A DNA stretch of 64,000 bases, taken from Schistosoma haematobium (taxonomy: Eukaryota; Platyhelminthes; Trematoda; Strigeidida; Schistosomatidae). Shown piece by piece: positions 1-64,000 of the stretch (position 1 is its first letter; every line of letters begins with the position of its first letter). The notes below the pieces were generated by a model. It had not been told where the DNA came from and did not search any database. It was given only the letters and a program-made list of their open reading frames with translations. Position numbers and translations under genes: made by a program. Location: positions 44,013,691 through 44,077,690 of the forward strand of contig NC_067198.1 in the NCBI RefSeq assembly GCF_000699445.3, given 5' to 3'.

Positions 1-292
1 TTGATATATGCTTGAACACATTTTAGTAGATCTGTTCAGTCTATGTTGAAGAGCAAGCCTCAACTATAATTGGAGATTGGGTATCATACATAATAAAACG
101 ATGGATAACAGCGCTGAAAAAAATAGTTCATTTAAGTATATGATATTCTGAAGGTCGGTCGGGTTACCTCTACGAAAACTACTACTACTATTACAATTAC
201 TACTACTACTCACACTAAAACTAATACTTACCATATTCATAGTTCAAGTACAAACACGTAGATTACATTTATGTTTAGAATATACAATTTAC

Positions 293-404
293 CTGTTTCG
301 TCAGTTACTATTGGTACTGAACAATTGTTTGTTTCAGTCGTCACTAAGCACCATATCCATAAGATAGTTACAGCAAGGTTAGCTTTCACTATTTGTGCTC
401 CCAT
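293..404 (-). CDS. Secreted-protein gene B, signal-peptide exon (array copy 1)
   Basis: A minus-strand ATG (402-404) opens a 112-nt coding stretch that ends at a GTAAAT donor. It encodes 37 residues: a basic start, a hydrophobic core (LAVTILWIWCLV) and then a short tail ending ..VTDETG. This is a typical secretory signal peptide. It matches gene A exon 1 in length, phase (1) and the closing DETG motif. The following intron carries an (ACT)n tract. Its exon 2 would lie left of the window. The sequence is identical in all three array copies. Family not recognised; a signal exon followed by short exons recalls schistosome micro-exon genes, but that is inference. Confidence 0.6.
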
Positions 405-720
405 TTCTTAACTGAAGAATAATGAAAAATAGCTGAAACCTTCACTATTTATATTGGTGACAGTTCACGAATATGATACACTCAATGAATTGTTATTGAT
501 GTTTACATTTTATTGCATTTTACCGTTTTCTAATATGAGAAAATGGAAGAGAGTAAAAGATTTCAGGTCATGATAATAATTACTCCATACACAACATCCA
601 ATCTTACGTACTTGAAATTGAGATGTTTGAGGACAAAGGATGAGAAGGTGAATTGTATTCTAAATAAGAAGACTTATTATCAGAAGGGCTTTTTGTGAAT
701 ATTATAGTAATTTATTAGTT

Positions 721-862
721 GAGGTTCCAGGTTTAAATCTCGCGGTGTGGGATCGTGGATGCACGCTGCTGAGAAGTCCCATACTAGGACGAAACGGCTG
801 TCCAGTGCTTCCAGGTTTTCCATGGTGGTCTAGCTTTAATTGACTTATGAACTCAACTAGTA
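721..862 (+). mobile_element. tRNA-derived SINE fragment with hammerhead-like core
   Basis: A weak box B (near 730) is followed by a hammerhead arrangement: core CTGAGAA at 769-775, a GTCC/GGAC stem, GAAAC at 791, a short stem III, and a GTC cleavage triplet before CAGTGC. This matches the schistosome SINE-like family known to carry hammerhead ribozymes. The conserved G8 of CUGANGA is A here, so self-cleavage is not expected. Copies sit at the same unit position in all three segments. Confidence 0.65.
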
Positions 863-972
863 GAAAGATTTATCTCAACAATTCAGAAAACAAACTTTTT
901 AGATGTATCAGCTACCTTCTGGCATCTATCCATTTATCTATCAACTAGTCAATCTATCTATTATCTTCCTAT

Positions 973-1147
973 AGATGTCAATCCACCAACGACGGAAGAA
1001 ATCAGAATGGCCATCAGACAAATCAAGAGCAGGAAAGCAGCAGGACCCGACAATATACTAGATGAAGCACTGAAGCCAGACATCGAAGTAACTACAAACA
1101 TGCTTCACCTTCTATTCAAGAAGATTTGGGGGGAGAAACAAGTGCCG
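973..1147 (+). mobile_element. RTE-clade LINE fragment (RT N-terminal region)
   Basis: The plus-strand frame reads ..EIRMAIRQIKSRKAAGPDNI.., the segment just before the RT fingers in RTE/BovB-like elements. The fragment is only 175 bp, stops abruptly at 1,147, and has no endonuclease or catalytic RT motif. In copy 2 this interval (922-1,147) is replaced by 452 bp of a CD2BP2-like gene; copy 3 has the RTE version. Confidence 0.65.
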
Positions 1148-1189
1148 ACCCTAAGTAGATTGCAAAAAGACCATAAGAACGCCATAGTA

Positions 1190-1690
1190 GGTTTATTTAT
1201 TTATTTGAACGCATAAACATTAGTACAAGGAGGCACCAAATACATATGCGCCACACAGATCACTTGACTTGTGTGAAGGCTGTGATACTATCCGGGTGTC
1301 CAAACTGAAGCAGGTGGACTCCCTAGGGTGCCACACTCGGATCCTTCGACCTAAAGGTCTAATCCATAAGACAGTGAGGCAGCGTGAGGAGATGTAATTC
1401 CATGGTAGCCGGTAACCAACAATCGGTTCACACGCCATTTACCCCCTCCCCAGGATCCGGGAGCCCATTTGCACCATTGGTTTGGAATCAGGGTTTCCCA
1501 ACTACACTAGGTGGATCCTCTATATCCATCGACCCGGTTAAAGTGCCGGACACTCGCTTTTCGTCCTGTCAATTTTGTAAACAACACCCTCACCACGAGA
1601 AGGCAGTGAGTAGGACTTCCCTGTCAGTGGCTGTACACGCAAGGGCGCGCGGATTCACCCCATTCTCGCCATGCCAGGGCATTTTGGGGC
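1190..1690 (-). repeat. Dispersed 0.5 kb repeat with (AAAT)n tail, copy a
   Basis: About 500 bp recur at 22,671, 46,158 and, more diverged, at 50,340, with shorter pieces at 4,553 and 25,903. On the minus strand the repeat begins near AAAATGCCCTGGCATGG and ends in (AAAT)n, like a retroposed SINE or LINE 3' end. Open frames inside it (72 and 124 codons) have no recognisable domain and are treated as chance. Confidence 0.7.
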
Positions 1691-2600
1691 TAAATTCTTT
1701 AATAAAGAGAAAGCGATTACACTTTACCGATGTTATGTTTAAGAATAATAAACAGTGACAATGGTATGGCCAGCAGTTTAGGCTACACTATACTGACTCT
1801 AAATAGTGTTATTTGGACATGATTATCGGTACATATGCATCATATCCATTTCACTGTAGTCGCAAAGTAAATGCACAGTCATCCGATAGTACGCATTAGC
1901 ATATACAACATGCCCTAAGCCCTGTGTCCTTCACGCATGAAACCATAAAAGTGCGTTCAACCGTAGAATTACAAAACCTTTATTATCTGCGCTAAGGCTA
2001 ATTTGCATTAGCATTCATCGATAAGTAATATGTTATCTCAGTATACGCTATTATGTTAACTGTAAATAAAATGAAATAATTATTGCATTCTCTAGCAGTG
2101 CCTGTGAACTTCCTTCCTGTGGAATACAAGTCAGTCAATAATGATAAAAATGTTGTTTGACCTTTAAATGTTTACTAAGACTTAATAAGATTAAGTTTTG
2201 CCCGAACTTCGATCTGTTAAACAAAAAACAAACTCTTAAGAAAATTAGAATATTTATTGCAACTTTACAGCCCGAATACAAAAGCACATCTAAAGGTCAA
2301 GAAAAATAACTTGGAAAAAGTACTACTAGCTGGAAAGAAATCGGGAATTTCATTCTTTTTTCTTCCTTGATGAGTTACTTGTGGTGACTTGCTCGTTACT
2401 TTGATAAACTTCATGAGAAATGCGACTCAGATAATACAACATCACCAGCGAAAATATGAAACTACAAATGAAACAATTAAGTTATCTTTACCATAAATAC
2501 GAATCAATAAACAAAGTATAATGAGTATTATTTCTTATAGTACAAACGCTATAGGAAGTTACATTACTTATTGACCCGACCATAGCTACTACGGTCGAGC
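1691..2600. other. Non-coding spacer
   Basis: AT-rich sequence without a supportable gene. Copy 2 lacks most of it (1,976-2,659). In copy 3 the part near 46,890 reads TATATAAG instead of the copy 1 sequence near 1,925, so the stretch may derive from an old LTR, but no paired terminal repeats were found. Confidence 0.5.
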
Positions 2601-4103
2601 TACATCGGCTGTCAGTCAGTCGGTCACAACGTAGAATCTGTACGTACGCACACTGGTTCAAGTTGCCATGGCCTATTATCACAGAGATGTTGTCAGGCTA
2701 AATCCTAGAACAGTAGAGAAAGTAACAGTATCAGTTGCATTAGGAAAGATTAGGCACCGAAGATACGAATCCAAAAGAAAATATCAGTTGATGAAATCAA
2801 AACACAAAAAACAAGTCACCGGAAATCTAAAACCTCAGGATTTGATGAGTCAGTCAGTTAGTCAGCTACAACGTAGGACCAGGCACATATATGCATCGGT
2901 CCAGGTTGCCATACCGCATAGGAGTGGTTAGGTCAAAGGTGGTAATATATAGGAGAAAGATAGTATAGGAAGAAAGAATAAGATAGTAGAAAGAAAGATA
3001 TGAAGTGATTTTAATCTCTTAGTTTAAGGGAAGACAGGGAGTGTATACACCTACACCATTGTGACCGATTCTGAGCCATGTCACCAAGTCTCCAACCATT
3101 GGTTACGAAAGTCACGCGGACCCCAACCAAGTAGTCTGCATCTACCAACATGGCTCAGACTAGAGGTTAGTGTCTTCAAGCACTGATGCCACGTTTTGGT
3201 TTGGCCGCCCCTAATTCTCTTCCAACCATCCCGAACACCCGTTAGCATTGCACGACGTGGTAATCGGTGTTCAGGCATACGTAACACGTGGCCCAACCAT
3301 CTCAGTCGATGAAGATTAACAACCTCATCAACTGATTTACCATCATTACCTAATACCCTGCGTCTAACCTCACTATTAATTACCCGGTGATACCAGCAGA
3401 CGCCAGCAATATTTCTAAGGCATCTGTGATCAAATACGAGTGTCTTCTATTCTTAGCGGTCATGTTTCGCTGCCGTAAATTAAAACAGAACGGACTGCCG
3501 CGCAGTATACTCGTCATTTTATTGATAGACCGATAACTATCCTTCGACATAAGTGACGTAAATTGGTAAAAGCCAAGCGAGCCTTTCGAATCCGTGCTGA
3601 TATTTCGTCAGACACCAACCCATTATGGCTGATCAGACTTCCAAGATAAGTGAAGTTGTCAACGCGTTCGACTACTTCACTCCCTATCCTTAGTTCACGT
3701 GTTGACGCAGACCAGTTCTGAAGCAATAACTTGCATTTAGAGGGAGAGAAGCGCATTCCAAACATTCTAGCATTGTTGCTTAGTGCTACCAAAAGACTCT
3801 GCATTTTGTCAGCGTCTTCACCAAACAGGACTATGTCATCTGCGTATTCTAAGTCGATAAGTAGACCTCCTGGAAGGAGATCAATACCCGAGAATTCAGT
3901 CGACGAGTATGTTATTTCCATCAGTAGGTCTATGATGAAGTTAAAAAAAAATGGAGAAAGTGGACAGCCTTGACGTACACCACTTGAGGTTGCAAAAGTA
4001 GATGACAGTCCGCCATAAGCCCTGACTCGACTAGTAGTGTTCGAGTAAAGAGCCTTTACAAGGTTTATGTACTTTTGGGGTACGCCTTTCAATGATAGGT
4101 ATA
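2600..4103 (-). pseudogene. 5'-truncated RTE-clade LINE (SR2-like), array copy 1
   Basis: Minus-strand RT remnant. The block at 3,514-4,092 carries GVRQGCPLSPFFFNF, the catalytic YADD (..EYADDIVLFGEDADKMQ) and YLGSLIS. The 3,081-3,296 frame carries the C-terminal LRMPEHRLPRRAM..RGGQTKT region typical of RTE elements. The two are broken by frameshifts near 3,300-3,510. Downstream on the minus strand lie a 3' UTR and (CTGA)-type short repeats near 2,845-2,865, with a second set near 2,609-2,620; simple-repeat tails rather than poly(A) are characteristic of the RTE clade. The endonuclease is absent. Confidence 0.85.
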
Positions 4104-4228
4104 AACTTACTGGTTGGGTTCCACGTGATTATCACAATCAGTGGTTAGATACTCTGAATGACATGGTTGGAAATAGTTTACAATGGCGCCTGTGCATCTA
4201 CTCAGTGTTTCATCAAATCCTGATTTGA
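4102..4228 (+). repeat. Remaining single arm of an RTE inverted repeat
   Basis: This arm encodes, on the plus strand, the RTE C-terminal piece TGWVPRDYHNQWLDTL, opposite in direction to the adjoining minus-strand RT. Copies 2 and 3 carry both arms (24,621-24,891 and 49,062-49,332). Here the second arm and about 0.8 kb beyond it have been deleted, with junction microhomology GAT near 4,240. Confidence 0.75.
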
Positions 4229-4384
4229 TGATGAAATCAGGATGAAAAGTGTTATATTAGAGATTCAGTACAAGGTTAATGTACTCATCAGTAACGAGAT
4301 CAGTGGAGATTGTCGGGTGTATGAGTTATTCACATCAGATAATAAATGAAGGGTTGCGAAAGATCATGGATCGATTGGAGTTAG

Positions 4385-4550
4385 ATACAAACACCTTTGG
4401 ACGCCGACTTAATGGTTTGGAGGTTAAGAGTTCGAGTACGAGAGTGAGGGTCCTCGATTCGAATCCTGCGTGCGGGACCGTGGATGTGCGCTATTGAAGA
4501 ACCCCACACTAGGACAAGACAACCACCCAGTAGTTTGAAAACCTGTTCTC
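4385..4550 (+). mobile_element. tRNA-derived SINE with box B and decayed hammerhead
   Basis: Box B-like GATTCGAATCC lies at 4,456-4,466, preceded by a box A-like segment near 4,408, so the head resembles a pol III tRNA-type promoter. A hammerhead-like region follows at about 4,480-4,520, but the core reads TTGAAGA and the GAAA strand is altered, so cleavage is not expected. Equivalent copies lie at 25,725 and 50,165. Confidence 0.6.
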
Positions 4551-4552
4551 CA

Positions 4553-4700
4553 TACTTTTATTTATTTATTTGTTTATTTCAACACATAAATATTGGTACA
4601 AGAGGGCACCAAATATATATGCGCCACACCATATTTGTGTGTGTGTGTGTGTGGGCTGTGATACTGCCCGGGTGCCCAGACCGAAACAGGTGGTTTTCTT
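4553..4700 (-). repeat. Fragment of the 0.5 kb repeat with (TG)n
   Basis: Begins with (TTTA)n and contains an internal (TG)n microsatellite whose length differs among array copies. It breaks off at about 4,700, whereas the copy 3 equivalent continues for a further 330 bp or so. Confidence 0.65.
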
Positions 4701-6589
4701 ATGTAGCCACGACCCGTGCCCATCTCGAGATTCAAATGGATCAATGTTCATCGATCTCGTCAATGATTACCTCTTATTTTAGTCTGTTTAAATACAATTG
4801 TCTTCCATTCAGTCTAAGTCGTTCTCCAACAATATTCCGAGATGTTATGAATAACGTAGTTGATGATCTTAGCAATGTTAATAATTGTCATGATGACCCT
4901 TTTGTTCATGGTCCTGATGAAGCAGAACATGATTTATTTACCGCTTAAACTTTGAAAGCATTCTGCTCTAGAGCTGCACGTTTCTCCAATGAAGATGCAT
5001 CTGTGATATTGATAGACATTTTAGTAGACGGGACAGCGTCAAGAAAAACTTCACTATTCTAAAAGGGAAAAGTGTTTCTTACTAAATCCTCATGCCACTG
5101 TTCTCATTCGGATGACGAGCTGACTTTTCAGGTGATATCAGCCAAACAACCACTGAAAATCAAGAAACACCGGAACGTTTTTCGTACTAACACTGTACAT
5201 CTTATAAACCACGAAGGAATATATATGTGAGATTCATATAGGGTACGGAGATTATCAACTTCAGAGAGATGAACAACCGTAGAGTCAACGTCTACAGTTT
5301 ATACATAGTTCTGTCAGAAATCTCAATAAATGCATACTCATCACTAACTTCGAGAGATCGTTTCCTCAGTTCTAGTGAGAAACCTAGAATACTGTATTTC
5401 TACATGGTTAAAACTGGGGAAAATCACAAGTGATAAGGGTAAGTGCAACGAACTTTACATAGATGGTTGCAGTACTAATTTTTGTGACCACTTTATCAAT
5501 AACGAAGCCTTAAATAATTCCCAAATTCAGAAAACTAGATAAAGTGAAAATCGGAATTGTGAACAATCAAGAAGATCCGACAGAGCTGTGCATAGGCTAA
5601 AACTACATGATAGACACACAGACACAAGCAACAAGTGCGGACTGTGGTGTACAGTTTTGACAGTTGCTGTGTTGTTAGGTGTTTTATGTTCTTTTTGTAT
5701 TCTGTAGTAACTGCGAAATACAATTCGATTCCGTCCACAGCAAATTTGATTTTTCAAATATCTATTATCCAATTTTCATGCTGGACTCATAATTATTCTT
5801 AGGGAAGTTATCAAAGAGCTTGGAATATATGCCTGTCATTTTAACAACTGACACACCATTTTTACACAGACAGTACCTTCGGTTATAATAAAGCGAGGAA
5901 AAGATGACTGGTGCATAATAACATGAATTTATTTTATCTTGCTTGGTTTTCATCGGCTGTCAATTAATGTTTGTTGAAGTAAGACAAATATTCTAATACC
6001 GATAGATATTTTTACATCGCGCTCATCCTACTTCTATTAACCATTCAAAATATCTATCAAAACAAGCAAACACTTTTCATATCTCTCGGAATATGTGTAC
6101 GTTGTAAGCTGAGTCTACTGTAGTTAATGTTTCAAAAATAATATTCCACTCATCATCCTTAAGTCATCCTCTATATCACACCTTGGACGAATGTCTTACG
6201 GAAGGTGTCTTTTCCGATCAACAATATAACATTTTCAAGATAATGTACAGGTAACATCCGAACACTAGAATCTACCTTTCTGCCTTTCTATTATTCAGCT
6301 AACCTGAAGCTGTTTGTTTAATGCTAATTAATCAAGTGAAATGATCGGAGAATGCTGTCATTTGTTCGAGTCTCAAAGTTGATGTTCATTCCATTACACA
6401 AGTCACTGGTTATTTCAACTCAGTGGCCATGTGGATAAACTGGTGATGGTGTTTGGAGTGAATGCTACTGGTTTCGATTTCCAGAGTAAACATCAAATCT
6501 GGAATGGTGGGACATGCAGCTGACAAATCCCAAACGGGAAGAAGTGTGCTTCCCGGACTTCACTACTACCCACCATCCACTTCTTGTTA
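4701..6589. other. Non-coding stretch
   Basis: The stretch 4,717-4,835 corresponds to the 120-128 bp direct repeat seen twice in copy 2. A frame ending at 4,948 (..SNVNNCHDDPF..) looks like decayed retroelement coding sequence, but I cannot place it in a domain. A 25 bp motif at 6,063-6,087 repeats at 7,593-7,617 inside the putative gene A terminal exon. Nothing else is supported. Confidence 0.5.
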
Positions 6590-6594
6590 AAATG

Positions 6595-6952
6595 TGTTGG
6601 GATATTCGGAAAAATATACCAATAGTTATCCTGTCACGTCTGATGGTGTCCTTGGACTTTAAATGGGCATTTCCTATTGGCCAATGTTTATTTCACTTGT
6701 CAAATATTGTACAAATGTTGTTTTCTATTTTATGGTACCATGTGGTCTGCTTGCTTGGTAAATAAACAGAATATGTTTGAAATATAGCGATTCATATCTC
6801 AGAGGCTGAGACTTGCGTTCTGGACACAACTGGCTGGGCTGGACAAGGAAGCAGGGTCAATCAGAACTCTAGGCCGTTCGTGCGTGTATTACGTGTCAGT
6901 GATCCGATCGATAAGTCGCTGCACTCTCATCTGCAGTTCACAAAACACAACA
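6595..6952 (+). mobile_element. Solo LTR (358 bp) with 5 bp target duplication
   Basis: Starts TGTTGGGATATTC and ends CACAACA (TG..CA), flanked by AAATG at 6,590-6,594 and 6,953-6,957. Copy 2 has the uninterrupted site with one AAATG (31,291-31,295), so this is an insertion followed by LTR-LTR recombination. It contains a CCAAT-like box near 6,680 and AATAAA near 6,761, which sets the plus orientation. The parent family was not identified. Confidence 0.88.
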
Positions 6953-7551
6953 AAATGCTTGTAACTTAATAACGACATTTAGGAAATACACAACCAATAT
7001 ATCTGTCGTTGTTAGTTGCATACGTTGTGCTTAATGTACAGACTAAAACTGATTTGCAATGTGCTGTTAAACTAACGGTCAAATCAACTGTCGTTCGACA
7101 TGGTAGCTGGTCACTCATGCATTATGTATACTACATGTTCTTCAGTAAAATGTGATCACCAGTAAACAAACAAATAGAACGAAAAGTGATGCTGAGAATT
7201 ATAATTTATTCTAATAAGTGTAACAAAACATCAAACACATTTGAAGATGAGATAATCAAGAGCCAACTTTTCCGTTGCATACAATAAATGATTTCTACAT
7301 TCGTGTTGTAGTTATTCAGTCTTCGTTAACTGCCTCCTAGGATTACAATGATTGCAGTGGTCCACATTGTCTAAAATGTTTGACAAAAGAGAAGAAATCA
7401 AGTTATGTTACTAGCAATCGAATATTAAGTTGCTTTGTAAACACAGTAGTTTTCGAATGGATATCTTTTCAACCTCAGTCTTAGTATTCAGAAGTGCTAC
7501 GCCAATCGTCCATATCTCCGTGGTGTCGATCTCCATTTTAGACTGCAAATT

Positions 7552-7619
7552 TCAAAACAAGTCTGACTTTTCTATACGCTTTTTAAATACATCAAGCAAA
7601 CACTTTTCATATCTCTCTT
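7552..7619 (-). CDS. Possible terminal exon of gene A (copy 1)
   Basis: Minus-strand sequence after a TAACTTAG acceptor opens a 68-nt frame (EERYEKCLLDVF..) ending in TGA at 7,552-7,554. It needs a phase 1 donor, while gene A exon 2 ends in phase 2, so one or more unseen small exons must lie between if it belongs to this gene. It is identical in copy 2 (31,959-32,026). Tentative: an intronic frame could arise by chance. Confidence 0.3.
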
Positions 7620-8534
7620 CTAAGTTATTTATATTCTGGCTACCTCCTGACGATTACGTCATTTTAAAAGTGTTTGCATAACTTTGGATGCCTTTTTAAT
7701 AGTGTAAAAATTATCTATCTATCTTTTCTCAAATCACTTTGTGATTAATGGCTACGATTGCAATCATGGGGCTTTATTAATTGGCATTACCAAAAAGAAA
7801 ACTTTCTTCACGTAATTGTGTTCGTTTAAACGTAAGGTGATAGGTGGTGGACAAGTGAGTTATTTGTGATGCAACTGGCCTATTGTGGAGTTGAATTATT
7901 TAGAGTTGACTGATCGCTGATTTTGACTAATCTCATGTTTAGTTGAGGTTAGTTGATTTGAAGTTCTCACTTTTCAGACTATAAAGCTGTGTGACATGTG
8001 TTCGAATCATTCCGGTGATGCAACACTTCTCTCATAACTATATGTACTCCTTGTTGATAAATATCAACAAGCACGAAACTGACGTCTGAAAATTTCTCGC
8101 GACTACCTTCAACCACCTAAAATGACAACATAGTCCGTACGATATCTAGTCACATAAACTAATTACCAAACTGCAATATGGAAAATAAAACCAACCAGCA
8201 CTCAAACGACTAGACAAGCATGACATTGTTTAGTACTCATTGATCAATTATTTCAAACCATTCATTACTCGTTATGGTTTATCAACTGTTGATTTTCCAT
8301 TAGTCGTAATCGTTGATTTCTCATTATACTGATAATCAATTAGCCACATCAAATTATTTCTCTCCTAAATTCAATTTCATTTGAAAAATTTCTTGAAAGA
8401 GTTATAATGGTCATTTAACTGATCCACATTGTCAGAATGTTTGTCCTTTGATATGACTACTTTATCGTATATGCGGTATAAATGCATTTATCACTCATTT
8501 CCATAGATTATCTTTCTCATATTTAAGAACTTAC

Positions 8535-8688
8535 CTAGAACCTCCACGATATCCAGATCGATTTGCTATTTCTACTTCACTTGGTGGTGCTAACGAAATT
8601 GTTCTAGTACAATATCTGTTCTTCGTTTTCAATATATCATTAGAATCGAGTGAAATATTCACTCCGTCCACGTTAACAAACATTTGTC
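8535..8688 (-). CDS. Secreted-protein gene A, exon 2 (copy 1, divergent)
   Basis: A 154-nt minus-strand exon between acceptor CAACTTTAG and donor GTAAGT. It continues the frame of exon 1 and encodes 51 residues, with NISLDSNDILKTKNRYC followed by a conserved PPSEVE block. Gene B exon 2 shares 14 of 31 aligned residues without gaps (N.SL....L...N..CT....L.PPSEVE), which confirms that it is coding. The copy 2 version differs at 12 bases, 10 of them nonsynonymous. One cysteine; no enzymatic motif seen. Likely a secreted variable protein of unknown function. Confidence 0.72.
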
Positions 8689-8783
8689 CTAAAGTTGAAA
8701 AAGCAGTAAACTATGATTAGTGAGGCTACAACGTAAGACATGTTGATTGAATTGTGAATCATATCACAAATCCACTCGAATTG

Positions 8784-8892
8784 CGTGTTACTATTACTAC
8801 TACTACTCATACTACTACTACTAATACTACTCCTTCTAATTCTACTACTACTCCTTCTACTACTACTACTAATTCTACTACTACTCCTACTA

Positions 8893-8931
<39 letters not shown>

Positions 8932-8935
8932 ATAC
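8784..8935. repeat. (ACT)n microsatellite in gene A intron 1 (copy 1)
   Basis: Interrupted ACT/TCT triplet tract ending in 11 uninterrupted ACT units. Copy 2 has 18 in the same place. Apparent poly-Ser, poly-Leu, poly-Thr and poly-Val frames here are repeat artefacts. A shorter (ACT)n tract sits in the same intron of gene B (about 185-235 in copy 1). Confidence 0.9.
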
Positions 8936-8991
8936 TGACAATAGCAATAATAATGATAAGTATATTAATAATGAATAAATAATACACATAC

Positions 8992-9103
8992 CTGTCTCGT
9001 CAAACTGAATTGGTACTCTAAATGTGGCTGATTCAATTGTCATTATGCTTAATGTGCATAAAATCACTACGGCAATATACAATTTGAACATGTGGGATAT
9101 CAT
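8992..9103 (-). CDS. Secreted-protein gene A, signal-peptide exon (copy 1)
   Basis: ATG at 9,101-9,103; 112 coding nt to a GTATGT donor. It encodes a short basic start, a hydrophobic core (LYIAVVILCTLSIMTI) and a tail ending VPIQFDETG. Length, phase and the VPI..DETG ending match gene B exon 1. It splices in frame to exon 2 at 8,688 across a 303 bp intron holding the microsatellite. The ATG at 9,101 was chosen because it gives the same 112-nt length as gene B; an in-frame Met four codons later would also work. Identical in copy 2. Confidence 0.68.
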
Positions 9104-9389
9104 TCCTACAGTTGATATTAATAGTAGAAAGCATCACACTATGACTGACATTTTCATGAAAATAAGCAAATATTAAATCATCTCTGTACAAAACTAACTT
9201 AATTTAATACACCATTTGATTATGTTAATTTGATGTTCTTAATGCTGAATATCGGTACAAAACTGTTCTCTATTTCCTAGCACCAAATTCATCTATATTC
9301 ACTCATGGTCACTTTGATATTTTCTCATTTATACATATGTATAGAGTGATTATAATCAGTGGACTGTGTATGATCTACACTAGGATTTT

Positions 9390-9491
9390 GTACTGAATGA
9401 GGAGTCACACATTAGGACGAAACAGACATCCAGTGCTTCCAGGTTTTCCATGGCGGTCTAGATTTAATTGACTCATGAATTCAACTATTAG
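9390..9491 (+). mobile_element. SINE 3' fragment with degenerate hammerhead core
   Basis: Matches the 3' half of the SINE at 721: AGGAGTCAC, AGGACGAAAC, CCAGTGCTTCC and the common tail. The core is damaged (ACTGAATGAGGAG), so no cleavage is expected. It lies upstream of the gene A start. Confidence 0.6.
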
Positions 9492-11269
9492 ATGTTAATT
9501 TCTTTGGCAAAACCTACAGTCACTGTCAAGTTTACGTTTCATGATTAACTTGGATGAAAATTTTGTAGAGTTGTCAATGAACCTTGAAATCTTACATTAT
9601 TTCATTTTGCTTCTCATTAGTAGTGCAATAGTACACCTGTTCGACAATCGTCCATTCGTACAATTTACCCATTATGTGCAGTTTCGTAATCTGTTTCATT
9701 GTGATCGTTGATCCATGAATTCCCTTGATCAGTTTAATATTTTCACATGTTCATAGAGTAAAATCTGATAAAGATCGTATTGACAACATTAGTGTTCGCT
9801 CATATGTGTTGTCTTAGTCTTGAATTCAACAAACGAATTCTTGATTCGTAAGTGGGTTATAATGAGTATTACATACATAATACAGACATAGAGTATACTG
9901 ATGAACCAATACACTTGTGTACCTGAAATAAACTCATTGTAATGCATCTCCTAAACTTCTATGAATTACCAAGTCAGAAGATAGGTAAACAAGCTCAGTC
10001 ACAGATTACATTTCATTATGAAAATATTACAGAATAACTTACTGCAATTGTCCTATTATTGTTAGAGATATGACTTGGAGGAGTGAACAATTTATACAGA
10101 TGAATTGAACGATAAGCCAATGAAAAACCGTTGTATGAGATTAAATGTAGGTTATGAACCATAATGTACCGACATAAACTGTAGTTTTATACGAAAAAAC
10201 CACCTAACGACTGAATGTAACGAAAACATCTAAATAAATAATAAGGGTTATTTGTTGATCAATGATTAGATAATCCGATTAAATGATTAAATGGAATTTA
10301 CATGACATTTTGGAATGTTTATTGTTTACAAATCCGCTGTTCATATGTATTCATAACCATGTCTGAGTGAACTCGAATTACATCGTTTTCTTGTTCACAT
10401 ATTAGCTGTATGGCAGTGATGCTTGGATTGATTATTATTATTATTATTAATATTATTATTAATAATGACTTTATTCGATATTATATTTTGGTACAATATG
10501 GAATTCTCAGCACAGGGTATTTCAACAAGTTACTTACGCTAAAACAAAACATTAACAAAGACAAAAAAGGTTGAAAAAAACCGACAAACTGTGCAACTTT
10601 TCAAATTAGAGACATGTTATGAATGCAGGTTATTGACTAGGTTTGTGGAGATAGGCCTAATAAACCTATTTTGTAAATAGTTTTTGATAGCTCTTGCATT
10701 TATTTTGTTTATTTCCACAATCTGTACATGTATCACTAAACGATTGTACTTGTTGTTTAACTATGTGACCTTGACGACGAACTTCCGTTTTGAATTACAC
10801 ATAGCACGACATTGTTAATTGTGCATTAATAAATACACTCTTATACACAAATGCCTCGTTCTGTCATGCCTATGGATATAATAACTAAACTATTGAATAA
10901 CTATCAACTATATTTATAGACTGTTGTGACATACCTATTACATTCTACGTCCAGAAAACTGGCTGGAGCCATATTTACCTCATTGAAATTATTAATTATC
11001 TATAATTGTGGAACTTTGGTAACACGCACAACGAAACACGCAACAGCCAGCTGATTTAAGCAACATCCTTGAACCTTTATTTTGCGGTAATGATTTATAA
11101 GTTGTTTATTGTTATTCTAACTTTTGGATGTAATAACTTTGTTGCTATTCCTTTTTGGTTAATATACTGTTTGGACCACCACAGGTTAACTCGAACAACC
11201 TGTTCGTCACAGAGTATATTTGTTAGGTAAGGTGTAAGATCCGTTTTGAATGTTTTGTATGTGTGTGTG
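9492..11269. other. Non-coding stretch with a LINE 3' end at 10,428-10,545
   Basis: No gene supported. On the minus strand, 10,545-10,428 reads like a LINE 3' end, with AATAAA followed by an (ATT)n tail; related sequence lies near 19,050. From about 10,920 to 11,210 the sequence begins TGTTGTGACA and ends GTCACA, which suggests a solo LTR, but no flanking duplication was found. A (TG)n tract lies just before 11,270. Confidence 0.45.
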
Positions 11270-12190
11270 TCATGTTTTGGTTTGGCCGCCCCTAGCTTTC
11301 TTCCAACCTACTCCTATACCACTGAACATAGCACGTCGAGGCAGTCGGTTATTGGGCATACGTAACACGTGTCCCAGCCACCTCAACTGATGAAGTTTCA
11401 CTACTTCATCAATTGATTTACCATCCTTACCTAGTACCCGTTTCCTAACAACTGTGTTAGTTACTCGATGGTCCCATGATATACGAGCAATGTTTCGAAG
11501 ACACCTATGATCGAATACTAGTAACCTACGAATATCCTCTACTCTTACCGGCCATGTTTCACTGCCATAAAGTAGGACGGAACGAACTGCTGCGCAGTAA
11601 ACACGTCCTTTGGTTGATAGATGGATATCTCGCCTACGCCATAAATGACGCAAGTTGGCAAAAGCTAGTCGAGCCTTCTGTATCCGTGCTAAGATTTCGT
11701 CACACACCAAACCACAAGGGCTGATGAGACTTCCAAGATAAGTGAAGCGGTCGACACACTCAACTACTTCACTCCCTATCACTAGTTCGGGTGTCGATGT
11801 AACCCAATCCTGAAGCAACATTTTGCATTTCGAGGGAGAGAATCGCATCCCGAACATGCTTGCATTGTTGCTTAGAGTGGTCAGGAGACTCTGCATTTTG
11901 TCAGCGTCTTCACCAAATAAAACTATGTCATCTGCATATTCTAAGTCAACAAGTGAACCTCCTGGTAGAAGTTCAACCCCTGGAAATTTAGATGAGGAGA
12001 GTGTTATCTCTAAAAGTACGTCGACCACAAAGTTGAACAAGAATGGGGAGAGTGGACAGCCCTGACGAACACCACTTGAGGTAATCAATTCTGATGGCAG
12101 TTCGCCATAATCTCTTACTCTACCAGTTGTGTTCGAGTAGAGAGCCTTTATAAGGTTAATGTACTTCTTTGGTACTCCTTTCAGTGACAA
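11270..12190 (-). pseudogene. RTE reverse transcriptase palm and thumb (copy 1)
   Basis: A 306-residue open frame with GVRQGCPLSPFLFNF near residue 37, catalytic YADD near residue 83 and YLGSLIS near residue 150, then the RTE C-terminal VLLYGSETW and WLGHVLRMP motifs. It ends at RGGQTKT because the element is cut there. The upstream frame supplies FDSVDRKVLWQ before the first listed residue. Not translated as one protein because of upstream breaks. Confidence 0.87.
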
Positions 12191-12233
12191 ACACTGCCAT
12201 AGAACCTTACGATCAACAGAGTCGAATGCCGCC

Positions 12234-13440
12234 TTAAGGTCGAGAAATACTACGATTGTGGGGCGTCTGAATGTGTCTGTGTTCTAGAACCTGACGTAGT
12301 GTGAATATCTGATCTATACAACCACGTCCAGGTCGAAAACCAACCTGGTTTTCTCTACTCTGCCCTTCACGAGCTTTAGTTAGGCGTCGAAGTATTATTG
12401 AAGCTAATATTTTAGACACTATATTAGTCAAACTGATTCCTCTGTGATTGTCACAAGAGGACTTTTGTCCTTTCTTATAGACTGGGCACAATCAGTGATT
12501 GAGACCAGTCAGATGGGATTATGTCCAGTTCCCAAATTCTACCTAAGACCTCGGTTAATCTCATTGCTAATACTGGACCACCATCCTTAAAAATCTCAGG
12601 AGTAAACCTGTCAGGGCCTGCTGCTCTCCCTCGTTTCAGATTTCCTATGGCTTTTTCAACTTCGTAAAGGGACGGAGGACCTACATTAACTTGCCATTCA
12701 GGTTGACTAGAGATCGTGGGAAACCGAAGTGTGGCTGAAGGCCAGTTGAACTGATTCCTAAAGTGTTCTGCCCATCGATCCAATCTCCTGGATTGAGAAT
12801 GAATAATATGTCCATCCTTTTCTGAGATTGTTTCGCTAACGGTCGGGTTCCTAATTCCGGTTTCCTTAACGAGTCTGAACAATTATCTGCTATTACCTAT
12901 TGCCGCTGCCTTTTCCATCTCTCTTGCTTTCGCTACCCACCACTGTTCGCGATCATTGCGTAGACTTCTTGTCAGCTTGCGCTTAAGCTGACTCCGCTCT
13001 TCATTATGTTCAGAGCCGGGTGGAATGAGTTTCCGAGCATCTATCAGTGAGATAGATGCTGCTGAGATCCAGTGTTGCTCCCTAACCTTCTGGTTTACCT
13101 TACTAGCAGATATCACTGCTGTTTCCACAGCTTTTCGGATATCTTTCCATGCTGCCTCGGGGTGGGCATCACATACATGTCTGCCTAACTGTTTTCCTAG
13201 TTGTTCCTGAAATATACTCTTAGCTTGACTATAATTAAGTAGGCCCCTAAGAGGTTTCCTTGCAGCGTCTTTCCTACGTCCAGTAAGACGCAAGCAAATA
13301 CGCGCTCGCACTAGAGCATGATCTGAATCTAAGCATGTGCTCCAGAATGAGCGACAGTCTTCAATCGAGCCCCTCCATCGGTGGCTGATAGCGATGTGAT
13401 CTATTTGGGTCCAACGTTGGGACGAATTAGGGGTCGCCAT
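12234..13440 (-). pseudogene. RTE endonuclease end, linker and RT fingers (copy 1)
   Basis: Three frames in succession: 12,883-13,440 (endonuclease end and linker), 12,475-12,882 (linker to ..RAAGPDRFTPEIF) and 12,234-12,491 (YKKGQKSSCDNHRGISLTN, VGFRPGRGC). A TAA separates the first two in the same reading frame; frameshifts separate the others. It supplies the fingers of the RTE reverse transcriptase. Confidence 0.82.
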
Positions 13441-14426
13441 GTTAAAAGATGTTTTTCTTTAGGCTTAAAGTTAGTATTTGTAAGGAACAGGCGGTTATCT
13501 GAGCATAGCTGCAACAGACGGTCGCCATTATCTGTTCTTCGAGCCACGACACCATAAGATCCACCTAGGTGTCTTTCCCTATCGCTTAGTTTACCTACTT
13601 GAGCACTAAAGTCACCGGCCACTATTACTACATCCGAGCGCTTAGCTTTTCGGAGAAGGTCCGAAAGCTTTCTGTAAAACTCATCTTTTACATCATCTGA
13701 GCTGCAGTCAGTGGGAGAATAGGCAGAGACGACGAAGAGGCAACGACGAGTGTCCCTATCTTTCCGGATTCTTACTGTTCCGTTCAGTCGGACAGCGCAC
13801 AAACGACTGTCTACTGGGATCCAGTCTAAGAGAGCTAGTTCTGCCCTAGGACTCAATGCTATACCTACGCCGGCGAGGCCACGGGAAGCAGAATCAGGGC
13901 TTCCAGATACACGAAGCGTAAATCGAGTCGGTTCTCTATTTTGGCATGGTGAGGTCAAATGAATGACGCTACTTGGATCCTGTATGCGCGTTTCGGAGAC
14001 GCAGCACACATCGATGGCGCGAGATTCTAAAGTCCTAGCTAAGGAAGCCTGCTGTCCTATTTGGCACAGTGTTCGTACGTTAAAAGCTCCTACGTGTAGT
14101 TTAGAGCGTGGTTTCAGGAGACCAGGAATAGCGTTCCGCGTGCTTGAATCGTTTGCCCTAGCGGTGTGAGATGATGAAGAGACGTGAGGAGGGTTAGTCA
14201 TGGAGATAAGAGAGTTATTAGTAGGTGTAGGAAGGATTTGAATGTGACCAACTTGGTCTCGTGTGCTGTTACGGGTATAAGGGCTGATGTCACTTCCAAA
14301 CTGCCCACACCGTGGAAGGGTATTGCTTGAGAAACCTAAAAAGGAAGTCGGATTAATGTTGGCCTTAACGACTTTGGAGCGTGACTGCAGAGCCCAAGGT
14401 ACAACTGCTTGAGACCGGTCGCGCAC
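13401..14426 (-). pseudogene. RTE endonuclease domain (copy 1)
   Basis: Encodes an APE-type endonuclease, which nicks target DNA for reverse transcription. Visible motifs are FNVRTL, SETRIQD, SAYSPTD and GDFSAQVG. The last normally reads GDFN, with a catalytic asparagine; copy 1 has serine while copy 2 keeps asparagine. Past the frameshift, QIDHIAIS and SDHALV (catalytic histidine) continue in the 12,883-13,440 frame. The first 110 or so residues are a low-similarity leader, so the exact start is uncertain. Confidence 0.85.
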
Positions 14427-14715
14427 GGCCTTTCTGTGGAAGGTTTTTGACGTGTTAGCTCCTTTCTTCGAAGAGCCTTACCGCCCGGAGACGGAAATCC
14501 CTGAGGTAAGGTTAGGTGTGCATTTTTAGGGTCGACCTTTTCTAACCCCACCCCTCCTTGTGGGAAGGCAGCATCGCTGTCATGCTGGTTGTCCGAGGGA
14601 ACACCTTACTGCTGTCACATCTCTCTACAGTCAGCAGTACGACTTCGCCCTCAGACATTGAGTTACTGCTTTTGGTCTTACCGTTCACCAATCGACCTGC
14701 CTGGCCTGGTAGAAC

Positions 14716-16021
14716 CTACAGGAACATATGTTCCAGACAATATAGCTCGGCTGGGTCATCACGATAGGCAAGCCCGACCACCGCGTCAAGGTAGCAGCTT
14801 CGGTCGGGTAAAATAACACCTTCCAGGTGTTTGCATGACTTCAGATGTCTATCCACAACCACATTAATTATGACCTCGAAAGATTCACCACACATCTTGC
14901 TAACTGCCTCCAGCACTCTCCGCTGTACAGCAAAGTCTTTCCTCAAAAGCCCGGGAAAGAATAATGTAGAGCAGTAAAGAATAATACGTAATATGCAAGA
15001 ATTGACAAATTGTAAGAGTAAATGACGAGTAATCCCAAGGGCATGCAATCTCTTTATGTAGTAAGTCAGACGGAAAACCTTCTTTGATAACAATAAAACG
15101 TAGGAAGACCAAGACAGATCAGAGGAAAAGGTGACACCAAGATAATTGACCTTCGACACTGTATTTATCAAAGAGTCTCCGATGGTACAAGCACTATGGG
15201 ATCTCAAAATAATGTTTAGATGCCGTTCATGTCTCATGCTAAAGTTCACAGCTTGACATTCGGACAGATTAAGTATAAGATCATTACCAACAGACCAACA
15301 ATCAATACGAGGCAAAAATCCATTCATTTCTATGGGAAGTAAAGAGGAAGAGATAGGCATACATACAGTGAGATCATCCGCATACTTCACAAAAGTGTTT
15401 TCTGTGGAGGATGGCAGATTATTCAGAAAAAGAGAAAAGAAGAGGTGAAAAACAGCTCCTTGTGGTACACCTTCATGAGACAGCAGAGACTCTGAACACT
15501 TTCCTCCAAATACAGTGTGCTGTTCCCTTTCAGAGGTAGGAACATAGCCAGTTGGTTATCCAGCTGTTAGTGTTGATGTTGATTTACTTGTTAAGCAAAC
15601 GTTGTCTTGGTATAGAATCAAAAGCTGAAATATAGCCCAGAAAAGCGCATCGAACATACTTCTTACCCTTTTCTAAGTTGAACACTATATTGTGATGCAG
15701 AACAGCAACAGCATCTAAGGTGCTTCTTTTGCATCTGTAAGCAAACTGATACGGACCAATATGCTCTTTTGTCGCAGGCTGAAGTGGAAGTATTAATAAT
15801 TTTTCCATGGTTTTGAGGAAGGGTGAAGTTATTGCAATAGGTCTAACTTTCACATTCCTATCACCATATACTTTCTTGAGTACAGGGATTGTCTTCATCT
15901 TCCTCCACATTTCCGGCATGATATTAGATGAGAAGGATCTGTTAAAGATAATCGTGAATGGATAAGATAGGACGTCAGCACGTTTCTTAAAAAGGCGGTT
16001 TGGGATACCATCAGGTCCCAA
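14716..16021 (-). pseudogene. LINE reverse transcriptase, frameshifted (copy 1)
   Basis: RT in two frames: 15,584-16,021 and 14,716-15,390. The second starts at KYADDLTVCMP, where YADD is the catalytic pair, and goes on to VNYLGVTFSSDLSW, a thumb motif. Its end differs between copies: copy 1 closes with CLEHMFL, while copy 2 runs into the neighbouring leader because of two small deletions near 39,020-39,035. Confidence 0.8.
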
Positions 16022-16507
16022 ACATCGGGATGAATTAGGCGACTGGAGACATATTCGGACATCAGTTTCAGTGAAACTAGGAACACAGCTATTCTATAAA
16101 CCGGTGGATAAAGAGAGCATCACATCAGGTGGCTGACGTACAAAAGACTTATTTAAGTCATAAAAATTCAGCTGGCTATCGCTCCTAAACTCTCTTTCAC
16201 CTGTAAGTTCTTTATAGAGTTTCCACATACTTGGAGAGTTTTCGCAAGACAATAGTTTTCGAGTAAACATAGAGTTGAGACGTCTAATCTCTAGGTTTAT
16301 CAGACCATTTAGCTCACGAACTTCATTGGAGTTTCTCTCCTTGTACATTCTTTCTTTCACCCTCCGTAGTCGTTTTAGTTGTGAAGATGTAAGTCGATCA
16401 AAACTCACAGAAATTGTTTCGGTGAGACAACAAATATCAAAACAGAATTTAAGGTAACAGGTGATAACATCAGTAGTGATTTCCAGTGAGTCATCTGTAA
16501 ATAATTC

Positions 16508-17152
16508 TCAGTTAGTCGTATGAAACATGTTTTTCAGATTTTGGATGCTTTCGTCTGAGTAATTCCTATATTTGACTTTCTTGGTTTGATGTAAGAGTGT
16601 ACTCTTCCCATGCTTTCCATATACTTTAGGCAGAACACGAATTATACAGTGATCCGAGCAAGACAATGGAGCACGTTTACGAGTCGCATATATACACACA
16701 TCATTAATGAAAACGACGTCTAAATGAGCATCCAAACGGGTAGGAAAATCTACTATATTTTGGTGACCTGGTGATGTAAGGAAGCTACAGTCACATGAAT
16801 TGAAATCACCACATACAACTGAAAGTGAATCACTGAAGGCAGTAACAGCGAACTCAGTGAATTCATCAGCGAAAACAGATAGCACAAATGATGTGCAGTC
16901 TGGAGTCACGTAGATATTGGTAACATAAATATATTTGTATTTATTCAGATGTTTTGGACAACATCTTAGAGTTAGACAGTCGATAAAGTCATTTGAAAAC
17001 TTAAAACACACAAACGATGATCGACACCAGTTTACGTTTAAAAACGTAGCTACACCGCCGACACACCTCTTTTTATTGTTTGATCGATCCTGGGGATAAG
17101 TTTCGAAATCACGCAGTGATACTAGGCAGTCGTCCTGTTCGATCATAGACAT
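16508..17152 (-). pseudogene. LINE endonuclease, partial (copy 1)
   Basis: A 214-residue frame with GGVATF, VVCGDFNSCD (catalytic Asp and Asn of APE-type endonucleases) and CSDHCII (catalytic His). The N-terminal asparagine and glutamate motifs are missing, so this is the 3' part of a 5'-truncated element. Copy 2 differs by one residue (Phe to Ser in TSFVLS). Confidence 0.78.
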
Positions 17153-17157
17153 ATGTA

Positions 17158-20100
17158 CGGTTTGAATGGTAAGAGATAGATAATCAAATTAGTTAGTGTT
17201 ATTCCAGACCAAACGGCACTTAATATTTGTGTAGGCGCTATCAAATTACTAAATGTTCCGTTGATCAAGAGATTTCCCTTACAGTTGTAGTTCAGAGCAA
17301 CCTAATGTAACATTAACAGCTTCAGGTAAATAATGATATCAATGGTTTATCACGTATATCAACTGTCTTCTCCTTTTCATTATCTATAGTGAAGAATGTT
17401 TTTTCAGGTGTCTTATCACTGATAGGCGTTTTATTTAAACACTTGTTTGTCAAGGAATAAACTTAGTATCAGTATTGGTTTTGGGAAATTTGTTTAAATA
17501 GTTTTATATTGTTTTAATGATCTCGAAATTGTTGTTTATTCAGAAGAATATCTGGCTATCTAAATCAACCTACGGTGTCATATTAGGAGAATTAAAGACA
17601 TTTTAACGAGTGAAGTTTCCTTACTCAAGCTGTACGATCATATTAATTGTTGAGCAACAAATGAAATAGTCTATTTAAACATGTGATGGTGATTATATCA
17701 TATCACATGTTTGAAAAAATTGCCTAATTTTCAAGAATTCGAAGAAAGATAATAAAAAGATATAATTCACCTTAGGAAGGACACACAAGATAACGTTCGG
17801 AGTTGCTTTTGGGAAGCGCTTGCTCTATGCAGCGAATGGAACCTGTTCTACAAAAGCAAATGAACACACAGATGAGCATTGATTTAGCCCAATTCGGCAG
17901 ATTACCTTTGACACACTCACGAGTGATTGGGAGATTAGAATAAACGATGCAATTCTTGACAGCATAGAGGGTTCATTCTAAGACGTCGTTTAACTTCAAT
18001 TCAAATGTTCTGCAGCGGTATCTTCCTAGAACTTAAACTCCATGGTGGTTTTCTGGAATTTTGTGAGGTCTTCCAATTTGTAGTTTAGGTTTAATGTTTC
18101 TGTCAAAAGAACCAAGAGTAATAGTCACGTTTGATAAATATTTGATAGGACTTGCATATTTCCTCATCAGTCGTGCATTCAAAACAGATTCACCCAGCCC
18201 TTGATAATGAAGAATGTATTAAGTTTCGCTTTCTGTCTGATGAAACACAACCAAGGAAATTCGTATGTATGGGAACTTGAAGGTTAATCGACATTGCTAC
18301 TGTGACCACTAAGTACGTTTTGCCTTTCGCATTTCAGTTTAGAACTTTCTTCATGATGCAATTCGACGACTTCCGTAAAATGTGACCTACCCAACTTTTG
18401 GATCTTCTACTAACGTCATTTTCAGCTGGAAGCTGATTTGCTAACTACCTGACTTGATTATTACCAAGGATATCAGATCAATGTAGGCAGCCATTTATAA
18501 ATATCTGTACCTATTTGATGGCGGCTAAATTAGTTCTTCAAGTTTCAGATCCCTGAAATGAGATTGTCATGACGTTTGAATCAAAACTCCTAACATTGGT
18601 ATTGACTGACAGTTATTATTATTATTATTCACTGGCAGCTTGAAATGTTCGAATTATCTTTTCAATGTCGCATCATTTGGCATTTTTATTTTGACCTGAT
18701 AAGCAAAGTGTAATTGTGTCCTATGCCACATTACTTTAGTCTGACTAGCATTATGAGTAGTCGAAACTGTGTTTTGTGATTCATTATATTCATCAACGAC
18801 AGTGAGAATGTAAGTGTTTTGAAATGTAGAAGAAGTGGTGGAATGACAGTGGTCATCATTCCATTTGAAATAGTTTCAGATCAAAATAGTAGGTATTTTA
18901 CATAGTCTCATCAGCAGACAATATCTCAACTGAGAAACAAATATGGTGGCTCCCAAATGAACTGTTTGATGTTGCGATGCAAGTCGTAACCGATGGTTTC
19001 AAAAATGCTGAAAATGAGGCGGATACATACAGCCAATAGTTAAGATGCCCACTTTATTCAATATTTTATGGTTAATACCATACGGAATTCTCAGCATAGT
19101 TCTTTACTGTGTTGGTAGACGAATTTCGATAAAATGAAATGAGACTCATCACATTACTCCTACCTACAGAAATCATTAGTGAATTGTGAAGGATCTATCG
19201 GCAGATGAGTAGATATCGGAACCGCTGAACACAGAATTCAAGTTTGATTAGAAATTGTTTCTCTTATTGAGTTCCTTATTGTGTCGTCATGGCTGAATGA
19301 GAATTAGGCAATTTAGAAGGTGGAATCTCGTAGTGTAGAGAGTGATGATGTGATGATTATTCATCAATGTTCGATTTCTACTTGTTTCCTGAAATTCCTT
19401 TCGAGGTCATTCACCTCATCAGCCATCTTGATCCCTCATTGTTTAAACAGGTCTACATCATTTTTGAATCAATTTGAAGTCTAACTAGAATAAGTTTCTA
19501 TGTATGGACAATGAGTGTTTGGTTACCCATGTTACATTTTTTGCTGTGTTACCCAGAGAAATCAAAATCAAAAGACAATTCTGTCCATCCTAAATAAAAT
19601 TTATTCAACTATGAATATTACGACACCTACTATTTATGCTAATAAAACTGCTGATATTATTGATACTACTACCGCTGATCATGGCGATAACAAAACTGCA
19701 ACTAGGAATCCAGTTCAGAGTATTTGACATTAAATATGCATGTTTTTCTTCTTGGGGTTACTTTGTTTCTGTCGGAAATCATTGTTACATAAACTGTGAA
19801 GAATAAAATAAGGTACTACTGTAATACTGAAAGTGATAGATCATATTTAATTTCATTTGTTGAAGCATAAGTACTTGTGTGCCAAAATAGGTTAGTCTGG
19901 AGATGTATTAAAATTGAATATGAAGACAGTGAACAGGAAGTCAGAGACATGAACTAAGTTTTGGGAAACTTTCTGCGTGATGCTACAATTGGAGACGATT
20001 TTGTTATTACAGACGGTTGTGTCTACCGCGGAATCTTTTGTTATGGCTAAATTACACCATCTAAATATTTCTAAATGTAATCTGTTGAAAGTCTGGTTCA

Positions 20101-20509
20101 GCAGATTGATCAAACATTGTCCACTGATATGCATATATTATTGATCAAGAGTTAGTTACCGTTTTCTAATTAATCAAGTGTATATCAATAAGTAAGAACC
20201 GTACTCGCACTTGAATTTCATACTAGTATTTGATTTTAGTATGAATATACGAGGAACTTGCATTAACGTTAGAATCGGACTACTACACAACACAACAATG
20301 TCGACTCAGTGGTTTGAAGTTTAGTCTGTTGTCTCGACATCTGAAGGTCATAGGTGCTTACAATCGATGTTGAAATAATTCAGGTGACTGTGTAATACGG
20401 TTGTCATCAAAAGTTGAGTCAGCCACTCAAGAGAAATGGAATGTTTAAATGAAACAATGGAAACTAAACACCTGATTAGCATTATAGTCACTCATTTAGT
20501 GTAACTTAC
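17158..20509. other. Non-coding; probably intron or flank of gene B
   Basis: No long frame or recognisable domain. It lies 3' of gene B exon 2 and may contain unseen small gene B exons. A plus-strand frame at 19,612-19,727 (Thr/Asn-rich, ending in TGA) is open in both copies but has no recognisable features. (ATT)n tracts lie near 18,617, and LINE-end-like sequence near 19,050-19,110. Confidence 0.45.
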
Positions 20510-20662
20510 ACGGAGACGGTACGATATCCTTTGCGTGTATTTTCTCCACCTCAGAAGGTGGTGGTAATTTTAATACTGTTGTACAACTTTTGTTTTGTAT
20601 TGTTAATGTTCGATCTTCCGTTAATGAGAGATTGAAAATTTTGCTGGTATAGTTTATAGTTC
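20510..20662 (-). CDS. Secreted-protein gene B, exon 2
   Basis: A 153-nt minus-strand exon between acceptor CCTCTCTTTAG and donor GTAAGT, in frame with gene B exon 1 at 21,548. It encodes FNLSLTEDRTL, QNKSC and PPPSEVE, aligning without gaps to gene A exon 2 (14 of 31 identical). It contains Asn-X-Ser/Thr sites. It keeps R and Q at positions where gene A copy 2, but not copy 1, also has them. Copy 2 lacks this exon through a deletion at 44,610. Confidence 0.7.
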
Positions 20663-21547
20663 CTAAAGAGAGGAAATATGTTATGTAGACTGACTATCTC
20701 TTCGTTACTTATAATGTAAATGCTTACATACAATCATGGTGATGCATATGATTCCACGTAGTGTTAAGCAAATGAATGCAAAGGAACTGTTCAGGTGCGA
20801 AGAAAAGTTGTAAACTGCATTGATTCTCGTTAACTGTCGGACAATAAAGAAATGATGCTTGACTATGATAACTACTGTAAACCTTATGTTTACTGGCAGA
20901 TTGTACGTACTGACAAAGATTTCGAGACCGAGATGACTGACATAACAGTGTTATCTTAAGTTTTCAACAAACACACGTGAATAAAGTACGTCAGAACAAG
21001 TAAAATACATTGAAATGCAGTCTTGAGATATATTGACTTCAGTGAAAAATGTACGGAATACTCATTGATGCACTAAGAGTGTAACAAAGTGTACGCTTAG
21101 CATCCGATTGTGTGATCGAAGTGATTCAATGACTACTAACGACTATAGGTAGAAATATCAGGAACAGTAATGAAATGAGAAGCTTCTGTAAAGTGAACGA
21201 CTGATTCCGAATATTAAGTGAATATTTAGTACTGTTTTTTCTGCACTAGTGATGATTGATATATGCTTGAACACATTTTAGTAGATCTGTTCAGTCTATG
21301 TTGAAGAGCAAGCCTCAACTATAATTGGAGATTGGGTATCATACATAATAAAACGATGGATAACAGTGCTGAAAAAAATAGTTCATTTAAGTATATGATA
21401 TTCTGAAGGTCGGTCGGGTTACTTCTACGAAAACTACTACTACTATTACAATTACTACTACTACTCACACTAAAACTAATACTTACCATATTCATAGTTC
21501 AAGTACAAACACGTAGATTACATTTATGTTTAGAATATACAATTTAC

Positions 21548-21659
21548 CTGTTTCGTCAGTTACTATTGGTACTGAACAATTGTTTGTTTCAGTCGTCACT
21601 AAGCACCATATCCATAAGATAGTTACAGCAAGGTTAGCTTTCACTATTTGTGCTCCCAT
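21548..21659 (-). CDS. Secreted-protein gene B, signal-peptide exon (copy 2)
   Basis: Identical in sequence to 293-404. Together with exon 2 at 20,510-20,662 it forms the only gene B in the window with both recognised exons. The 885 bp intron between them holds the (ACT)n tract. ATG at 21,657-21,659, donor GTAAAT, phase 1. Confidence 0.66.
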
Positions 21660-21975
21660 TTCTTAACTGAAGAATAATGAAAAATAGCTGAAATCTTCAC
21701 TATTTATATTGGTGACAGTTCACGAATATGATACACTCAATGAATTGTTATTGATGTTTACATTTTATTGCATTTTACCGTTTTCTAATATGAGAAAATG
21801 GAAGAGAGTAAAAGATTTCAGGTCATGATAATAATTACTCCATACACAACATCCAATCTTACGTACTTGAAATTGAGATGTTTGAGGACAAAGGATGAGA
21901 AGGTGAATTGTATTCTAAATAAGAAGACTTATTATCAGAAGGGCTTTTTGTGAATATTATAGTAATTTATTAGTT

Positions 21976-22117
21976 GAGGTTCCAGGTTTAAATCTCGCGG
22001 TGTGGGATCGTGGATGCACGCTGCTGAGAAGTCCCATACTAGGACGAAACGGCTGTCCAGTGCTTCCAGGTTTTCCATGGTGGTCTAGCTTTAATTGACT
22101 CATGAACTCAACTATTA
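21976..22117 (+). mobile_element. SINE fragment with hammerhead-like core (copy 2)
   Basis: Copy of the element at 721 with the same CTGAGAA core, so the inactivating base is shared and predates the duplication. Confidence 0.62.
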
Positions 22118-22176
22118 GAAAGATTTATCTCAACAATTCAGAAAACAAACTTTTTAGATGTATCAGCTACCTTCTG

Positions 22177-22628
22177 AATGTGACCGTCTTCCTCAAGCTC
22201 TTCTTTCATGTTAAATGGAGTTATTTTAACTTCATCATCATACTCTAAAATCATAGCCTACTGACTTTGTAGAATAATATACAGTAAACAGCCAGATACG
22301 ATCTATAAATGCTTCGTGTAATCGGAAACAATCTTTATCGTTATAGTCTTCTTCATCACTATCCAAAGATGGCTTTGACAATTTTAAAGGTTTTGATAAC
22401 TCTTCGCTAGTGATCTTACTTCTAGTTAAGTAGCTGGACAAATATGACATACCACACCTAAGCCAGAGCGTTTCGACATGTGACTGGATCTTTATGTTAA
22501 TAAATAGTCGCCGCCTCCCACGGCTGCAATAAGGAAAAATAACAAAAGTTAGAAACGCATTTAGGTTAATAAACGAAATGCCAAATTTCATCGTTAATCC
22601 CTTGAGCATATATTTGGACCTAAATGTA
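22177..22628 (-). pseudogene. CD2BP2-like gene fragment, present only in array copy 2
   Basis: Minus-strand coding traces resemble CD2BP2, a U5 snRNP protein: KPSLDSDEEDYNDKD, and in another frame EYDDEVKITPFNMKEELEE (compare the conserved ITPFN..EEMEEG segment). An ATG-led MSKRSGLG stretch follows a good acceptor (TTCCTTATTGCAG), and the last segment ends CAGAAG|GTAGC, a plausible donor. Frames do not join simply, so this is a gene piece or pseudogene, not an intact gene. Copies 1 and 3 have 226 bp containing an RTE fragment instead. Identification rests on short motifs. Confidence 0.5.
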
Positions 22629-22670
22629 ACCCTAAGTAGATTGCAAAAAGACCATAAGAACGCCATAGTA

Positions 22671-23170
22671 GGTTTATTTATTTATTTGAACGCATAAACA
22701 TTAGTACAAGGAGGCACCAAATACATATGCGCCACACAGATCACTTGACTTGTGTGAAGGCTGTGATACTATCCGGGTGTCCAAACTGAAGCAGGTGGAC
22801 TCCCTAGGGTGCCACACTCGGATCCTTCGACCTAAAGGTCTAATCCATAAGACAGTGAGGCAGCGTGAGGAGATGTAATTCCATGGTAGCCGGTAACCAA
22901 CAATCGGTTCACACGCCATTTACCCCCTCCCCAGGATCCGGGAGCCCATTTGCACCATTGGTTTGGAATCAGGGTTTCCCAACTACACTAGGTGGATCCT
23001 CTATATCCATCGACCCGGTTAAAGTGCCGGACACTCGCTTTTCGTCCTGTCAATTTTGTAAACAACACCCTCACCACGAGAAGGCAGTGAGTAGGACTTC
23101 CCTGTCAGTGGCTGTACACGCAAGGGCGCGCGGATTCACCCCATTCTCGCCATGCCAGGGCATTTTGGGG
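22671..23170 (-). repeat. Dispersed 0.5 kb repeat, copy b
   Basis: Nearly identical to 1,190-1,690, with the same (AAAT)n end on the minus strand. It follows the CD2BP2-like piece directly. Confidence 0.7.
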
Positions 23171-23518
23171 CTAAATTCTTTAATAAAGAGAAAGCGATTA
23201 CACTTTACCGATGTTATGTTTAAGAATAATAAACAGTGACAATGGTATGGCCAGCAGTTTAGGCTACACTATACTGACTCTAAATAGTGTTATTTGGACA
23301 TGATTATCGGTACATATGCATCATATCCATTTCACTGTAGTCGCAAAGTAAATGCACAGTCATCCGATAGTACGCATTAGCATATACAACATGCCCTAAG
23401 CCCTGTGTCCTTCACGCATGAAACCATAAAAATGCGTCCAACCGTATAATTACAAAACCAAGTTGCCATGGCCTACTAGCACAGAGATGTTGTCAGGCTA
23501 AATCCCAGAACAGTAGAG

Positions 23519-24632
23519 GTACATATATGCGTCGGTCCAGGTTGCCATACCTCATTAGCACAACAAGATGAACACCGGATTCATAGGAGTGGTTAGGTCA
23601 AAGGTGGTAATATATAGGAGAAAGATTGCATATAAGGATATAGTATAGGAAGAAAGAATTAGTTCGTAGAAAGAAAGATATGAAGTGATTTTAATCTCTT
23701 AGTTTAAGAGAAGACAAGGAGTATATGCACCGACGCCATTGTGACCGATTCTGAGCCATGTCACCAAGTCTCCAACCATTGGTTACGAAAATCACGCGGA
23801 CCTCAACCAAGTAGTCTGCATCTACCAACATGGCTTAGACTAGAGGTTAGTGTCTTCAAGCACTGATGCCACGTTTTGGTTTGGCCGCTCCTAACCTCAC
23901 TATTAATTACCCGGTGATACCAGCAGACGCCAGCAATATTTCTGAGGCATCTGTGATCAAATACGAGTGTCTTCTATTCTTAGCGGTCATGTTTCGCTGC
24001 CATAAATTAAAACAGAACGGACTGCCGCGCAGTATACTCGTCATTTTATTGATAGACGGATACCCCGCCTTCGCCACAGGTGACGTAAGTTGGCAAAAGC
24101 CAAGCGAGCCTTTCGAATCCGTGCTGAGATTTCGTCAGACACCAACCCATTAGGGCTGATCAGACTTCCAAGATAAGTGAAGTTGTCAACGCGTTCGACT
24201 ACTTCACTCCCTATCCTTAGTTCACGTGTTGACGCAGACCAGTTCTGAAGCAATAACTTGCATTTAGAGGGAGAGAAGCGCATTCCAAACATTCTAGCAT
24301 TGTTGCTTAGTGCTACCAAAAGACTCTGCATTTTGTCAGCGTCTTCACCAAACAGGACTATGTCATCTGCGTATTCTAAGTCGATAAGTAGACCTCCTGG
24401 AAGGAGATCAATACCCGAGAATTCAGTCGACGAGTATGTTATTTCCATCAGTAGGTCTATGATGAAGTTAAAAAAAATGGAGAAAGTGGACAGCCTTGAC
24501 GTACACCACTTGAGGTTGCAAAAGTAGATGACAGTTCGCCATAAGCCCTGACTCGACTAGTAGTGTTCGAGTAAAGAGCCTTTACAAGGTTTATGTACTT
24601 TTGGGGTACGCCTTTCAATGATAGGTATAAAC
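23519..24632 (-). pseudogene. RTE-clade LINE fragment (array copy 2)
   Basis: Equivalent of 2,600-4,103 with extra internal losses: about 160 bp in the 3' UTR and about 145 bp in the C-terminal coding region near 23,886. The RT part at 24,041-24,448 keeps EYADDIVLFGEDADKMQ and YLGSLISPNG. One A fewer in a poly-A run near 24,470, compared with copies 1 and 3, shifts the frame. Confidence 0.82.
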
Positions 24633-24891
24633 TTACTGGTTGGGTTCCACGTGATTATCACAATCAGTGGTTAGATACTCTGAATGACATGACTGGAAAT
24701 CGTTTGCAATGGCGCCTGTGCATCTACTCAGTGTTTCATCAAATCCTGATTTGATGATGAAACCAGGATTTGATGAAACACTGAGTAGATGCACAGGCGC
24801 CATTGCAAACGATTTCCAGTCATGTCATTCAAAGTATCTAACCACTGATTGTGATAATCACGTGGAACCCAACCAGTAAGTTTATACCTAT
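24621..24891. repeat. Inverted repeat, 128 bp arms, 15 bp loop (copy 2)
   Basis: Arms 24,621-24,748 and 24,764-24,891 are reverse complements with one mismatch. Both encode the RTE C-terminal TGWVPRDYHNQWLDTL piece in opposite directions. The loop is ATTTGATGATGAAAC. It would form a long hairpin in single-stranded DNA or RNA. Confidence 0.9.
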
Positions 24892-25600
24892 TAACATGAC
24901 CAAGTCCAAATGTCACTTGCATCATGGGCCGATGTCAAGTCTCGGTCTGGCCGCCCCTAGATATCTTCCAACCCAACCGTGTACCAGAGAACATCCCCCG
25001 TCGATGTAAGCGGTGGTCGGGCGTACGTAACACATGCCCCAACCACCTCAGTTAATGAACATTTGCTACCTCATCAATGATCACGATAAAATCCATTTGC
25101 GATTATCTTCGAATCAGTTGTAGAAATTTTACCATATCGAACGATATCTTTTTATGCTATACAAGTAACCTATAAATGTCCTCTATTATCAGTGACCATC
25201 CTTCACACACATATAGTAGAACAGACCGAATTACTGAGCATCAAACTTAGCCTTTAGTTGGCAAATGGATACCTTACCTCTGCTACTAGTGATGTAAGTT
25301 GATATAAGCCAACCGAGTTTTTTTATTTCGTAACGATCCCGCCAGCCAATCCTGAAGTAACATTTGGAGGAAGAGAACTGCATCTCAAATATGTCTGCAT
25401 TGTTACTAAGGGTGGTCAATAGATTGCATTTTGTCAGCGTCTACACAAAACAGAACCATGTCATCTGTGTATTTTAAGTCAACAAGTGAGCCTCCCGTTA
25501 GAAGATAAACTCCTGGAGGACAATTCTGAAAAACACAACTTGAAGTAACCAATTCCGAGGACAGTTCACCATGAGCTTTGTCTCGATGAAAAGTGTTATA
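24764..25600 (-). pseudogene. Heavily decayed RTE LINE piece (copy 2)
   Basis: Minus-strand traces in several frames: SLVDLKYTDDMVLF (YADD changed to YTDD), DADKMQS, RWLGHVLRTPDHRL and RGGQTET, ending in the right arm of the inverted repeat. It is more diverged than the neighbouring RTE copy, so it is an older insertion. Absent from copy 1. Confidence 0.7.
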
Positions 25601-25724
25601 TTAGAGATTCAGTACAAGGTTAATGTACTCATCAGTAACGGGATCAGTGGAGATTGTCAGGTGTACGAGTTATTCACATCAGATAATAAATGAAGGGTTG
25701 CGAAAGATCATGGATCGATTGGAG

Positions 25725-25890
25725 TTAGATACAAACACCGTTGGATGCCGACTTAATGGTTTAGAGGTTAAGAGTTCGAGTACGAGAGTGAGGGTCCTCG
25801 ATTCGAATCCTGCGTGCAGGACCGTGGATGTGCGCTTTTGGAGAACCCCACACTAGGACAAGACAACCACCCAGTAGTTTGAAAACCTGT
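25725..25890 (+). mobile_element. tRNA-derived SINE (copy 2)
   Basis: Equivalent of 4,385-4,550, with box B-like GATTCGAATCC and a decayed hammerhead region. Confidence 0.58.
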
Positions 25891-25902
25891 TCTCCATACT
25901 TT

Positions 25903-26058
25903 TATTTATTTATTTGTTTATTTCAACACATAAATATTGGTACAAGAGGGCACCAAATATATATGCGCCACACCATATTTGTGTGTGTGTGTGTGGGCTG
26001 TGATACTGCCCGGGTGCCCAGACCGAAACAGGTGGTTTTCTTAGGTAGCCACGACCCG
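25903..26058 (-). repeat. Fragment of the 0.5 kb repeat (copy 2)
   Basis: Equivalent of 4,553-4,700, with a shorter (TG)n tract, truncated at the same point. Confidence 0.62.
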
Positions 26059-26178
26059 TGCCCATCTCGAGATTCAAATGGATCAATGTTCATCGATCTC
26101 GTCAATTATTACCTCTGTTTGTTTAAATACAATTGTCTTCCATTCAGTCTAAGTCGTTCTCCAACAATATTCCGAGAT
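26059..26178. repeat. Left direct repeat bounding a 3.45 kb copy-2-only block
   Basis: 120 bp from TGCCCATCTCGAG to TTCCGAGAT, repeated at 29,502-29,629 with a few substitutions and an 8 bp gap. Copy 1 has a single version near 4,717-4,835. Confidence 0.85.
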
Positions 26179-26179
26179 T

Positions 26180-26600
26180 TTCAGCCATGCAGTTCTAAGT
26201 CTCTAACCAATGGTTGCGATAATCACACAGAGCTCAATCAGTTATTCTGTGCCTATTAACATGACTAAGTTCAAATGTCAGTGGCATGATGGAGCGATGT
26301 CATGTCTTGGTCTGGCAGACTCTAGATCTCATCCAGTCTACGCTTGCACCAGAAAACATCCCTCATCAATTTGAGCGGTGGTTTGACATACGTAGCACAT
26401 GTCCCAACCACCTCAGTTGACAGAGATTTATAGTCTCACTAAAAGATTTCCCATCGTTACCTTTAACTACACTCGTAACTCAGAGATTATCTACTATGTG
26501 GTCCGAAAATACACAAGCAATGCTTCGTAGAGACCCAGGAACAGATACCTACGAGTATCTACTACTCTTTATGGTCACGTTTCAAATGAATAAAATTATT
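26180..26600 (-). pseudogene. Degenerate RTE C-terminal fragment (copy 2 only)
   Basis: Reading the minus strand shows traces of the RTE C-terminal region (GHVNRHK..W.P.DYRN.WLETL and SRGGQTKT-like, LLYGSETW-like), with many stops. An old insertion inside the 3.45 kb block. Confidence 0.5.
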
Positions 26601-28499
26601 TTCTATTCCCTAATCTTAATGAAAAAAACTAATGTTTTGTGTAGAAAACTCAGACCGCTACAGCGAATATCACTACAACTTTTTGTTTTCTCATATCATT
26701 TTAGCCTATGCAAAAGCTGGTCCCTAAATCAAGAACGTTCGAATAGCAGAGGACGTGATTGTTTATGGACTGATTTACTCTTTTAATAACACGTTCTGTG
26801 ATCAACACTTTGGAATAAATTTTAGTGTTTAGCTCTATTTGCTTCGCTTTCGAATCTTCATAGTCATTAGTTTTGATTGGGAAAAGGGTGTTTAACAGAT
26901 GTGATTAATTGACCGTTGGCCAAAACGAATCTCTGTTCTATTCAGATTTCAATTCAAGTGGATAATATCTTTGATTTGTTCGCGTAGTATGTGTGTTCAA
27001 CGATAATGTTTACTAAGATATATCCTCGAGTTTAGAACGATTGATACGTCTTGTGGAATTCGCGTACATATCATATACTACCCTGAATTTATCTCATTGG
27101 TCTGTGAGGTATTATCAACCAATTGAAATGCCTGGCACTGTTTGAATGCTTCATCTCACTGTAAATTATGATTATTGATTTGGTCATCAGTATTCCTTAG
27201 TTTTCGACTTGTCATTGTCGTGATTTAGATTTGTTGATATAGTCACTTGATATCTTGAAAATGTCAGCAAACAGTATTAATTTCGTACAGAATATTGTAG
27301 ACAAATGTTATCAAGCCTGTAAGGGATCCGAGAAAACATTTCTTCACTAATACTAAATACCTTCTTTGATTTCATCGTGAAGCTGATGAAAATGCATATG
27401 ATGAAAGTAGATAGTAATATCTAGTTGTGTTAAGATTTTCATTTCAATAACCTCATTTGAAGGTAAACACTTTCGAAAAAATGAATATAACCACATCGAC
27501 ACTCGATTGGTGAATTTACAAAAACTTATGTTCTAATGGTCGAATAAATTAAGAAATCATACATCCGAATTCCAATGTTAACATGTGGTTGATCGCTGCG
27601 AAAGAGCTTACTCAAGAGATAACAATACACAAAGTTACTAATAATATACCTGAAAGAATCGACACTGCAATTCTGAGTGAGTGTTATATTATATTGTATG
27701 TTAAACCACAGAATGTTAACAGTTGCTATGAGATGAATGTTATTTGTAAGCTGTTCTCTGAGATAACAACCACAGATAAGTTCACTTGATTAAAACAGGT
27801 TCCGGAAACTGCACGTCGTCGCACTTAAGGCTTAATGAGAAAAATTATATCTAATGGTATCATATAATGATGATCCGGTCCAAAACTCCAACGTAGTGTC
27901 GGAGGACCTAAAACGATGTTATAAAACTATCATGGTCTTTAATCAAAGGTCGTGGTAAACAAAACACATGAATAGATAGCATAGATAGTATTTGTAGCGT
28001 TTATTTGGAAGCAGGAGCGATCTGAAGCAATAACACAACAGTCAGGACCGGTAAATGCCTCTGAAGTAACGACGTGGCATAATAACATAACAGATACATT
28101 TTTGAAAATTGAAAGATCCAGTTTGAGTATGAAAAATGAAAGCGTATTACAAAATAGTTTTATCCGTCATTCTGAAGGTTCAGCATACATTTATTTGACC
28201 ATTTCTGACTACAACTTAGTGTCTTGATGAAGCCTGTAATTGGACAGTTGGATATATTATTAAACATTTAAGCTTCTAAAGAGTGGGTGGGATGATTTCA
28301 AATCGGACCTATGACCAGAAGAGATCATAAGGATGTTAAAGCTTCAAGCGACTTCCTGACACGCAGTGGTAAACATGTATATAACCTGCTCAAGAAACTT
28401 GCTTTCCCAGACAAACAATTCCATTATCACATAAAGCACTCAAGTAATTATTACTCAGTTATGTGTAGTGTACCAGTTTCGAATGCAAGCAGATAAAGA
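26601..28499. other. Non-coding part of the copy-2-only block
   Basis: AT-rich. Short plus-strand frames at 27,583-27,789 and 28,311-28,496 have no recognisable motif. The second may be part of the Gypsy gag remnant that follows, but this is unproven. Confidence 0.4.
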
Positions 28500-29490
28500 A
28501 GGAGATATCCAAATTTCATGGAGATGGTACAAAAGAATGATTAGACATTCAGTGACCTCCTACTGAAAGAGTAGAAATAAGTCGTCAACTGCATTTCAGA
28601 GACTATTTATACACTCACCTTTGTGGCCATTTAGTTGCTGGCATAGAAATTCCGAATTAAGAAAGAGAATTATTGCAGATATCAAGAAATCCATTTCAGG
28701 AAATTAAAACAACGTCTCTCAACCATGAGACAGTTAATGTGCTTGATTTTCAGGCAGTGAAAATTTCTGGCCATTCATCATGATGACTTAGATTGTCAAG
28801 GTTGCTGAAGCTCACGATTGTCTAATAATGGTTCTCATTCTCGTGAGAATATCAAAACCAAATGAAAAGTATTTTGAATCATCATCTAAACACGAACACA
28901 GATTTGGTGAGCGTTTATCATGTGGTCAACTGTCATGTCCATCAAGTGATGCTAAATGTTTTAATTGTGCCGAAATTGGACAAATGAATTCGGTGTGTCG
29001 AACGGTTGTTCATCTTACTACTGGTGATGCCAAATCATATTATTCAAAGCTCAATGGTTGTTTATCACTACTGTCAATGATTTATGAAGACATTTTCCAT
29101 ATGAGGATGCGGAAATATACATTATTTGGTTCATTCCATGATTTCACTGTGGATACAAGAAGCATAGATTCTATCATTCCATTCAACAAGTTGAAGTCCT
29201 TTGATTCTTATGTTGCAAGATGACTCAATGAATTCTCAATACTGGGGATTACTTTAAAAGAAGTGCATACACGAGGATTTTCCGAATTGTCAGTTAGAGA
29301 TGACAGTTATTTATACATCCCTTATGATATTATAGTGAGTGAAATAGGACCATCTGTACTGAGTTAAAAGAAAAATAGTAAAGTGAACTTGTCACCATTG
29401 ACTTCTCTCACTTCAGAAGCAAACATTCACTATAACTGAAGCTGGTGGTATTCTCAATTGACTTTATGCTTCTAATGTGTGCCAAAAAAA
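28500..29490 (+). pseudogene. Gypsy-type gag/protease remnant (copy 2 only)
   Basis: Plus strand. The upstream part shows a decayed gag trace (LVAGIEIPN..LLQISRNPFQEIKT). The open frame at 28,828-29,223 has a zinc-knuckle-like CFNCAEIGQMNSVC, lacking the usual histidine, then FTVDTRSIDSIIPF, which resembles a retroviral-type aspartic protease DTGS site with Gly changed to Arg. Beyond its stop, SVRDDSYLYIPYD and a PSVL trace continue in another frame. No RT or integrase follows, so it is a truncated, inactive element of a family different from the Gypsy at 52-60 kb. Confidence 0.6.
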
Positions 29491-29501
29491 ATTTTTGAAA
29501 T

Positions 29502-29629
29502 GTGCCCATCTCGAGATTCCAATGGATTAATGTTCGTCGATCTCGTCAATGATTACCTCTTATTTTAGTCTGTTTAAATACAATTGTCTTCCATTCAGTC
29601 TAAGTCGTTCTCCAACAATATTCCGAGAT
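29502..29629. repeat. Right direct repeat bounding the 3.45 kb block
   Basis: 128 bp partner of 26,059-26,178. After it, similarity to copy 1 resumes (4,836 onward). Confidence 0.85.
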
Positions 29630-31958
29630 GTTATGAATAACGTAGTTGATGATCTTAGCAATGTTAATAATTGTCATGATGACCCTTTTGTTCATGGTCC
29701 TGATGAAGCAGAACATGATTTATTTACCGCTTAAACTTTGAAAGCATTCTGCTCTAGAGCTGCACGTTTCTCCAATGAAGATGCATCTGTGATATTGATA
29801 GACATTTTCGTAGACGGGACAGCGTCAAGAAAAACTTCACTATTCTAAAAGGGAAAAGTGTTTCTTACTAAATCCTCATGTCACTGTTCCCATTCGGATG
29901 ACAAGCTGACTTTTCAGGTGATATCGGCCAAACAACCACTGAAAATCAAGAAACACCACTTCAGAGAGATGAACAACCGTAGAGTCAACGTCTACAGTTT
30001 ATATATAGTTCTGTCAGAAATCTCAATAAATACATGCTCATCACTAACTTCGAGAGATCGTTTCCTCAGTTCTAGTGAGAAACCTAGAATACTGTATTTC
30101 TACATGGTTAAAACTGGGGAAAATCACAAGTGATAAGGGTAAGTGCAACGAACTTTACATAGATGGTTGCAGTACTAATTTTTGTGACCACTTTATCAAT
30201 AACGAAGCCTTAAATAATTCCCAAATTCAGAAAACTAGATAAAGTGAAAATCGGAATTGTGAACAATCAAGAAGATCCGACAGAGCTGTGCATAGGCTAA
30301 AACTACATGATAGACACACAGACACAAGCAACAAGTGCGGACTGTGGTGTACAGTTTTGACAGTTGCTGTGTTGTTAGGTGTTTTATGTTCTTTTTGTAT
30401 TCTGTAGTAACTGCGAAATACAATTCGATTCCGTCCACAGCAAATTTGATTTTTCAAATATCTATTATCCAATTTTCATGCTGGACTCATAATTATTCTT
30501 AGGGGAAGTTATCAAAGAGCTTGGAATATATGCCTGTCATTTTAACAACTGACACACCATTTTTACACAGACAGTACCTTCGGTTATAATAAAGCGAGGA
30601 AAAGATGACTGGTGCATAATAACATGAATTTATTTTATCTTGCTTGGTTTTCATCGGCTGTCAATTAATGTTTGTTGAAGTAAGACAAATATTCTAATAC
30701 CGATAGATATTTTTTACATCGCGCTCATCCTACTTCTATTAACCATTCAAAATATCTATCAAAACAAGCAAACACTTTTCATATCTCTCGGAATATGTGT
30801 ACGTTGTAAGCTGAGTCTACTGTAGTTAATGTTTCAAAAATAATATTCCACTCATCATCCTTAAGTCATCCTCTATATCACACCTTGGACGAATGTCTTA
30901 CGGAAGGTGTCTTTTCCGATCAACAATATAACATTTTCAAGATAATGTACAGGTAACATCCGAACACTAGAATCTACCTTTCTGCCTTTCTATTATTCAG
31001 CTAACCTGAAGCTGTTTGTTTAATGCTAATTAATCAAGTGAAATAATCGGCGAATGCTGTCATTTGTTCGAGTCTCAAAGTTGATGTTCATTCCATTACA
31101 CAAGTAACTGGTTATTTCAACTCAGTGGCCATGTGGATAAACTGGTGATGGTGTTTGGAGTGAATGCTACTGGTTTCGATTTCCAGAAAGAACATCAAGT
31201 CTGGAATGGTGGGACATGCAGCTGACGAATCCGAAACGGGAAGAAGCGTGTTTCCGGACTCCACTACTACCCACTATCCACTTCCTGTTAAAATGCTTGT
31301 GACTTAATAACGACATCTAGGAAATACCCAAAACATGTACACATATCAGGAAGAGACTGATGAATTGTAGCCCCTATTACAAACGGGAAGAACCGGATAA
31401 CCAATATATCTGTCATTTGTTAGTTGCATACGTTGTGCTTAATGTATAAAATAAACCTGATTTGCAATGTGCTGTTAAACTAACGGTCAAATCAACTGTC
31501 GTTCGACATGGTAGCTGGTCACTCATGCATTATGTATACTACATGTTCTTCAGTAAAATGTGATCACCAGTAAACAAACAAATAGAACGAAAAGTGATGC
31601 TGAGAATTATAATTTATTCTAATGAGTGTAACAAAACATCAAGCACATTTGAAGATGAGATAATCAAGAGCCAACTTTTCCGTTGCATACAATAAATGAT
31701 TTCTACATTCGTGTTGTAGTTATTCAGTCTTCACATTGTCTAAAATGTTTGACAAAAGAGAAGAAATCAAGTTATGTTACTAACACTCGACATTTAAGTT
31801 GCTTTGTAAACAAAGTATTTTTCGAATGACTTCATATATATTTATACATAACAATAGCGTTGATAGTACATATTTTCAACCCCAGTCTTAGTATTCAGAA
31901 GTGCTACGCCAATCGTCCATATCTCCGTGGTGTCGATCTCCATTTTAGACTGCAAATT
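29630..31958. other. Non-coding stretch (copy 2 equivalent of 4,836-7,551)
   Basis: Contains the empty site of the copy 1 solo LTR (AAATG at 31,291-31,295). About 70 bp near 31,327-31,398 and about 45 bp near 31,830 are not present in copy 1. It lacks about 55 bp found in copy 1 at 5,175-5,265. No gene seen. Confidence 0.5.
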
Positions 31959-32026
31959 TCAAAACAAGTCTGACTTTTCTATACGCTTTTTAAATACATC
32001 AAGCAAACACTTTTCATATCTCTCTT
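31959..32026 (-). CDS. Possible terminal exon of gene A (copy 2)
   Basis: Identical to 7,552-7,619: TAACTTAG acceptor, EERYEKCLLDVF.., TGA stop. Same caveats on phase. Confidence 0.28.
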
Positions 32027-32941
32027 CTAAGTTATTTATATTCTGGCTACCTCCTGACGATTACGTCATTTTAAAAGTGTTTGCATAACTTTGGATGCCT
32101 TTTTAATAGTGTAAAAATTATCTATCTATCTTTTCTCAAATCACTTTGTGATTAATGGCTACGATTGCAATCATGGGGCTTTATTAATTGGCATTACCAA
32201 AAAGAAAACTTTCTTCACGTAACTGTGTTCGTTTAAACGTAAGGTGATAGGTGGTGGACAAGTGAGTTATTTGTGATGCAACTGGCCTATTGTGGAGTTG
32301 AATTATTTAGAGTTGACTGATCGCTGATTTTGACTAATCTCATGTTTAGTTGAGGTTAGTTGATTTGAAGTTCTCACTTTTCAGACTATAAAGCTGTGTG
32401 ACATGTGTTCGAATCATTCCGGTGATGCAACACTTCTCTCATAACTATATGTACTCCTTGTTGATAAATATCAACAAGCACGAAACTGACGTCTGAAAAT
32501 TTCTCGCGACTACCTTCAACCACCTAAAATGACAACATAGTCCGTACGATATCTAGTCACATAAACTAATTACCAAACTGCAATATGGAAAATAAAACCA
32601 ACCAGCACTCAAACGACTAGACAAGCATGACATTGTTTAGTACTCATTGATCAATTATTTCAAACCATTCATTACTCGTTATGGTTTATCAACTGTTGAT
32701 TTTCCATTAGTCGTAATCGTTGATTTCTCATTATACTGATAATCAATTAGCCACATCAAATTATTTCTCTCCTAAATTCAATTTCATTTGAAAAATTTCT
32801 TGAAAGAGTTATAATGGTCATTTAACTGATCCACATTGTCAGAATGTTTGTCCTTTGATATGACTACTTTATCGTATATGCGGTATAAATGCATTTATCA
32901 CTCATTTCCATAGATTATCTTTCTCATATTTAAGAACTTAC

Positions 32942-33095
32942 CTAGAAACTTCACGATATCCAGATCGAGTTGCTATTTCTACTTCACTTGGTGGTGCTAA
33001 TGAAATTGTTTCAGTACAATATCTGTTCTGCATTTTCAATATACGATTAGAGTCGAGTGAAATATTCACTCCGTTCACGTTAACAAACATTTGTC
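32942..33095 (-). CDS. Secreted-protein gene A, exon 2 (copy 2, divergent)
   Basis: Same 154-nt exon and splice signals as 8,535-8,688 but with 12 substitutions. Residues change D to N, D to R, T to M, K to Q, R to E, N to T, G to E and G to V; two codons change silently. The flanking 134 bp on the donor side are identical, and the acceptor side shows one difference in about 95 bp. The frame stays open and PPSEVE is kept, so it still looks functional. R and Q agree with gene B, so these states may be ancestral. Confidence 0.72.
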
Positions 33096-33190
33096 CTAAA
33101 GTTGAAAAAGCAGTAAACTATGATTAGTGAGGCTACAACGTAAGACATGTTGATTGAATTGTGAATCATATCACAAATCCATTCGAATTG

Positions 33191-33299
33191 CGTGTTACTA
33201 TTACTACTACTACTCATACTACTACTACTAATACTACTCCTTCTAATTCTACTACTACTCCTTCTACTACTACTACTAATTCTACTACTACTCCTACTA

Positions 33300-33359
<60 letters not shown>

Positions 33360-33363
33360 ATAC
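33191..33363. repeat. (ACT)n microsatellite in gene A intron 1 (copy 2)
   Basis: Same tract as 8,784-8,935 but with 18 uninterrupted ACT units instead of 11. Confidence 0.9.
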
Positions 33364-33419
33364 TGACAATAGCAATAATAATGATAAGTATATTAATAAT
33401 GAATAAATAATACACATAC

Positions 33420-33531
33420 CTGTCTCGTCAAACTGAATTGGTACTCTAAATGTGGCTGATTCAATTGTCATTATGCTTAATGTGCATAAAATCACTACGG
33501 CAATATACAATTTGAACATGTGGGATATCAT
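33420..33531 (-). CDS. Secreted-protein gene A, signal-peptide exon (copy 2)
   Basis: Base-for-base identical to 8,992-9,103. ATG at 33,529-33,531, GTATGT donor, in frame with exon 2 at 33,095. The contrast between this unchanged exon and the altered exon 2 is the main point of interest. Confidence 0.68.
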
Positions 33532-33817
33532 TCCTACAGTTGATATTAATAGTAGAAAGCATCACACTATGACTGACATTTTCATGAAAATAAGCAAATA
33601 TTAAATCATCTCTGTACAAAACTAACTTAATTTAATACACCATTTGATTATGTTAATTTGATGTTCTTAATGCTGAATATCGGTACAAAACTGTTCTCTA
33701 TTTCCTAGCACCAAATTCATCTATATTCACTCATGGTCACTTTGATATTTTCTCATTTATACATATGTATAGAGTGATTATAATCAGTGGACTGTGTATG
33801 ATCTACACTAGGATTTT

Positions 33818-33920
33818 GTACTGAATGAGGAGTCACACATTAGGACGAAACAGACATCCAGTGCTTCCAGGTTTTCCATGGCGGTCTAGATTTAATTGAC
33901 TCATGAATTCAACTATTAGA
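33818..33920 (+). mobile_element. SINE 3' fragment (copy 2)
   Basis: Equivalent of 9,390-9,491, with the same damaged hammerhead core. Confidence 0.58.
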
Positions 33921-35698
33921 TGTTAATTTCTTTGGCAAAACCTACAGTCACTGTCAAGTTTACGTTTCATGATTAACTTGGATGAAAATTTTGTAGAGTT
34001 GTCAATGAACCTTGAAATCTTACATTATTTCATTTTGCTTCTCATTAGTAGTGCAATAGTACACCTGTTCGACAATCGTCCATTCGTACAATTTACCCAT
34101 TATGTGCAGTTTCGTAATCTGTTTCATTGTGATCGTTGATCCATGAATTCCCTTGATCAGTTTAATATTTTCACATGTTCATAGAGTAAAATCTGATAAA
34201 GATCGTATTGACAACATTAGTGTTCGCTCATATGTGTTGTCTTAGTCTTGAATTCAACAAACGAATTCTTGATTCGTAAGTGGGTTATAATGAGTATTAC
34301 ATACATAATACAGACATAGAGTATACTGATGAACCAATACACTTGTGTACCTGAAATAAACTCATTGTAATGCATCTCCTAAACTTCTATGAATTACCAA
34401 GTCAGAAGATAGGTAAACAAGCTCAGTCACAGATTACATTTCATTATGAAAATATTACAGAATAACTTACTGCAATTGTCCTATTATTGTTAGAGATATG
34501 ACTTGGAGGAGTGAACAATTTATACAGATGAATTGAACGATAAGCCAATGAAAAACCGTTGTATGAGATTAAATGTAGGTTATGAACCATAATGTACCGA
34601 CATAAACTGTAGTTTTATACGAAAAAAACCACCTAACGACTGAATGTAACGAAAACATCTAAATAAATAATAAGGGTTATTTGTTGATCAATGATTAGAT
34701 AATCCGATTAAATGATTAAATGGAATTTACATGACATTTTGGAATGTTTATTGTTTACAAATCCGCTGTTCATATGTATTCATAACCATGTCTGAGTGAA
34801 CTCGAATTACATCGTTTTCTTGTTCACATATTAGCTGTATGGCAGTGATGCTTGGATTGATTATTATTATTATTATTAATATTATTATTAATAATGACTT
34901 TATTCGATATTATATTTTGGTACAATATGGAATTCTCAGCACAGGGTATTTCAACAAGTTACTTACGCTAAAACAAAACATTAACAAAGACAAAAAAGGT
35001 TGAAAAAAACCGACAAACTGTGCAACTTTTTAAATTAGAGACATGTTATGAATGCAGGTTATTGACTAGGTTTGTGGAGATAGGCCTAATAAACCTATTT
35101 TGTAAATAGTTTTTGATAGCTCTTGCATTTATTTTGTTTATTTCCACAATCTGTACATGTATCACTAAACGATTGTACTTGTTGTTTAACTATGTGACCT
35201 TGACGACGAACTTCCGTTTTGAATTACACATAGCACGACATTGTTAATTGTGCATTAATAAATACACTCTTATACACATATGCCTCGTTCTGTCATGCCT
35301 ATGGATATAATAACTAAACTATTGAATAACTATCAACTATATTTATAGACTGTTGTGACATACCTATTACATTCTACGTCCAGAAAACTGGCTGGAGCCA
35401 TATTTACCTCATTGAAATTATTAATTATCTATAATTGTGGAACTTTGGTAACACGCACAACGAAACACGCAACAGCCAGCTGATTTAAGCAACATCCTTG
35501 AACCTTTATTTTGCGGTAATAATTTATAAGTTGTTTATTGTTATTTTAACTTTTGGATGTAATAACTTTGTTGCTATTCCTTTTTGGTTAATATACTGTT
35601 TGGACCACCACAGGTTAACTCGAACAACCTGTTCGTCACAGAGTATATTTGTTAGGTAAGGTGTAAGATCCGTTTTGAATGTTTTGTATGTGTGTGTG
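33921..35698. other. Non-coding stretch (copy 2), with LINE 3' end at 34,857-34,975
   Basis: Near-identical to 9,492-11,269. Minus-strand AATAAA plus (ATT)n LINE end, then AT-rich sequence ending in (TG)n before the RTE. No gene seen. Confidence 0.45.
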
Positions 35699-36619
35699 TC
35701 ATGTTTTGGTTTGGCCGCCCCTAGCTTTCTTCCAACCTACTCCTATACCACTGAACATAACACGTCGAGGCAGTCGGTTATTGGGCATACGTAACACGTG
35801 TCCCAGCCACCTCAACTGATGAAGTTTCACTACTTCATCAATTGATTTACCATCCTTACCTAGTACCCGTTTCCTAACAACTGTGTTAGTTACTCGATGG
35901 TCCCATGATATACGAGCAATGTTTCGAAGACACCTATGATCGAATACTAGTAACCTACGAATATCCTCTACTCTTACCGGCCATGTTTCACTGCCATAAA
36001 GTAGGACGGAACGAACTGCTGCGCAGTAAACACGTCCTTTGGTTGATAGATGGATATCTCGCCTACGCCATAAATGACGCAAGTTGGCAAAAGCTAGTCG
36101 AGCCTTCTGTATCCGTGCTAAGATTTCGTCACACACCAAACCACAAGGGCTGATGAGACTTCCAAGATAAGTGAAGCGGTCGACACACTCAACTACTTCA
36201 CTCCCTATCACTAGTTCGGGTGTCGATGTAACCCAATCCTGAAGCAACATTTTGCATTTCGAGGGAGAGAATCGCATCCCGAACATGCTTGCATTGTTGC
36301 TTAGAGTGGTCAGGAGACTCTGCATTTTGTCAGCGTCTTCACCAAATAAAACTATGTCATCTGCATATTCTAAGTCAACAAGTGAACCTCCTGGTAGAAG
36401 TTCAACCCCTGGAAATTTAGATGAGGAGAGTGTTATCTCTAAAAGTACGTCGACCACAAAGTTGAACAAGAATGGGGAGAGTGGACAGCCCTGACGAACA
36501 CCACTTGAGGTAATCAATTCTGATGGCAGTTCGCCATAATCTCTTACTCTACCAGTTGTGTTCGAGTAGAGAGCCTTTATAAGGTTAATGTACTTCTTTG
36601 GTACTCCTTTCAGTGACAA
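35699..36619 (-). pseudogene. RTE reverse transcriptase palm and thumb (copy 2)
   Basis: A 306-residue frame differing from copy 1 by one residue (Ala to Val in RRAMFSG). Catalytic YADD and the RTE C-terminal motifs are kept; truncated at RGGQTKT. Confidence 0.87.
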
Positions 36620-36662
36620 ACACTGCCATAGAACCTTACGATCAACAGAGTCGAATGCCGCC

Positions 36663-37869
36663 TTAAGGTCGAGAAATACTACGATTGTGGGGCGTCTGAA
36701 TGTGTCTGTGTTCTAGAACCTGACGTAGTGTGAATATCTGATCTATACAACCACGTCCAGGTCGAAAACCAACCTGGTTTTCTCTACTCTGCCCTTCACG
36801 AGCTTTAGTTAGGCGTCGAAGTATTATTGAAGCTAATATTTTAGACACTATATTAGTCAAACTGATTCCTCTGTGATTGTCACAAGAGGACTTTTGTCCT
36901 TTCTTATAGACTGGGCACAATCAGTGATTGAGACCAGTCAGATGGGATTATGTCCAGTTCCCAAATTCTACCTAAGACCTCGGTTAATCTCATTGCTAAT
37001 ACTGGACCACCATCCTTAAAAATCTCAGGAGTAAACCTGTCAGGGCCTGCTGCTCTCCCTCGTTTCAGATTTCCTATGGCTTTTTCAACTTCGTAAAGGG
37101 ACGGAGGACCTACATTAACTTGCCATTCAGGTTGACTAGAGATCGTGGGAAACCGAAGTGTGGCTGAAGGCCAGTTGAACTGATTCCTAAAGTGTTCTGC
37201 CCATCGATCCAATCTCCTGGATTGAGAATGAATAATATGTCCATCCTTTTCTGAGATTGTTTCGCTAACGGTCGGGTTCCTAATTCCGGTTTCCTTAACG
37301 AGTCTGAACAATTATCTGCTATTACCTATTGCCGCTGCCTTTTCCATCTCTCTTGCTTTCGCTACCCACCACTGTTCGCGATCATTGCGTAGACTTCTTG
37401 TCAGCTTGCGCTTAAGCTGACTCCGCTCTTCATTATGTTCAGAGCCGGGTGGAATGAGTTTCCGAGCATCTATCAGTGAGATAGATGCTGCTGAGATCCA
37501 GTGTTGCTCCCTAACCTTCTGGTTTACCTTACTAGCAGATATCACTGCTGTTTCCACAGCTTTTCGGATATCTTTCCATGCTGTCTCGGGGTGGGCATCA
37601 CATACATGTCTGCCTAACTGTTTTCCTAGTTGTTCCTGAAATATACTCTTAGCTTGACTATAATTAAGTAGGCCCCTAAGAGGTTTCCTTGCAGCGTCTT
37701 TCCTACGTCCAGTAAGACGCAAGCAAATACGCGCTCGCACTAGAGCATGATCTGAATCTAAGCATGTGCTCCAGAATGAGCGACAGTCTTCAATCGAGCC
37801 CCTCCATCGGTGGCTGATAGCGATGTGATCTATTTGGGTCCAACGTTGGGACGAATTAGGGGTCGCCAT
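36663..37869 (-). pseudogene. RTE linker and RT fingers (copy 2)
   Basis: Same three-frame arrangement and the same in-frame TAA as copy 1 12,234-13,440. One substitution (Ala to Thr in HPETAWKD). Confidence 0.82.
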
Positions 37870-38855
37870 GTTAAAAGATGTTTTTCTTTAGGCTTAAAGT
37901 TAGTATTTGTAAGGAACAGGCGGTTATCTGAGCATAGCTGCAACAGACGGTCGCCATTATCTGTTCTTTGAGCCACGACACCATAAGATCCACCTAGGTG
38001 TCTTTCCCTATCGCTTAGTTTACCTACTTGAGCATTAAAGTCACCGGCCACTATTACTACATCCGAGCGCTTAGCTTTTCGGAGAAGGTCCGAAAGCTTT
38101 CTGTGAAACTCATCTTTTACATCATCTGAGCTGCAGTCAGTGGGAGAATAGGCAGAGACGACGAAGAGGCAACGACGAGTGTCCCTATCTTTCCGGATTC
38201 TTACTGTTCCGTTCAGTCGGACAGCGCACAAACGACTGTCTACTGGGATCCAGTCTAAGAGAGCTAGTTCTGCCCTAGGACTCAATGCTATACCTACGCC
38301 GGCGAGGCCACGGGAAGCAGAATCAGGGCTTCCAGATACACGAAGCGTAAATCGAGTCGGTTCTCTATTTTGGCATGGTGAGGTCAAATGAATGACGCTA
38401 CTTGGATCCTGTATGCGCGTTTCGGAGACGCAGCACACATCGATGGCGCGAGATTCTAAAGTCCTAGCTAAGGAAGCCTGCTGTTCTATTTGGCACAGTG
38501 TTCGTACGTTAAAAGCTCCTACGTGTAGTTTAGAGCGTGGTTTCAGGAGACCAGGAATAGCGTTCCGCGTGCTTGAATCGTTTGCCCTAGCGGTGTGAGA
38601 TGATGAAGAGACGTGAGGAGGGTTAGTCATGGAGATAAGAGAGTTATTAGTAGGTGTAGGAAGGATTTGAATGTGACCAACTTGGTCTCGTGTGTTGTTA
38701 CGGGTATAAGGGCTGATGTCACTTCCAAACTGCCCACACCGTGGAAGGGTATTGCTTGAGAAACCTAAAAAGGAAGTCGGATTAATGTTGGCCTTAACGA
38801 CTTTGGAGCGTGACTGCAGAGCCCAAGGTACAACTGCTTGAGACCGGTCGCGCAC
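37830..38855 (-). pseudogene. RTE endonuclease domain (copy 2)
   Basis: A 341-residue frame with FNVRTL, SETRIQD, SAYSPTD and an intact GDFNAQVG. Differences from copy 1 include Ser to Asn at GDFN and Arg to Gln in VVARRTDNG. The frame still breaks before the DHIAIS/SDH motifs, so no complete enzyme is encoded. Confidence 0.84.
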
Positions 38856-39029
38856 GGCCTTTCTGTGGAAGGTTTTTGACGTGTTAGCTCCGTTCTTCGA
38901 AGAGCCTTACCGCCCGGAGACGGAAATCCCTGAGGTAAGGTTAGGTGTGCATTTTTAGGGTCGACCTTTTCTAACCTCACCCCTCCTTGTGGGAAGGCAG
39001 CATCGCTGTCATGCTGGTTGTCCACTTCG

Positions 39030-41454
39030 CCCTACAATATAGCTCGGCTGGGTCATCACGATAGGCAAGCCCGACCACCGCGTCAAGGTAGCAGCTTCGG
39101 TCGGGTAAAATAACACCTTCCAGGTGTTTGCATGACTTCAGATGTCTATCCACAACCACATTAATTATGACCTCGAAAGATTCACCACACATCTTGCTAA
39201 CTGCCTCCAGCACTCTCCGCTGTACAGCAAAGTCTTTCCTCAAAAGCCCGGGAAAGAATAATGTAGAGCAGTAAAGAATAATACGTAATATGCAAGAATT
39301 GACAAATTGTAAGAGTAAATGACGAGTAATCCCAAGGGCATGCAATCTCTTTATGTAGTAAGTCAGACGGAAAACCTTCTTTGATAACAATAAAACGTAG
39401 GAAGACCAAGACAGATCAGAGGAAAAGGTGACACCAAGATAATTGACCTTCGACACTGTGTTTATCAAAGAGTCTCCGATGGTACAAGCACTATGGGATC
39501 TCAAAATAATGTTTAGATGCCGTTCATGTCTCATGCTAAAGTTCACAGCTTGACATTCGGACAGATTAAGTATAAGATCATTACCAACAGACCAACAATC
39601 AATACGAGGCAAAAATCCATTCATTTCTATGGGAAGTAAAGAGGAAGAGATAGGCATACATACAGTGAGATCATCCGCATACTTCACAAAAGTGTTTTCT
39701 GTGGAGGATGGCAGATTATTCAGAAAAAGAGAAAAGAAGAGGTGAAAAACAGCTCCTTGTGGTACACCTTCATGAGACAGCAGAGACTCTGAACACTTTC
39801 CTCCAAATACAGTGTGCTGTTCCCTTTCAGAGGTAGGAACATAGCCAGTTGGTTATCCAGCTGTTAGTGTTGATGTTGATTTACTTGTTAAGCAAACGTT
39901 GTCTTGGTATAGAATCAAAAGCTGAAATATAGCCCAGAAAAGCGCATCGAACATACTTCTTACCCTTTTCTAAGTTGAACACTATATTGTGATGCAGAAC
40001 AGCAACAGCATCTAAGGTGCTTCTTTTGCATCTGTAAGCAAACTGATACGGACCAATATGCTCTTTTGTCGCAGGCTGAAGTGGAAGTATTAATAATTTT
40101 TCCATGGTTTTGAGGAAGGGTGAAGTTATTGCAATAGGTCTAACTTTCACATTCCTATCACCATATACTTTCTTGAGTACAGGGATTGTCTTCATCTTCC
40201 TCCACATTTCCGGCATGATATTAGATGAGAAGGATCTGTTAAAGATAATCGTGAATGGATAAGATAGGACGTCAGCACGTTTCTTAAAAAGGCGGTTTGG
40301 GATACCATCAGGTCCCAAACATCGGGATGAATTAGGCGACTGGAGACATATTCGGACATCAGTTTCAGTGAAACTAGGAACACAGCTATTCTATAAACCG
40401 GTGGATAAAGAGAGCATCACATCAGGTGGCTGACGTACAAAAGACTTATTTAAGTCATAAAAATTCAGCTGGCTATCGCTCCTAAACTCTCTTTCACCTG
40501 TAAGTTCTTTATAGAGTTTCCACATACTTGGAGAGTTTTCGCAAGACAATAGTTTTCGAGTAAACATAGAGTTGAGACGTCTAATCTCTAGGTTTATCAG
40601 ACCATTTAGCTCACGAACTTCATTGGAGTTTCTCTCCTTGTACATTCTTTCTTTCACCCTCCGTAGTCGTTTTAGTTGTGAAGATGTAAGTCGATCAAAA
40701 CTCACAGAAATTGTTTCAGTGAGACAACAAATATCAAAACAGAATTTAAGGTAACAGGTGATAACATCAGTAGTGATTTCCAGTGAGTCATCTGTAAATA
40801 ATTCTCAGTTAGTCGTATGAAACATGTTTTTCAGATTTTGGATGCTTTCGTCTGAGTAATTCCTATATTTGACTTTCTTGGTTTGATGTAAGAGTGTACT
40901 CTTCCCATGCTTTCCATATACTTTAGGTAGAACACGAATTATACAGTGATCCGAGCAAGACAATGGAGCACGTTTACGAGTCGCATATATACACACATCA
41001 TTAATGAAAACGACGTCTAAATGAGCATCCAAACGGGTAGGAAAATCTACTATATTTTGGTGACCTGGTGATGTAAGGAAGCTACAGTCACATGAATTGA
41101 AATCACCACATACAACTGAAAGTGAATCACTGAAGGCAGTAACAGCGAACTCAGTGAATTCATCAGCGAAAACAGATAGCACAGATGATGTGCAGTCTGG
41201 AGTCACGTAGATATTGGTAACATAAATATATTTGTATTTATTCAGATGTTTTGGACAACATCTTAGAGTTAGACAGTCGATAAAGTCATTTGAAAACTTA
41301 AAACACACAAACGATGATCGACACCAGTTTACGTTTAAAAACGTAGCTACACCGCCGACACACCTCTTTTTATTGTTTGATCGATCCTGGGGATAAGTTT
41401 CGAAATCACGCAGTGATACTAGGCAGTCGTCCTGTTCGATCATAGACATATGTA
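39030..41454 (-). mobile_element. 5'-truncated CR1/Jockey-like LINE (array copy 2)
   Basis: Equivalent of 14,716-17,157: endonuclease 40,805-41,449, linker 40,391-40,705, RT fingers and palm 39,881-40,318, and RT with KYADD up to 39,687. Two small deletions at its 3' junction fuse its last frame to the leader of the adjoining RTE (frame 38,977-39,687). Confidence 0.8.
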
Positions 41455-44400
41455 CGGTTTGAATGGTAAGAGATAGATAATCAAATTAGTTAGTGTTATT
41501 CCAGACCAAACGGCACTTAATATTTGTGTAGGCGCTATCAAATTACTAAATGTTCCGTTGATCAAGAGATTTCCCTTACAGTTGTAGTTCAGAGCAACCT
41601 AATGTAACATTAACAGCTTCAGGTAAATAATGATATCAATGGTTTATCACGTATATCAACTGTCTTCTCCTTTTCATTATCTATAGTGAAGAATGTTTTT
41701 TCAGGTGTCTTATCACTGATAGGCGTTTTATTTAAACACTTGTTTGTCAAGGAATAAACTTAGTATCAGTATTGGTTTTGGGAAATTTGTTTAAATAGTT
41801 TTATATTGTTTTAATGATCTCGAAATTGTTGTTTATTCAGAAGAATATCTGGCTATCTAAATCAACCTACGGTGTCATATTAGGAGAATTAAAGACATTT
41901 TAACGAGTGAAGTTTCCTTACTCAAGCTGTACGATCATATTAATTGTTGAGCAACAAATGAAATAGTCTATTTAAACATGTGATGGTGATTATATCATAT
42001 CACATGTTTGAAAAAATTGCCTAATTTTCAAGAATTCGAAGAAAGATAATAAAAAGATATAATTCACCTTAGGAAGGACACACAAGATAACGTTCGGAGT
42101 TGCTTTTGGGAAGCGCTTGCTCTATGCAGCGAATGGAACCTGTTCTACAAAAGCAAATGAACACACAGATGAGCATTGATTTAGCCCAATTCGGCAGATT
42201 ACCTTTGACACACTCACGAGTGATTGGGAGATTAGAATAAACGATGCAATTCTTGACAGCATAGAGGGTTCATTCTAAGACGTCGTTTAACTTCAATTCA
42301 AATGTTCTGCAGCGGTATCTTCCTAGAACTTAAACTCCATGGTGGTTTTCTGGAATTTTGTGAGGTCTTCCAATTTGTAGTTTAGGTTCAATGTTTCTGT
42401 CAAAAGAACCAAGAGTAATAGTCACGTCTGATAAATATTTGATAGGACTTGCATATTTCATCATCAATCGTGCATTCAAAACAGATTCACCCAGCCCTTG
42501 ATAATGAAGAATGTATTAAGTTTCGCTTTCTGTCTGATGAAACACAACCAAGGAAATTCGTATGTATGGGAACTTGAAGGTTAATCGACATTGCTACTGT
42601 GACCACTAAGTACGTTTTGCCTTTCGCATTTCAGTTTAGAACTTTCTTCATGATGCAATTCGACGACTTCCGTAAAATGTGACCTACCCAACTTTTGGAT
42701 CTTCTACTAACGTCATTTTCAGCTGGAAGCTGATTTGCTAACTACCTGACTTGATTATTACCAAGGATATCAGATCAATGTAGGCAGCCATTTATAAATA
42801 TCTGTACCTATTTGATGGCGGCTAAATTAGTTCTTCAAGTTTCAGATCCCTGAAATGAGATTGTCATGACGTTTGAATCAAAACTCCTAACATTGGTATT
42901 GACTGACAGTTATTATTATTATTATTCACTGGCAGCTTGAAATGTTCGAATTATCTTTTCAATGTCGCATCATTTGGCATTTTTATTTTGACCTGATAAG
43001 CAAAGTGTAATTGTGTCCTATGCCACATTACTTTAGTCTGACTAGCATTATGAGTAGTCGAAACTGTGTTTTGTGATTCATTATATTCATCAACGACAGT
43101 GAGAATGTAAGTGTTTTGAAATGTAGAAGAAGTGGTGGAATGACAGTGGTCATCATTCCATTTGAAATAGTTTCAGATCAAAATAGTAGGTATTTTACAT
43201 AGTCTCATCAGCAGACAATATCTCAACTGAGAAACAAATATGGTGGCTCCCAAATGAACTGTTTGATGTTGCGATGCAAGTCGTAACCGATGGTTTCAAA
43301 AATGCTGAAAATGAGGCGGATACATACAGCCAATAGTTAAGATGCCCACTTTATTCAATATTTTATGGTTAATACCATACGGAATTCTCAGCATAGTTCT
43401 TTACTGTGTTGGTAGACGAATTTCGATAAAATGAAATGAGACTCATCACATTACTCCTACCTACAGAAATCATTAGTGAATTGTGAAGGATCTATCGGCA
43501 GATGAGTAGATATCGGAACCGCTGAACACAGAATTCAAGTTTGATTAGAAATTGTTTCTCTTATTGAGTTCCTTATTGTGTCGTCATGGCTGAATGAGAA
43601 TTAGGCAATTTAGAAGGTGGAATCTCGTAGTGTAGAGAGTGATGATGTGATGATTATTCATCAATGTTCGATTTCTACTTGTTTCCTGAAATTCCTTTCG
43701 AGGTCATTCACCTCATCAGCCATCTTGATCCCTCATTGTTTAAACAGGTCTACATCATTTTTGAATCAATTTGAAGTCTAACTAGAATAAGTTTCTATGT
43801 ATGGACAATGAGTGTTTGGTTACCCATGTTACATTTTTTGCTGTGTTACCCAGAGAAATCAAAATCAAAAGACAATTCTGTCCATCCTAAATAAAATTTA
43901 TTCAACTATGAATATTACGACACCTACTATTTATGCTAATAAAACTGCTGATATTATTGATACTACTACCGCTGATCATGGCGATAACAAAACTGCAACT
44001 AGGAATCCAGTTCAGAGTATTTGACATTAAATATGCATGTTTTTCTTCTTGGGGTTACTTTGTTTCTGTCGGAAATCATTGTTACATAAACTGTGAAGAA
44101 TAAAATAAGGTACTACTGTAATACTGAAAGTGATAGATCATATTTAATTTCATTTGTTGAAGCATAAGTACTTGTGTGCCAAAATAGGTTAGTCTGGAGA
44201 TGTATTAAAATTGAATATGAAGACAGTGAACAGGAAGTCAGAGACATGAACTAAGTTTTGGGAAACTTTCTGCGTGATGCTACAATTGGAGACGATTTTG
44301 TTATTACAGACGGTTGTGTCTACCGCGGAATCTTTTTGTTATGGCTAAATTACACCATCTAAATATTTCTAAATGTAATCTGTTGAAAGTCTGGTTCAGC

Positions 44401-45261
44401 AGATTGATCAAACATTGTCCACTGATATGCATATATTATTGATCAAGAGTTAGTTACCGTTTTCTAATTAATCAAGTGTATATCAATAAGTAAGAACCGT
44501 ATTCGCACTTGAATTTCATACTAGTATTTGATTTTAGTATGAATATACGAGGAACTTGCATTAACGTTAGAATCGAACTACTAAACAACACAACAATTTC
44601 GACTCAGTGGCAGATTGTACGTACTGACAAAGATTTCGAGACCGAGATGACTGACATAACAGTGTTATCTTAAGTTTTCAACAAACACACGTGAATAAAA
44701 TACGTCAGAACAAGTAAAATACATTGAAATGCAGTCTTGAGATATATTGACTTCAGTGAAAAATGTACGGAATACTCATTGATGCACTAAGAGTGTAACA
44801 AAGTGTACGCTTAGCATCCGATTGTGTGATCGAAGTGATTCAATGACTACTAACGACTATAGGTAGAAATATCAGGAACAGTAATGAAATGAGAAGCTTC
44901 TGTAAAGTGAACGACTGATTCCGAATATTAAGTGAATATTTAGTACTGTTTTTTCTGCACTAGTGATGATTGATATATGCTTGAACACATTTTAGTAGAT
45001 CTGTTCAGTCTATGTTGAAGAGCAAGCCTCAACTATAATTGGAGATTGGGTATCATACATAATAAAACGATGGATAACAGTGCTGAAAAAAATAGTTCAT
45101 TTAAGTATATGATATTCTGAAGGTCGGTCGGGTTACTTCTACGAAAACTACTACTACTATTACAATTACTACTACTACTCACACTAAAACTAATACTTAC
45201 CATATTCATAGTTCAAGTACAAACACGTAGATTACATTTATGTTTAGAATATACAATTTAC
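41455..45261. other. Non-coding, with a 584 bp deletion scar at 44,610/44,611
   Basis: Equivalent of 17,158-21,547. At 44,610 the sequence jumps from the copy 1 equivalent of 20,312 to 20,897, with TGG microhomology, which removes gene B exon 2. Otherwise close to copy 1. Confidence 0.6.
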
Positions 45262-45373
45262 CTGTTTCGTCAGTTACTATTGGTACTGAACAATTGTTTG
45301 TTTCAGTCGTCACTAAGCACCATATCCATAAGATAGTTACAGCAAGGTTAGCTTTCACTATTTGTGCTCCCAT
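45262..45373 (-). pseudogene. Gene B signal-peptide exon without its exon 2 (copy 3)
   Basis: Identical to 293-404 and 21,548-21,659, with intact ATG and donor. The exon 2 that should follow on the minus strand (in the copy 2 tail) has been deleted, so this locus cannot make the same protein unless it splices onward to an unrecognised exon. Confidence 0.6.
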
Positions 45374-45689
45374 TTCTTAACTGAAGAATAATGAAAAATA
45401 GCTGAAATCTTCACTATTTATATTGGTGACAGTTCACGAATATGATACACTCAATGAATTGTTATTGATGTTTACATTTTATTGCATTTTACCGTTTTCT
45501 AATATGAGAAAATGGAAGAGAGTAAAAGATTTCAGGTCATGATAATAATTACTCCATACACAACATCCAATCTTACGTACTTGAAATTGAGATGTTTGAG
45601 GACAAAGGATGAGAAGGTGAATTGTATTCTAAATAAGAAGACTTATTATCAGAAGGGCTTTTTGTGAATATTATAGTAATTTATTAGTT

Positions 45690-45831
45690 GAGGTTCCAGG
45701 TTTAAATCTCGCGGTGTGGGATCGTGGATGCACGCTGCTGAGAAGTCCCATACTAGGACGAAACGGCTGTCCAGTGCTTCCAGGTTTTCCATGGTGGTCT
45801 AGCTTTAATTGACTTATGAACTCAACTAGTA
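45690..45831 (+). mobile_element. SINE fragment with hammerhead-like core (copy 3)
   Basis: Third copy of the element at 721, again with core CTGAGAA. Confidence 0.62.
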
Positions 45832-45941
45832 GAAAGATTTATCTCAACAATTCAGAAAACAAACTTTTTAGATGTATCAGCTACCTTCTGGCATCTATCC
45901 ATTTATCTATCAACTAGTCAATCTATCTATTATCTTCCTAT

Positions 45942-46116
45942 AGATGTCAATCCACCAACGACGGGAGAAATCAGAATGGCCATCAGACAAATCAAGAGCA
46001 GGAAAGCAGCAGGACCCGACAATATACTAGATGAAGCACTGAAGCCAGATATCGAAGTAACTACAAACATGCTTCACCTTCTATTCAAGAAGATTTGGGG
46101 GAGAAACAAGTGCCGA
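45942..46116 (+). mobile_element. RTE-clade LINE fragment (copy 3)
   Basis: Equivalent of 973-1,147 with a few differences, including GGAGAAATC for GGAAGAAATC and one G fewer in the poly-G run near 46,097. Confidence 0.62.
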
Positions 46117-46157
46117 CCCTAAGTAGATTGCAAAAAGACCATAAGAACGCCATAGTA

Positions 46158-46656
46158 GGTTTATTTATTTATTTGAACGCATAAACATTAGTACAAGGAG
46201 GCACCAAATACATATGCGCCACACAGATCACTTGATTTGTGTGAAGGCTGTGATACTATCCGGGTGTCCAAACTGAAGCAGGTGGACTCCCTAGGGTGCC
46301 ACACTCGGATCCTTCGACCTAAAGGTCTAATCCATAAGACAGTGAGGCAGCGTGAGGAGATGTAATTCCATGGTAGCCGGTAACCAACAATCGGTTCACA
46401 CGCCATTTACCCCCTCCCCAGGATCCGGGAGCCCATTTGCACCATTGGTTTGGAATCAGGGTTTCCCAACTACACTAGGTGGATCCTCTATATCCATCGA
46501 CCCGGTTAAAGTGCCGGACACTCGCTTTTCGTCCTGTCAATTTTGTAAACAACACCCTCACCACGAGAAGGCAGTGAGTAGGACTTCCCTGTCAGTGGCT
46601 GTACACGCAAGGGCGCGCGGATTCACCCCATTCTCTCCATGCCAGGGCATTTTGGG
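46158..46656 (-). repeat. Dispersed 0.5 kb repeat, copy c
   Basis: Nearly identical to 1,190-1,690. Confidence 0.7.
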
Positions 46657-47559
46657 GCTAAATTCTTTAATAAAGAGAAAGCGATTACACTTTACCGATG
46701 TTATGTTTAAGAATAATAAACAGTGACAATGGTATGGCCAGCAGTTTAGGCTACACTATACTGACTCTAAATAGTGTTATTTGGACATGATTATCGGTAC
46801 ATATGCATCATATCCATTTCACTGAAGTCGCAAAGTAAATGCACAGTCATCCGATGGTACGCATTAGCATATACAACATGCCCTAAGCCCTGTGTATATA
46901 AGATAAGAGTTCTTGGTACAAAGCGAGTTTCTCCTTTATTATCTGCGCTAAGGCTAATTTGCATTAGCATTCATCGATAAGTAATATGTTATCTCAGTAT
47001 ACGCTATTATGTTAACTGTAAATAAAATGAAATAATTATTGCATTCTCTAGCAGTGCCTGTGAACTTCCTTCCTGTGGAATACAAGTCAGTCAATAATGA
47101 TAAAAATGTTGTTTGACCTTTAAATGTTTACTAAGACTTAATAAGATTAAGTTTTGCCCGAACTTCGATCTGTTAAACAAAAAACAAACTCTTAAGGAAA
47201 TTAGAATATTTATTGCAACTTTACAGCCCGAATACAAAAGCACATCTAAAGGTCAAGAAAAATAACTTGGAAAAAGTACTACTAGCTGGAAAGAAATCGG
47301 GAATTTCATTCTTTTTTCTTCCTTGATGAGTTACTTGTGGTGACTTGCTCGTTACTTTGATAAACTTCATGAGAAATGCGACTCAGATAATACAACATCA
47401 CCAGCGAAAATATGAAACTACAAATGAAACAATTAAGTTATCTTTACCATAAATACGAATCAATAAACAAAGTATAATGAGTATTATTTCTTATAGTACA
47501 AACGCTATAGGAAGTTACATTACTTATTGACCCGACCATAGCTACTACGGTCGAGCTAC
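46657..47559. other. Non-coding spacer (copy 3)
   Basis: Matches copy 1 1,691-2,599 except that about 50 bp near 46,895-46,935, with TATATAAGATAAGAG, replaces a different copy 1 segment. It could be an old LTR promoter; not proven. Confidence 0.4.
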
Positions 47560-49071
47560 ATCGGCTGTCAGTCAGTCGGTCACAACGTAGAATCTGTACG
47601 TACGCACACTGGTTCAAGTTGCCATGGCCTATTATCACAGAGATGTTGTCAGGCTAAATCCTAGAACAGTAGAGAAAGTAACAGTATCAGTTGCATTAGG
47701 AAAGATTAGGCACCGAAGATACGAATCCAAAAGAAAATATCAGATGATGAAATCAAAACACAAAAAACAAGTCACCGGAAATCTAAAACCTCAGGATTTG
47801 ATGAGTCAGTCAGTTAGTCAGCTACAACGTAGGACCAGGCACATATATGCATCGGTCCAGGTTGCCATACCGCATAGGAGTGGTTAGGTCAAAGGTGGTA
47901 ATATATAGGAGAAAGATAGTATAGGAAGAAAGAATAAGATAGTAGAAAGAAAGATATGAAGTGATTTTAATCTCTTAGTTTAAGGGAAGACAGGGAGTGT
48001 ATACACCTACACCATTGTGACCGATTCTGAGCCATGTCACCAAGTCTCCAACCATTGGTTACGAAAGTCACGCGGAACCCAACCAAGTAGTCTGCATCTA
48101 CCAACATGGCTCAGACTAGAGGTTAGTGTCTTCAAGCACTGATGCCACGTTTTGGTTTGGCCGCCCCTAATTCTCTTCCAACCATCCCGAACACCCGTTA
48201 GCATTGCACGACGTGGTAATCGGTGTTCAGGCATACGTAACACGTGGCCCAACCATCTCAGTCGATGAAGATTAACAACCTCATCAACTGATTTACCATC
48301 ATTACCTAATACCCTGCGTCTAACCTCACTATTACTTACCCGGTGACCTCAGCAGACGCCAGCAATATTTCTGAGGCATCTGTGGTCAAATACTAGTAGC
48401 TTACGGGTGTCTTCTACTCTTAATGGCCATGTTTCGCTGCCGTAAATTAAAACAGAACGGACTGCCGCGCAGTATACTCGTCATTTTATTGATAGACGGA
48501 TACCTCGCCTTCGCCACAGGTGACGTAAGTTGGCAAAAGCCAAGCGAGCCTTTCGAATCCGTGCTGATATTTCGTCAGACACCAACCCATTATGGCTGAT
48601 CAGACTTCCAAGATAAGTGAAGTTGTCAACGCGTTCGACTACTTCACTCCCTATCCTTAGTTCACGTGTTGACGCAGACCAGTTCTGAAGCAATAACTTG
48701 CATTTAGAGGGAGAGAAGCGCATTCCAAACATTCTAGCATTGTTGCTTAGTGCTACCAAAAGACTCTGCATTTTGTCAGCGTCTTCACCAAACAGGACTA
48801 TGTCATCTGCGTATTCTAAGTCGATAAGTAGACCTCCTGGAAGGAGATCAATACCCGAGAATTCAGTCGACGAGTATGTTATTTCCATCAGTAGGTCTAT
48901 GATGAAGTTAAAAAAAAATGGAGAAAGTGGACAGCCTTGACGTACACCACTTGAGGTTGCAAAAGTAGATGACAGTTCGCCATAAGCCCTGACTCGACTA
49001 GTAGTGTTCGAGTAAAGAGCCTTTACAAGGTTTATGTACTTTTGGGGTACGCCTTTCAATGATAGGTATAA
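47560..49071 (-). pseudogene. 5'-truncated RTE-clade LINE (array copy 3)
   Basis: Equivalent of 2,600-4,103. RT frame 48,481-49,059 with YADD and an undamaged tail (RHLWRRRGIRLSIK); the C-terminal frame is 48,037-48,252. The region near 48,345-48,425 differs from copy 1 and looks closer to the family consensus, another sign of conversion between copies. (CTGA)-type 3' repeats lie near 47,801-47,825. Confidence 0.85.
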
Positions 49072-49332
49072 ACTTACTGGTTGGGTTCCACGTGATTATC
49101 ACAATCAGTGGTTAGATACTCTGAATGACATGACTGGAAATCGTTTGCAATGGCGCCTGTGCATCTACTCAGTGTTTCATCAAATCCTGATTTGATGATG
49201 AAACCAGGATTTGATGAAACACTGAGTAGATGCACAGGCGCCATTGCAAACGATTTCCAGTCATGTCATTCAGAGTATCTAACCACTGATTGTGATAATC
49301 ACGTGGAACCCAACCAGTAAGTTTATACCTAT
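49062..49332. repeat. Inverted repeat, 128 bp arms, 15 bp loop (copy 3)
   Basis: Arms 49,062-49,189 and 49,205-49,332. The one mismatch seen in copy 2 (AAAGTATC) is matched here (AGAGTATC), so the arms pair without a mismatch that I can find. Confidence 0.9.
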
Positions 49333-50040
49333 TAACATGACCAAGTCCAAATGTCACTTGCATCATGGGCCGATGTCAAGTCTCGGTCTGGCCGCCCTTA
49401 GATATCTTCCAACCCAACCGTGTACCAGAGAACATCCCCGTCGATGTAAGCGGTGGTCGGGCGTACGTAACACATGCCCCAACCACCTCAGTTAATGAAC
49501 ATTTGCTACCTCATCAATGATCACGATAAAATCCATTTGCGATTATCTTCGAATCAGTTGTAGAAATTTTACCATATCGAACGATATCTTTTTATGCTAT
49601 ACAAGTAACCTATAAATGTCCTCTATTATCAGTGACCATCCTTCACACACATATAGTAGAACAGACCGAATTACTGAGCATCAAACTTAGCCTTTAGTTG
49701 GCAAATGGATACCTTACCTCTGCTACTAGTGATGTAAGTTGATATAAGCCAACCGAGTTTTTTTATTTCGTAACGATCCCGCCAGCCAATCCTGAAGTAA
49801 CATTTGGAGGAAGAGAACTGCATCTCAAATATGTCTGCATTGTTACTAAGGGTGGTCAATAGATTGCATTTTGTCAGCGTCTACACAAAACAGAACCATG
49901 TCATCTGTGTATTTTAAGTCAACAAGTGAGCCTCCCGTTAGAAGATAAACTCCTGGAGGACAATTCTGAAAAACACAACTTGAAGTAACCAATTCCGAGG
50001 ACAGTTCACCATGAGCTTTGTCTCGATGAAAAGTGTTATA
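49205..50040 (-). pseudogene. Heavily decayed RTE LINE piece (copy 3)
   Basis: Equivalent of 24,764-25,600, with the same decay (YTDD, many stops). Confidence 0.68.
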
Positions 50041-50164
50041 TTAGAGATTCAGTACAAGGTTAATGTACTCATCAGTAACGGGATCAGTGGAGATTGTCAG
50101 GTGTACGAGTTATTCACATCAGATAATAAATGAAGGGTTGCGAAAGATCATGGATCGATTGGAG

Positions 50165-50330
50165 TTAGATATAAACACCGTTGGATGCCGACTTAATGGT
50201 TTAGAGGTTAAGAGTCCGAGTACGAAAGCGAGGGTCCTCGATTCGAATCCTGCGTGCGGAACCGTGGATGAGCGCTATTGAAGAACCCCACACTAGGACA
50301 AGACAACCACCCAGTAGTTTGAAAACCTGT
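50165..50330 (+). mobile_element. tRNA-derived SINE (copy 3)
   Basis: Equivalent of 4,385-4,550, with box B-like GATTCGAATCC and a decayed hammerhead region. Confidence 0.58.
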
Positions 50331-50339
50331 TCTCCATAA

Positions 50340-50822
50340 TTTTATTTATTTATTTGTTTATTTCAACACATAAATATTGGTACAAGAGGGCACCAAATAT
50401 ATATGCGCCACACCATATTTGTGTGTGTGTGTGTGTGTGGGCCGATACTGCCCGGGTGCCCAGACCGAAACAGGTGGTTTTCTTAGGGGGCCACTCCCCG
50501 AGCCCTTAACCTAAAGGCCTGACCCACAAGGCAGTGGATCATCGTGAGGAGATGCATTCCCATGGTAGCCGATGACCAACAATTGGTTCATACGCCATTC
50601 GTTCACTTAGGATACTGGAGCTCATGTGCACTATTGGTTTGAGATCTGGTTAAAGCGCCGGACATTCACTTTTCGTCTACTCATTTTTGTAAACAAGACC
50701 CCCGCCACGAGAAGGCAGTGAGTAGGACTTCCCTGGCAGAGGCTGTATACGCGTGGCCGTGTGAGAGCATTTCGAGAGGGAGGGCGAACCCTCCCCGCTC
50801 TCGTCCATACCAGGGCATTTAG
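50340..50822 (-). repeat. Full-length 0.5 kb repeat at the array edge
   Basis: Diverged but complete copy of the 1,190-1,690 family, with (AAAT)n, an internal (TG)n tract and the AATGCCCTGG end. Array similarity to copies 1 and 2 stops inside it at about 50,480, and unique host sequence starts beyond it. Confidence 0.72.
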
Positions 50823-50922
50823 AATACTATGGAATGGGAATTCCAGTAGTTTGAAATATCACTAGCACCGGTACAAAATTTAAAACATTAAAATAACTTA
50901 GGTTATATCAATACAATCTTAC

Positions 50923-51278
50923 CATGTCGTGCCGCACACGCGATGTATAGTCGCAGAGAAGGAACAGGCAATAAAAATACATATGACCACTCCAAGTATG
51001 TTAGATTTTAATCGATAATACCTTCAGGGTAAACTTTGGAGCAGAACTCATCACCAAAAAGTGTCCTTTCGAAATTATTTACAAACTAGAATGTCAGTTG
51101 AACAACAATAAACTAATACCGTTATTAATAGAACGAAGACAAAACTGCCGGAAAATCCGCCAAAGATTGTCAAAATTTGTGAAGAAGACAATGTTTCCGC
51201 AAACAGCCGCATAGCTGCAAACACTACAAGTAACAACAACAAAGACATAAAAGAAGAAGCTCCAGACTTCAGCACCAT
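50923..51278 (-). CDS. KRTCAP2: KRTCAP2 homologue (OST complex subunit), exons 1-3
   Basis: Minus strand: exon 1 51,120-51,278 (159 nt), exon 2 51,022-51,085 (64 nt), exon 3 50,923-50,989 (67 nt), with introns of 34 and 32 bp and in-frame joins (phases 0 and 1). The product is a small multi-spanning ER membrane protein of the oligosaccharyltransferase complex. Visible: a first hydrophobic helix (FMSLLLLLVVFAAM), LTIFGGFSGSFVF, FERTLFGDEF, then CIFIACSFSATIHRVCGTT, matching the KRTCAP2 order and its conserved IHRVC.TT. The 96 residues seen lack the usual last helix. Exon 3 ends at GTAAG, and the final exon is not in the adjacent 100 bp before the repeat array. Start chosen as the first ATG. 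Confidence 0.85.
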
Positions 51279-52135
51279 TTTCTGTACGCTACGTTAGGCT
51301 TTAATTTGGCCGCTTCAAACGTCTACAAATAGCCATGGTTTCAACTGCTATGGATAAAAAATACCGTGTAACGGATGTCTACAACTTAAAGTAATAAAAC
51401 ACTATAACCTAATGTTAGTAGTCTGAGTAGTAAAGAAAACGTTCAAATGTTTCGAACTGTTATGGAGAGAAGTCCGATCTTTTCTATTTTTTGTATTGAA
51501 AAACATTTACCACACAACTATAAACACGAATGCAAAGCCTAACCAAATGATTTCGTCGAAAAGACTTTCTTCTCCAGATTCTTCTATTCTATTGCAGTTA
51601 CCTGTTTAAAAAAACAGAGGTTAAGATAAGAAGTAAGACTAACTTCAATGTACACGAGTTCTTTGAAGACGAACTACCTTCATAAAAACTAGTCCTCTGT
51701 GACACTCCTGTCGATTTTACGTTAATGAAGCTCCGAAGATATGATTAGACGGAAACCGTTGTTTATTAATAACGACTGAGTTTCGTTTTTGTAAAAGGAA
51801 ATTTCATTGGGCACCGATGACCACTGCAGAACAGCTAAGCACTGTAAAAATGCTTTGTTCTAAGATTCCGTAGTTCTGTGAAAAAGATCGAATTCACAAC
51901 CATCAGTTCTAATAGGGACCATATTATTCTTAGACTACTGAATCATCATACAGTAGTTCACAGTTCCAACTTCAGTCAATTCCTTATTTATTACCGAAAC
52001 TATAAGATAACACCAGTGAAAACTGTCTCACTACAATCATGATCGAATTCCATAAAAAACAATGACCTGCTAAATCTCAAAGTTAGTCATTAGAGAGCAC
52101 GTAGTTTTTACTTATTTAAGTTAAATAGAGGTAAC
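51279..52135. other. Intergenic sequence upstream of KRTCAP2
   Basis: No coding signal seen. It should hold the KRTCAP2 promoter, but no clear TATA or other element could be picked out. Confidence 0.4.
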
Positions 52136-52364
52136 TGCAAAGATGTTCTACGTTCTCTTCAAAACATTTTGGAGGAATAACAAGTACCAACAGACTGGAA
52201 AGAAGGATACCTCATCAAGATACCAAAGAAAGGGATCTCGGAGAGTTGAGAACTACAGTGGCATCACACGACTGTCAGTACCAGGAAACATTCCCAACAC
52301 AGTGCTGTTGAACGGAATAAAGGACTCCGTAGATGCTCAATTTTGATATCAATAGATTTGATGA
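52136..52364 (+). mobile_element. RTE-clade LINE fragment cut by a Gypsy LTR
   Basis: Plus-strand traces VLFKTFWRNN, IPKKGS-like, ENYSGITRLSVPG and VLLNGIKDSVDAQ are the RT region following that seen at 973-1,147 in the same family. The fragment is interrupted at 52,365 by the Gypsy LTR. Confidence 0.65.
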
Positions 52365-52681
52365 TGTCACAGGTATTCAGTGTTTGACAACGCTTCTACC
52401 AGTAACACCTTCTAATGTATTTCGTTCCCACCCAGAGAAATTAAAAGACAGAGTCGAGGAGATCGGAAGAGTATATTTGGCGTTGACCAATATATCGGAA
52501 TTCTCTGATCTAATCTGGCTAGCGATTGCGGTTGATGTTGAGCACGGCGTTACCACACGTGATCTGGTGCGGATGCCTGACCGAGCGCCTTCAGCTAGAT
52601 GAGTCCACTAAAACAAATGGTCAGCATCCAATGTCCAAAACTTACAGAGCTATTTATTTTGGGGATTTATTTACCGCTACA
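52365..52681 (-). mobile_element. Probable 3' LTR of the Gypsy element (317 bp)
   Basis: On the minus strand, a purine tract (TTTAGGGGGGGAGTGATC) is followed by TGTAGCGG; the unit ends ..CTGTGACA beside the RTE fragment (TG..CA). The partner 5' LTR is not in the window, because the LINE at 60,430 cuts the element, so the left limit rests on the CA end and the RTE boundary. Confidence 0.5.
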
Positions 52682-53161
52682 GATCACTCCCCCCCTAAAG
52701 GGGCAGCGACGACCCTAAGACGTGGCCAGCCAGAAGTTTAAACCCAACGAGTTTGTCGTTGGTAAACACTCTTCTGATAGCTTACTAAGTGTAGCAGCTT
52801 CTGGTCGTCTTTCCTTACTATATGGGACCGAGGTACAACATAGTAAAAAAAGAAAGAGTTACAACGAAAATTTCGACTCCTCGTAAACTGCATCGTTCTT
52901 CTCCAGCCGTCCTGGAAAAGAAAAAAGAAAGTGTAAGTGCATGTCGAAATACACTCGTATGTGCGTAAAAACACAATGTCGGCGAAAAAAATGGAAAATA
53001 AACTCGAGCACACGTAATAGCGCTTAAAAAAATAATTTTTCGTTTTTTTTGTTTTTTTAAAAAAAATATAAATATATAGGCATATTAAAATTGTTTTTTA
53101 AAGAATAAATTTTATATCGTAAAAAGAAGAATCGAGATAATATAAAATGTCGAGTAGTGCC

Positions 53162-53647
53162 TTACGTGCAATAGTCGTTTAAATGTTCTGGAAATCTTAC
53201 TCTTCTTCCAGAACGCGTCGTTTTAGGTATATTTTCAGATACATTCGGAGTATCATCGCTAGTGTTGGTTGTCGGTTGAGGAATTATGAGTGTAGGAGTC
53301 GCGTTGTGCGATTGTACCGAAGGAAAGTCGACGTGAATAGGATTTCCTTCTAAATACGCTGCTTTTAAGCGATCGATGCTGATGCTATCGTTGGTTCCGT
53401 TCTTATCGACTATATAGTGCTTAGATTCACGTTGAAGAACTTTGAAGGGTCCTTCGTATGCTGATTCGAATGGTCGTCGATGCGAGTCTCGACGAACAAA
53501 AACGTGTGTACTATATCGTAAGTCAGGTTGAACGAAAACATCGGTTGATTGTGGTCGAGTGGAAGCAGGCTTAACTGAAAGCACTGCGTTTGTAAGCCTG
53601 TTCGTGTAGGAGGTTAGATCCATGTTCATTAAAAAGGATGAAGGATC
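53162..53647 (-). pseudogene. Gypsy integrase C-terminal part, separated by insertion
   Basis: Carries DVFVQPDLRYSTHVFVRRD, FESAYEGPFKVLQR and ISIDRLKAAYLEG, the chromodomain-like and GPF/KVL tail of Gypsy integrases, then a Thr/Pro-rich tail ending before TAA. Its true upstream part ends at 57,269 on the other side of the nested element. The frame is compatible across the target duplication, so the insertion alone separated the two parts. Confidence 0.82.
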
Positions 53648-54062
53648 TGTAGAATTATGGTCTACTATGATATTAGTACTGCTCTAATAATAGACCTAAT
53701 CCTAAATTTGTAGATTTGTCATGATATAACTGCCTAATCTATAAGATCTTACGTGGAAGTCACACCATCGACTACACCAACTCACTGTATCGTATCAATT
53801 ACCAATACATTATGTAGAACAAGGTTAGGCTAGAGAAAGAACAATATATTTAATATGAATAGAAGATATAAGGTAACATTCGCCAGAGACCACGCCTGCA
53901 TGGCCGAGCCATGCCACTCGATCGACTCCAGTCCATTCAATTCCTTCTCCGCGCCTTCTCCATTGTTAGGTATTTATCCGTGCTAAATATTGAATATCTA
54001 TTTTCTGAGTAGTTTTGTGTTCAGCTTTGAAGATTGTGTGGTTATGGTCCAATGCCACTACA
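53648..54062 (-). repeat. 3' LTR of the nested element
   Basis: 415 bp, ends TGTAG and CTACA (short inverted ends). I found two differences from the other LTR: the base at 53,652 versus 56,855, and AGTAGTTTT versus AGTAGTCTT near the right end. So the insertion is young. Confidence 0.9.
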
Positions 54063-54075
54063 CTACTCTCCCACC

Positions 54076-56840
54076 AGAATCAACGTGATGTTGGTTCGAT
54101 ACCAAATTGGATGGGATCGTCGCGCGCTGGAGGTTACCAAGGATAATAAGAATCCTCCGGGTATTGGTAAGCTGAAAGATAAATCAAAAAGAAAGCAGCA
54201 GCATCTGGTCGGGAAATACATGTAATAATTTTTTAAAAAAAAATCTGCCTTCATGCTTGACACGCTTAAAATGAAAATTTGGGTGAAGATTATTTGAGCT
54301 ATAAAAAATGGGGTTACAATAATAATAATAATAATAAAACGATGCGTGTTAATAGCCGTTGGTTAATAACTTAACGTATAGGTAGTAAGTATTTTGTGTT
54401 TAGAAATAGTAAAGTGATGAATATTGTAGAAATGTTAATATTGGTATTAGTTTTGGTTTAAATTATGAAACCAATTAACAATTATGCCGGTAACCCGTCC
54501 ATATGTGATTTCCAATTGCATCTGTATTAGTAGGCTAACTGAAAGAACAAAAGTATTACCATGGAAAAGAATTCCAACTAGTGTTCCAGTTAGTTTGATA
54601 CGGTTTATTTAGTTACGTGGAGATTTTCTCAACCTCGTTTTTACTTGACCGTGATAGAATTTAGTAATACTACTAATACACATGAATGGTTATTAAAAGA
54701 AAATTTCAACACATGAGTGATAATTATATGAGTTTTGGACAGATAGCTAAGAACAAATCGTTAAACATGAGTGTATTCGTAAGAGACATGCTCTAGACTC
54801 AATGTTCTGATCTGCGATAGACTATTTATTTGTATTTATACTTGCCGGCTGATTGGGCATACAAGTTAGTTGCAAGTATGCAATTTATCATAAGGCGGAA
54901 TACGGTTTAATTGAGATATAGTGGTTATAAGTTATTGAAATCAGTCAAGCCTATGTGTCATATTACGAAGTGATTTGGTGCTGCAAGATGTATTTAGCTA
55001 AATAAGTTTTTACAAGATGATTAATAGTGAGTGATGCTTATGTGATTATCAAAGAGAACATAAGTTGTAACCAGGGGGAGTACACTCCCAACTCATGTCT
55101 ATGATAATGGCTTGAACCTTGGTCAGTGTTGGGGTAAATTCGACATTGATGTTTTCAGTATGCAGGAGATTTGCTCGACTGCTTATACTGATTATTTGCA
55201 TGCATGATTGTGTCGCTAAACCATCAATTAGACTGACAAGGTTTTGAGATATTTACTGAATGAGCAACTGATAGAGAAACCTACTGTAATCATCTGTAGT
55301 GAATGAAGATAAAAGAAAAACAACACTAGTGATAATTATAAGTCAATTTGCTGATCGATTTTGTTAATAGTTTCATTAATTTTATCAATCATATTACGTG
55401 ATTGTCAAGTCATGACAATGCTTTATGACGATATCCTGAAACTATTATGTTTAACTAGTTATAGTGTTGAATGAGGATTAGTCAGTGGAAAAATAGGTAT
55501 TGTTGCTTTAGGTGATTCGAAATTATCAGAAATTTGTAACGTTAAAGAATCCGAGACGCCTAATTTAATTATAAATTTTAATTCAGAAAGATTCGTTTAG
55601 TGTTAATTCTAGTAGGCTACGGAGTTTTGATTTTAAACGTTTGTTTAGCCAACAGCCACCTAGGGATTTAGTTATTTTACTAGTGCAGTTAACAGTACCT
55701 AAATTTTTAATCTTATTATCTAAACTATGTTCGCATTTTAGGCTGCTAATATGATAAATCAATCCATAAACCCAAATACGATTAGCATTAACGACTATGA
55801 TAGGTTTATTGATAAATGTTAAAGGCGATCCAGATGATTTCTAAATTTAGAAGACATGGAGATATAGTGTAACGTATGTATGGGCCAGGTTAACAAGTAG
55901 GTTGTTGACGTATATGACAATTTAAAAATACTGAACATGACCAGATAAATAAATTCAAAGCTAAGAATGCTTGTGAAACTTCAGGCAGGAATATGACGCG
56001 TTATAAACATTCCATAAAAAGTTACTGCATTTAGCCTAGGGACACTTACAAATATATGGCAAAAGCAACTGGAAGATATATACATGTTAAGTAAAAAAAA
56101 ATCATTAAGTAAAATAGTTGAACTCGCCTGGGTTATTTTTGAAAATTAGATTATTCAGTGGACGACATATATAAAGCCATTCGTGAGGAGTAGTAATGAT
56201 CCAAATAAATCCAGAAAGAACATGCAGTATGGCAATTAATTCTAGAGTGCTTGATGCTGTTGACGTTTTTGCCACTCGCTCGGATCAGAACAATCGAATG
56301 AATCCAGGTAGTTGTGTGGTTGTCATTGAACGAGTCATCTAAAATGACTTTATGATTGCAGAAAACTTATAGCTGAAACTCACCGTATGTTTTTGGAGAA
56401 GTGTCATCCTTGTTGTTTGGCAATGGAACTCGAAAATATGAAATTAGGCAGGCAGTGGTCGGAAGAAAAGATATTACAGGATAGTGCATAGTTTAGAACA
56501 TGATGAGTTGAAGGAACACCAAGAATTAGATCCAGATAAGTTACTTACAGCTCATATTCACTGGAGCTTCATGTTTAAACAAGTCTATGTCGCTGAAGCA
56601 GGTAAATGCTATTAAAGCTTGTTAACGAACCATCAAAGCTAATTAGTTGATATAGATGATCAACTTTTATTATCGATTGAGCTAGTAAGTTATGAGAACA
56701 AATAGATATAACATTACGATAATATATGTGACCATTAATCAAAGGACTATTAGAATACTGGGTTTACAAAAATAAAAACCGATTGAGAAGGTTAAGGTGG
56801 AAATAAGGATTAACAATAATAGGTTGCGTTTCTTTAGTTG
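54076..56840. other. Interior of the nested element, no coding capacity
   Basis: AT-rich, dense in stops in all frames. It contains an (AAT)n tract near 54,320. No gag, RT or integrase motif seen. Confidence 0.7.
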
Positions 56841-56850
56841 GGCTCACCAA

Positions 56851-57265
56851 TGTACAATTATGGTCTACTATGATATTAGTACTGCTCTAATAATAGACCT
56901 AATCCTAAATTTGTAGATTTGTCATGATATAACTGCCTAATCTATAAGATCTTACGTGGAAGTCACACCATCGACTACACCAACTCACTGTATCGTATCA
57001 ATTACCAATACATTATGTAGAACAAGGTTAGGCTAGAGAAAGAACAATATATTTAATATGAATAGAAGATATAAGGTAACATTCGCCAGAGACCACGCCT
57101 GCATGGCCGAGCCATGCCACTCGATCGACTCCAGTCCATTCAATTCCTTCTCCGCGCCTTCTCCATTGTTAGGTATTTATCCGTGCTAAATATTGAATAT
57201 CTATTTTCTGAGTAGTCTTGTGTTCAGCTTTGAAGATTGTGTGGTTATGGTCCAATGCCACTACA
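56851..57265 (-). repeat. 5' LTR of the nested element
   Basis: 415 bp partner of 53,648-54,062, offset 3,203 bp. The putative primer-binding region TTGGTGAGCC lies at 56,841-56,850 on the minus strand. Confidence 0.9.
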
Positions 57266-59327
57266 GATCCACGAATTCTCCTGGAAGTCGAAGTGTCGTT
57301 CCATAAACCAGTTGAGCCGCAGTGTATCCAATGTCAGCTTTCACTGCATTGCGGATACCTAGTAGGACGAGTGGAAGAGCGTCCGTCCACTGTGAAACGT
57401 TTGCAGCTGATAGTGAAGCTTTTAGTTGTCGGTGAAAACGTTCTACCAACCCGTTTGCTTGTGGGTGGTAGGCAGTCGTTCGGAAGCGAGTGATTCCTAA
57501 AAGTGTAGTCAGACGACGGAAAAGTTCAGACTCAAACTGACGTCCGTGGTCTGTGGTGATGGTTGAAGGGCAACCGAAGTTTCCTACCCATAGTTCAACG
57601 AAGGTGCGGGCCACTGTTTCAGCAGTGATGTCCTTGATAAGTACTGCTTCTGGCCATCGAGTGAAACGGTCTACGCAGGTTAAGAGGTAAGAGTATCCAT
57701 TTGAATCTGGTAAAGGTCCGACCAAGTCCAGATGAACATGGTCGAAACGAGCATCGGGAGTTTTAAATGAGCCTAAGGGACATTTATTGTGTCTGATAAC
57801 CTTAGATTTTTGGCAGCTTACACAGGAGCGTGCCCACTCCCTCACGTCTTTATTCATTCCAGGCCAGCAAAACCGTTCTGCTATAAGCTTGATGGTTGCA
57901 CGAACACCTGGATGAGAAAGTTTGTGCAATGTATTGAAGACATTGCGTCGATAATGTTTCGGCACGATTGGGCGATCCCTACCCGTAGATGTGTCACAAA
58001 GTAAGGTTTCGTTACCTGTTCCCATCTGTTTGATGCATAGTTTAAGGGTTGTAGACGATAACTCGTGCTGAAGATCACTGTCTTCTTTTTGAAGCTCGGC
58101 GAGTTTAAGAAGGTCGATTCCTTGGAAACTGTTCAAGGAAGTTATGCGAGATAAGGCGTCTGCAACTACATTGTTTGCTCCAGAGATGTGTTGAATATCT
58201 GAAGTAAACTGCGAAATGTAGTCCAGTTGTCGAGACTCACGGGGAGAGTACTTGTCAGAAGGAGAGCTTAACGAGAAAGTGAGCGGTTTATGGTCCGTGA
58301 AAAGAGTGAATTCACGACCTTCGATATAGTGTTGGAAATGCCGTACAGCACAATACATAGCTAGGAGTTCCCTACCGAATGTGCTGTACCTAGATTCAGT
58401 GTCTAGCAACCTTCTAGAGAAAAATGCCAAGGGTTGCCAAGAGTTGTTAACCCATTGTTGTAAGACTCCTCCGATTGCCGAGTCGGATGCGTCTACTGCG
58501 ATACTAATGGGTGCTTCGGTGTCCTGATGTGCGAGCATTGTTGCTTTAGCAATCAGTTCCTTAATTGTGGAGAATGCTTTTCGTGCGGTGTCGTCCAAAT
58601 TAACGGATTTCGCATTTCCACGAAGTTGGTCGGTTAGCGGTTTCATGAGTAATGCGCATTTCGGTATGAAACGTCTATAGAAACTTACCAGGCCGTTAAA
58701 CGTGCGTAATTGCTTGACGGTAGTCGGTTCTGGGTAATCCAGAATGGCCGCCACTTTGGTTCTAAGGGGTCGGATACCTTGAGCATCGATAGTGTGTCCC
58801 AGAAAGTCTAATGAGTCGGTTCCAATTTGGTATTTCTGAATTTTTACAGTAATGCAATGTTTTTGTGGTCGTTCGAAAACAAGATCCAGATGCTTGAGAT
58901 GTGATTCTCTGTCCGGACTTGCGATTAGACAGTCATCAACATACGCATGTACGAAGTTGAGACCTCGAAAAACGTCGTCTATGAATCTTTGGAATGTTTG
59001 AGCAGCATTCCTTAGACCGAAAGGCATTCGCAAAAATTCATAGAGTCCGAAAGGAGTTATGATAGCTGTTTTCGGTATGTCGTCAGTAGCCATAGGGATT
59101 TGGTTATACGCTTTGACCAAGTCGATTTTCGAAAAGACAGTTGTACCTTTCAAGGTAGCTGTCAAATCGTGAATGTGAGGCAACGGGTAACGATCGGGAA
59201 TGGTTTTCGCGTTCAATCGCCGATAGTCACCAGTTGGACGCCAATCGTTGCTGTCCTTTTTAGGGACCATGTGCAACGGCGATGCATATGGGCTACTTGA
59301 CGGTCGTATGATTCCTAAGTCCATCAT
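57261..59327 (-). pseudogene. Gypsy pol: RT, RNase H and integrase core
   Basis: A 688-residue frame. [15 protein letters not shown] at 67-79, [15 protein letters not shown] at 98-112, catalytic YVDD at 129-132. RNase [13 protein letters not shown] near 276-287 and FTDHKPLTF near 343. Integrase: zinc motif H468, H472, C502, C505; catalytic D534, D593 and E629 with the expected 35-residue D-E spacing. All catalytic residues are present, so decay comes from insertion and frameshifts rather than point loss. Its last three residues before the stop come from the GATC site and nested LTR sequence. Confidence 0.93.
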
Positions 59328-59563
59328 GTGATCGAATTCGTTTTCGCTAACCTTAGCTTTTCAGGAGCTAGTCGTCGTGCTTTAGAGAATACAGGTGGTC
59401 CTGTAGTCGTGATATAATGTGTAACATTGCTGGTTACACACGGTAATCTCGGTTGCGTTTGTTGTATCCCAGGGTACTTATCGAGTAGTGGTTGATAAAG
59501 TGGGTCTATCATGCGCTTAATTGTGACTGGGGATAATTTGCAACCAGAAAAAAAGTTACGCAA
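59324..59563 (-). pseudogene. Gypsy pol: protease-RT linker, frameshifted
   Basis: Reads KRMIDPLYQPLLDKYPG and a stretch ending in APEKLRLAK, the usual run-in to Gypsy RT. It lies in a different frame from both the protease and the RT, so indels near 59,560 and 59,330 have broken the polyprotein. Confidence 0.75.
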
Positions 59564-59997
59564 ACGGACAAATTAGTGTTTGCGTCTACTAGCCTCCGTT
59601 TGCGAGTGTCGATGATCAGATTGTGGTGTTGTAGAAGGTCCATACCAATGATTGGCATAGAAACATCTGCAACAACGAAAATCCAGTGGATGGGTTTACG
59701 TAAACCCACGTTAAGGTAAACGTACCTTTTGCCATACGTAGCGATCGGTTTTCCGTTTGCCGCCTGTAAGTTTAGAGCCGATTCTTGAAGCCGATCGTTG
59801 GGATTCGCTGGGAGAACGCTAACTTCTGCGCCAGTATCGACGAGGTAGCGAACTCTCGCTGTCACATCTGTGACGTACAACAGACGGCTATGTTCGCCGG
59901 CCACGGTTGCCGTTAACGCGTGCCGGCTTGGAAGTTTCCCGAATTGGTTTTCGAAGTAGTCGGTTTCGTGTTGGGAAAATTGCAGGGTTTTCTGCAA
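59509..59997 (-). pseudogene. Gypsy aspartic protease
   Basis: A 162-residue frame with the catalytic YLVDTGAEVSVLP (Asp near residue 54) and IIGMDLLQHH near 117-125, the flap-end motif of retropepsins. It overlaps the gag frame by 85 bp in another frame; this could be programmed frameshifting or a later indel, and sequence alone does not decide. Confidence 0.85.
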
Positions 59998-60430
59998 AAC
60001 TTTCCATACTGGTTATGATACCAGCACCAGTCGGGGTTATCTGTCTCTCGTGGTCTAGAGACAGGTCGCTTACGAGAAATGCTTCTACGTGGTGTGCGCG
60101 ATCTCTTACGATCGGTACGAAGACTAAGATAACGCGTGAGTGTGTGACATAAGTCGGTTATATCATTCTGAGTCGTGTGAGGCTTTTCTTTGACTGAAAA
60201 TACCTCGGTAGTAGGTTTCGTAATTTCTAGAATGCGGTCGGCAGATGCAGCTAGCTCGTCTAAGGCGTTGTTCTGGAACGAGACCAGAACTGCTTGCACG
60301 TGTTGGGGAAGTTTTGACAAGAAGAGTTGTTTGAACAGACCTTCGTCGAAAGTTCTTGGGCCTATTATCTCTCTCATCCGTTGCAACATGTCTGTCGCAG
60401 AACCGTGTTTCAGGCCTGTACAAGATTTTT
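59913..60430 (-). pseudogene. Gypsy gag, 5'-truncated
   Basis: Capsid C-terminal part (LFKQLFLSKLPQHVQAVL, LDELAASADRILE), a basic Arg/Ser region, then CWYHNQYGKFCRKPC, a zinc-binding motif typical of flatworm Gypsy gag proteins. The open frame runs on to 60,503, but residues past about 60,427 read antisense LINE sequence, so the gag N-terminus is missing. Confidence 0.82.
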
Positions 60431-60835
60431 TTGGAATAAGACCCCTAGTGACACCTCTGTTGAAGCATATAGCCCAGGTTATTTCAAACCACATGCAAAC
60501 CATAAATTTGTTTCCTCCGTACAGTTTCCATCAGAGAGTACTCACACCCTTTCCTCCTGGGTAAACTCCCCAATCAACTTCACTAGCTCATTTGATACAT
60601 CTCTCACTAAGTCTAGCTATCAAAATACCGAGCTAATGAAGAACATCCAATCCCTGACATCAAACTCATCTCACACCCGCGAGGGTTACGATGACTTTAT
60701 CCGAGATACACTCACCCATTTTAACTTAGTAGGCCACTTGCTTAATATATGTCTTATCAACGCTCGATCGATCTGCAACAAAAAGACGGATTTAGCCCTG
60801 TTTGTATCCATATACCAACCATCACTGAAGCATAT

Positions 60836-62439
60836 CTGAAGCATGGACTAACAGTAATATTTCCGACCGAAGTATATCTCTTGATAACTATTTTCTATAT
60901 AGAAGCGATAGATTGAATGGACGAGGCGGAGGATGCCTTATTTACGCTCACTCTAGCCTAAACTCACTGCTATGTGATATGCCTGAACTAAACAAACTGA
61001 AGGATTCGGTGTGGATTGTATTAAAGCCGTCGAATTCCGTTACCTTACTGCTTGGCTGTGTTTATCGTCAACCTAACGCATCAATAGATGAAATAGCAGT
61101 ATTATCGGAGGTATTCACACTAGCATCATCCCTCTCATTCACAGGCAAGCTCATTTGTGGTGACTTCAATATGCCCGAAATTTCTTGGCTGCCAGTCAAA
61201 GCGCCGAGACGTTATGAATCATTTATTGAATGTCTAGAGCTTGGACAATGGACTCAGTATGTCGATAGCCCTACCAGACATCAAAGCATCTTAGACTTAG
61301 TCTTTACCAGTGGCCTCATCCCCAATACTTTGTATATTGGAAAAAAGTTCCCAGGTAGTGATCACAACATTGTCATATGCAGCCTTAATGTAAAAACCAC
61401 AACCGATAGAAATAAAACCGTAACACTTCGTAGAAACTATCGCAAGGTTGATTGGAATAACTTCCACAATTACCTAAGAAGCACTGATTGGAGAACTTTC
61501 TTTACCTCAAACAATACCGACACATTAACCAATATATTTTATCACAACATCAAAAGTATCATCAACAACATCGCACCTTTAGAATACTGTAAACCTACGT
61601 TCTCCAAAGATCTCTATATACCGGTCAGTACAAGAAGACGTCTTCAAAGACATTGTACTCCATTCCACAACTTAAATGACTTTTCCTCTTTAGTAACGAT
61701 GACAGAAATACTTGTCCGAACAGAGGCAATAAGTAAACAAAAAGCAGTAGCACAGGAAAAACGTACAGTTGAACTTAATAATAACTCCTCTGCACTCACC
61801 ATACTACTCCAAAATAATCTTAAACGCTCTAAATCGAGAGGGAGTATATTCATTAAAGGCAAACAAGTATACGAAGATCCCAAACTTATCACAGAATTCT
61901 TTAGTGAACATTTTTGTTTCTCACTAACTAACGAAAAACCATTTAATGATTCAGAACCAATTCCAGTAACTCCCTGTGAAATTACTAATGTAGAATTCAG
62001 TGTACAAAATATCTCCAAGGCAATCAGTACATTGAAACACTCCTACACTGATGGACCAGATGGTATTCCATCTAGCATGCTAAAACGTGGTGATGATTTG
62101 TGTGTTTTGCTTCTCAAACTATTCGCGATATCACTCTCTTCAGCGTGTTACCCTACTGCCTGGAAAACTACACATATCATTCCCAAAATTAAAACAGGAC
62201 CTGAAGCAAACGTTGAAAATTACCGGCCTATAAACATAACTTCAGTGGTATACAGAGTGATGGAAAAAGTAGTTAAGGCGGCTGTAGTCCAACATCTACT
62301 AACTAATAATCTCATCTCGACCTCCCAGCATGGATTTCTTAGGTCCAGATCGTGCGATACATGCCTAGTAGACTACCTGAATGATATAACTCTGAAACGA
62401 GACAGCGGACTCCTTGTATGTCTTATTTCTAGACTTTAA
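60836..62439 (+). pseudogene. LINE ORF2: endonuclease and RT fingers
   Basis: Endonuclease motifs: INARSICNKKTDL just upstream (asparagine motif), SEAWTNS (glutamate), GRGGGCLIYAH, LICGDFNMPEISW and GSDHNIVICSL (catalytic His). RT starts with SYTDGPDGIPSSMLK, NYRPINITS and QHGFLRSRSC. The frame opens upstream of the ATG at 60,913, which lies inside the endonuclease, so that ATG is not the real start. It ends at 62,439 because of the 1 bp shift. Confidence 0.87.
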
Positions 62440-63562
62440 GAAAGCCTTTGATAAGGTCCCACACAAAAGGCTACTCGTCAAACTAAAGTCCTTCGGAATA
62501 CACAACCCACTGTACTCATGGTTTGCTTCGTTCTTAACAGAACGTAAACAGATGGTAAAGTACAATGACTGTCTCTCGTCCCCTAGACCAATCACCAGTG
62601 GAGTCATCCAGGGAAGCGTATTAGGTCCACTTTTGTTTCTTATGTATATAAACGATATATGTGACACCATAGAATTTGGGAAACCATACTTATATGCTGA
62701 TGATCTCAAAATAGTATACAGCTATAAGCCTGAGACACTAAGCGAAAGTGTATCCCAGATCCAAAAGGATCTCAATAAATTAACTATATGGAGTGAAAAA
62801 TGGCAATTACCATTTAACCTCAACAAGTGCGGGATCATGCACTTTAGAAAGCATCCCTATAAACCGCAACTTCACTTAAATGAATGTAGTGTCCAAACAC
62901 TCGAATCGGTACACGATTTAGGAATTAACTACACAGGAAGCCTGAACTTTGAAGAACATGCATCCTCTATTATTTCTAAATCTAGACGGCTAATTGGTTT
63001 TATAATGAAAAACTTTTTCACAACAGAGGGTAAACTTACTCTCTACAAAATATGTGTACGACCCTCCCTTGAATACTGCTCTTTTGTCTTCTCTAATATG
63101 AATATCGCAGACAAGGTAAGAGTAGATGTTCAAAGACGTTTCACACGTCAACTACTAGGATGTAACTCGAATATCGATTACACAGACAGATGTAAGCATC
63201 TATCTTTAGGACCTTTATGGCACCGTAGGCTAAAAAACAATTTAATATTTCTCTACAAAGCGATATATGGGCTCTCCTTTCTAACCTCCTGCCCGACTAT
63301 CACCCACGACCCAGCCTATAGACTTAGAAACAACGCATATACACTACTTACCGTAAAACACCAAAAACAAATGCGTTGTAAGTTTTTTACAGTACGGTAT
63401 AGTTTATTGTGGAACAGGCTGCCAATGCCTATCCGTAACTGTGATACGTTTACCAGATTCAAGAAGCTAATAACCCTATTTCTAGACTCCAAAGAGCTTC
63501 AACATTTCCTTGAACTCCCGCCCACCGATGAGGCACTTTATTACGGACCGCCTAGTATCTAG
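62414..63562 (+). pseudogene. LINE ORF2: RT palm, thumb and C-terminal domain
   Basis: A 382-residue frame. FLDFKKAFDKVPHKRL at 5-20 holds the first catalytic Asp, GVIQGSVLGPLLFLMYIND at 63-81, YADD at 94-97, then LGINYTGSLNFEEH and a CR1-type C-terminal region ending YYGPPSI before TAG. All RT catalytic residues are intact. Confidence 0.88.
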
Positions 63563-64000
63563 AAAGAACAAGATTATAACAAGTTCGACTGTTACTAATA
63601 CGAATATAACCAAATCACAGAATATATGGCTTATCCTTTCCTATTATTCATTGTTTATTAATCATGACCTTATGCTACTAACCCTAGCTTTCAGTTCCCA
63701 AATCTCTACAGGTTAAATGTACATTATTCTTCCTAAAAGTCATGCTTTTTTTCTACTGCAAGTAGACAGATAGCTCAATCTTATGGATGCTGATCTACCA
63801 AGGCCGATCATACAAAGCTCAAAATTTGGCCACAAAGTCTTGTGAGTTTCTCAATGCTTTATTTGTCTTACCCTGAAATTTTTTTCTTCTACAATTTTAT
63901 ACCCTCTCATATCTTTTGATTTGCTATTAGCCCTTACTCCTTTTAACCATTAGTTATTTTCATAGCAGTGTGGTATACTATATGGACATCTAACCCATAA
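63563..64000 (+). other. LINE 3' UTR, probably continuing beyond the window
   Basis: AT-rich sequence following the ORF2 stop. No poly(A) or repeat tail is seen before the window ends, so the element's 3' end is not determined. Confidence 0.5.

Follow-up and report, generated by a model that had tools for sequence, protein, structure and literature searches.

A coding exon more divergent than its introns in one lineage of a Schistosoma haematobium tandem gene array

Gene A of Schistosoma haematobium encodes a small protein and is present as a cluster of copies, and in one lineage of these copies the second coding exon differs far more than the DNA on either side of it. Two members of this lineage, c1 and c2, lie in the window (the whole 64-kb stretch of DNA analysed here); they differ at 12 of 154 bases in exon 2, as opposed to 1 of 2,481 in the flanks when the TAC repeat is left out (Fisher P = 1e-14). 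By its mode of evolution, and not by homology, the array fits among accelerated-exon tandem arrays, in which a coding exon is more divergent than the introns. We consider it probable, with some reservation, that old, positively selected exon 2 lineages have been kept or exchanged by gene conversion in an array whose flanks were recently duplicated or homogenised. The case is of interest as a schistosome family of small proteins, in a species infecting many people, with a single exon remodelled far faster than the adjoining DNA; local exon signatures of this kind mark out proteins that are likely to be exposed to the host, and the array has internal controls, namely near-identical flanks and slower sister subfamilies, with which selection can be parted from conversion.

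Gene A copies and their arrangement

A genome-wide DNA search found at least nine copies of exon 2, all on C4 (the window's contig) between 43.82 and 44.05 Mb, which we call c0, c1, c2; d888, d900; e918, e923; f854; and g821. Each gene copy has one exon 2 match, and the exon is 154 bp long with AG/GT borders in nine of nine copies; it is identical within the pairs c0 and c1, d888 and d900, and e918 and e923. A protein search with P0008 gave at least 35 exon-level matches (24 at E <= 0.001), 33 of them on C4 at 43.70-44.05 Mb; of the other two, one is at a different place on C4 and one on C8. Copies e918 and e923 are arranged in tandem. Copies d888 and d900 form an inverted repeat whose two arms match at 99.6% along 3.3 kb (L017-L019; C4:43887124-43890422 and 43898296-43901588), a layout that could favour gene conversion. 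Exon 2 of g821 (C4:43821429-43821582) contains an in-frame stop. Exon 3 was not found close to this copy, nor close to e918 or e923, within the 200 kb fetched; all three are probably decayed or truncated copies. The relevant features of the window are the following.

8535..8688, minus strand: exon 2 of gene A copy c1, 154 bp, with AG acceptor and GT donor; 50 complete codons in addition to split ones
8992..9105, minus strand: exon 1 of copy c1, with a provisional 5' end, start codon near 9103, matching P0001; it encodes a hydrophobic signal-like segment and the mature N-terminus
7343..7370, minus strand: coding part of exon 3 of copy c1, ending in QCGPLQSL-stop, the same as the tail of P0001
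32942..33095, minus strand: exon 2 of gene A copy c2, with 12 differences from c1
33420..33533, minus strand: exon 1 of copy c2, identical to that of c1
31724..31739, minus strand: coding part of exon 3 of copy c2, ending in QCED-stop, shortened by a 39-bp deletion
7414..7475, minus strand: second patch of c1/c2 divergence, in intron 2 of c1, with 11 substitutions and a 38-bp block absent in c1
31783-31882: counterpart of the intron 2 patch in c2, which holds the 38-bp block, seen in altered form in d888/d900
8789..8936, plus strand: TAC microsatellite within intron 1 of c1, lying 100 bp away from the acceptor of exon 2
33196..33364, plus strand: corresponding TAC microsatellite within intron 1 of c2, which exceeds that of c1 by 21 bp
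6992..14594, no strand: repeat-unit block with c1, pairing with 31399-39023
31399..39023, no strand: repeat-unit block with c2, pairing with 6992-14594

The C-terminal tails (7343-7370 and 31724-31739) are variable: c0 and c1 have an early stop, c2 has the 39-bp deletion, and a longer tail is kept in f854 and the d copies.

Divergence between c1 and c2

Alignment of the two exons on the minus strand agrees with the sequence-only reading from which this study started. Ten of the 12 differences are nonsynonymous and two synonymous by the Nei-Gojobori count, and eight residues are changed (D45N, D55R, T59M, K60Q, R66E, N80T, G86E and G87V in P0001 numbering). The changes from R to E (AGA in c1, GAA in c2) and from D to R (GAT and CGT) are double differences within one codon; since other copies carry intermediate codons, ACA at codon 28 and GGT or CGT at codon 17, simultaneous double mutation is not required for R66E or D55R, and was dismissed. 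The exon has gained no indel and no stop between c1 and c2, and its splice sites and reading frame are intact.

On the donor side, where identity had been noted over 134 bp, it extends further, with zero substitutions from 8534 to 7817. The acceptor side, previously credited with one difference in about 95 bp, has a single substitution (8775) across the whole of 8689 to 10601, together with two length differences, of 21 bp in the TAC repeat and of 1 bp at 10193. Within 100 bp on either side of the exon there is 1 difference in 200. The signal exon 1 is identical, as had been said, not only in c1 and c2 but also in c0. The further claim that the changes stop at the exon borders is true locally, but the confinement is not strict, as the intron 2 patch at 7414-7475 and the 39-bp exon 3 deletion are found in the same block. 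The whole 7.6-kb c1/c2 block contains 45 substitutions, and no other 154-bp stretch of the compared unit is as dense in differences as exon 2; clusters nearly as dense (9-11 per 154 bp) occur outside gene A near 6404-6594, 23906-24060 and 25732-26063, all of them at or near alignment ends.

Acceleration is bound to the c lineage

Comparison of c1 with the other types puts the exon next to three classes of surrounding DNA. Against f854, exon 2 differs at 18/154 positions, upstream DNA at 0/283, near introns at 6/275 and the farther part of intron 2 at 7/300; the corresponding values against e918 are 18/154, 12/283, 8/275 and 6/300, and against d900 they are 12/154, 10/283, 14/275 and 89/276, the d copies having truly different distal introns. 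In seven of the ten pairs that c1, c2, d900, e918 and f854 can form, namely in every pair with a c copy, the nonsynonymous difference exceeds the non-coding one (P from 0.035 to 7e-9). At P < 0.05 these are c1-c2, c1-f854, c2-f854, c1-e918 and c2-e918 and, weakly, c1-d900 and c2-d900; the strongest contrasts are c1-c2 (10/116 nonsynonymous vs 1/558 non-coding) and c1-f854 (16/116 vs 6/558). No exon 2 acceleration relative to non-coding DNA was seen in the remaining three pairs, d-e, d-f and e-f. Private changes tell the same, with exon 2 set against 1,346 non-coding columns: 5 vs 0 for c1 and 4 vs 1 for c2 (P = 9e-9), as compared with 1 vs 11 for f854, 2 vs 33 for e918 and 0 vs 128 for d900. 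The stem of the c copies has 6/154 changes in exon 2 and 7/1,346 in non-coding DNA (P = 0.001). The c-including pairs and the private changes thus limit the acceleration to the c stem, c1 and c2; it does not extend throughout the cluster.

Two sister subfamilies serve as controls. Copies at 43816139 and 43870707 differ at 15/154 positions of exon 2, 11 of 14 intron bins are more than 20% different and many are gapped, and the two bins adjoining exon 2 (4/44 and 11/100) are at about the exon level. In L041-L043, exon 2 is identical in all three copies. With neither subfamily showing the effect, acceleration across the whole family is rejected, and the tendency to outpace its own flanks is no built-in property of exon 2. 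The term "hypervariable exon", used in the sequence-only reading, is therefore apt for the c lineage only, as exon 2 in the two sister subfamilies is either identical or no faster than the adjoining introns.

Selection or mutation

Counts by parsimony on one assumed tree of five copies (c1, c2, d900, e918 and f854) gave 23 nonsynonymous changes at about 116 sites, 2 synonymous changes at about 34, and 49 changes at 558 non-coding sites near the gene. Copies c0, d888 and e923 were omitted from these counts, since their exon 2 is the same as in c1, d900 and e918; g821 was omitted from the parsimony, codon-model and private-change counts because it has a stop codon and its flanks align poorly; and flank counts exclude the TAC repeat and gapped columns. 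Nonsynonymous change exceeds synonymous and non-coding change taken together (P = 8e-4), which upholds the earlier suggestion of diversifying selection under that tree. Set against synonymous change alone, the 23 nonsynonymous changes to 2 give a Fisher P of 0.067, and a codon model of exon 2 alone, with its 50 codons, gives omega 3.16 (P = 0.073 against 1). Positive selection on exon 2 amino acids appears to be supported in the c0/c1/c2 lineage, with the weight on the non-coding comparison. Pairs that include the decayed g821 give no sign of it (omega 0.9-1.2). Relaxed constraint or pseudogene drift was rejected for the c copies, with nonsynonymous change far above non-coding, and is possible for g821 and e918/e923.

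A mutation process focused on exon 2, another of the earlier suggestions, might be read from the c1-c2 synonymous count (2/34), which is above the flank level, and from pairs involving g821 (omega 0.9-1.2), in which exon dS of 0.14-0.22 is above the near-intron difference of about 0.10-0.12. Over the five copies, however, synonymous change is no faster than non-coding change (2/34 vs 49/558, P = 0.76), which argues against such a mutator; d900, e918 and f854 have 0 synonymous differences in exon 2 while their near introns are 4-7% apart; exon 2 among d, e and f is no faster than the introns; and two sister subfamilies lack the effect. We have discarded local hypermutation as extremely unlikely.

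The exon 2 changes include charge reversals and gains or losses of N-glycosylation sequons, as judged by eye from translations. A predicted sequon N48-I-S occurs in c0, c1, c2 and g821, in place of which d, e and f have D-I-S; another predicted sequon, N80-R-S, is confined to c0/c1.

Age of the exon versions and exchange between copies

The exon 2 versions of c1 and c2 look older than the DNA around them, because a synonymous count of 2/34 would be unlikely at the flank rate of 1/2,481 (P = 5e-4); the wider unit background of 69/16,723 gives P = 0.009. The two are also at nearly the same distance from the other types: c1 and c2 differ from the d type at 12 and 13 of 154, respectively, and from the e type at 18 and 17 of 154. 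The intron 2 patch of c2 likewise has an old appearance: its 38-bp block is present in altered form in d888/d900 and absent from c0, c1 and f854, the e copies have unrelated sequence at this position, and the same gene copy is without 39 bp of exon 3. Two exon 2 sites conflict with the pairing of c1 and c2, one joining c2 with e and f and the other joining c2 with f, although these could be recurrent changes. No non-coding site conflicts with the pairing, but the flanks could hardly reveal such conflict, because c1 and c2 differ at just one non-coding site.

A similar indication comes from S. bovis, at the protein level only. P0002 and P0003 differ at 16 sites, and P0004 is P0003-like at the first six of these (residues 22-52), like neither at 55, P0002-like at the next six (63-89) and P0003-like at the last three (92-103), so that it looks like an exon-2-scale mosaic of P0002 and P0003 that returns to the P0003 type in exon 3. 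P0004 also has D55 and N80, two residues that c0/c1 alone carry among the S. haematobium copies. Repeated independent change at a handful of codons under selection could look like exchange. None of the other copies, among the nine compared (a lower bound for the genome), carries the changes private to c0/c1 or those private to c2, and no identical donor was found. The proposal of conversion from a paralogous exon is accordingly borne out in part: the old-looking c2 intron patch, the two conflicting sites and the mosaic S. bovis protein are in its favour, and the missing donor is against it. On the whole, the comparisons favour old exon versions kept or exchanged by conversion.

Under this scheme of conversion between old lineages, exon 2, which encodes most of the mature protein, would have been diversified by amino-acid selection in the c0/c1/c2 lineage, with host recognition of a secreted protein presumably as the selective agent. 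Two old exon 2 lineages may then have been held apart, or one may have been copied from another array member via a short gene-conversion tract, the rest of the approximately 24-kb unit being recently duplicated or homogenised. Differences among the c, e and f copies are concentrated in exon 2, with few in the introns close by, and for this reason a conversion tract some hundreds of bases long passing between such copies would look "exon-confined" without any machinery that targets the exon. The single difference in the 200 bases of the 100-bp flanks implies that the tract was short or that the donor flanks were c-like. Against the scheme stand the codon-model result, which is not significant, the d-e, d-f and e-f pairs with their lack of exon acceleration, the g821 pairs and the protein-level nature of the S. 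bovis mosaic.

If, on the other hand, c1 and c2 had fixed exon 2 point mutations in place after duplication, by positive selection and without exchange, one would expect what is seen in the 10 of 12 changes that are nonsynonymous, in the almost identical flanks, and in private changes on both c1 and c2. Such a burst accounts poorly for the synonymous differences, which are unexpected at the flank rate and at the unit background, for residues recurring in other copies or in S. bovis, and for the presence of the old-looking intronic patch; we regard it as unlikely. An error of assembly or polishing is very unlikely. A near-identical array adjoining a satellite is a hard region to assemble, and the c2 exon version was seen in this assembly only; yet the public S. 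haematobium protein P0001 is identical to c1 along all of its 97 amino acids and comes from a contig of 50,965,827 bp, which is not C4 (48,328,128 bp) and hence apparently belongs to a different assembly, lending independent support to the c1 version. Twelve substitutions that leave no indel or stop and spare the splice sites are, moreover, atypical of sequencing error, and f854 shows a similar pattern, as do the S. bovis proteins among themselves. The sharp borders of exon 2 and the presence in the window of several ORFs judged by eye to be reverse-transcriptase-like might bring to mind conversion through cDNA, in which the reverse-transcribed spliced message of a paralogue overwrites exons and not introns. 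Exon 1 is the same in c1 and c2, however, the non-coding intron 2 patch differs as well, and ordinary short tracts account for the borders, all of which makes this route highly improbable.

The preferred scheme, of old lineages and conversion, has a bolder extension, which we offer tentatively and think doubtful as a whole. The cluster would be a standing pool of old exon 2 versions, some of them common to S. haematobium and S. bovis, with short conversion tracts shuttling versions between array members while the units undergo repeated homogenisation; this would amount to germline exon-cassette diversification of a secreted parasite protein, possibly fed by introgression.

The protein family

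The supposition that the DNA comes from a parasite is supported by the best protein match, the S. haematobium protein P0001, which is 100% identical to the product of c1 exons 1, 2 and 3. The matching proteins P0001-P0011 (67 to 113 aa) are from Schistosoma only (S. haematobium, S. bovis, S. margrebowiei and S. rodhaini); complete ones have about 93-113 aa encoded by three coding exons, and a hydrophobic N-terminus. Gene A products are probably secreted, as had been proposed, a view that draws on the appearance of exon 1 and on one database label, "Secreted protein", attached to S. rodhaini P0007. The cysteine C64 is found in 10 of 11 proteins and C91 in all 10 that reach that position; these two cysteines, assumed to be structural, are nearly invariant. 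Exons 1 and 2 of c1 and c2 matched no Pfam family, and there was no significant match to a solved structure, the best PDB sequence match for c1 having an E-value of 0.39. A structure model, mostly strands, is of low confidence (pLDDT 55.9), and at that confidence Foldseek gave 0 of 685 matches at E <= 0.001; the model was set aside as too weak to serve as evidence.

Relation to known systems

The evolutionary mode has precedents, in snake toxin genes and, within Schistosoma itself, in SmPoMuc. For SmPoMuc of S. mansoni, the authors conclude that conversion homogenises repeat introns and selection keeps exon differences (PMC2576457). In both systems the genes are clustered and their products are of secreted type with a signal peptide, but SmPoMuc is described as having 15 exons, a tandemly repeated exon 2 and a domain with a variable number of repeats (PMC2576457), whereas the coding part of gene A is split into three exons and P0001-P0011 show no repeat domain by eye. 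With one exon 2 per gene copy and no repeat domain, gene A was rejected as a member of SmPoMuc.

In viperid three-finger toxin genes, exon segments have been exchanged, so that introns are highly similar and exon segments differ; three exons, similar introns and conserved cysteine positions in the account of these genes are shared with gene A (PMC2474615). In the toxins as described there, whole segments are very different, whereas gene A has scattered substitutions in one alignable exon. It is the mode of evolution that is compared, and no sequence relation is claimed. Exon 2 diversity of MHC class II is shaped by selection, recombination and conversion. That diversity is allelic and at host immune loci, in contrast to the copy-to-copy diversity of gene A in a parasite array.

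Micro-exon genes (MEGs) of schistosomes resemble gene A in encoding small secreted proteins with a signal peptide, and are reported to have exons of 3-81 bp, mostly multiples of three (PMC10526429). Membership of gene A among them was rejected, as its exon 2 is 154 bp long and it has only three coding exons. The literature searched, by titles and the starts of abstracts, held no earlier description of the gene A family, and five peptide strings from it were unmatched there.

Surroundings of the cluster

Between the e copies and c0 lies a satellite of about 1,203 bp, with 50 near-full copies at 99.7% mean identity (C4:43935320-43995831, L022-L028), and a 236-bp piece 77% alike to it is found in the window at 6594-6815. 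Two stretches are candidate distant relatives of the exon, one at C4:44012943-44013104, just left of the window (E 0.001), and the other at window positions 20544-20669 on the minus strand (E 0.64), which is open and exon-like and has a CTT-type cysteine motif. Reverse-transcriptase/endonuclease-like ORFs, named by eye from their translations, occupy 3514-4092, 11270-15390, 35699-39687, 57261-59327 and 60913-63562 of the window, the fourth of these having the look of a long gypsy-like polyprotein.
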